IMG/VR virus record: IMGVR_UViG_3300047409_000059
Location: 1-29,211 of that record
Strand: one strand, 5' to 3'
Source of the DNA: a virus
Length of the DNA stretch: 29,211 bases
In this document: positions 1-29,211 of the stretch, one piece after another
Position numbering within the stretch: position 1 is the first letter of the stretch
Layout of the letters: each line of letters starts with the position of its first letter
Program-made: the position numbers and the translations under genes
The notes under the pieces: generated by a model
Database searches by the model: none
Seen by the model: the letters and a program-made list of their open reading frames with translations, nothing else
Told to the model about the DNA's origin: nothing

Positions 1-130
1 CGATCATCATGCCGACCGCTCTGCGCAGTGCGGTGCCGACCGTGCCCGTTGGCTTGACCGCAGCCGACAGCACTACCGGCCCAATGCGCTGGACGATCCC
101 CAAGACCTCGTTGGCTTCGTCGCCGGTCAT
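1..130 (-). CDS. Partial tail-module protein, N-terminus only
   Basis: Only the first 43 codons are in the window; the rest lies beyond position 1. The protein starts MTGDEANEVLGIVQRIGPVV. Its ATG at 130-128 overlaps the stop of the DNA-circularization gene (127-129) in an ATGA arrangement, typical of translationally coupled phage tail genes. The position just downstream of a Mu gpN-like gene suggests a further tail or baseplate protein. The visible stretch is too short to assign a family. Confidence 0.6.
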   Translation of the reverse strand, partial: MTGDEANEVLGIVQRIGPVVLSAAVKPTGTVGTALRRAVGMMI

Positions 131-774
131 GAGATGATCCCCACGCCAAGGTTCGACTGAAACGCAAAGTTGCCATGTCCAAGGTTCTGCTTGACCGCGG
201 ATTTGAGATTGGCGGCGCGATCCCCGGCGTCGGCGCTTCTGTGGACCAGCGCGTAGCCCAGCATTCGTTCCACGCCCTTGTCCGTCAGATGTTCCGGTGG
301 ACCGATCAATTGATCCTCAAGCGCGAAGGCTTTGTCCTCGATCTGGCCTGACGTTGAAATCTGTTGGCGATACTGCGGGTCGCCGTACTCGATGAAGTCC
401 ATCTCGACCGAACAGTAGCCGCCCTTTTCGCGGCTCTCCGTGACGGTGTAGGCCATCACCATTACCTTGATGTCTTCCATCATGTACGGCAGCGGCAATC
501 GCAGTTGGCCGGGGCCATCTTTCTCCAGCGCGTCGATCAATCTGTTCTTCTGATCCCAATACTTCGGCCCGATCAGATAAGCCTGCACGAGAAACCGCTT
601 TGCCTTGCGGCCCATGTCCTCGGCATAGGGCGTGTTGCGCTTCGGGTACTCGTGCATCGCCACGCGGCGACCGCCCTGCCGCGCATCGCTCTCCACATAA
701 AACATCACGCCGCGAAACGCCGCTTCCTGATAGCGGTTGCGCCAAGGGTTCGGGTGCTTGGTCTTGATGCTCAT
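127..774 (-). CDS. DNA circularization N-terminal domain protein (Mu gpN-like)
   Basis: 215 aa. Residues about 8-130 carry the pattern of the DNA_circ_N family found in Mu gpN: an N-terminal PWRNRYQEAAFRGV segment, then FYVES, GGRRVAMHEYP, TPYAEDMGRKAKRF, a 'DALEKDGPGQL' stretch and 'SVEMDFIEYGD' at the end of the domain. In Mu-like phages this protein sits between tape measure and baseplate genes and belongs to the tail/baseplate. The Mu protein was historically named for DNA circulation. Here the protein is shorter than Mu gpN and is probably only the conserved domain plus a short tail. Its start overlaps the tape-measure stop (ATGA at 771-774), so it is coupled to the tape measure. Confidence 0.85.
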   Translation of the reverse strand: MSIKTKHPNPWRNRYQEAAFRGVMFYVESDARQGGRRVAMHEYPKRNTPYAEDMGRKAKRFLVQAYLIGPKYWDQKNRLIDALEKDGPGQLRLPLPYMMEDIKVMVMAYTVTESREKGGYCSVEMDFIEYGDPQYRQQISTSGQIEDKAFALEDQLIGPPEHLTDKGVERMLGYALVHRSADAGDRAANLKSAVKQNLGHGNFAFQSNLGVGIIS

Positions 775-3700
775 ATGCTCAAGGTCTCCCCGGCATCCTC
801 AGTGCGCTGCATCTGCTTGTGCTGCCGAACGACAGGCGGCTGGAATAGCTTGCCCTCGGTCTTCGCTTCTGCGCTGGCCTTGGTGCCGTTGGAGTTGACG
901 TTGACGTTGACCTGACCGTTTGGTGGGGCAGGCGCAACTTGCTGATCAATGCGGCTGGTGTCCTTCACATACGAACTGCCGCCCTCTCGGTCGCCCCTCG
1001 CTCCCGATGGCGTCCCCGCTGGCGCTTGCGCTCCCGATGGGGCAGCGGCCTGCGCGACCTGTGTCGGCGTTTTCCCCTGCTGTTCGGCGTACTGACGCGC
1101 GCCGCCCGCGCGATACATATCGTAGGCTTGATCGAGTTGCTTCTGGCTCATCCACTCCTTGCCAGCTTCCGCCGACTGCATCGTGCGGAAGAACGGCTTC
1201 ATGAAGTTCGGGTCTTTCGCCATCTCCGCAGTGATGACGGTGTTTGGATTGTAACCCGGTACTTGACTGCGGTGATTGCCGCTCCACTTCGTAATCGCGG
1301 AGCCGATGGTCATGCCGACATACTTGCGCGACAGCAAATCCATGTTCGACGCAGCGCCGTGAACCGGCGACGGGAAGCCCGCGATCTTATGACCGCCGCC
1401 GATGACGCCCGTGTCGGTCATCCCGAACCGCTTGGCGTCCTCGCTTGGATACTGTGCGCCGGGATTGTTGTAGCGGATCGGCGCGGGGACGCTCTTGTCC
1501 ATGCGGTCGCGCTGCACGTTCTCCACTGTGCCGCCCTGCCCGCCGCCCTCCGGTCGAGGGATCGAACTGCCGTTCGGTGGAGTGCCGGGAGCTTGCGTGT
1601 TCTGATCGCCGGGATTTGCCGCGACCGTCTCACCGCGACGTGCGGCTGCCGCAGCAACAGCTTCGTCGCCAGCGTAGCGGACATTCATGTTCGCCATGCT
1701 GCGGCGGTAAGCACCCTTCTTGCCGGAATACTGATCCACAATCATCGCGCTGTTGGTTTTTGGATCGTATGTTCCCGGCACGATTTGCATGACGTGCCCG
1801 CCAGTGTCGCCGGTCTTCAACTGCTGGCCCTTGCGCGAGCCGTAGGTTGCGACCTGTGACGTTGCGATCATGCTGCCGAACGGCACGTTGGCTTTGTTGG
1901 CGTCCGCTGCTGTTGCGCCCTGTCCCCACTTATTCCAGTTCGTCGCGACTGCGCCGCCTTCTGGCGGCTTGAAGCCTGCGGACTTCGCATAAGCACCAGC
2001 GACCATGCCGCAGGCGGGGCCGCTCATGCTGTATCCGTTTTGCTGAAACAAAGTCTGAAGCCCAGCTACGTCTCCCTTTCGTCCAAGCTCTCCTGCCTTC
2101 TTCATCGTCGCAGGGTCGATGGTCTTGCCCGCTTGATCATTCAGTGCCGCTGGCGCGCCGCTTTGATTGGCTTCAGGCACGCTACTGTCGCCGCCACCGC
2201 CACCACCACCGTTGGGGCGAGGTGCCGACTGCCCACCAGAGCCGGGACGAGCCGCTGACTGACCACCACCACCGCCGCCACCGCCACCACCACCGCCGAC
2301 CTGTAAGCTACCGCCGCCCGTCAGATCGCCGCCCTGCGGGCCGCCGCCACCGCCGCCGCCGACACCACCGCCCGCCGCTGCGCCAGCGCTGCCGCCGAAC
2401 GACGCGCGCATGAAGCCGCCGCCACCGGGGCCGCCGCCGCCTGCCGCTGCGCCCGTCTCGATGTACGATTTGAAATCCATCAGCGCATCGAAGACGCCGA
2501 TCTTGATGATGCGGCTCGCTGCGCTTTCACTCTGTTCGCCGCCCGCCGCCGCTGGCTGGAAGCCGTCGCTGTAGGCCACCGGCTTGATGTTGCTGTTCAG
2601 ACCGGACTGCTTGCCAAGGTTCTTGAATTGCTCCGGTGTCAGATCGCCGCCAGCGGCAGGACCACCCATCAGCTTCTCAAGCTCTTCCGGCGACATGCGC
2701 GGGAAGCTCTGCATGCCGGGAGGTGCAGGACGATTGGACGCCGCGCGCCGACGCTCCTCTTCCTCCGCAGCCTTGCGCGCCCTCGCCGCCTCTTCGCCGA
2801 CGCGGCGCATCTCCTCTGCGGCTTTGATTTGAGCGGCACGCTCTTCCACCGATGGACCCGTGGGAGCCGCAACAGGAACGCCGCCTGCACCAGTGAACGC
2901 CGACTGACGGTCGGAGATGCCCTGCGCCGCACGCTCTGCAATCGCCTTGTCGCGAAGCTCCTTCTCCTTCGCAGCGGCGGCGCGAGCCTCTTCGTCGGCG
3001 ATGATCTTCTCGCGCTGTGCCGCCGTCGCCTGTGGAACGGGCACGGGCGCTGCCGGTGCTTCGCCTTCGCGCTCCTTGCGCTCTGCAATTTCCTTCTCGA
3101 CCTGTGCGCGCTGCTTGCTGCCCGGTCGCGTGGCGTCGAGGCGCTTCTTGTCGTTGGCCTCGTCTTCCTTGCGGCGCTGTTCCTTCCAGCCGAACGGATC
3201 GAACTTGTCGAGGCCGACAGCGCGGTTGATCGCGCCAACCGCCTTGCCCATCGGATCGCCCTTGCCGATCCAGCCCTCGACCCAATCATCAATCTTGTTG
3301 AGCATCCCCAAGAACTTGGTGACGTCATCCATTTCCTTGCTGACGAACGGAAACAGTTTCACGCCAGCCTTGGTCGAAAGCTCATCCCACTTGTCGCCCA
3401 TCGCGATCAGGGACTTCTGGTACTCCTTCGCCGCCTGTTCCATTTCAGGCGTGATGATCTTCTTGGTCGCCATCGTGTCGGCGAATTCATCGTAGGACAG
3501 GCGCGCAGCATCAGCGCCCAACCCGATCATCTCAAAGAAGCGCCGCGCCTTCATGCCGGATGGATCGCTCTCCATCAGCACTTCTTTGAAGTCGAACGCC
3601 TCCTTCATCTTGTCGAGTTGATTGGTCGCAGCGTTGATGCGCGCCAGCACAGGACCGGCACCCATCGCAACCATCTGGCCGCGAAGCTCTCCAATGCGCA

Positions 3701-4157
3701 TGGAGAAGTCTTCGGTGTTGCGCTTGAAATTCGTCAGCCCTTGCAGCATCGCTTCCGGCGCGATGCCTGCCTTCTGCGCTTCGGTCGCGAACGCCTTCAG
3801 CGCCGACGTGGAAAGGCCAAGCTCCTTGCTGTCATTACTGAGCTTGATGATTTTGGTGGAGAGTTCACCAAGCCCGCTGACCAGCTTGTAGCCAGCGGCA
3901 GCGACGATGCCGAAGCCAGCGGCGGCACCAAGACCAGCCGCACCAATGCCGCTCAGTCCGGTCGCAGCACCAGCGATGTCGCCGCCGACCGCCTTGATGG
4001 TCTTGCCAAGTGCGGCCCAGCCCTGCGCCGACTGTTGCGCGCCGCGACCGCCCTTCGCTTGGACAATGCCAATCTCGCGACCGATGGCGCGGATATTCGC
4101 CAGCGCCTCTTCGGAGACGACCGTCGCTCTTAGTCGGAGGACTTCTTCGTTGGCCAT
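771..4157 (-). CDS. Tail tape measure protein with C-terminal wall-acting domains
   Basis: 1128 aa, the longest protein in the window, directly after the tail chaperone as expected for a tape measure. The N-terminal part is helical and alanine/lysine rich with a Gly/Ala hydrophobic segment (about residues 55-95). A long K/E/R/A coiled-coil-like section follows (about 330-480), then a Gly/Pro/Ser low-complexity section (about 560-690) containing a run of 12 glycines. Two folded-looking regions end the protein. One, about residues 700-850, has an ACGM cysteine and a later GGHVMQ histidine, reminiscent of cysteine peptidases. The other, about 885-1060, begins RYNNPGAQYP and has GGGHKIAGFPS, like muramidase or transglycosylase-type domains seen in phage tail proteins. 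Such domains would help the tail open the cell wall. The tape-measure call is firm by size and position; the enzyme calls are tentative. Confidence 0.85.
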   Translation of the reverse strand: MANEEVLRLRATVVSEEALANIRAIGREIGIVQAKGGRGAQQSAQGWAALGKTIKAVGGDIAGAATGLSGIGAAGLGAAAGFGIVAAAGYKLVSGLGELSTKIIKLSNDSKELGLSTSALKAFATEAQKAGIAPEAMLQGLTNFKRNTEDFSMRIGELRGQMVAMGAGPVLARINAATNQLDKMKEAFDFKEVLMESDPSGMKARRFFEMIGLGADAARLSYDEFADTMATKKIITPEMEQAAKEYQKSLIAMGDKWDELSTKAGVKLFPFVSKEMDDVTKFLGMLNKIDDWVEGWIGKGDPMGKAVGAINRAVGLDKFDPFGWKEQRRKEDEANDKKRLDATRPGSKQRAQVEKEIAERKEREGEAPAAPVPVPQATAAQREKIIADEEARAAAAKEKELRDKAIAERAAQGISDRQSAFTGAGGVPVAAPTGPSVEERAAQIKAAEEMRRVGEEAARARKAAEEEERRRAASNRPAPPGMQSFPRMSPEELEKLMGGPAAGGDLTPEQFKNLGKQSGLNSNIKPVAYSDGFQPAAAGGEQSESAASRIIKIGVFDALMDFKSYIETGAAAGGGGPGGGGFMRASFGGSAGAAAGGGVGGGGGGGPQGGDLTGGGSLQVGGGGGGGGGGGGQSAARPGSGGQSAPRPNGGGGGGGDSSVPEANQSGAPAALNDQAGKTIDPATMKKAGELGRKGDVAGLQTLFQQNGYSMSGPACGMVAGAYAKSAGFKPPEGGAVATNWNKWGQGATAADANKANVPFGSMIATSQVATYGSRKGQQLKTGDTGGHVMQIVPGTYDPKTNSAMIVDQYSGKKGAYRRSMANMNVRYAGDEAVAAAAARRGETVAANPGDQNTQAPGTPPNGSSIPRPEGGGQGGTVENVQRDRMDKSVPAPIRYNNPGAQYPSEDAKRFGMTDTGVIGGGHKIAGFPSPVHGAASNMDLLSRKYVGMTIGSAITKWSGNHRSQVPGYNPNTVITAEMAKDPNFMKPFFRTMQSAEAGKEWMSQKQLDQAYDMYRAGGARQYAEQQGKTPTQVAQAAAPSGAQAPAGTPSGARGDREGGSSYVKDTSRIDQQVAPAPPNGQVNVNVNSNGTKASAEAKTEGKLFQPPVVRQHKQMQRTEDAGETLSI

Positions 4158-4167
4158 CGCAGCGCCT

Positions 4168-4359
4168 TCAGTGCGGTCGCTGCGCCTCTGCCGTTGCGAG
4201 CAACCGATCTACCCAAACCATATGCCTCGCGACATCGCTGACCGGACGCTTCAGAAATTCTTCTGGGACTTGCCCGAAGAACCGCGCAAGACGATAGCAA
4301 TTCAGTATTGCATCGCCTGTGCGTCCGGTACGAAAAAACCCATGAGTGCGTGCGCGCAA
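4168..4359 (-). CDS. Frameshift extension of tail assembly chaperone (GT-type)
   Basis: This reading frame lies -1 relative to the chaperone gene and overlaps its last 58 nt. It is probably not translated from its own ATG. A -1 slip at 4332-4338 would join chaperone residues 1-111 to the 54 residues starting RTGRTGDAILNCYRLARFFG and ending at the stop 4168-4170. The product would be a 165-aa fusion. The layout is that of lambda G/GT and Mu/P2-type chaperone pairs, where the long form links the tape measure to the tube protein. The extension ends 10 nt before the tape-measure start. Confidence 0.7.
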   Translation of the reverse strand: MRARTHGFFRTGRTGDAILNCYRLARFFGQVPEEFLKRPVSDVARHMVWVDRLLATAEAQRPH

Positions 4360-4664
4360 GTCGAGAAGTCTTTCGCCCTCATTGCCTTGATCGTTGAAGG
4401 CGGAACCGCCGCCAGCGTGGACATCACGTTGCCCATGATTTCAGGGTTCGGTGTCACCACGCCCGTTGACCAGTCGATGTTGACCGGCCAGCGCTCTCCG
4501 ATCATCAGCATGTCGCCGCCTGTCGGCTCGCGGAAAGTCAGTGACTTGACCATCTCTCCGTTCGCCATCACCGGCTTCTTTAGGTTGATCACGATGTCCG
4601 TTGTCTCAGCCGGTGAAGCCGCCGCTTCCACAGGCTCAAGTTTCTTCGCTGCTTCGCCCGCCAT
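4302..4664 (-). CDS. Tail assembly chaperone (Mu gp41 / TAC_7 type)
   Basis: 120 aa, between tail tube and tape measure genes, the invariable place of tail assembly chaperones. The N-terminus is Ala/Glu rich. The core 'TDIVINLKKPVMANGEMVKSL' followed by TFREPTGGDM resembles the Mu gp41/P2 gpE-like chaperone family: a beta strand with a 'LREPT.GD' type motif. The C-terminus ends ALMGFFVPDAQAMQY in zero frame. The codons for MGFF form a classic slippery site, so ribosomes should also make the longer fusion. The chaperone is not expected in the mature virion. Confidence 0.8.
   Translation of the reverse strand: MAGEAAKKLEPVEAAASPAETTDIVINLKKPVMANGEMVKSLTFREPTGGDMLMIGERWPVNIDWSTGVVTPNPEIMGNVMSTLAAVPPSTIKAMRAKDFSTCAHALMGFFVPDAQAMQY
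4332..4341 (-). promoter_or_regulatory. Slippery sequence for programmed -1 frameshift
   Basis: On the coding strand the sequence is GGGTTTTTTC, read in zero frame as ATG GGT TTT TTC. It contains two overlapping X-XXY-YYZ heptamers, G-GGT-TTT and T-TTT-TTC. The second is one of the strongest bacterial slip sites. The open frame reached after the slip is the -1 frame and runs 54 codons, ending just before the tape measure start. Confidence 0.75.
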
Positions 4665-4678
4665 CTCACATCGCTCCG

Positions 4679-5041
4679 TTAGATTTCGTCGCCGTCAACG
4701 CCTTCGAAGCGCACGCGGAACTGACCGTCGCTGGTGTTGATTTCGACCGGACCTTTGTGCCACGCATTGCGCAGGACATAGGTGCGACCGTTCACAAGCT
4801 CTGCGGTGATCGTCGCGTCGGTGATAGCTTCAAGAAATTCCGTGCTGACTTCCGGCAGCGTCGAGATGTCACCTTCGATGTACGGCACGCGCGGCAATTC
4901 CTGATAGCCGTGGACGTAGTCCTGACCGGCGATGCCGTTGCGCTCGACCGCAGTGATCGAAACGGTGAGGCTTCCCTTCAGCGGATACATCTGACCATCG
5001 ACCTTGAGAAAGGCGGTGCCAGCGATTGGCCCTTGCGGCAT
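4679..5041 (-). CDS. Tail tube protein (Mu gpM-like)
   Basis: 120 aa, starting MPQGPIAGTAFLKVDGQMYP. The GTAFLKVDG opening, the 'L.GSLTVS' strand, the GQDYVHGYQE segment and the C-terminal VRFEGVDGDEI fit the Mu gpM tail-tube family, whose members are close to this length. The protein forms the inner tube of a contractile tail. The gene lies immediately upstream of the chaperone pair, the usual order tube, chaperone, tape measure. Translation starts after AGGAG 8 nt upstream, and this ribosome-binding site falls inside a predicted hairpin (5048-5083). Confidence 0.85.
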   Translation of the reverse strand: MPQGPIAGTAFLKVDGQMYPLKGSLTVSITAVERNGIAGQDYVHGYQELPRVPYIEGDISTLPEVSTEFLEAITDATITAELVNGRTYVLRNAWHKGPVEINTSDGQFRVRFEGVDGDEI

Positions 5042-5047
5042 GACGTT

Positions 5048-5083
5048 CTCTCCTGTTGCTCAAAAAAGTGAGGTGCAGGAGAG
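5048..5083 (-). promoter_or_regulatory. Hairpin enclosing the tail-tube ribosome-binding site
   Basis: CTCTCCTG (5048-5055) and CAGGAGAG (5076-5083) are perfect 8-bp inverted repeats. Inside them, CTC and GAG can add three more pairs around an AAAAAAGT loop. On the transcript of the minus strand the second arm contains AGGAG, the Shine-Dalgarno sequence of the tube gene, so folding would hide it. This may hold down translation of the tube gene or tie it to upstream ribosomes. Confidence 0.5.
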
Positions 5084-5120
5084 TGTTGCGCTGCCTTGGA
5101 ACCGCGCGCAATGGCCGGTG

Positions 5121-5687
5121 TCACTCGACGTTCGTGATGATCGCTGCCGCGTTGGCCGATGCCGGTCTGTCAACCTTCACGCGACCACGGAAGAAACCTT
5201 TCGGCAAAACCCACTGCAAGAACGTCGCGTCCGGATATAGCTCCTCGATGCAGTCCTCCACACGGCGGTGCCGCGCCATCAGCGCGTCGGCATTTTTCTC
5301 AAATCGCTCCCAGACGAAGCCCGCCATGCCGCCGCCGATCACCATTGCGCTCGTGTTGTACTTGCCGACCACGCCGCAGATGGCGAACTCGCCGGGCACA
5401 TCCGCCAGTGGAGTGACGTCGGAAATAACGGTGACGCCCAGATCGAGGTGAATAACTTTTTTTCGCTCGCGCCACAGCGGTTCGAAAAGAAGCATCTTCA
5501 CCCACTGCCCCGTCAGGCCGACCTCGCCGACATCAACGAACGTCACGCCCTCGCATTGCTCTGGCTGATCAGTCAGGCAAACCATCGTGTACGGTCGCAG
5601 CATGTGACGCGCGACCGTGTTGCGCAGCGTGATGACGTCCTCAATGGGATGGATTGTCCTGACGCAAGCGACGATCAGGTCAACCAT
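5121..5687 (-). CDS. Glycosyltransferase-like protein (GT-A fold candidate)
   Basis: 188 aa. The N-terminus MVDLIVACVR begins like a Rossmann strand. The stretch KVIHLDLGVTVISDVTPL (about residues 77-94) resembles the metal/sugar-nucleotide segment of family-8-like glycosyltransferases, usually LDxDxxV. Here the second Asp is replaced by Gly, so activity is uncertain. QWVKMLLFEPL and the later DATFLQWVLP also fit that fold. It stands with an MptE-like gene in a block between sheath and tube genes and is probably cargo rather than virion structure. Possible roles are decoration of phage protein or of the host surface. Its start overlaps the small membrane peptide gene. Confidence 0.55.
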   Translation of the reverse strand: MVDLIVACVRTIHPIEDVITLRNTVARHMLRPYTMVCLTDQPEQCEGVTFVDVGEVGLTGQWVKMLLFEPLWRERKKVIHLDLGVTVISDVTPLADVPGEFAICGVVGKYNTSAMVIGGGMAGFVWERFEKNADALMARHRRVEDCIEELYPDATFLQWVLPKGFFRGRVKVDRPASANAAAIITNVE

Positions 5688-5787
5688 CGCGCAAGTCCCT
5701 GCCGCCGACGCGGGAGATAGAGAGCGCAGCGATGGTGATGGCTGTGCCGAAGAGTGATCCGAAAGAGAACCACATGAGCGCGTTCAT
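5680..5787 (-). CDS. Small membrane peptide, 35 aa
   Basis: This short gene starts MNALMWFSFG and contains one hydrophobic segment, FGSLFGTAITIAALSIS, followed by a basic, polar tail (RVGGRDLRDG). It fits exactly between its neighbours: the ATG (5787-5785) lies 3 nt after the stop of the MptE-like gene, and its stop overlaps the start of the glycosyltransferase gene. GGG lies upstream at a usable distance. A single-pass inner-membrane peptide is the simplest reading. No family recognised. Confidence 0.5.
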   Translation of the reverse strand: MNALMWFSFGSLFGTAITIAALSISRVGGRDLRDG

Positions 5788-5790
5788 GGA

Positions 5791-6420
5791 TCAGCCCTCT
5801 CTGTGAAGCAGGCTCACTCCGTCATCCAGCGTGGTCTTTTGAAAACAGGCGATGGCCGATTTCGGGCAAGCGTTGACGACGTTGATGCCGCGCTGGGTGA
5901 GATACGGCACATAGACTTCGAAGTGCCGCGCCCATTTCTTCCAGTTGATCAAGCTCTGTTCGCGGCGCTTCTGATCCTTCTCGACCTCGCCGTCATAGTC
6001 GAAGCCGAACAGGATGATTTGCTTGGCTCTCTTGTGGATGCAAATCTGCATCGCGCCGAAGCCGGATGTCCCGCCGCCGTAAATCTCGCTCGGATCGTTT
6101 GACAGTTGCTGCCCCTCCCGACGCTTGAGGAGGGTGACGTTCTTTGATGGCGATGGCTCCACCGACTGATCTTCAGGCATCGCCCAATAGACGCGGCTCT
6201 GAACTTCACCCAGCCTCTCGCGCCACTCCGTATAGCGCAGCATGTCCAGCCCGAACCCGGCATCGGCCCACGGGATGTTGAAGATCGCTCCCTTGACTGC
6301 GAGAACATGCGCGCCGCGCAGTCGCTCAAAGTCGAAGCCGACAAGCGAAGGCCCGCCGCCGACTATGGCAACGGGCCTGTCGTCCCAGAATGGTTTCGTT
6401 ATTTTACCGTAGACATCCAT
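5791..6420 (-). CDS. MptE-like / DUF115-like phage protein
   Basis: 209 aa. The N-terminal VAIVGGGPSLVGFDFERLRG (residues 17-36) is the nucleotide-binding-like loop of the DUF115/MptE-like superfamily, often found in glycan-related and phage proteins. SGFGAMQICIHKRAKQIILF and GFDYDGEVEK (about 120-150) match the second conserved region: a helix, a hydrophobic strand and a GFDY/D acidic loop. The C-terminus ends in a segment like 'GINVVNACPKSAI'. The partner gene two positions downstream looks like a glycosyltransferase, suggesting a joint role in sugar transfer or surface change. Substrate unknown. Confidence 0.55.
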   Translation of the reverse strand: MDVYGKITKPFWDDRPVAIVGGGPSLVGFDFERLRGAHVLAVKGAIFNIPWADAGFGLDMLRYTEWRERLGEVQSRVYWAMPEDQSVEPSPSKNVTLLKRREGQQLSNDPSEIYGGGTSGFGAMQICIHKRAKQIILFGFDYDGEVEKDQKRREQSLINWKKWARHFEVYVPYLTQRGINVVNACPKSAIACFQKTTLDDGVSLLHREG

Positions 6421-6443
6421 CGCGTTCCCGCCATTGCGAAGTG

Positions 6444-6467
6444 GCCGCGCACCCGCCAGTGCGCGGC
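6444..6467 (-). repeat. Intergenic stem-loop after the Pro/Gly-rich gene
   Basis: GCCGCGCAC (6444-6452) and GTGCGCGGC (6459-6467) form a perfect 9-bp stem with a 6-nt loop. It lies between the stop of the Pro/Gly-rich gene (6475) and the next start (6420). No T-tract follows on the coding strand, so it is not a standard intrinsic terminator. It may be an attenuator, processing or mRNA-stabilising element. Confidence 0.5.
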
Positions 6468-6474
6468 GCTCTCA

Positions 6475-6936
6475 TTACGATTTGGGCTGTGCTGTCGGCG
6501 GCAGACCCTGATCCGGTTGGCCGGGGACCGGCTGACCGGAAGCGTGATCGGGCGGACCACCCGGCAGACCCTGATCGGGACGCTGCGAGGGATCGACCGC
6601 CTTGCCGTGCCACTCCGTGGTGTTCGGCAGACGCCAAAGAACGACCAGCTTGTCCTTCATGGGCGGCGGCACGTTGGGCGGCAGAATGCCGGGAGGAAGC
6701 GGCAGGCTGTTGTCGGGATGTCCCGGCGACCACGGCAGGCTGTTGTCGGGATGACCGCCAGCGGAGCCGGGCGGACGATTGCCGGGGTGGCCGTAACCGG
6801 GCAGACCCTGATCCGGATGACCGTAGCCGGGAAGACCCTGATCGGGACGCGGTCCACCAGCGATGTTGCCGAAGCCGGGATCGACGCTGCCGACCTCTGC
6901 GACGACGTATGCAAGAACGAATTTACCCTGTGACAT
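6475..6936 (-). CDS. Pro/Gly-rich repeat protein
   Basis: 153 aa. The N-terminus MSQGKFVLAYVVAEVGSVDP and a middle segment MKDKLVVLWRLPNTTEWHGK look folded. The rest is built from degenerate six-residue units: PDQGLP four times and PDNSLP twice, separated by Gly-Tyr, Gly-His-Pro or Arg-Pro-Pro spacers. Matching DNA repeats are visible as cagaccctgatc at four places and caggctgttgtcgggatg twice. GGAGG stands 5 nt upstream of the ATG, a strong ribosome-binding site. The gene is flanked on both sides by stem-loops (6444-6467 and 6976-7000), as if it were a separate expression unit. Possibly an elastic linker or a surface-decorating protein; no function assigned. Confidence 0.65.
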   Translation of the reverse strand: MSQGKFVLAYVVAEVGSVDPGFGNIAGGPRPDQGLPGYGHPDQGLPGYGHPGNRPPGSAGGHPDNSLPWSPGHPDNSLPLPPGILPPNVPPPMKDKLVVLWRLPNTTEWHGKAVDPSQRPDQGLPGGPPDHASGQPVPGQPDQGLPPTAQPKS

Positions 6937-6975
6937 ATTTCCTCCGTTTGGTTTGAAGACGAAACGGGGACAGTA

Positions 6976-7000
6976 CCACGCGCCCGTGACAGGCGCGTGG
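6976..7000 (-). repeat. Intergenic stem-loop after the sheath gene
   Basis: CCACGCGCC (6976-6984) and GGCGCGTGG (6992-7000) make a perfect 9-bp stem with a 7-nt loop, 13 nt past the sheath stop. The coding strand after it has no T-run, so an intrinsic terminator is unlikely. A partial attenuator or mRNA 3'-end stabiliser for the abundant sheath message is plausible. Confidence 0.5.
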
Positions 7001-7012
7001 GTGTCTTTCCGC

Positions 7013-8566
7013 TTAGAGCGTGATTTCCGTATCCACTCCGCGATTGTACTGCAAGCGGAACTGAGCCAGCACCGCGAAGATGCGAAGCTGGTTGATCAAG
7101 TCGGGCGGATACAGGACGTTGATGCGGTTCGGATCGGTTGGATCGCGCTCCACAATCAGGTTCTTCTTGAACGCGGTTGCGTTCTCGACGCGCCCAAGGA
7201 ACTCATCTGCACGATACTGCGCAATGAGTTCCGCCTTGATGATCTTCGGCGTGACGATAGCTTGGCCCGCACCGAAGCGCGTGCCGTCGTCGGCCAGCTT
7301 GTGACGCGGATACTTGCTGGTGATGGCGTGGCGTTGCGAGCGGAACAAAGCCGCAAGCGTTGCCAGCGTCGGCACCAGTTCATAGGCGTCGTCACCCTGA
7401 CCGTAGAGGTTCTTCTGGTAGGTGGTGCTTTCACGAAGGATCGCCGGGATGCCGTCGTCGTTCACGCCTTGCGTTGCGATGCCGACACCTGACAGATCGT
7501 TGCACTGCTTCTTGGTGAAGCGCTGATGCTTCGGTGCAGGCAGGCAACCTTCCAGCACGAGCGTCTGCAACGGACGCGCCGGATCGTTCAACAGCGCACG
7601 CGCCGCCTTGGCTGCATAGGCCGCAGCCCAGACCCACGGAGGAGACGGCGAGTTGGCTTCGATGCCCATCACCGACAGCACGCCGCTGTTGTTGTTGGGT
7701 CCATAGTCCAACAGGTCGGCGTAGCCCTTATCCTCGCCGACCTCGACGCCTTTGTGGGCGGCGAAGACATGGCCATAGAGTTGACGCAGCCAGCCCCAGC
7801 GTCCGGTGTCACCGAAGCCGTACTCGCTTTCCAAGAGCGCAAGCGATGTGCTGTCGGTCAGGCCCGTGGCGACGTATTCGTAAATTTCGTCACCAAGGTT
7901 CGTCAGCGCGGTGGTGATGTCAGCCGTGCCCGTCCCACCAGTCAGCTTGTGGCCGGGAGGAATGGTCACAACCAGACCAAGCGGGATGCGCTCCGCTGCA
8001 AGCGCGCCGCCATAGGCGAGGCGGACGTCGATTTCGTTGCCTTCGACGCCTCTGTTTTTTGCCGTCAGATCGACAGCACCGGCAACGCCGACCAGTGCCA
8101 CAACCGGCATCGACATATCGGCGTTGATGGTGTCCGCGATCTTCTTCGCAACGTCAGCGACGACTTCGCCTGCCGCCACGAACACTTGCACGCGACGTCC
8201 AGCAATGTAGATCGGCAGCGTGCCAGCCTGTGTCGCTGGCGTGGTGACGGTGATTGTGCCGGTTGCCGGGACCGCCGCCACTTGCTCGGCGATGGGGACG
8301 ACCCAAAGCTCCTGCGCGAAGTTGTTCTTGGTGAAGCTCTCCACCATGCTGTCCAGCATGGAACCGTAACCGAACAATTGGCGCGCGTCTGCCTGAGAGG
8401 GGACCGGGATCGGCACGTTCGGAACTGCGGTGCCGGTGCTGTCCATCAGGCCGATGAGCAACGAAGTCAGGCGCGAGCGCGGATAGCCCGCCATGCTTGG
8501 ATCGACCTCGACCCAATATAGCGGCATCTTCCAGTTCGCTGGAATGGAGTTGAATGACACAGGCAT
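7013..8566 (-). CDS. Contractile tail sheath protein (Mu gpL-like)
   Basis: 517 aa from the ATG at 8566-8564, which has GGAGA 10 nt upstream; farther upstream codons in this frame read as non-coding. The start MPVSFNSIPANWKMPLYWVE plus VDPSMAG and RLTSLLIGL matches the opening of Mu-type sheath proteins. The C-terminal half contains the conserved 'EANSPSPPWVWAAAYAAKAA' handle region, PARPLQTLVLEG, and the end 'LLNQLRI..VLAQFRLQY'-like segment. It polymerises around the tube and contracts on infection, so the tail is of the myovirus type. The gene stands upstream of the cargo block, while tube and tape measure follow after it. Confidence 0.88.
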   Translation of the reverse strand: MPVSFNSIPANWKMPLYWVEVDPSMAGYPRSRLTSLLIGLMDSTGTAVPNVPIPVPSQADARQLFGYGSMLDSMVESFTKNNFAQELWVVPIAEQVAAVPATGTITVTTPATQAGTLPIYIAGRRVQVFVAAGEVVADVAKKIADTINADMSMPVVALVGVAGAVDLTAKNRGVEGNEIDVRLAYGGALAAERIPLGLVVTIPPGHKLTGGTGTADITTALTNLGDEIYEYVATGLTDSTSLALLESEYGFGDTGRWGWLRQLYGHVFAAHKGVEVGEDKGYADLLDYGPNNNSGVLSVMGIEANSPSPPWVWAAAYAAKAARALLNDPARPLQTLVLEGCLPAPKHQRFTKKQCNDLSGVGIATQGVNDDGIPAILRESTTYQKNLYGQGDDAYELVPTLATLAALFRSQRHAITSKYPRHKLADDGTRFGAGQAIVTPKIIKAELIAQYRADEFLGRVENATAFKKNLIVERDPTDPNRINVLYPPDLINQLRIFAVLAQFRLQYNRGVDTEITL

Positions 8567-8588
8567 ATGATGCGGTCTCCTTCTGAGG

Positions 8589-9188
8589 TCAGTGGTGATC
8601 GCGGAGGTCAATCCGCTTTGATAGTCCCGCCTTGAGGTTCTGATTGATCTCGTAAATGCGAATGATCTCCAGCACGCTGTCGGGATCGACACCGGGCGGA
8701 TACTGCAAGGTGAGATGCATCAGATTGAAATCGTCTTCCACGATTGGATCAAACCAGCCGCTAAACTCGCAGACGATTTCGACGCGAATTTCAAACAGCG
8801 TGGTCTCGCCCACCTTGGCGTACTGGCTCTGGCGGTCCATGCCGGTCCAGCCCTCGACCAGCTTCACGAATAAAGGATTGCGCAATAGGATGTCGTCGGC
8901 TTCCGACATCATCTCTTCAAGCGCATCGAGCTTGTTCTGATCGTCGGTGTCGGCGTGAACCGCACCGGACAGGCCCATCGTTAGCTCGTGCTTGAACTTC
9001 GGCTCCGCATGATTGGCGTGGCCCATCGGCGTGCGCTTCTCGCGCAGAATGTAGACGCCCAGCATCGGTAGATCGGTCGGCTGCACCTGAAGCGCGGGCG
9101 TGTTGCGATAGGTCTTGAAGCGCGCACCAAAGCCAGCTTGCAGAAGCCGCATCGCCTCTCTCTGCATCATGCTGGCGTAATGGCTCAT
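8589..9188 (-). CDS. Probable tail terminator or tail completion protein
   Basis: 199 aa, between the FII-like joining protein and the sheath gene, where contractile phages place the tail terminator/completion protein. It opens with a helical segment (MSHYASMMQREAMRLLQAGF), then strands such as DLPMLGVYILREKRTPMGHA and FKHELTMGLSGAV, and an acidic helix 'DALEEMMSEADDIL'. This alternation fits gpU/terminator-like folds. No sequence signature is decisive. The start overlaps the preceding stop (ATGA at 9185-9188). Confidence 0.5.
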   Translation of the reverse strand: MSHYASMMQREAMRLLQAGFGARFKTYRNTPALQVQPTDLPMLGVYILREKRTPMGHANHAEPKFKHELTMGLSGAVHADTDDQNKLDALEEMMSEADDILLRNPLFVKLVEGWTGMDRQSQYAKVGETTLFEIRVEIVCEFSGWFDPIVEDDFNLMHLTLQYPPGVDPDSVLEIIRIYEINQNLKAGLSKRIDLRDHH

Positions 9189-9544
9189 GGCAGCACCGGG
9201 TGTTGCGTGCGCAGCATCAGCATGCCGCCGCCCTGTCCATCCAGATCGACATCGCCGATCCAGAACTTGGAGCCGACTGCCGGATGCATCGTGTCGATAA
9301 TTTCAACAAGGTCGCCGCGATCAGGCACCGCCACGGGGAAGTCCCGCATGCGAATGCCCAGCGACGTCTGCTGGTCGGAGAAGATGGTTTCGTCCTGCAT
9401 CTGCACATCGACCGGCGTCGATGAATAGACGCCGCGCAAATCAAACGCAGGCGCGCCGGGCTGGCTCACAAGCGGCGTGAACCGGCACTTGATCGAGAAG
9501 ATATCTGAGGCTGGACCAAGAACCAGCCGGTCAAAATCAACCAC
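9185..9544 (-). CDS. Head-tail joining protein (lambda FII-like)
   Basis: 119 aa from a GTG at 9544-9542, preceded by AGGA at a good distance and lying 13 nt after the previous stop. Residues upstream of this start are Arg/His-rich and look untranslated. The pattern is typical of FII/neck proteins: 'FDLRGVYSSTPVDVQ', then 'TSLGIRMRDFPVAVPDRGDLVEI' split by a loop, and an end 'IGDVDLDGQGGGMLMLR'. These proteins seal the portal vertex and dock the tail. The order after the capsid gene agrees with that role. Confidence 0.65.
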   Translation of the reverse strand: MVDFDRLVLGPASDIFSIKCRFTPLVSQPGAPAFDLRGVYSSTPVDVQMQDETIFSDQQTSLGIRMRDFPVAVPDRGDLVEIIDTMHPAVGSKFWIGDVDLDGQGGGMLMLRTQHPVLP

Positions 9545-9557
9545 GGCGCACGATCCT

Positions 9558-9920
9558 TCACGGTGTCGGTGTCGGTGCTTCGATTGCAATGCCCAGCCTG
9601 CATTCCACTCTTTGCTTCGTCGGCCTGTCGCGCGTGCCAGAGCGCAGCTTGATCCAGCCGACTGTCCGCGCCCATGCACGGTCGATCACAACGCCGCTGT
9701 TGGGATGCGCGACGATGGTGATTTCCTTGCCCTCGTCATCGAACAGGTCGTTGTACCCGTTGCCGTCCGACGACACTTGGAACGTCATCTTGTCGGTGTC
9801 GCCGTCGTCGTACTCCTGCGGCACGGTGATGCGGACGATGATGCCCGCAGAGCAATCGATGCCTTCCGAAAGGCTCTCGCCTGCCGGGATGGTTGGTCCG
9901 TCAATGATGGTAAGCGGCAT
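9558..9920 (-). CDS. Small beta-rich phage protein of unknown function
   Basis: 120 aa, starting MPLTIIDGPTIPAGESLSEG. It has alternating short strands, an 'MTFQVSSDGNGYNDLFDDEG' segment and a 'WIKLRSGTRDRP' strand, followed by a Pro/Thr tail. Similar small beta-sandwich-like proteins with 'FQ.S.DG..F.DLYD...WIK.RSG' patterns are common beside capsid genes of temperate phages. The role, perhaps minor capsid or neck, is unproven. A good ribosome-binding site (GGGAGAGG) precedes the ATG. Confidence 0.65.
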   Translation of the reverse strand: MPLTIIDGPTIPAGESLSEGIDCSAGIIVRITVPQEYDDGDTDKMTFQVSSDGNGYNDLFDDEGKEITIVAHPNSGVVIDRAWARTVGWIKLRSGTRDRPTKQRVECRLGIAIEAPTPTP

Positions 9921-9951
9921 TGCGCCTCTCCCTTTGATCTACAGAAATGGA

Positions 9952-9971
9952 ATGCGGCGGTCGCGCCGCAT
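9952..9971 (-). repeat. Stem-loop just after the capsid gene
   Basis: ATGCGGCG (9952-9959) and CGCCGCAT (9964-9971) form a perfect 8-bp stem with the 4-nt loop GTCG, starting 7 nt after the capsid stop. On the coding strand it is followed by TCCATTTCTG, a weak T-rich stretch. It could be a leaky terminator that lets capsid mRNA exceed downstream mRNA, or a 3'-end stabiliser. Confidence 0.5.
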
Positions 9972-9977
9972 CATGCT

Positions 9978-10994
9978 TTAGCTGTGCGTGCCTTTAAGCA
10001 GCGCGAGCGGGCGCGAACAGAAGTTCAGGACGTTCATCTGGGTGTCCATGTGGATGCCCTTGTCGTTCTGCATCTGGTACTGCTTGACGTAGCGCGGACG
10101 CCCCATCGTGTTGACGGTCTCGACATAGTCGGCAGGACCGAACACTGACGGGAAGAGATTGGGCACGCCGGTCGGATAGAAGTAACAGGCGTCCGTCTCG
10201 ATCATCGGCTGGCCGGAAACGTAGCCGCGATAATTCGTCCACAAGATGCCGCCGAACACGAACGATCCCCACGATAGTCCACCAGCGGTGATGTACTGAT
10301 TGCGAAGTTCGGTTGCGTTGGTCGATTGCAGATAGGTTGCCCGCACTTCAGGCGACATGATCAGCGCATCGAAGAACGCATCGCCGCACAGAGCTTCAAC
10401 GCCCGTGAAGCCAAGGCCATCGAGGTTGGTGCCCATCGTGCGGATCACCGCCGCGCATTGCTGCCGGATCGCGCCGGTTGCTGGCGTTGCGCTGAACACG
10501 AAGTTGATCGCCGCTGGCGGCGTCACACCGAACTCGTTGAACAGGTTCAGCGTGGTGCCGTCCGCATAGGTGATGATGCCCTTGATCGCTCCCACGCGGG
10601 AATATTCCTGCGTGTACTCCAGCGACTGACCGGCAGTCTGCATGCGTTCGCCGACCTTCGTCATCACCGCTTCGGTGCCGGTCTCTTGACCGAACGGACG
10701 AACGCCCTGCACTTCTTCCGCCATGACCGCATCGTTGATTTCGAAATGCGGGATGGCCAGCATGCGCAGACCACGGCGCGGCTTCGGCATGGTGTGGCCG
10801 GGAGCGCCGCGCGGTGTCGGCGGGATCAGCATGAGGATGTTGTTGCTTTCCTCGATGGAGACCACCGTTGTCGCCACACTCGTCTCCGTGAAAATTCCAC
10901 GGTTGCTGATGTAGCCGGGGACGAACTTCAGATTGTTGATGGCGATAGAGAGCGGCACCACCCCGAAGGCATCGCCGCGAAAGATATCAAGCAT
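9978..10994 (-). CDS. Major capsid protein (lambda gpE family)
   Basis: 338 aa from the ATG at 10994-10992, with AAGGA upstream; codons farther 5' look non-coding. It starts MLDIFRGDAFGVVPLSIAIN, the typical opening of gpE-type capsid proteins. The PGYISNRGIFTE segment, TPRGAPGHTMPK, HFEINDAVMAEEVQGVR, and the late TGVPNLFPSVFGPADYVETV (a conserved gpE 'P.G....F....APAD..E.VNT' region) all fit. It forms the icosahedral shell and follows the decoration protein gene, as in lambda. Confidence 0.9.
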   Translation of the reverse strand: MLDIFRGDAFGVVPLSIAINNLKFVPGYISNRGIFTETSVATTVVSIEESNNILMLIPPTPRGAPGHTMPKPRRGLRMLAIPHFEINDAVMAEEVQGVRPFGQETGTEAVMTKVGERMQTAGQSLEYTQEYSRVGAIKGIITYADGTTLNLFNEFGVTPPAAINFVFSATPATGAIRQQCAAVIRTMGTNLDGLGFTGVEALCGDAFFDALIMSPEVRATYLQSTNATELRNQYITAGGLSWGSFVFGGILWTNYRGYVSGQPMIETDACYFYPTGVPNLFPSVFGPADYVETVNTMGRPRYVKQYQMQNDKGIHMDTQMNVLNFCSRPLALLKGTHS

Positions 10995-11049
10995 GTGCGT
11001 AATCCTTATTTTTTGCTGGCCTGTCGGCGAGCGGGATTGGTTTGCGCGC

Positions 11050-11880
11050 TTAGTAGCGAACGATGATGCCTGCGGCTGCGAGCGTGGCGAGACCGATGGC
11101 CTGTTCCGGCACGGTGATCGCACCCCACGAAATCTGATAGCCGTTGATTTCGCAGTCACGCACCAGCACCGCGATGCGCAGACCGTTGGTCGCATCAGCG
11201 ACACCGCCATAGATCGCGATGGCCGAACAGTCGGCACCAACCGCTGCCGGAACGAACGTCCCCGGTGTGGTCGAGGTGGGGGCGACCGTCTGCTTGACCG
11301 GCTGACCGATTTTGATGGTCGTACCCGGTGCGAAGTAGGCATACGCGCGCGAGCGCTGGCCGTTCGCTTCGGTCAGGATCATCTCTGCCGGATGCGCGCC
11401 CTCATTGAACAGCGGATAGGACGGCGTGCCCGCGAGCGGGTTGATTGCGTCCAGAACTTCCGGTGCCACGAAGCCGACCTGACCGCGCTCCGCATCACGC
11501 TTGGCGATTTCTTCCGGCGTCATGCTCGCGATCTTTTCGTCCTCCTCAAGGCGCTCTGCCGGGGACAGTGCAGCGCGGCGCTCCACTTCCTTGCGACGGT
11601 CGTCCTGATGCTTCTGGCGAAGCTCGCGCTGCGCCTTCGCTTGCTCCTGAGTTTCGGACAGCGCCTTCTGCTGCGCTTCGAACATCTTGTCGGAAAACTC
11701 TGCGGCCTTCTCGCGCGCCTTCTTCTGCGCCTCTTCGTTGGCCTGCTTCATCTTGTCTGCCGCCTGCTTGCGCTGATCGTCCACGCGGCGCTGATCTTCC
11801 GCGTTGAGAGGAGGAACGCCACCGGCATAAGCCGGATCGACAGGGTGCTTGATCGTCTCGTCGCGAGGGGTGTTTGCCAT
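11050..11880 (-). CDS. Head decoration protein (gpD-like) with long coiled-coil N-terminus
   Basis: 276 aa. The C-terminal part, about residues 150-276, is the gpD-like decoration domain: PLFNEGAHPAEMILTEANGQ, then strands with YFAPGTTIKIGQPV, AIAIYGGVADAT and an end AVLVRDCEIN...LATLAAAGIIVRY. Lambda gpD is about 110 aa. Here roughly 150 residues precede it, rich in Lys, Glu, Gln, Ala and Arg, with heptad-like runs and no Gly/Pro in the centre, so a long helix or coiled coil is expected. Such an extension may project outward or act as a scaffold in assembly. AAGGAG precedes the ATG. Confidence 0.8.
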   Translation of the reverse strand: MANTPRDETIKHPVDPAYAGGVPPLNAEDQRRVDDQRKQAADKMKQANEEAQKKAREKAAEFSDKMFEAQQKALSETQEQAKAQRELRQKHQDDRRKEVERRAALSPAERLEEDEKIASMTPEEIAKRDAERGQVGFVAPEVLDAINPLAGTPSYPLFNEGAHPAEMILTEANGQRSRAYAYFAPGTTIKIGQPVKQTVAPTSTTPGTFVPAAVGADCSAIAIYGGVADATNGLRIAVLVRDCEINGYQISWGAITVPEQAIGLATLAAAGIIVRY

Positions 11881-11905
11881 TTCGATACTCCTTTGAGTGT
11901 TGGCC

Positions 11906-12985
11906 TTACTTGGTCAGCCGCGCGTTGATCTTGTCGGTGATCTTTCCCCACGCCGCTGCCGGTGCCTCGTTGGTCGAGTGCGCCGCCAGAGGGTGATGCG
12001 GCAACACGGGCGCACTCGCCCGCATGTCCAGCAATTCTTTGCGCACCTGATCAACCGGCGTGTTGGCCTTGAGGTACGGGCCGACGCGCTCCGGTACTGC
12101 CGCGAGCGTGCAAAGGTCGGTCACGGCAATCATGTACGCCCGCGCTTCCGCAGCCTCGTTGCGCGGCGTGCCGGGATGCGGTGGCTCCGGTGGCGGCGAT
12201 GGCCGTGTTACGGGCGGCGTCTCCTGCGGCTCGCCGGGAGCGGGATGCTCCTGCGGCGGTGCGGGCTGTGGGGGCGAAGCTGGCGGAACATCCGGATGCT
12301 CCTCCAGCTTCTGAGGCTCTGGGGCAGGAGGAGGCGGGTCGCCCTGTCCAGCGCCTGTCTCTGCGCGGATGCGATCCGCTGCGGCCTGCGGCATCATGTT
12401 GAGGAAGCGCGGCGTAAAACTTGCGGCCATCTTCACGGGCGCGGTGACTTCGTCGGTGTAACCAAGCGACTTGGCTTCCTCCGCATCCATCAGGCGATCT
12501 TCCTTCATCAGCGCGGCGACCTTCGCTGGCTTCTGACCAGTGCGCGCGGCGTATGTTGCGGTGATCGACTTGTCGAGGCGCTGAAGATCGGCGGCGAGGG
12601 CGAGCATGTCGTCCGCGTTGCCCATCGAGAAGCCCGACGCCTGATGGATCAGCATGAAGCTGTTGGACGGCATGACGATCTTGTCTGCCGCCATCACGAT
12701 GTAGGAAGCGGCGGACGCGGCGATGCCGTCGATGTGCGCCGTCACCTTGGCCTTGGTGTTCTTGATGGCGTTATAGATTGCGACACCATCGAACACGTCG
12801 CCGCCCGGCGAGTTGACGCGCAGCGTAATATTCTTCACGTCGCCAAGCTCTGCGAGGCTGTCAATGAATTGCTTGGCGCTGACCGCGTCGTCATCCCAGA
12901 ACGACTTGCCGATGGCGTCATAGATCAAAATTTCTGCGGCGGAATTTTCGCTGTCCGCCTTCTTCATCGTGAACCAATTGCGCAT
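11906..12985 (-). CDS. Head maturation protease, ClpP/S14-like (lambda gpC type)
   Basis: 359 aa. Residues 17-185 form a ClpP-like serine protease domain: VNSPGGDVFDGVAIYNAI (58-75), GIAAS (catalytic Ser91), MLIHQASG (His114) and KEDRLMDAEEAKSLG with Asp163 as third triad member. The C-terminal 160 residues contain a long Pro-rich stretch (about 208-275) and a helical end. In lambda-like heads this region can act as scaffold, since the scaffold gene Nu3 lies inside gene C. No separate scaffold gene is seen here. It cleaves portal and scaffold during head maturation. AGGAG lies upstream of the ATG. Confidence 0.88.
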   Translation of the reverse strand: MRNWFTMKKADSENSAAEILIYDAIGKSFWDDDAVSAKQFIDSLAELGDVKNITLRVNSPGGDVFDGVAIYNAIKNTKAKVTAHIDGIAASAASYIVMAADKIVMPSNSFMLIHQASGFSMGNADDMLALAADLQRLDKSITATYAARTGQKPAKVAALMKEDRLMDAEEAKSLGYTDEVTAPVKMAASFTPRFLNMMPQAAADRIRAETGAGQGDPPPPAPEPQKLEEHPDVPPASPPQPAPPQEHPAPGEPQETPPVTRPSPPPEPPHPGTPRNEAAEARAYMIAVTDLCTLAAVPERVGPYLKANTPVDQVRKELLDMRASAPVLPHHPLAAHSTNEAPAAAWGKITDKINARLTK

Positions 12986-12996
12986 GGTACAAACTC

Positions 12997-14550
12997 CTAT
13001 GCTGCGTCCGCCGCATCTTCAGCGTCGGCGGCGTCCTGTTCTATCTGTTCGGCTTCCTCTGGGTCTTGATCGGTGGTCGCGTTCGGGTCTTCCGGCTTCA
13101 ACGCGATCTTGGTGGACGACACCACGGGGAAGGACAGACCAAGACGATCCTCGCGCTCGTGATCTGCCTTGATGCGCGCATCGCTCTCCTCCGGATCGAA
13201 GCCCTCTGCCTCGACCACATCGCTGCGGCTCTTGAAGCCCGCGTCCACGGCGAGCTTTTCGGCCTGACGATCCTTCAGCGGGTCCACCCAATCATTGCGC
13301 TGCGGTATCCACTTCGCGCGCTGATAGGAGACTTGCTCCATAAGGTACTCGCTCTCGCCGACCGGCAGCGCCTGCGCGAGAATGGCCGCATCCATCCAGC
13401 GCCGCCAGATCGGAGCGCACATCTGGAACACGATGACGTTGTGCTGAAACTGTTCCAGCTTGCGGCGATACTCCACGATGGAGCCGCGCAGCGATGAATA
13501 GTTGGCGCGGCGAAGATCGCTCGTGCCCAGCGAATAGGGAATGCCAAGCGCGGAGAAGATCGCCAGTTGCTGGCGATACTGATAAGCCTCGTATGATCCG
13601 CCGACGTCGGCAGGCTCGCTGAAGGTGATGCTCTCGCCGGGCAGCAATGTCTGCATGGTGCCGGGTTCAAGACCGGACAAGCCGATGTTTTCCTGCGGCG
13701 CGCTGCCGTCGATGCCGTCAATTGGGATGACGTCTTCCGGCGTTGCGGTGGTGATGAAGCCAGCGAACATCGCGGCGATGCGTTTGCGCTCAAGCTCCGC
13801 GTCGTCATACTGGTCGAGGAAGAACATGCGGACCAGCGCAGGCGTGACCAGCGGGACGCCGCGCATCTGACCCGGTCGCGTACACTTGAAGACGTGCAGC
13901 ACTTCGGAAGCCGGGACGCGAACCGGCTCCAACAGGGGCGAGCTTTCGATTGGCATGTCGCCGGGATGGATCGGGTGGAAATAATAGGCAGCGCGCTGGC
14001 CGATGTGGTCAAGCTCGATGCCGTTCATGATGAAGTTGCCGTTGGCGGCGAGGCCGTTCTTTTCAAACGGGCACATCTCGCTTTCCAGCAACTGGATTTG
14101 CAGCGGCACAAGATAGCCGTCCTCGACGCGGCGCGGACGAAAACGAATGAAGCACTCGCCCGCTTCAAACAGCGCGCGTCCCACAATCGTCTGCATCCCA
14201 TAGAAGTCGGCGATGCCGTCCGCGTCACACTCCTCCGTCCAGTCCAACCATAGCTGCATGATCGTCTGGCGCAGTTCGGGCTTTTCGGTCAGGAGCGACG
14301 ACGGCTTGATGCCGGTGCCGATCAGATTGGAAACGAAGCTGTCGCCAGCCGCGCATGCGTGCGGGTTGTTGCGCATCGCATCGCGACAGCGCGAGCGCAG
14401 GAGATTGCCGCTCGATGTGAGGATGGTGTTGACGGTGGCCTGCGTCGGCACCCAAGACTTGAGCCTGCGCCGCGAGCGTCCGCCATCGAAGTCGTTGCGG
14501 AAGGATTTGCCGCTGATCAGCTTGGCGATCTTGTCACGGAAGCCCGCCAT
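12997..14550 (-). CDS. Portal protein (lambda gpB family)
   Basis: 517 aa. The ATG at 14550-14548 overlaps the gpW stop (TGATG), which decides this start over a GTG 18 nt upstream. Conserved lambda-portal features are visible: RDAMRNNPHACAAGDSFVSN, 'LWLDWTEECDADG', a 'RALFEAGECFIRFR' strand pair, VPLQIQLLESEMCP, EVLHVFKCTRPGQMRGVPLV, and YSSLRGSIVEYRR near the C-terminal third. The last 25 residues are an acidic Asp/Glu/Ala tail. It forms the dodecameric DNA channel at the head vertex. Confidence 0.92.
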   Translation of the reverse strand: MAGFRDKIAKLISGKSFRNDFDGGRSRRRLKSWVPTQATVNTILTSSGNLLRSRCRDAMRNNPHACAAGDSFVSNLIGTGIKPSSLLTEKPELRQTIMQLWLDWTEECDADGIADFYGMQTIVGRALFEAGECFIRFRPRRVEDGYLVPLQIQLLESEMCPFEKNGLAANGNFIMNGIELDHIGQRAAYYFHPIHPGDMPIESSPLLEPVRVPASEVLHVFKCTRPGQMRGVPLVTPALVRMFFLDQYDDAELERKRIAAMFAGFITTATPEDVIPIDGIDGSAPQENIGLSGLEPGTMQTLLPGESITFSEPADVGGSYEAYQYRQQLAIFSALGIPYSLGTSDLRRANYSSLRGSIVEYRRKLEQFQHNVIVFQMCAPIWRRWMDAAILAQALPVGESEYLMEQVSYQRAKWIPQRNDWVDPLKDRQAEKLAVDAGFKSRSDVVEAEGFDPEESDARIKADHEREDRLGLSFPVVSSTKIALKPEDPNATTDQDPEEAEQIEQDAADAEDAADAA

Positions 14551-15014
14551 CACAGACCCTTGTCCCACTGATTGGTCATCCTGATCTGGCGAATGCGACC
14601 GCCGCGACCAAGCGCACCGTCAAGCTCCTCCTCCAGATCGGACAGGATTTGACGAAGCTCCGACAGCGAACGGAATTCGGTGCGCTTGTCGCCGTAGCCT
14701 GCGCTCTCGACGCCTGACGTGATGACGACCTTGAGACCCTTGATGGCGTCGGCGATTTCTTCCGGTGTCGCCGTTCGCGCATTGCGCTTGGCGAGTATCT
14801 GACGACCCTTGACCAGCATCGTCTGCGGCTCGTGAACCGGCACGGGCTTCGTGGTCAGCGTCACCTGATCGGGCGTCACATGGACGGTGGTGTGATCTGA
14901 CGAGCCTTGGATCGGCGACGGCGCATGCGGGGCAACATGCGGCGTCCGACTGGACATTGCTTGCTGAAGGGCGGCGACTTGCGCCAGCAATTCGTCGTAG
15001 GTAGGTTCTGCCAT
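14550..15014 (-). CDS. gpW-like head-tail connector with N-terminal extension
   Basis: 154 aa from the ATG at 15014 (MAEPTYDELLAQVAALQQAM). A TTG 12 nt upstream has a better-spaced GGAG and could be used instead. The C-terminal 50 residues contain the gpW signature: TEFRSLSELRQILSDLEEEL, then RGGRIRQIRM, as in lambda gpW, which is only 68 aa. The preceding 100 residues are Pro/His/Val rich with a helical 'TPEEIADAIKGLKVV' section and are extra for the family. gpW plugs the portal after packaging. Position between large terminase and portal matches lambda. Confidence 0.75.
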   Translation of the reverse strand: MAEPTYDELLAQVAALQQAMSSRTPHVAPHAPSPIQGSSDHTTVHVTPDQVTLTTKPVPVHEPQTMLVKGRQILAKRNARTATPEEIADAIKGLKVVITSGVESAGYGDKRTEFRSLSELRQILSDLEEELDGALGRGGRIRQIRMTNQWDKGL

Positions 15015-15026
15015 AACCCGGAGCAA

Positions 15027-16988
15027 TCATGCTCCAAGATAGTTCGACCGGATTATTCGCCTGACACGTCTCGCCTGAGTGACCGCTGGTGGTGATGGCG
15101 GCGGCGCTTGTGGATTGCTGGGCGGTGGTGCGACTACCTCAGATGGGGTTGATGGCTCCCTGCCGACACCATCCATAGTTCCGGTTCTTTTATTTTGCAA
15201 GGGAATGCGCTGCACATTCAGCAAGTAACCAGCCGCAGCCGCCATCGCCTCGCAGTCGAGGAAGTGGTTATCGCGCGACCGCTGCACCCATTCCACTCGC
15301 CCTGTGGGTTGCTTCAATCTCGCTTCCGAAACCAGTTGCTTGCAATAGTCGTCATCGATCCCCTTGAAAACATGCCATCCGCCGACGTGATCATCCGGCC
15401 AGCGCAACCGCTCATGCACCCAGCACTTCCAGTGGTCGGTATCGAGGCGGACCAGATCGAGACCATACTTGGCCGCCTTGCCGTCCTTGCGATTGACCTC
15501 GATCTTGCTGAAGACCAGCGGCGTGCGCATCGCCGTGGGCGATCCCTTGGTCGGCCTGACGCGGCGCAGGAAGCGGCGGCAGAACTCATAGACCCGATTG
15601 ATCGGTAGCGTGTCGGTCTTGCCCGGTCGAAAGCCGCTGTCCACGAAACAGAGCTTGATCGGAATACCATCGACCGGCTGCGACACCAGATCGCCAAGCG
15701 CCGCCCAGATTTCCTCTTCGGCAGTATCGCCACGGAGATAGCCGTAATTGATCAGCCACGAAGTCGCGCGCGGTCCCCAGCCTCTGATCACCCACGGGAT
15801 GGAATGCTTCTGCACGTCACAGGTCAGAGTGAGGTAAAGAACATCGCCCGGCACCTCGCCGCGCACATAGGTTGCGCGTCGGGACTTCTCCTTGATTTCA
15901 ACCCACTCAGGGACTTCGCCGCCGCCCGGTGAGTACAGTTCACCGAAGCCCGCGTTGATGGCTTGCTGGACCATCGCGTCATCGCCGGATTGCTGCGCCT
16001 CGACCAGCACCGACACGCGCTCGCCGAATGTCACGAACGGCGATGCGAGACCGGAGACCCAGAACGATATCGCCTTGGTATCCGGCACTGGCCCCGTGAC
16101 GATGCCGCCCTTATCGATGCCCTGACCCGGCGCGACGTATCGCCCGCGCGAATTCATTTCCGCCTTGTGACTGTCCTCGACCACGCCATTGCAGATCGGG
16201 CACTCCATGAACGTCTCGCGCCCGGCTTCCAGCGGCGTCACCTTCAACGGGAAGCGCATGAGATTGAAACGCGGCACAAAGTATTCATCGCAATGCGGGC
16301 ACGGCCAGCACCAGTGATGCCGCGTGCCTTGCTGCCAAAGCTGCCAGATCGGGCTTTCGATTTCATCTGACGCGGCAACGTCCCACAGATGCAGACCGGA
16401 CACGGCGTCCACCGACGTCGCCACTACACCGCGCTTCGGCGTTGACGTGACCACGCAGACGAAGTCGGCATAGGTGTCGCCGCGCCGCTCGACCAGTCCC
16501 AAGGGTCCGCCTTGGTTGTTCACGTTGTCGCGCATCTCGTCATATTCATCGATCAGCGCCAGCACCGCTGGATCGGACTTCAGCGCGGTGGACGATCCGG
16601 AATGCGCGAGACGAAACGGCACACCCGCAACGACCTTGCGCGTCTTGGTCATGCGCTTGCCTCTGGCGACCTTGGCCATGAGGGTCGGCGCTTCATCGAG
16701 TAGCGACATCACGCGCGGCTCAAACTGTTCGGTCAGGAATTGCTTGCTTGGTCCGACATAGAGGATCGGCCCCGGCTTCTGATCCAGCCGCTGCCCGGCG
16801 ACATCGAGCATGAGTTCCGATTTGCCGGTCTGCGCACCGAACACCATGACGACGCGCCGCCATGTGCCCGCAGCCACGGCGCGCTCCGGTTCGATGACGT
16901 AGGGCGTCAGGAGCGGATCACGCGGCCCCGGCACCGCTGCCGTTTGCGGATACGTCCGGTTCGCTGCCGCCCACAGGTCCGGTTCCAT
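15027..16988 (-). CDS. Terminase large subunit (lambda gpA family)
   Basis: 653 aa from the ATG at 16988; an alternative ATG at 17003 has no visible ribosome-binding site. The ATPase half has the deviant Walker A GAQTGKSE (about 51-58) typical of gpA, and Walker B LALIDEYDEM (about 143-152). Two cysteine pairs, CPHC and CPIC, form a putative zinc site in the middle. The nuclease half has YLTLTCDVQ and CFVDSGFRPGKTD with acidic metal ligands, and ends in a DCEAMAAAAGY segment common in gpA. A Pro/Arg-rich tail follows. It cuts concatemeric DNA and drives packaging. The gene overlaps the small subunit by 71 nt. Confidence 0.92.
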   Translation of the reverse strand: MEPDLWAAANRTYPQTAAVPGPRDPLLTPYVIEPERAVAAGTWRRVVMVFGAQTGKSELMLDVAGQRLDQKPGPILYVGPSKQFLTEQFEPRVMSLLDEAPTLMAKVARGKRMTKTRKVVAGVPFRLAHSGSSTALKSDPAVLALIDEYDEMRDNVNNQGGPLGLVERRGDTYADFVCVVTSTPKRGVVATSVDAVSGLHLWDVAASDEIESPIWQLWQQGTRHHWCWPCPHCDEYFVPRFNLMRFPLKVTPLEAGRETFMECPICNGVVEDSHKAEMNSRGRYVAPGQGIDKGGIVTGPVPDTKAISFWVSGLASPFVTFGERVSVLVEAQQSGDDAMVQQAINAGFGELYSPGGGEVPEWVEIKEKSRRATYVRGEVPGDVLYLTLTCDVQKHSIPWVIRGWGPRATSWLINYGYLRGDTAEEEIWAALGDLVSQPVDGIPIKLCFVDSGFRPGKTDTLPINRVYEFCRRFLRRVRPTKGSPTAMRTPLVFSKIEVNRKDGKAAKYGLDLVRLDTDHWKCWVHERLRWPDDHVGGWHVFKGIDDDYCKQLVSEARLKQPTGRVEWVQRSRDNHFLDCEAMAAAAGYLLNVQRIPLQNKRTGTMDGVGREPSTPSEVVAPPPSNPQAPPPSPPAVTQARRVRRIIRSNYLGA

Positions 16989-17493
16989 CGGCTCCGAAGG
17001 CATCATCAGTGCCGCGAACCGTCTCCAAGCGAATGGCCTGTGCCATTGCGTACTCTGCAATCCGGCGAAGTCTGGCATTTATTTCCCGCTCTATCGTTCT
17101 GCGCACGGTCAAATCCCGCGAGCATGTCGCCGCCACCCCGGCGAACTCCATCCGTACCACACCCGCAAACCCTTCAATCATTTCTTCGAAGAAGGGACGC
17201 GGCACCAGTTGGCTCAAACGAACCGCCGTCCGGACTTCGATGTCCTTGGCGCGAGCGTCACGGATGCGACTGTCGGCGGCGCTGACGTTCTGTCGCCGCG
17301 TTTCATCGCGCAGGAATTTTATATAACCCTGCACGGCAGAAACCAGACTGTACTGACCGCGAGCGTGCCGCTTGATGTAGCCTTCGTTGACCAATTGCTC
17401 CACTCGCTGCCGCGACAGCATGAGCAACTGGCACAGGACCGGCGTGGTGATGATCGTCTCGCCTTCCGGTGCGCCTTCGTCTTCGTCCGCCAT
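16918..17493 (-). CDS. Terminase small subunit (Nu1-like)
   Basis: 191 aa. AGGAG abuts the ATG at 17499 but sits 6 nt before the in-frame ATG at 17493, so 17493 is the likelier start. Residues about 17-65 form a winged-helix-like DNA-binding domain: TTPVLCQLLMLSRQRVEQLVNEGYIKR in two halves, then GQYSLVSAVQGYIKFL, as in Nu1 proteins, which recognise the packaging site. A helical oligomerisation region follows (about 65-160), and a Gly/Ser/Asp-rich tail overlaps the large subunit gene. First gene of the leftward structural operon. Confidence 0.8.
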   Translation of the reverse strand: MADEDEGAPEGETIITTPVLCQLLMLSRQRVEQLVNEGYIKRHARGQYSLVSAVQGYIKFLRDETRRQNVSAADSRIRDARAKDIEVRTAVRLSQLVPRPFFEEMIEGFAGVVRMEFAGVAATCSRDLTVRRTIEREINARLRRIAEYAMAQAIRLETVRGTDDAFGADGTGPVGGSEPDVSANGSGAGAA

Positions 17494-17562
17494 CGCCATC
17501 TCCTGTTTGGGAATGCCGGTGACGATACGCGCGAGGAGAGCATCCGACCAGCGTGCATCTCC

Positions 17563-17629
17563 TTCCTGAAAATCAGGAACCGCACCCGGTTTTCGTCGTC
17601 ACGCCTGAAAATCAGAAATCCTGAAAAGG
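17563..17629. promoter_or_regulatory. Operator-like repeats CCTGAAAATCAGG
   Basis: TTCCTGAAAATCAGGAA (17563-17579) is a perfect 7-3-7 palindrome. A second copy CCTGAAAATCAG (17604-17615) and a half-copy TCCTGAAAAGG (17619-17629) follow. Three related sites about 70 nt upstream of the terminase start look like binding sites for a dimeric repressor or activator that controls late genes. The regulator is not identified. The HTH protein at 25889-26104 is one candidate. Confidence 0.5.
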
Positions 17630-17650
17630 CCGGGAAACACTATAAAACAA

Positions 17651-17668
17651 GCACTTTCCCGAAAGTGC
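17651..17668. promoter_or_regulatory. Palindrome GCACTTTC-CC-GAAAGTGC
   Basis: A perfect 8-bp inverted repeat with a 2-nt centre, next to AT-rich TATAAAACAA (17641-17650). It could be an operator or part of a leftward promoter. The 2-nt spacer makes an RNA hairpin unlikely. Confidence 0.4.
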
Positions 17669-17728
17669 ATAGGGTATAGTGCCCCATGAATTCGGCTAAC
17701 CTATTGATCCTGCAAGGATAATCCCAGC

Positions 17729-17757
17729 TTGTTCGATAGTGCAAAATGCCCTATATT
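17729..17757 (+). promoter_or_regulatory. Candidate sigma70-type promoter for the rightward operon
   Basis: TTGTTC (17729-17734), a 17-nt spacer, and TATATT (17752-17757) match a -35/-10 layout with optimal spacing. Transcription would start near 17764 and give a 5' leader of about 460 nt before the first supported gene at 18223. The spacer contains one arm (ATGCCCTAT) of an inverted repeat, so the promoter may be regulated. Confidence 0.4.
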
Positions 17758-18130
17758 CTGTGCAGTTCAGACGTTGATTGTTTGAACGAATAAGACCGAC
17801 TGTTACACGCGATCCAGACGCCGCGAGAGTGCTTCATGCTCTCGCCCTCACGCGCCCAGAAGCCCTTGCCGCAGTGACTGCGCCAAGACAAGTTTTGGGA
17901 GATGCTGTTAAGCGCCGTTCGGATTGAGATGAGATGCGAAAGCATTTTGATCGCGGGGTGGTTTACAGCGGGGTGCGCGGGTCTTTCGAACCGCAATGCA
18001 CGCCTTCGCGGCTCCTGACATGGGACGCTGCAACGGAACTTATTCGCACGCGCCGCAGTGATGCGCCGCCGCCCAAACAATATCCCAACGTCTGAACGTC
18101 AAAAGCCTTCATGCATTTATGCCTCTGATT

Positions 18131-18222
18131 GTTTCGACACTGTCCACGGTTTGCTCCCGTGGACAGCACGAAGCAATTGCTTCCGACGCGCGATCATGCG
18201 CGGCGATTAGAGAGCAACTAAA
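18131..18222 (+). promoter_or_regulatory. Start-associated structured element, copy 1
   Basis: GTTTCG (18131-18136), ACA, then stem CTGTCCACGG (18140-18149) with CCGTGGACAG (18157-18166), then CACGAAGC. GAAGC (18170-18174) also forms a second hairpin with GCTTC (18179-18183) across AATT. A third small GC stem follows, CGCGC/GCGCG. The end is a variant of the conserved start sequence, AGAGAGCAACTAAA, before ATG 18223. The T-run of an intrinsic terminator is absent. Confidence 0.7.
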
Positions 18223-18435
18223 ATGGCCCACGAAGTCTACGCAATCGAACATCACGATTTGACGACCAACGTCCGAACGCTCCTCGATCACATGCTTGGA
18301 GAAAAAGACGCGATGGAAAAAACCTACGTCAAGCCGTGGAACAGAACAGCGAAGCGAAAGAAGTGGAACGTCCAATATCGTATCGTCCCCATGCCCTACG
18401 CCAACTCGCTTCCTGATTGGTTCGAATATTCCTGA
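18223..18435 (+). CDS. Small basic protein of unknown function, 70 aa
   Basis: The first supported gene of the rightward operon, starting MAHEVYAIEHHDLTTNVRTL. It is helical at first, then has an aromatic, basic C-terminal part (VKPWNRTAKRKKWNVQYRIV) ending NSLPDWFEYS. No family recognised. The start is supported by the conserved AGAGAGCAA element 6 nt upstream. An intrinsic terminator lies 56 nt after its stop, so this gene may be made more than, or separately from, the genes after it. That would fit a small early regulator, but this is inference. Confidence 0.7.
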   Translation: MAHEVYAIEHHDLTTNVRTLLDHMLGEKDAMEKTYVKPWNRTAKRKKWNVQYRIVPMPYANSLPDWFEYS

Positions 18436-18440
18436 ATGCT

Positions 18441-18545
18441 GTTTCGCCTCTGCGCATCCGAAAGGGTGCGCAGCACGAAGCAACATGCTTCACGCCCCAG
18501 CATCCGCTGCGGGCGTTTTTTGTTACCCATAGAAAGAGCAAGTCC
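18441..18545 (+). promoter_or_regulatory. Start-associated structured element, copy 2
   Basis: GTTTCG (18441-18446) precedes stem CTGCGCATCC (18450-18459), a GAAA tetraloop, and GGGTGCGCAG (18464-18473) with one T-G pair. Then CACGAAGC. GAAGCA (18477-18482) can form a second hairpin with TGCTTC (18486-18491). A true terminator hairpin (18492-18521) is inserted before the conserved start sequence AGAAAGAGCAAGTCC and the ATG of the MoxR-like gene. Confidence 0.75.
18492..18521 (+). terminator. Intrinsic (rho-independent) terminator
   Basis: ACGCCC-CAGC (18492-18501), loop ATCC, GCTG (18506-18509), a bulged C, GGGCGT (18511-18516), then a run of six T (18516-18521). The stem has 10 pairs with one bulge. 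It should stop or attenuate transcription between the 70-aa gene and the MoxR/VWA genes. Confidence 0.75.
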
Positions 18546-19571
18546 ATGTCTAGTGTTATCACTCTGAAGAACACCGAAGTCTCCATCGCCACGGCGGCTC
18601 GCCGCACTCGCAAACTTATTGCGAAGCGGAAACCCGTCATGCTTTGGGGCAAGCCCGGCATCGGCAAGTCTGATCTGGTTCGCCAGATTGGCGCGATGCT
18701 TGGGATGAAGGTGATCGAATTCAGAACCAACATTCGCGAGCCTGTTGACGTGCGCGGCATTCCGGTGCCGTGCGAAAAGACGGGCACCACTCGATGGTTC
18801 GTCCCTGACGAATTGCCGCAAGTGGATCGCGATGGTGAATGCGGCATCCTGTTCATTGACGAAATCAATACCGGGACGTTGCAGATGATGGCGGTGATGT
18901 TCGGCCTCGTGCTTGACCGTCGCGTCGGTGAATACGTCCTGCCGAATGGCTGGGTGATCATCGCAGCGGGCAACATGGTCGCCGACAAGGCTGCGGCTCA
19001 ACGAATGCCGACAGCCCTGCGAAATCGTTTCGCGCATATCTATTGCAAAGCCGATCTGGCTGCGTGGTGCGCGTGGGCGAATTCGAACGGCATCGCCCCT
19101 GAACTGGTCGCGTTCCTGCGACTGCGTCCAGACTTCATCCACGTCATGCCTGTTGGTGATGAAAATGCATTCCCCACTCCGCGTTCGTGGGCGCAATGCA
19201 GCGACTTCGTGAACGAAGACAAGGAAGACAGGATGGCGCTGTTCGCCAGCTTTGTCGGCGATGCCTACGCAACGGAGTTGGATGCGTTCATCGATCTGTA
19301 CCACTCGATTGGTTCACTCGATGCAATCATCAAAGACCCGAAGGGCGCGAACGTGCCGACTGAACCGTCCTTGCGGTACGCAGTCTGCACGGGCTTGGCC
19401 AGAATGGCGACGAAGAAAACCTTCCCGAACATCGTCACGTTCGCCAAGCGACTGAACCGCGAAAGCCAAATCTTGCTTGTCACCGATGCAACGCAGCGGG
19501 ACGATGATTTGAAAAACACCGCCGTTTACGGCGAGTGGGCTGTCGCCAATCAAGACATCACGATCCAATAA
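18546..19571 (+). CDS. MoxR-type AAA+ ATPase
   Basis: 341 aa from the ATG at 18546, directly after AGAAAGAGCAAGTCC. AAA+ features: Walker A GKPGIGKS (35-42), Walker B ILFIDEIN (101-108), sensor 1 in VIIAAGN (137-143), and an arginine-finger region ALRNRFAH (157-164). PVDVRGIPVP between Walker A and B and TGTLQMMAVMFGLVLDRRVG after Walker B fit the AAA_5/MoxR lineage. MoxR ATPases act as chaperone-like partners of VWA proteins, here most likely the product two genes downstream. The C-terminal 170 residues form the helical lid and an unfamiliar domain. No transmembrane segment, so cytoplasmic. Confidence 0.88.
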   Translation: MSSVITLKNTEVSIATAARRTRKLIAKRKPVMLWGKPGIGKSDLVRQIGAMLGMKVIEFRTNIREPVDVRGIPVPCEKTGTTRWFVPDELPQVDRDGECGILFIDEINTGTLQMMAVMFGLVLDRRVGEYVLPNGWVIIAAGNMVADKAAAQRMPTALRNRFAHIYCKADLAAWCAWANSNGIAPELVAFLRLRPDFIHVMPVGDENAFPTPRSWAQCSDFVNEDKEDRMALFASFVGDAYATELDAFIDLYHSIGSLDAIIKDPKGANVPTEPSLRYAVCTGLARMATKKTFPNIVTFAKRLNRESQILLVTDATQRDDDLKNTAVYGEWAVANQDITIQ

Positions 19572-19575
19572 GTCT

Positions 19576-19687
19576 TGAACACTGCCACAGGGGTGCGAGC
19601 AATCGCACCCCTTCACAGTGTCCATCGACACTCGCTGCCTCGTGCAGTGAATACAACGCGGCCACGCGCCGCAGAAAGAGCAAGCCC
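19576..19687 (+). promoter_or_regulatory. Start-associated structured element, copy 3 (two-hairpin class)
   Basis: ACACTG...CAGTGT encloses GGGGTGCGA (19590-19598), loop GCAA, TCGCACCCC (19603-19611), a perfect 9-bp stem. A second hairpin CGCTGC...GCAGTG follows near 19633-19650. The element ends in AGAAAGAGCAAGCCC before ATG 19688. It shares its design with copy 4 but differs from the GTTTCG class. Confidence 0.7.
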
Positions 19688-20584
19688 ATGTCTCCGAAGA
19701 AAATCACCACGCCGCTTTCACGCAAAGCGGTTTTGGTTTCCGTCAACATCTCTCAATGGACAGCGAGAAAGCTGGACAAGAAAGTGACCGACGAAACCAA
19801 CCGGCGTCACAATGCAACTGCCGACGCCGGGCGGTACAATAAGCTGTTGATCGCCGCCGATCATCTGAAGGAGTTGAGCGGGCTGGTTTCGAAAGCCCGA
19901 CAGCTTCATTACAAGATGACGCGACCGTGGGCCGACGAAGGCCCGCGCATTCTCGCCAACGTGCTGTATTCGAAGTTCAGTGATGAATTCCGAACCATCA
20001 AGCGGGAGTTCAATGTCGCCGCTGACCGTTTCGCCAAAGTTTACCCGACGCTGATTGAAGAGCGGAAGGGCAAGCTCAATGGAATGTTCAACGAAGCGGA
20101 CTATCCGCCGCCCTCACAGATCAGATCAAAATTCCAACTTGATCTGACCGTGCTGCCGTTCCCCGACGCCGACGATTTCCGATCCACACTGGATGACGAA
20201 ACGGTTGAGGAGATCAGGCAGCAACTCAAGTCCACGTCCGACGCCGTGTTGGACAATGCCATGAAGACGACCGCCGAACAGATCATCAAGACTGTTGGGC
20301 ACATGGCAACGTCGCTCGCCGAATACAAAGCGAGCGGCGGCAAGGGCGACAAGGCAGAGGGCGTTTTCCGCGACAGCTTAGTGGAGAACGTCAGAGAGTT
20401 GGCAGAGCTTCTGCCCGCTTTCAATCTGACCGACGACCCGCGCCTTGACGCAATCACGAAGCGGATCAAATCCGAATTGTGCGTTGAGGAAGCTGCCGAC
20501 CTTCGCAAGAACGACGGCGTCCGCGAGAGCGTCCAGAAGAGCGCCGACGATATCGTCGCCGCTGTCAGCCAACTATTCGGCTGA
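19688..20584 (+). CDS. Helical partner of the MoxR/VWA pair (DUF3150-like?)
   Basis: 298 aa, starting MSPKKITTPLSRKAVLVSVN with 'ISQWTARKLDKKVTDE' next. Almost entirely alpha-helical by composition, with conserved-looking 'GRYNKLLIAADHLKEL', 'LHYKMTRPWADEGPRILANVLYSKF' (split here by a loop), and 'DLTVLPFPDADDFR'. It resembles phage proteins annotated as DUF3150 that occur beside MoxR and VWA genes; I am not certain of the family. Lying between the ATPase and the VWA protein, each behind the same type of leader element, it is probably the third subunit of the complex. Confidence 0.65.
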   Translation: MSPKKITTPLSRKAVLVSVNISQWTARKLDKKVTDETNRRHNATADAGRYNKLLIAADHLKELSGLVSKARQLHYKMTRPWADEGPRILANVLYSKFSDEFRTIKREFNVAADRFAKVYPTLIEERKGKLNGMFNEADYPPPSQIRSKFQLDLTVLPFPDADDFRSTLDDETVEEIRQQLKSTSDAVLDNAMKTTAEQIIKTVGHMATSLAEYKASGGKGDKAEGVFRDSLVENVRELAELLPAFNLTDDPRLDAITKRIKSELCVEEAADLRKNDGVRESVQKSADDIVAAVSQLFG

Positions 20585-20587
20585 TGA

Positions 20588-20687
20588 TCACTGCCACAGG
20601 GGCGTGCAGCAATGCACGCCCTTCCACAGTGTTCATCCGAACACTCGCCGCATTCGTGCGGTGACTGCAAACAGAAAGAGCAAGTCC
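20588..20687 (+). promoter_or_regulatory. Start-associated structured element, copy 4 (two-hairpin class)
   Basis: CACTG...CAGTG encloses GGGCGTGCA (20600-20608), a GCAA tetraloop, and TGCACGCCC (20613-20621). The second hairpin is CGCCGCA, TTCG tetraloop, TGCGGTG (about 20647-20664) with one G-T pair. AGAAAGAGCAAGTCC then leads to ATG 20688. Stem sequences differ from copy 3 at several paired positions while pairing is kept. Confidence 0.75.
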
Positions 20688-22223
20688 ATGTCTATTGATA
20701 TCGAAGCAACCCTTCGCGTTGAGAAAGCGCGAGGCGAGTTGATCTTGGCACGTCGCTTCTATGGCGTGCTGGTGTCGAATGTCGTTCCTGTTCTGTCGCG
20801 GAAATTCCCGACGATGGCCACAGACGGCAAGCGGCACTATTTCAATCCCGACTTCGTTTGCGGATTGAGCAAGAACCATCTTGGCGTTGAGACCGATCCG
20901 GCGATCCTGTTGCTGGGTGTTCAAGCTCACGAAAGCGAGCATGATGCCCGACACCACGGCACGCGCCGCAACGGTCGAGACCCAGAGGAATGGAACGTCT
21001 GTTGCGACTATGCAATCAACATCGATCTAATCGATGAGGGCTTCCAGCTTCCCTTTGGCGCACTGATTGATCCGCAATATCGCGGCATGAGTGCAGAGGA
21101 CATCTACCGATCCCGTGAGCTTGACCGCGAGCGGGACAAACCGGAAGAGCCGCAAGACCAAGAGAACGAAGACGACGGCACCGAAGACGGGCTGGACGAT
21201 GCTGACACGAACCCGCCGCCGAAGGGTGGCGAGGACGACAGCGACGAACAGAACGAACCCGAAGACGGCGACGACAGCGATGCTGACGGCGACGACAAGG
21301 GTGACGACGGCAAGTCCGAAGACGATGCCGACGAAGACGGCGAAGGCGGCAGCGGCAACGCTGATGCTGACGACGGCGACGAAGGCGAGAGCGAGGGCGA
21401 CGGCAAAGGCGGTGACGCTGGCGACGATGCCCAAGGCAAAGGCGCTGGCAGCGGTGACGCTGAAGGCGAAGGCGAAGCTGGCGAGGGTGAAGCGCAGACG
21501 TCGGGCGATCCCGGCATGTGCGGCGAAGTCCTCGACAGTGCATTGGAAGACAGCGACATCGGCGAAGAGGAAATCAAGTGGGAACGCGCAGTGCGCCAAG
21601 CCGCTTCGATGGCCAAAGCTGCCGGTCAATTGCCCGGTCATATCTCGCGAGAGATTGAACGGACGAACAATCCCACCCGCGATTGGCGCGATGAACTGCG
21701 GGAGTTTTGCGAACAGGGTGCGCTGCGCATCGAAACATGGAACCGGCCCAATCGCCGCTTCATGGGTCGCGGCATCGTGCTGCCCTCAACACAAAAAGAC
21801 GGCGTCTCCAAAGCGGCGTTTCTAATCGACACTTCAGGATCATGCGACGAAGTCGCGTTGGCCTGTGTCCGTGACGAAGCGCAAGCGATGATGGACGACG
21901 GCATCATTGACGAAATCGTGGTGGTCTACGGCGACACCCGCGTTACCCGCGTCGATGAATTCAGAACAGGCGATGAATTGGAATTCGATCCGCGTGGTGG
22001 CGGCGGCACCGATATGGAGCCGCTGTTTAGCTTCGTTGCTGAAGAGCATGAAGACGCCGCGTTGATCGTCTGTTTCACCGATCTGGATTTCTACAAGTCC
22101 TGTGGCGACGAGCCGCACTGTCCAGTGCTGTTCGCCGTTCATGGGTATCCGCAATTCGTGAAGGCGAAGATTGAAGCTGGCGCTCCTTGGGGCGCAAAGG
22201 CAATCGACGTCGGCGCGCATTGA
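20688..22223 (+). CDS. VWA-like metallopeptidase (DUF2201-type)
   Basis: 511 aa from the ATG at 20688. The N-terminal domain has HESEH (81-85), a zinc-metallopeptidase HExxH, followed by EWNVCCDYAINIDLI (101-115), as in the putative metallopeptidase domain paired with VWA-like DUF2201. Residues about 145-275 are a linker made mostly of Asp, Glu, Gly and Ala. The C-terminal VWA domain has a full MIDAS: DTSGS (381-385), Thr441 in GGGGTD and Asp465 in CFTDLDF. Together with the MoxR ATPase upstream this forms a MoxR-VWA pair, in which the ATPase remodels the partner or a client. Target unknown. No signal peptide or membrane segment. Confidence 0.85.
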   Translation: MSIDIEATLRVEKARGELILARRFYGVLVSNVVPVLSRKFPTMATDGKRHYFNPDFVCGLSKNHLGVETDPAILLLGVQAHESEHDARHHGTRRNGRDPEEWNVCCDYAINIDLIDEGFQLPFGALIDPQYRGMSAEDIYRSRELDRERDKPEEPQDQENEDDGTEDGLDDADTNPPPKGGEDDSDEQNEPEDGDDSDADGDDKGDDGKSEDDADEDGEGGSGNADADDGDEGESEGDGKGGDAGDDAQGKGAGSGDAEGEGEAGEGEAQTSGDPGMCGEVLDSALEDSDIGEEEIKWERAVRQAASMAKAAGQLPGHISREIERTNNPTRDWRDELREFCEQGALRIETWNRPNRRFMGRGIVLPSTQKDGVSKAAFLIDTSGSCDEVALACVRDEAQAMMDDGIIDEIVVVYGDTRVTRVDEFRTGDELEFDPRGGGGTDMEPLFSFVAEEHEDAALIVCFTDLDFYKSCGDEPHCPVLFAVHGYPQFVKAKIEAGAPWGAKAIDVGAH

Positions 22224-22307
22224 CGTTTCGCCACTGCGCAGTCCGAAAGGGCTGCGCAGCACGAAGCGCCAACATCAAATCAACCGGCGACTTCAGAAAG
22301 AGCAAGC
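22224..22307 (+). promoter_or_regulatory. Start-associated structured element, copy 5
   Basis: GTTTCG (22225-22230); stem CTGCGCAGTCC (22234-22244), GAAA loop, GGGCTGCGCAG (22249-22259) with one T-G pair. CGAAGC (22262-22267) can close the outer helix. Alternatively GAAGCGCC (22263-22270) pairs with GGCGACTTC (22286-22294), one A bulged, with a 15-nt loop. AGAAAGAGCAAGC then abuts ATG 22308. Confidence 0.75.
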
Positions 22308-22751
22308 ATGTCTACATTCAAAAAAGGCGACCTCGTAAAGCTGATCCATCTGGACGGCACGTTGAGCGAAGCTGTCACCGTCCACGATCTATGGGGCGAC
22401 GACAGCCACGCGCGCAACGCATCGATCTGGTCTGGCAATCAGGAACAGTTCACCCACACCGATCTGATGCGGCACGCGGACGACACTTCGCCCGTGGTCG
22501 TTCCCGACTTCGGCACATGGTTCATCGCACGCGGTGACAACATGGGCTGGGGACGCGCAACGACCGCCGACAACGCCGCGCGCAACATGCGGCGACAAGG
22601 CGGGGCCATCAAGTCGTATGTCGTTCATCGTGTGACCAAGTGGACGACGGTGAACGACATGGGCGACCTGTCGTTCCCCGGTGGGATCGAGAGCGCCTAT
22701 CCCGTGCTGGTGAAAGAAGTCCGACGCAAGCCAGCGAAGGCAACTGCCTGA
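22308..22751 (+). CDS. Unknown phage protein, 147 aa
   Basis: Starts MSTFKKGDLVKLIHLDGTLS, a beta-barrel-like opening ('KKGDLVKL' as in KOW/SH3-like folds). A middle segment 'WFIARGDNMGWGRATTADNAARNMRRQGG' in two halves suggests a helix-strand unit, and the end is basic (KEVRRKPAKATA). No family recognised. Its start is fixed by the conserved AGAAAGAGCAAGC sequence immediately upstream. It follows the VWA gene after a structured spacer and is probably in the same transcript. Confidence 0.7.
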   Translation: MSTFKKGDLVKLIHLDGTLSEAVTVHDLWGDDSHARNASIWSGNQEQFTHTDLMRHADDTSPVVVPDFGTWFIARGDNMGWGRATTADNAARNMRRQGGAIKSYVVHRVTKWTTVNDMGDLSFPGGIESAYPVLVKEVRRKPAKATA

Positions 22752-22826
22752 CGTTTCGACACTGCGCAGCATTCGTGCTGCGCAGAACGAAGCGCCAATC
22801 CGGCGACTTCAGAAAGAGAGCAAGCC
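22752..22826 (+). promoter_or_regulatory. Start-associated structured element, copy 6
   Basis: GTTTCG, then stem CTGCGCAGCA (22762-22771), a TTCG tetraloop, and TGCTGCGCAG (22776-22785), a perfect 10-bp stem. GAAGCGCC (22789-22796) pairs either with GTTTCG (through CGAAGC) or with GGCGACTTC (22802-22810). AGAAAGAGAGCAAGCC (22811-22826) leads straight into ATG 22827. The cleanest copy. Confidence 0.8.
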
Positions 22827-23309
22827 ATGTCCAAAGATATCCCACAACACTGGAAGCCGCTCGTGAAGCTGCGACCAGATCAGACGTTCCGACGCATCGA
22901 AGTGGTGCGCGAAACCATGAAGCATTACGGCATCGATGAGGCTGCGGCCAATACGATGCTCGATGCGGAAGACGCGAAGTGCGATTGCTACGTCAACCAT
23001 CTGTATCAAGTTCAGGTCGGCGTCTGCGGTCCAGACAACGCAATGCTGCACATAAACATCCGACGACGCGATGGCGGTGCCATCTTCGATTGGCGGCACA
23101 TGCAGCAAATCAAAAACGAAATCGCAGGCGATGAACGTGAGGCGTTCCAAATCTTTCCAGCCGAAAGCCGGAAGGTGGACACGTCGAATAAATATCATCT
23201 GTGGGTACTGCCTGTCGGCGCGGCATTCAACGCCGTGGGCTGGCAGGAGCGAGATGTACAGTACGAAGAAAACCGGGACGTCCCCGGCCTTCGTCAACGA
23301 AAGCTGTGA
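22827..23309 (+). CDS. Phage protein of unknown function (DUF7694-like), 160 aa
   Basis: Starts MSKDIPQHWKPLVKLRPDQT. The C-terminal two thirds contain 'MLHINIRRRDGGAIFDWRHM', 'QQIKNEIAGDEREAFQIFPA', and ESRKVDTSNKYHLWVLP. This combination (IRR.D...DWR..Q.IKNE..G.E..A...PAESR..D..N.YHLWV) matches a widespread phage family that I believe is DUF7694, function unknown. Two Cys in DAKCDCYVNH may bind metal but are outside the core. The start is fixed by the conserved upstream element. Confidence 0.75.
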   Translation: MSKDIPQHWKPLVKLRPDQTFRRIEVVRETMKHYGIDEAAANTMLDAEDAKCDCYVNHLYQVQVGVCGPDNAMLHINIRRRDGGAIFDWRHMQQIKNEIAGDEREAFQIFPAESRKVDTSNKYHLWVLPVGAAFNAVGWQERDVQYEENRDVPGLRQRKL

Positions 23310-23332
23310 CCATGATCACCAGAGAGCAAGCG

Positions 23333-23590
23333 ATGGAATACGTTTCGTTCGGCGTCGATGACGCACAAGCGATCCGGACACTTGACGACATGCCCGCCAA
23401 TGCGCGGCTCGTCGGCTGGCAATGCGGCTTCGAACCGATGTTCGTCGCCGTGTGGTCGTATCTCGCCGACACGCAGGGCAATCACAATCGCCTTGACGAT
23501 GACGAAGCCGAAGAGTTGGCGACCGACGCGCTCAAGGAAGCGGGCTGGTTCGCAAGCGAAGAACCAACGCCGCCAGACTACATCCTGTGA
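23333..23590 (+). CDS. Small acidic protein, 85 aa
   Basis: The chosen start is the ATG at 23333 because AGAGAGCAAGCG, the operon's conserved start-associated sequence, lies directly before it. The in-frame ATG at 23312 lacks such a site and would translate the element as ITREQA. The protein starts MEYVSFGVDDAQAIRTLDDM and is acidic and aromatic: 'GWQCGFEPMFVAVWSYLADT' then a helical 'DDEAEELATDALKEAGWF'. No family recognised. Unlike most genes here it has no hairpin in front; the gap to the previous stop is only 23 nt. Confidence 0.7.
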   Translation: MEYVSFGVDDAQAIRTLDDMPANARLVGWQCGFEPMFVAVWSYLADTQGNHNRLDDDEAEELATDALKEAGWFASEEPTPPDYIL

Positions 23591-23592
23591 CC

Positions 23593-23665
23593 CTTCGACG
23601 GCGCGCATTCGAAAGAGTGCGCGCAACGAAGCGCCAACGTGGTGACTTCAGAAAGAGAGCAAGCA
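23593..23665 (+). promoter_or_regulatory. Start-associated structured element, copy 7
   Basis: CTTCG, then stem GCGCGCATTC (23601-23610), GAAA loop, GAGTGCGCGC (23615-23624) with one T-G pair. GAAGCGCC (23628-23635) can pair with the upstream CTTCG or with GGTGACTTC (23641-23649), where a G-T pair replaces a G-C seen in copies 5 and 6. AGAAAGAGAGCAAGCA leads to ATG 23666. Confidence 0.75.
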
Positions 23666-23842
23666 ATGGAACTACCTAAATTTACGTTCGATATGGAATG
23701 CCCGGTCTGCAAGCGTCAGGACATGATCGAGGTCGATAAGAAAAGCCCGCCGCCGAAACTGCACTGCGGCGACTGTCTGATGCTGGAAATGAAGATGGTG
23801 GAATTGACCATCGTCCGCGTGCTGGTGGGTGTGAACTCATGA
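23666..23842 (+). CDS. Zinc-ribbon protein, 58 aa
   Basis: Starts MELPKFTFDMECPVCKRQDM. Two cysteine pairs, CPVC (12-15) and CGDC (34-37), lie about 20 residues apart, a classic small zinc ribbon. The C-terminal MVELTIVRVLVGVNS is a hydrophobic strand. Such proteins bind nucleic acid or other proteins. The start is fixed by the conserved element. Its stop overlaps the next start (ATGA at 23839-23842), so the next gene is translationally coupled. Confidence 0.75.
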   Translation: MELPKFTFDMECPVCKRQDMIEVDKKSPPPKLHCGDCLMLEMKMVELTIVRVLVGVNS

Positions 23843-24372
23843 GCATCCTGAAAGGCATTCTTGAAAGCGAAGTCGCCAATTGGGAGTTCGTCGGCCACGC
23901 CGCGCTGTTGCATCGGTTCGTTCTGCGCAACGGCAAGGCGTACACGCCCACGAAGCGCATCGGTCGCAAGATGGAGATGAAGCAATGCTTCGCCAACTCC
24001 TACAAGACCGTGCTCCGAAAGACGGACTGGAGCTATGTCGAGGGCTTCACGATCCATCGAGAGCGACCGCTCATGGCCATCCATCATGCATGGGTGACGA
24101 CGAACGGAAACGACGCGATGGACCCGACGCTGAACGCTGCCGAATACGATTACTTCGGCATCGCGTTCGACCGCATGACGATGATCGAGGAGACGGCGCG
24201 CAATCGGTTCTACGGCATTCTTGATACTGGCCTTGGGATGAATGTGCGTCTGATGTTCGGGCTGGACCCTGAACTGCGAAGCATCGTTGAGGCAGTCAAG
24301 CCGCATAGTGCTTGGCAGAAAGCGCAGGCGGAGACCACAGCGTTCAAGGTGATACAAGGAGACCTGACATGA
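23839..24372 (+). CDS. Phage protein with a Cys-His-Asp triad pattern, 177 aa
   Basis: Starts MSILKGILESEVANWEFVGH. The core has KQCFANSY (Cys50), WSYVEGFTIHR, IHHAWVTT (His83) and DAMDPTL (Asp95). The order C-N...YVEG...HAW...DPT matches a common phage and bacterial family and resembles the catalytic triad order of papain or transglutaminase-like folds. A cysteine peptidase or amidase is possible but unproven. It is coupled to the zinc-ribbon gene upstream and to the secreted protein gene downstream by ATGA overlaps. Confidence 0.7.
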   Translation: MSILKGILESEVANWEFVGHAALLHRFVLRNGKAYTPTKRIGRKMEMKQCFANSYKTVLRKTDWSYVEGFTIHRERPLMAIHHAWVTTNGNDAMDPTLNAAEYDYFGIAFDRMTMIEETARNRFYGILDTGLGMNVRLMFGLDPELRSIVEAVKPHSAWQKAQAETTAFKVIQGDLT

Positions 24373-24638
24373 TGCGAGCAATCCTGATCGCGGCGATCCT
24401 CGTGCTGGCGTCCGACGCGGCGTCTGCACAGTCGCGCGTGATCTACGGTGCCGATGGGCGTGCAGTGGGCAACATCCACGGCGATCAACGCGGCAACTTC
24501 ACTGAATACGATGCACGAACCGGGCGCGTCACAGGGCGCGCAACGACGGGATCGGACGGCACCGTCACTGTGTACGGGGAGGACGGCAGGGTGCGTGAAC
24601 GCATCTCGCCGCAAGACCCACGTTCACGGCGACCATAA
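24369..24638 (+). CDS. Small exported protein, 89 aa
   Basis: Starts MMRAILIAAILVLASDAASA with a signal peptide: a short basic start, hydrophobic core and Ala-X-Ala (ASA) cleavage site near residue 20. The mature part repeats a strand-turn unit: RVIYGADGRAVG, NFTEYDARTGRVTG, VTVYGEDGRVRE. Similar 'YG.DGRVVG' repeats occur in small periplasmic proteins of Rhizobiales and their phages. It probably acts in the periplasm. Whether it helps lysis or surface exclusion is unknown. ATG 24369 overlaps the previous stop; a second ATG follows at once. Confidence 0.75.
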   Translation: MMRAILIAAILVLASDAASAQSRVIYGADGRAVGNIHGDQRGNFTEYDARTGRVTGRATTGSDGTVTVYGEDGRVRERISPQDPRSRRP

Positions 24639-24654
24639 GTTACCGGAGAGACGA

Positions 24655-24783
24655 TTGGCTTTCCCCGCAGCCGTGTCGGTCAACGGGCGAACGTGCGGCT
24701 TAATAAGCCAAGGCGCACAAGGCGTGGTTCTGGTGTCTCTTCGGTATGGGACGTGGCCAGTGAAATCACGCAAGACCTTCTGA
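24655..24783 (+). CDS. Possible small protein, 42 aa, TTG start
   Basis: A TTG at 24655 with GGAGAG 5 nt upstream opens a frame read as (M)AFPAAVSVNGRTCGLISQGA, continuing to RYGTWPVKSRKTF. Its TGA at 24781 is followed at once by CGTTTCG, exactly as after the genes ending at 22223 and 22751. This suggests a real gene end here. Alternatives are decayed sequence or untranslated spacer. Confidence 0.4.
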   Translation: MAFPAAVSVNGRTCGLISQGAQGVVLVSLRYGTWPVKSRKTF

Positions 24784-24865
24784 CGTTTCGACACAACGCC
24801 GCTCCATCACGGGGCGGCGTTGCACGAAGCGCCATCCCGGCACTTCAACAAAGAGAGCAAGCACA
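24784..24865 (+). promoter_or_regulatory. Start-associated structured element, copy 8
   Basis: GTTTCG, then stem CAACGCCGCTCC (24794-24805), loop ATCAC, GGGGCGGCGTTG (24811-24822), 12 pairs with one T-G. GAAGCGCC (24826-24833) can pair with GGCACTTC (24839-24846) with one internal mismatch. AAAGAGAGCAAGCACA leads to ATG 24866. The stem sequence is unrelated to the CTGCGCAG stems of other copies. Confidence 0.7.
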
Positions 24866-25486
24866 ATGAGAACGAAGACGATTGAGCTATTCAAGTTCGA
24901 CGAACTGTCCGACGCCGCCAAAGAGAAGGCGCGCGATTGGTACAGGCCGCTCGCCTGCGATGATTACGATTGGTTCGAATTCGTGCATGAGGATGCAGTC
25001 GCCTGTGGCGGCATTCTTGGCATCATGTTCGATCACGTCGGCAAGACCGTGAAGACGCCGCAGATTTATTTCTCTGGCTTCGGATCACAGGGCGACGGCG
25101 CGTGCTTCGAAGGCAGCTATGCCTACGCGAAGGGCGCGACGAAAAAGATCAGACAGCACGCGCCGACCGACGATGTCCTGCACAGCATTGCCGACGATCT
25201 GCAAGCATTGCAGCGGCGGCATTGGTACAGGCTGGAAGCGAAGTGCGATCACCACGGTCACTATCACCATTCGCATAGCATGCGCGTGGAGACGACCGAC
25301 AGCAACACCGGCAACGAAGTGGACAACAACACGTCCACGGAGATGCAGGATTTAATGCGCAGATTTGCCGACTGGATTTTCGACAGTCTGCGCAATGAAT
25401 ACAATTATCAAACGTCCGACGAACAGATCGATGAGATGCTGCGCGCGAACGAATACGAATTCACATCAGAAGGACGCAAGTCATGA
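24866..25486 (+). CDS. Phage 'antitoxin-like' family protein, 206 aa
   Basis: Starts MRTKTIELFKFDELSDAAKE, followed by KARDWYRPLACDDYDWFEFV and later QIYFSGFGSQGDGACFEGSY. This is a widespread phage family often labelled, on weak grounds, as antitoxin of a toxin-antitoxin stability system. A His-rich cluster (CDHHGHYHHSHS, about residues 130-141) may bind metal. The last third is acidic and helical. No toxin partner is recognisable. The stop overlaps the next start (ATGA 25483-25486). Confidence 0.7.
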   Translation: MRTKTIELFKFDELSDAAKEKARDWYRPLACDDYDWFEFVHEDAVACGGILGIMFDHVGKTVKTPQIYFSGFGSQGDGACFEGSYAYAKGATKKIRQHAPTDDVLHSIADDLQALQRRHWYRLEAKCDHHGHYHHSHSMRVETTDSNTGNEVDNNTSTEMQDLMRRFADWIFDSLRNEYNYQTSDEQIDEMLRANEYEFTSEGRKS

Positions 25487-25899
25487 CACGCCCACTCTAT
25501 CAAGTCTTGGCGACCACGCTGGAAGCCGCATTCAACTGCGAACGATCCGGCAACGTCGAATGGTTTGGCAAGCATGAACTGCGGCTGGCGCTACTCGTGA
25601 AAGAGTATCTGCCCAGCGGCAGCGGCATCAACGCGGGAACGTCGCTGTTGTTCAGCAAGCAAAAGACCGGCGAGCTTCGGCTTGGCGTTTCGTTTCAGCA
25701 CATGAACAGCGATGGATATTATGAGGGTTGGACGTCGCACGAAATAATCGTGACGCCCAATCTGGGGCACGGCTTCGATCTGAAGATCACCGGACCCAAC
25801 AAGAACGACATCAAGGAATATCTGGCCGACGTCTTCCACACTGCACTGAGCCAGCCCATCGATGCGCACGCAAAAATGGAGCAAGCTCATGAAGGGTGA
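25483..25899 (+). CDS. Unknown phage protein, 138 aa
   Basis: Starts MTRPLYQVLATTLEAAFNCE and has 'NVEWFGKHELRLALLVKEYLPSGSGINAGT' in pieces, then strand-rich 'ELRLGVSFQHMNSDGYYEGW'. An alpha/beta protein, probably cytoplasmic, coupled to the upstream antitoxin-like gene. Family not recognised. Its last 11 nt overlap the HTH gene. Confidence 0.65.
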   Translation: MTRPLYQVLATTLEAAFNCERSGNVEWFGKHELRLALLVKEYLPSGSGINAGTSLLFSKQKTGELRLGVSFQHMNSDGYYEGWTSHEIIVTPNLGHGFDLKITGPNKNDIKEYLADVFHTALSQPIDAHAKMEQAHEG

Positions 25900-26104
25900 A
25901 GAATACGAAAAGCTGATTGAGCGTCTTGATCTGTCGAAGGTCGAGGCGGCGAAATTCTTCGCTGTTGACTACACCACATCCAAACGCTGGATGTACAACC
26001 ACAGCCCGATCCCGCTCGCGGTGCAGATGCTTCTGCGCGTGATGATTAAATACAAGCTCACGGTCGCCGACGTGCTGTCACTCATCATAGGAAAATCGAA
26101 ATGA
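25889..26104 (+). CDS. Small helix-turn-helix DNA-binding protein, 71 aa
   Basis: The ATG at 25889 is chosen because GGAGCAAGCTC, a form of the operon's start-associated sequence, lies just before it. Residues about 8-45 (LIERLDLSKVEAAKFFAVDY, then TTSKRWMYNHSPIPLAVQML) look like a Cro/XRE-like HTH: a helix, the 'KVEAAKFFAVDYTTSKRW' helix-turn-helix and a following helix. The C-terminus is hydrophobic and may serve in dimer contact. A candidate regulator for the palindromes at 17563-17629. It overlaps both neighbours. Confidence 0.65.
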   Translation: MKGEEYEKLIERLDLSKVEAAKFFAVDYTTSKRWMYNHSPIPLAVQMLLRVMIKYKLTVADVLSLIIGKSK

Positions 26105-26469
26105 AATCCTATCGAGTGCTGACGATACGACAGCCGTGGGCGCATCTGATCATCGAGGGCATCAAGCCGGTCGAGAACAGGAGTTGGTCCACGTCTTATC
26201 GCGGGCTGATCCTGATCCACGCCGCACAGGCTCGCGATGCTGAACTGATCAGCCAGTTCGATCTTGATCCTGATGCTCTCGCCTACGGTGCAGTGATTGG
26301 CTGCGCTGACCTTGTCGATATCGTTGACGATCACCCGTCGCCGTTCTTCAACGGACCATGCGGTTGGGTGTTGAGAAAACCGCAGCGCATCGAGCCGATC
26401 CCGTTGCAGGGAAAGCTCTCGCTGTGGGAAGCGACCCTCAAGCTGCCGCCGCTGCGCCGTCGCCGCTGA
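26101..26469 (+). CDS. ASCH-domain protein, 122 aa
   Basis: Starts MKSYRVLTIRQPWAHLIIEG. 'TIRQPWAHLI..G.K..ENRSW', 'YRGLILIHAAQA' and 'AYGAVIGCADLVDIV' are the ASCH beta-barrel signature, with the conserved KxxENR loop. ASCH proteins bind RNA or act as small hydrolases of modified nucleosides. It is the last gene of the operon and starts in an ATGA overlap with the HTH gene. Its 3' end runs 32 nt into the convergent ABC-GNAT gene. Confidence 0.88.
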   Translation: MKSYRVLTIRQPWAHLIIEGIKPVENRSWSTSYRGLILIHAAQARDAELISQFDLDPDALAYGAVIGCADLVDIVDDHPSPFFNGPCGWVLRKPQRIEPIPLQGKLSLWEATLKLPPLRRRR

Positions 26470-27568
26470 TCAGCGACTGCGCTTCTGCACGATCCATAGC
26501 CTCGCCCCTGTACACGAAGGTGGCACAGGGGCGGCGCTTGTTCATCTTCTCAATTGACGACGTCCCGCCCGTGGCGGGCAAGAATGCTCCCGGCATCTTG
26601 ATCATTCCCCAGCACTTCGATTTGTCGAAGGCGCGCACCAGCGATGGGTGCGCAGGATAAGTATGCAGCCGATGACCCAGCGCCTTGTGCGCTGCCCCCA
26701 GCGTGTCGGCTAAGATCATCGCCAATCCCAACCCCTGATAATCCGGCAACGTCACCAGACGACTGACACCCTTGATGTCATGCGCGCGAGCGTGCGGCCT
26801 GTGCAGAATGCCAGCGAACGACGCGGGCACTCCGTCAACGAACAGAACGTAACACGCGGCAGACCGCGCAAGCTCTGCCGTCAGATAGTGAAATGGCGCG
26901 AATAGTTGCCACGCCTCATAACCGACGCGCGCCACTTCGACAGCGATTGCTGGTCTTCGCCGAAGTAACCTCCATTGGAATGTCATCGTCGCAGGCTCCA
27001 GCATCCAGTCGGGCTGCAACCACTCGATCACGTCATAGTGGCACGTCACCGCAACGAACTTTTTCCCGGCCTTGCGGATGTGCTTCTGCACCGCGTGGCT
27101 CCCGATCTGCGCGACCTGACGATCCACCACCGACGTGAATTCGTCTATCACCACCAGATCGCCGCCCTCGATCAGATGACGCGCCAGATCAACGCGGAAT
27201 TTCTCGCCGGTTGACAACACGCCATAGGGCTTGGCCCAGCTTGGGATGGTGTTGAAGCCGACTGCGCTGCAAGCCTGCGTCACCGTGTCGATGGATAGCG
27301 CCGCGTCGAAATCGTCAATGACCGACTGCGCTTTCCATTCGTTGATCTTCGGCGCTCCGAACATGCTGTTGGCGATTGTGGACTTGCCAGCGCCTGACGG
27401 ACCAACGATGCAACCAATATTCCACTCGCGGTCGTCAAGCGGAATTTCCGCGTTCCATTCGTGCGTCATCTTTTCTTGGATGGGCGCGTCGAACATTGCG
27501 GACAGTTGCTTGACCCGCGCCGTCAGCTTGATGTCGCTCTCGACTTTGATGTGGACAGATACCGCCAT
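26438..27568 (-). CDS. ABC-type ATPase fused to a GNAT acetyltransferase domain
   Basis: 376 aa. ABC part: Walker A GPSGAGKST (56-64), signature-like LSTGEKFR (118-125), Walker B LVVIDE (138-143) and switch His177 in TCHYD. There is no transmembrane domain, so this is a soluble ATPase. GNAT part (about 205-330): SRLVTLPDYQGLGLA with the acetyl-CoA loop QGLGLA (278-283), followed by a helix and a 'HTYPAHPSLVRAFDKSKCWG' strand/helix pair. Such fusions occur in phages; a role in DNA or nucleotide modification, as for GNAT-fold Mom of phage Mu, is possible but not shown. GGGAG upstream of the ATG lies inside the HNH gene. Confidence 0.8.
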   Translation of the reverse strand: MAVSVHIKVESDIKLTARVKQLSAMFDAPIQEKMTHEWNAEIPLDDREWNIGCIVGPSGAGKSTIANSMFGAPKINEWKAQSVIDDFDAALSIDTVTQACSAVGFNTIPSWAKPYGVLSTGEKFRVDLARHLIEGGDLVVIDEFTSVVDRQVAQIGSHAVQKHIRKAGKKFVAVTCHYDVIEWLQPDWMLEPATMTFQWRLLRRRPAIAVEVARVGYEAWQLFAPFHYLTAELARSAACYVLFVDGVPASFAGILHRPHARAHDIKGVSRLVTLPDYQGLGLAMILADTLGAAHKALGHRLHTYPAHPSLVRAFDKSKCWGMIKMPGAFLPATGGTSSIEKMNKRRPCATFVYRGEAMDRAEAQSLISGDGAAAAA

Positions 27569-27971
27569 TTCGAAATCTCCCGCAGTTGCAATTGTAGCAA
27601 AGAAGCGCGAACGACTTTGGATAACCCGCCCTCTTCAGCTTCCGATATAGAACACCGCCGATGCCGCCCAGCGGATGGCTGGTGTCGGCACGCAAAGTCT
27701 TGCCATCGTTGTTGACGTGATCAATCGTCAGGAACATCGGATTGCTTTCCCCACAGCACTGACACTTCCCGCCGTAGGCCGCATAACATTCATCCCGCGC
27801 CAGCACGTCGAGCGCCTTCTTCCGATCAACATGCGCCGCGCAGTATTCTCCGGTCGCCTCATTCTCGCAACCGTACTGGCGGCACAGCCCGCGCTGTCGC
27901 TTCTCCACGGCATAGGTGCGCATGTACTTCCGATGATACGACTTGCGCTCTTCTGGGTCGGCATACGGCAT
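27435..27971 (-). CDS. HNH endonuclease with an extra zinc finger
   Basis: 178 aa. The ATG at 27971 overlaps the stop of the upstream 54-aa gene (TGATG), which fixes this start over a GTG at 28028. The N-terminal part has CRQYGCENEATGEYCAAH, a C-x4-C-x8-C-x2-H finger. The HNH core has KCQCCG (70-74), LTIDHVNNDG (81-90, catalytic Asp-His) and LLCYNCNCGR (124-131). Relatives usually end soon after GGICPH (about 141). Here the frame runs 37 residues further, inside the start of the ABC-GNAT gene, with an Arg/His-rich sequence. HNH nucleases near ParB or terminase genes can help packaging or act as homing enzymes. Confidence 0.8.
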   Translation of the reverse strand: MPYADPEERKSYHRKYMRTYAVEKRQRGLCRQYGCENEATGEYCAAHVDRKKALDVLARDECYAAYGGKCQCCGESNPMFLTIDHVNNDGKTLRADTSHPLGGIGGVLYRKLKRAGYPKSFALLCYNCNCGRFRNGGICPHQSRERHQADGAGQATVRNVRRAHPRKDDARMERGNSA

Positions 27972-28135
27972 CAGTCCCGCCTTGCTCGCTCTGCCTCTGC
28001 CTTCGCCTCGCCCCAGCACTGCCGCCACAAATCATCCGGCAGCTTTTCGCCGTCAGGGTCTTTGATCAGCCCCATCTTGATCGCCGCAATGCGCCGCGCC
28101 CTGACTTCGATTTCGGTGTGATCGATGTAGGTCAT
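27971..28135 (-). CDS. Small charged protein, 54 aa
   Basis: The sequence MTYIDHTEIEVRARRIAAIK then continues MGLIKDPDGEKLPDDLWRQC and ends ARRD. Its ATG overlaps the stop of the gene upstream (ATGA), and its stop overlaps the HNH start (TGATG). Such overlaps on both sides, with sensible amino-acid content, make it a real gene despite its size. Helical and charged; family unknown. Confidence 0.7.
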   Translation of the reverse strand: MTYIDHTEIEVRARRIAAIKMGLIKDPDGEKLPDDLWRQCWGEAKAEAERARRD

Positions 28136-28317
28136 CGCCAACTCACCGTGCCCGTCTCTTCATCGACCACGATCAACTCGCTCCACAGCATGAACTTGGC
28201 GTTGTGCAGCGCCATCGCCAGTTGCTCCAGCGTCCAGCCCGCTGGTAGCTCCAGATCGCCCAGACCCGCGAAGATGTCTGGATGATCCTCGCTGTGGAAA
28301 TTCAGATCGATGCGCAT
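28132..28317 (-). CDS. Small protein of unknown function, 61 aa
   Basis: The ATG at 28317 has the purine-rich AGGGAGAGAGG directly upstream; longer in-frame starts (28383) lack one. Sequence: MRIDLNFHSEDHPDIFAGLG, then a helical 'WTLEQLAMALHNAKFMLWSE' and a strand LIVVDEETGTVSW. Compact alpha/beta protein, cytoplasmic; no family. Its stop is shared with the start of the 54-aa gene. Confidence 0.65.
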   Translation of the reverse strand: MRIDLNFHSEDHPDIFAGLGDLELPAGWTLEQLAMALHNAKFMLWSELIVVDEETGTVSWR

Positions 28318-28405
28318 CCTCTCTCTCCCTGATCCGTTCGGCCTTGCCCTCCGTGAAGGTGCGGCGGCAATATCGCGGCGCATGCTTGATCGTCCATTCA
28401 GTCAT
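28160..28405 (-). CDS. Doubtful overlapping small gene
   Basis: An ATG at 28405 overlaps the stop of the upstream gene (ATGA) and begins MTEWTIKHAPRYCRRTFTEG, which looks protein-like for about 30 residues. The rest overlaps the 61-aa gene and turns Arg/Gly/Ser rich, like out-of-frame reading. Either a truncated or frameshifted gene remnant fills 28318-28405, or it is a chance frame. Confidence 0.25.
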   Translation of the reverse strand: MTEWTIKHAPRYCRRTFTEGKAERIREREDAHRSEFPQRGSSRHLRGSGRSGATSGLDAGATGDGAAQRQVHAVERVDRGR

Positions 28406-28593
28406 TCTTCTTCCTTGAGCGCCTCCCTGTATCGGCGCATCACGTCACCAACGTCCACAACGAGGCCGCGATACTTGACCGCGTGAGTGATGGCGTCCGT
28501 CAGACTGTCGAAGCCGTTGGCTTTGGCAACCGCTTCCATGTGATCGTATAGCTCTGCCTTCTTGCTGTCGGTCAACTGATCATCGCTTCGCAT
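28402..28593 (-). CDS. Small acidic helical protein, 63 aa
   Basis: Starts MRSDDQLTDSKKAELYDHME and continues with helical 'AVAKANGFDSLTDAITHAVK'. Predominantly helical, charged, no Cys. It overlaps the end of the ParB-like gene by 22 nt. No family recognised; the operon position suggests a small accessory factor. Confidence 0.6.
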   Translation of the reverse strand: MRSDDQLTDSKKAELYDHMEAVAKANGFDSLTDAITHAVKYRGLVVDVGDVMRRYREALKEEE

Positions 28594-29211
28594 TTCAGCC
28601 CCTGATCTTCCAGCATCTCCAGAACCTGTGCCTGATGATCCTCATCGTTGCATCGCACGATGACGGAGAAGGCCAGCCCCTTCAGTTGCGGTTCCGTGGT
28701 CACGGGTTCCAAGTCCAGCTTGCGCAGATCGCCCTTGCTGAACCCAATGGCCAGCGGATTGCCGCCGTCGCTCTTCACGCGCTGAAGTTCCTGCGCCAGC
28801 TTGGCCGCATCCCAGCCAGCGTTCAGAGGTATGCGGTTATCGAGTAGCGCAAACGCCCGGCACTGCGCCTCGCTCCAGCCGCGCGCCACCAGCACTTTGA
28901 TTTCCGTCAGCCCCTCCAGCGCCGCTGCAACACGTCGCCCATGCCCGGCAATTATCTCGCCGTCTTCACGCACCAAGATTGGCCAGACTTGCCCGTAATC
29001 CCGCAGCGATGCCCGCAATTCCTCGATCTGCTTTTTGGGGTGCGTTCGGGCGTTCACAGCGCTGTCGGTAGGGCGATCAATAGGCCAAAGCTCTATCTCA
29101 TCACGCGCGAGGGTCGCGCTTGCCGGTGACGTTCCCTGCGGGGTTGGGGAGCTATGCAAATCGGGAATGCCTTCTGCTAAATATATTGAAAGGATGGGGT
29201 CGCGCGGTCCC
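28572..29211 (-). CDS. ParB-like nuclease-domain protein, 5' end outside the window
   Basis: The frame is open to the right edge and has no ATG before the domain. A TTG at 29159 is the only plausible start inside the window, so the gene probably begins outside. The ParB/sulfiredoxin-like domain: 'DEIELWPIDRPTDSAVNART', then HPKKQIEELRASLRDYGQVW, PILVREDGEIIAGHGRR with the GHGR motif, and 'EAQCRAFALLDNRIPLNAGW'. Phage ParB-like proteins of this kind lie near terminase or methylase genes and may bind or nick DNA. A C-terminal domain of about 70 residues follows (LKGLAFSVIVRCNDEDHQAQ). It is the first visible gene of the convergent right-hand run. Confidence 0.8.
   Translation of the reverse strand, partial: GPRDPILSIYLAEGIPDLHSSPTPQGTSPASATLARDEIELWPIDRPTDSAVNARTHPKKQIEELRASLRDYGQVWPILVREDGEIIAGHGRRVAAALEGLTEIKVLVARGWSEAQCRAFALLDNRIPLNAGWDAAKLAQELQRVKSDGGNPLAIGFSKGDLRKLDLEPVTTEPQLKGLAFSVIVRCNDEDHQAQVLEMLEDQGLKCEAMIS

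Follow-up and report, generated by a model that had tools for sequence, protein, structure and literature searches.

The window analysed here, the whole stretch of 29,211 nucleotides, corresponds to positions 1 to 29,211 of an uncultured phage, IMG/VR record IMGVR_UViG_3300047409_000059. A single operon on its + strand encodes a MoxR-type AAA ATPase (AAA_5; phrog_1297; 18546..19571), a DUF3150-like protein (19688..20584), which served as the marker for finding relatives, and a DUF2201 metallopeptidase-like and VWA-like protein (20688..22223). Between the genes of this operon lies a repeated element, and each of its eight gaps shows the same order of left arm, GC-rich hairpin (P2), middle arm, right arm, ribosome-binding site (RBS) and ATG. 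The middle arm can pair with the left arm, in an outer pairing (P1) that encloses P2, and also with the right arm (P3); because this one strand is shared, P1 and P3 are mutually exclusive. The outer pairing is present in all eight elements, as GTTTCG/CGAAGC in six and CACTG/CAGTG in two, and the alternative downstream partner of its right half is GCTTC, GGCG-A-CTTC or (G)ACACT.

All eight elements lie on the + strand. The first (e1, 18128..18183), of the CGAAGC subtype, stands ahead of a 70-aa ORF at 18223 and has a P1 of 8-9 bp and a P3 of 5 bp, with left arm ATTGTTTCG (18128-18136), P2 at 18140-18166 (7-nt loop), middle arm CGAAGC(AAT) (18169-18177) and right arm GCTTC (18179-18183). The second, e2 (18440..18491), of the same subtype and ahead of the MoxR-type ATPase, is composed of TGTTTCG (18440-18446), P2 (18450-18473), CGAAGCA (18476-18482) and TGCTTC (18486-18491). 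Two elements form the CAGTG subtype: e3 (19577..19632), ahead of the DUF3150-like gene, with GAACACTG (19577-19584), P2 (19589-19612), CAGTGTC (19616-19622) and GACACT (19627-19632); and e4 (20586..20645), ahead of the DUF2201/VWA gene, with GATCACTG (20586-20593), P2 (20598-20623), CAGTGTTC (20627-20634), a loop AUCC and GAACACT (20639-20645). The CGAAGC subtype returns in e5 (22224..22294), with CGTTTCG (22224-22230), P2 (22234-22259), CGAAGCGCC (22262-22270) and GGCG-A-CTTC (22286-22294). Further downstream, e6 (22752..22810) carries CGTTTCG (22752-22758), P2 (22762-22785), CGAAGCGCC (22788-22796) and GGCGACTTC (22802-22810); e7 (23592..23649) carries CCTTCG (23592-23597), P2 (23601-23624), CGAAGCGCCA (23627-23636) and TGGTG-A-CTTC (23640-23649); and e8 (24784..24846) carries CGTTTCG (24784-24790), P2 (24794-24822), CGAAGCGCC (24825-24833) and GGCACTTC (24839-24846). 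The P2 loop is GAAA in e2, e5 and e7, TTCG in e6 and GCAA in e3 and e4, and is longer than a tetraloop in e1 and e8, so that GNRA/UNCG loops occur in 6/8 elements, far more than the ~5% expected for random tetraloops. An earlier, sequence-only reading had claimed eight stem-loops, and on re-examination of the sequence all of them are in place, with the quoted stems (GCGCGCATTC at 23601, CTGCGCAGCA at 22762 and CAACGCCGCTCC at 24794) and tetraloops (GAAA three times, TTCG once, GCAA twice) correct. The outer pairing, the mutually exclusive helices and the family in related phages had not been foreseen.

The same reading had placed a start motif, AGAAAGAG(AG)CAAGC, before each of the eight starts. 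The motif is clean at seven of them (AGAAAGAGCAAG at 18531..18542, and 19673-19684, 20673-20684, 22295-22306, 22811-22825, 23650-23664 and 24850-24862, all on the + strand) and degenerate (TTAGAGAGCAACTAAAATG) before 18223; a ninth copy (23321-23331, + strand) has no stem-loop. The motif is the window's local form of a phage-specific RBS, not a fixed component of the element, and in relatives the RBS reads GGAGTCAC..., GGAGCAACT..., AGAAGGAGAGC... and also GGAGTC.... Most stems indeed lack a T-run: the only one follows e2 and belongs to a separate terminator-like hairpin with T6 (18492..18521, + strand), immediately 3' of the element, which is recognised from the sequence and is missing from the consensus terminator scan. 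The P2 hairpins do not combine a GC hairpin with a T-run as intrinsic terminators do, and the scan lists none there.

A covariance model built without P1 (cut-off E≤0.0082), a course that the sequence-only reading had proposed together with a phage search, found 99 copies in about 25 IMG/VR phage contigs, every one on the gene strand; e3 (E 1e-4) and e4 (E 3e-6) are among the matches. The contigs have the MoxR–DUF3150–DUF2201 operon in common, and the element recurs in almost all of that operon's non-overlapping gaps, with arm sequences that vary from copy to copy. Many relatives have an additional helix, P4, which is interchangeable with the terminator-like hairpin; an equivalent of the latter occupies the same place in two relatives (L100 and L107). 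P1, P2, P3 and P4 all covary. Across 22 related loci, 93.4% of P2/P3/P4 cells pair, against 69.9±0.7% when shuffled, which bears out the proposal that pairing is kept despite stem change, and 20/20 pairs vary on both sides (covariation 0.545 vs 0.155). In P1, which lay outside the model, 8/8 pairs vary on both sides, with a covariation of 0.308 vs 0.185±0.010 shuffled (reached in 0/500) and at most 0.138 when slid. The left-middle pairing, with 5.09±0.11 when permuted, actually reaches 6.74, a value attained by none of 20,000 permutations in which arms were swapped only within one phage. Three-way covariants are seen in L121 (AACTTTTCTA / TAGAGAAGT / TTTCTCT) and L134 (GTTGCG / CGCAGCAA / TGCTGC). 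Furthermore, G·U outnumbers A·C by 43:9 in a strand-neutral count, which indicates that the element acts as gene-strand RNA. Compensatory changes have conserved both alternative helices, as is characteristic of a bistable RNA with two competing helices, and the element is a structure-preserving RNA ahead of starts whose structure is well supported. About 100 copies each have a middle strand that fits two partners, which in evolutionary terms argues strongly for a two-state RNA.

This RNA was previously uncatalogued. No Rfam 15 covariance model matches the window (up to E 5) or ten element-bearing relatives (at gathering scores), and no description was found in the open-access papers searched. 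In distant DUF3150 relatives the three-strand rule holds at 8% vs 4% background and is not above background; cellular genomes gave one distant match only, and loci L179-L181, of plasmid and actinobacterial origin, showed nothing convincing. An exact scan for AGAAAGAGCAAGYNATG gave 98 matches, nearly all coding, with L058 as the sole true relative, and a match to the CGAAGCGCC pattern in L187 lies within a coding gene and was set aside as chance. A genome-wide three-strand scan without a gap filter returned coding noise with equal counts on both strands and was replaced by a start-anchored scan and the covariance model.

P1 and P2 together most often comprise 16-19 bp with internal loops of 1x2 or 2x2, and a minority are shorter. 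The lengths of P1 and P2 do not compensate for each other (rho 0.13), so there is no visible constraint on total helix length, and the idea of a constant P1+P2 length was discarded. Computed energies of the P1 and P3 states lie within 2 kcal/mol in 44/83 copies, for example -29.3 and -30.1 kcal/mol in e6 and -29.3 and -29.5 kcal/mol in e7. In most cases the left arm, often overlapping the upstream stop codon, ends 4-16 nt past it (median 7), and P1 is kept in e1 and L100:5932 though no upstream gene is evident. Near-equal energies and a left arm abutting the stop codon also fit a ribosome-gated switch.

On the basis of sequence and analogy, we tentatively favour, at slightly below an even chance, a cis-acting mRNA-processing module that would divide the polycistronic phage transcript, with P1/P2 as an RNase III-like substrate and P3 as the refolded 5' hairpin. 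During RNA synthesis P2 would fold first, and the middle arm would then close P1 around it to give a composite hairpin that has a small internal loop and typically measures 16-19 bp. An RNase III-like enzyme of the host, acting on double-stranded RNA, could cut close to this loop, in the space that separates P2 from the middle arm, leaving an upstream message that ends in P2; the released middle arm would re-pair with the right arm, and the downstream message would start with P3, in many relatives together with P4, just ahead of the RBS. We infer that cutting occurs, that RNase III is the enzyme and that the messages gain stability from their end hairpins; the elements would most probably, with the same reserve, mark cut sites turning long phage mRNA into single-gene pieces. 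The recurrence of the element in non-overlapping gaps of one operon and the similar energies of its two states are consistent with processing, whereas, as RNase III substrates, several of the P2 or P1/P2 composites are short. A search for a phage-encoded RNase III was negative, which obliges the model to assume an enzyme of the host. The sequence-only reading, which had offered RNA processing and translation control as options, is thus partly supported, with processing now preferred.

The same strands could instead serve a switch in which P3 forms when the left arm lies under a ribosome that is terminating at the stop codon upstream, P1/P2 forming otherwise, so that each gene's expression follows translation of the preceding gene through RNA decay or transcription and not RBS masking. 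Such a switch, which we consider rather unlikely, agrees with the closeness of the two energies and with a left arm whose 3' end falls within the footprint of the terminating ribosome; however, in gaps as compact as those of phages the element has to begin at the stop codon in any case, the two copies without an evident upstream gene retain P1, and in folding calculations RBS accessibility is the same with the left arm masked (0.554 vs 0.545). This last result makes simple RBS sequestration unlikely, since neither state hides the RBS, and gives no support to the earlier suggestion of phage-controlled translation through RBS masking. A translational attenuator acting directly on the RBS is highly improbable: the element does sit just ahead of the RBS, but the RBS is constant in each phage and the right arm variable. 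Possible right arm-RBS pairings (ACTCC:GGAGT in L001, GCTT:AAGC in the window) were rejected on these grounds.

Static hairpins are also unlikely, and more plainly so than the switch; here P2, P3 and P4 would protect messages or block reinitiation, with neither cut nor switch, and the left-middle pairing would merely strengthen P2. GC-rich stems with GNRA/UNCG loops and the exchange of P4 for a terminator-like hairpin suit this account, but it leaves unexplained why the middle arm varies in step with both the left and the right arm. The hairpin after e2, with its counterparts in L100 and L107, could point to attenuation or antitermination, with the P1/P3 choice governing polymerase passage at P4 or at that terminator, yet most elements have neither T-run nor terminator, and the right arm and terminator stem do not overlap, which leaves this improbable. 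Finally, dyads repeated within one operon would suit an inverted-repeat operator or binding site acting at the level of DNA, but the copies within one phage keep their pairing although their arms differ, one strand shows more G·U than A·C, and covariation without conserved sequence contradicts it; the probability is close to negligible.

Attenuators and riboswitch expression platforms likewise use mutually exclusive helices, in which one strand has two competing partners. In contrast to them, the present element has no aptamer, traps neither RBS nor terminator in either state, and has a copy in nearly every gap. The SAS/ESAS of cluster K phages are also multi-copy, same-strand sequences just before non-structural gene starts with upstream inverted repeats (PMC3203893), and, in line with the earlier proposal, the element is unrelated to them in sequence: their 13-bp GGGATAGGAGCCC is absent here, where the motif is AGAAAGAG(AG)CAAGC, or GGAGTC... 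in relatives. Inverted-repeat changes in ESAS were reported not to support base pairing, whereas here they preserve it, and the three-strand arrangement is not described there (PMC3203893). RNase III signals are intergenic hairpins of ~20 bp that usually contain an internal loop, a description that the typical P1+P2 composite matches. Those of T7 early mRNA, including R1.1, whose intergenic hairpin measures 60 nt and has a 4/5 internal loop (PMC6121014), share with the element a small internal loop and a polycistronic phage message; their sequence is unrelated, their descriptions give the 3' arm no alternative downstream partner, and cutting of the element is putative. If the element does cut the message, phages can divide an operon into messages hairpin-ended on both sides via a host enzyme, and it is a potential compact part for setting gene expression within an operon.

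Type II hammerhead ribozymes (RF02276) occur in polycistronic phage RNA (PMC3088659), and one distant relative, L156, with the same operon (DUF3150-like, at 41% identity, AAA and DUF2201), has about 16 of them (13 Hammerhead_II matches and three by core pattern). They occupy the same stop-to-start gaps, most 14-17 nt ahead of the ATG. The window element has no CUGAUGA / GAAA catalytic core and no RF02276 match, and no hammerhead was found in any other relative scanned; the parallel concerns a single phage. It is possible, though on the doubtful side, that the middle arm is a hand-over strand in a new RNA family of uncultured phages, forming a cleavage helix with the left arm first and then, after cutting or strand exchange, a helix with the right arm that caps the new 5' end, in almost all non-overlapping gaps, with arms differing by copy, and functionally interchangeable with the hammerheads of the relative. 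In L156 the same gaps are filled by a self-cleaving RNA instead, which offers a testable case of two unrelated RNA devices with one role: after the predicted hammerhead cut, the upstream RNA would have stem III at its 3' end and the downstream RNA stem I at its 5' end, and this cut and the proposed one between P2 and the middle arm would each put a hairpin at the new mRNA ends.

The 29,211 bases of this IMG/VR virus record carry terminase, portal, protease and tape-measure genes on the minus strand in the left half and a rightward operon in the right half, with genes for a MoxR-type ATPase, a DUF3150-like protein and a DUF2201 metallopeptidase/VWA protein. The sequence-only reading had placed eight start-associated stem-loops in this operon, at positions that are borne out, and its description of loops, stems and start motif needs only minor amendment. 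The motif is degenerate in its first copy and occurs a ninth time, at 23321, with no stem-loop beside it; behind e2 comes a terminator-like hairpin that is a separate structure. The eight copies (e1-e8) lie in gaps separating non-overlapping genes, and none occurs where genes are closely packed or overlap (23839, 24369, 25483, 25862, 26101); each element therefore stands at the head of a unit of one to four genes. The hairpin directly after e2, the element preceding the MoxR ATPase, carries a T-run (18492-18521) and has equivalents in the related contigs L100 (about 6272) and L107 (about 2176), a position conserved in three phages, where it possibly attenuates the ATPase module.

Every window copy has three complementary arms; the left arm resembles the right, and the middle arm can pair with either, forming P1 (left with middle, enclosing hairpin P2) or P3 (middle with right). 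The arms read (AC)GTTTCG, CGAAGC(GCC) and GCTTC or GGCG-A-CTTC in six copies, and either GAACACTG, CAGTGTC and GACACT or GATCACTG, CAGTGTTC and GAACACT in the other two. The combined length of P1 and P2, interrupted by a small internal loop, is most often 16-19 bp. Where energies were obtained by computation for both states, they are close (-29.4 and -26.7 kcal/mol for e4, -29.3 and -30.1 for e6, -29.3 and -29.5 for e7); for e1, e2, e3, e5 and e8, the stretch that was folded has the P1 form as its minimum-energy structure. Across 83 copies, the P3 state minus the P1 state averages 1.3±2.7 kcal/mol. The left arm ends a median of 7 nt after the upstream stop codon. The RBS is constant within a phage and phage-specific, and the arms vary; masking the left arm left computed RBS accessibility unchanged.

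The first relatives were two syntenic IMG/VR contigs, L001 and L058, and 80 viral loci were then obtained from a DUF3150 alignment. Gaps preceding the relatives' DUF3150 genes have the same layout in different letters, and a start-anchored scan yielded many complete copies. In relatives, about 40 nt separate the end of the right arm from ATG, and a further hairpin, P4 (loop UUGCAA), lies in this interval. A covariance model of 25 copies, including P2, P3 and P4 and leaving out P1, picked out 99 matches in 77 loci at a cut-off of E≤0.0082, spread over about two dozen distinct contigs and all 99 on the gene strand; an exact-core scan added two more contigs, both with a DUF3150 gene. In whole-contig searches, the copies fall in one region per genome, up to about 11 in about 7 kb. 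The model matches e3 and e4, and the remaining six window copies form a sister subtype, also present in L100, L107, L109 and, seven times, L110.

P4, with its near-constant palindromic loop between P3 and the RBS, occurs in many relatives (including L001, L118, L121 and L131) and is absent from e5-e8; the loop is possibly a kissing-loop or protein site.

Covariation was measured on 85 distinct rows, in an alignment fitted to P2, P3 and P4 and not to P1. Paired cells in the fitted helices amounted to 93.4% (shuffled, 69.9), two-sided changes occurred at 20 of 20 pairs, and covariation reached 0.545 versus 0.155 when shuffled and at most 0.092 when slid. For P1, 84.2% of cells were paired, all eight pairs had two-sided changes, and covariation was 0.308 versus 0.185±0.010 shuffled. 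A register-free test, in which the left-arm register was optimised identically for data and controls, gave a left-middle pairing of 6.74 versus 5.09±0.11 with permuted arms, a value reached by none of 20,000 within-phage permutations. Middle-arm positions were paired in both states in 449 of 576 cases. Internal mismatches, counted strand-neutrally over the three helices, comprised 43 G·U and 9 A·C, an excess expected for gene-strand RNA and not for DNA. Because the copies share descent, none of these figures counts independent events. Structure, alternatives, strand and distribution are computed results.

A search of the window against Rfam gave no match up to E 5, and a description of the element was not found in the open-access literature searched. 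Identity with the start-associated sequences (SAS/ESAS) of cluster K mycobacteriophages, with a hammerhead or with an intrinsic terminator was ruled out.

A parallel comes from L156 (IMGVR_UViG_3300033551_000003), whose 64.8 kb include the same operon (DUF3150-like, 41%; AAA; DUF2201). The type II hammerhead model matches this contig 13 times, seven of them at or above the Rfam gathering score, and a core pattern adds three further copies. These ribozymes, about 16 in one region (246-15507, plus strand), occupy most gaps singly, each lying after one stop codon and ahead of the following start, in most cases 14-17 nt upstream of ATG. Known cases around polycistronic phage RNA have two or three hammerheads per locus (PMC3088659), a number far exceeded in L156. 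Sequence immediately ahead of the RBS (UGCUCAA) is complementary to the loop of stem I in the L156 ribozymes (e.g. UUGAGCA).

A hammerhead cut would leave one hairpin at the upstream piece's 3' end and another at the downstream piece's 5' end, and a candidate cut of the window element between P2 and the middle arm would yield exactly such ends. Given this parallel and the anatomy of the element, we tentatively favour processing, at somewhat less than even chances: P1/P2 would serve as an RNase III-like substrate, and P3 would be the 5' hairpin formed on refolding. The element would then work like a T7-type RNase III signal and is a candidate for one; the cut, the enzyme and a stabilising effect are what we infer. 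The main rival, in which a ribosome would gate the switch, is rated about half as likely.

No integrated relative was found in cellular genomes. An alphaproteobacterial tmRNA match (RF01849, 110 bits) on the phage contig L145 (6292-6670, minus strand) hints at alphaproteobacterial hosts for part of the group. The DUF2201 protein (20688-22223) has an insert between its metallopeptidase-like and VWA-like parts (about 21160-21500) that is long, acidic and of low complexity and is present in L001 and L058 too. On the minus strand, a protein at 26438-27568 matches both ABC-transporter ATPase and GNAT acetyltransferase models (phrog_11143), with a similar gene at the same end of L058, and a ParB N-terminal-domain protein (28572-29159) lies at the right end of the window.
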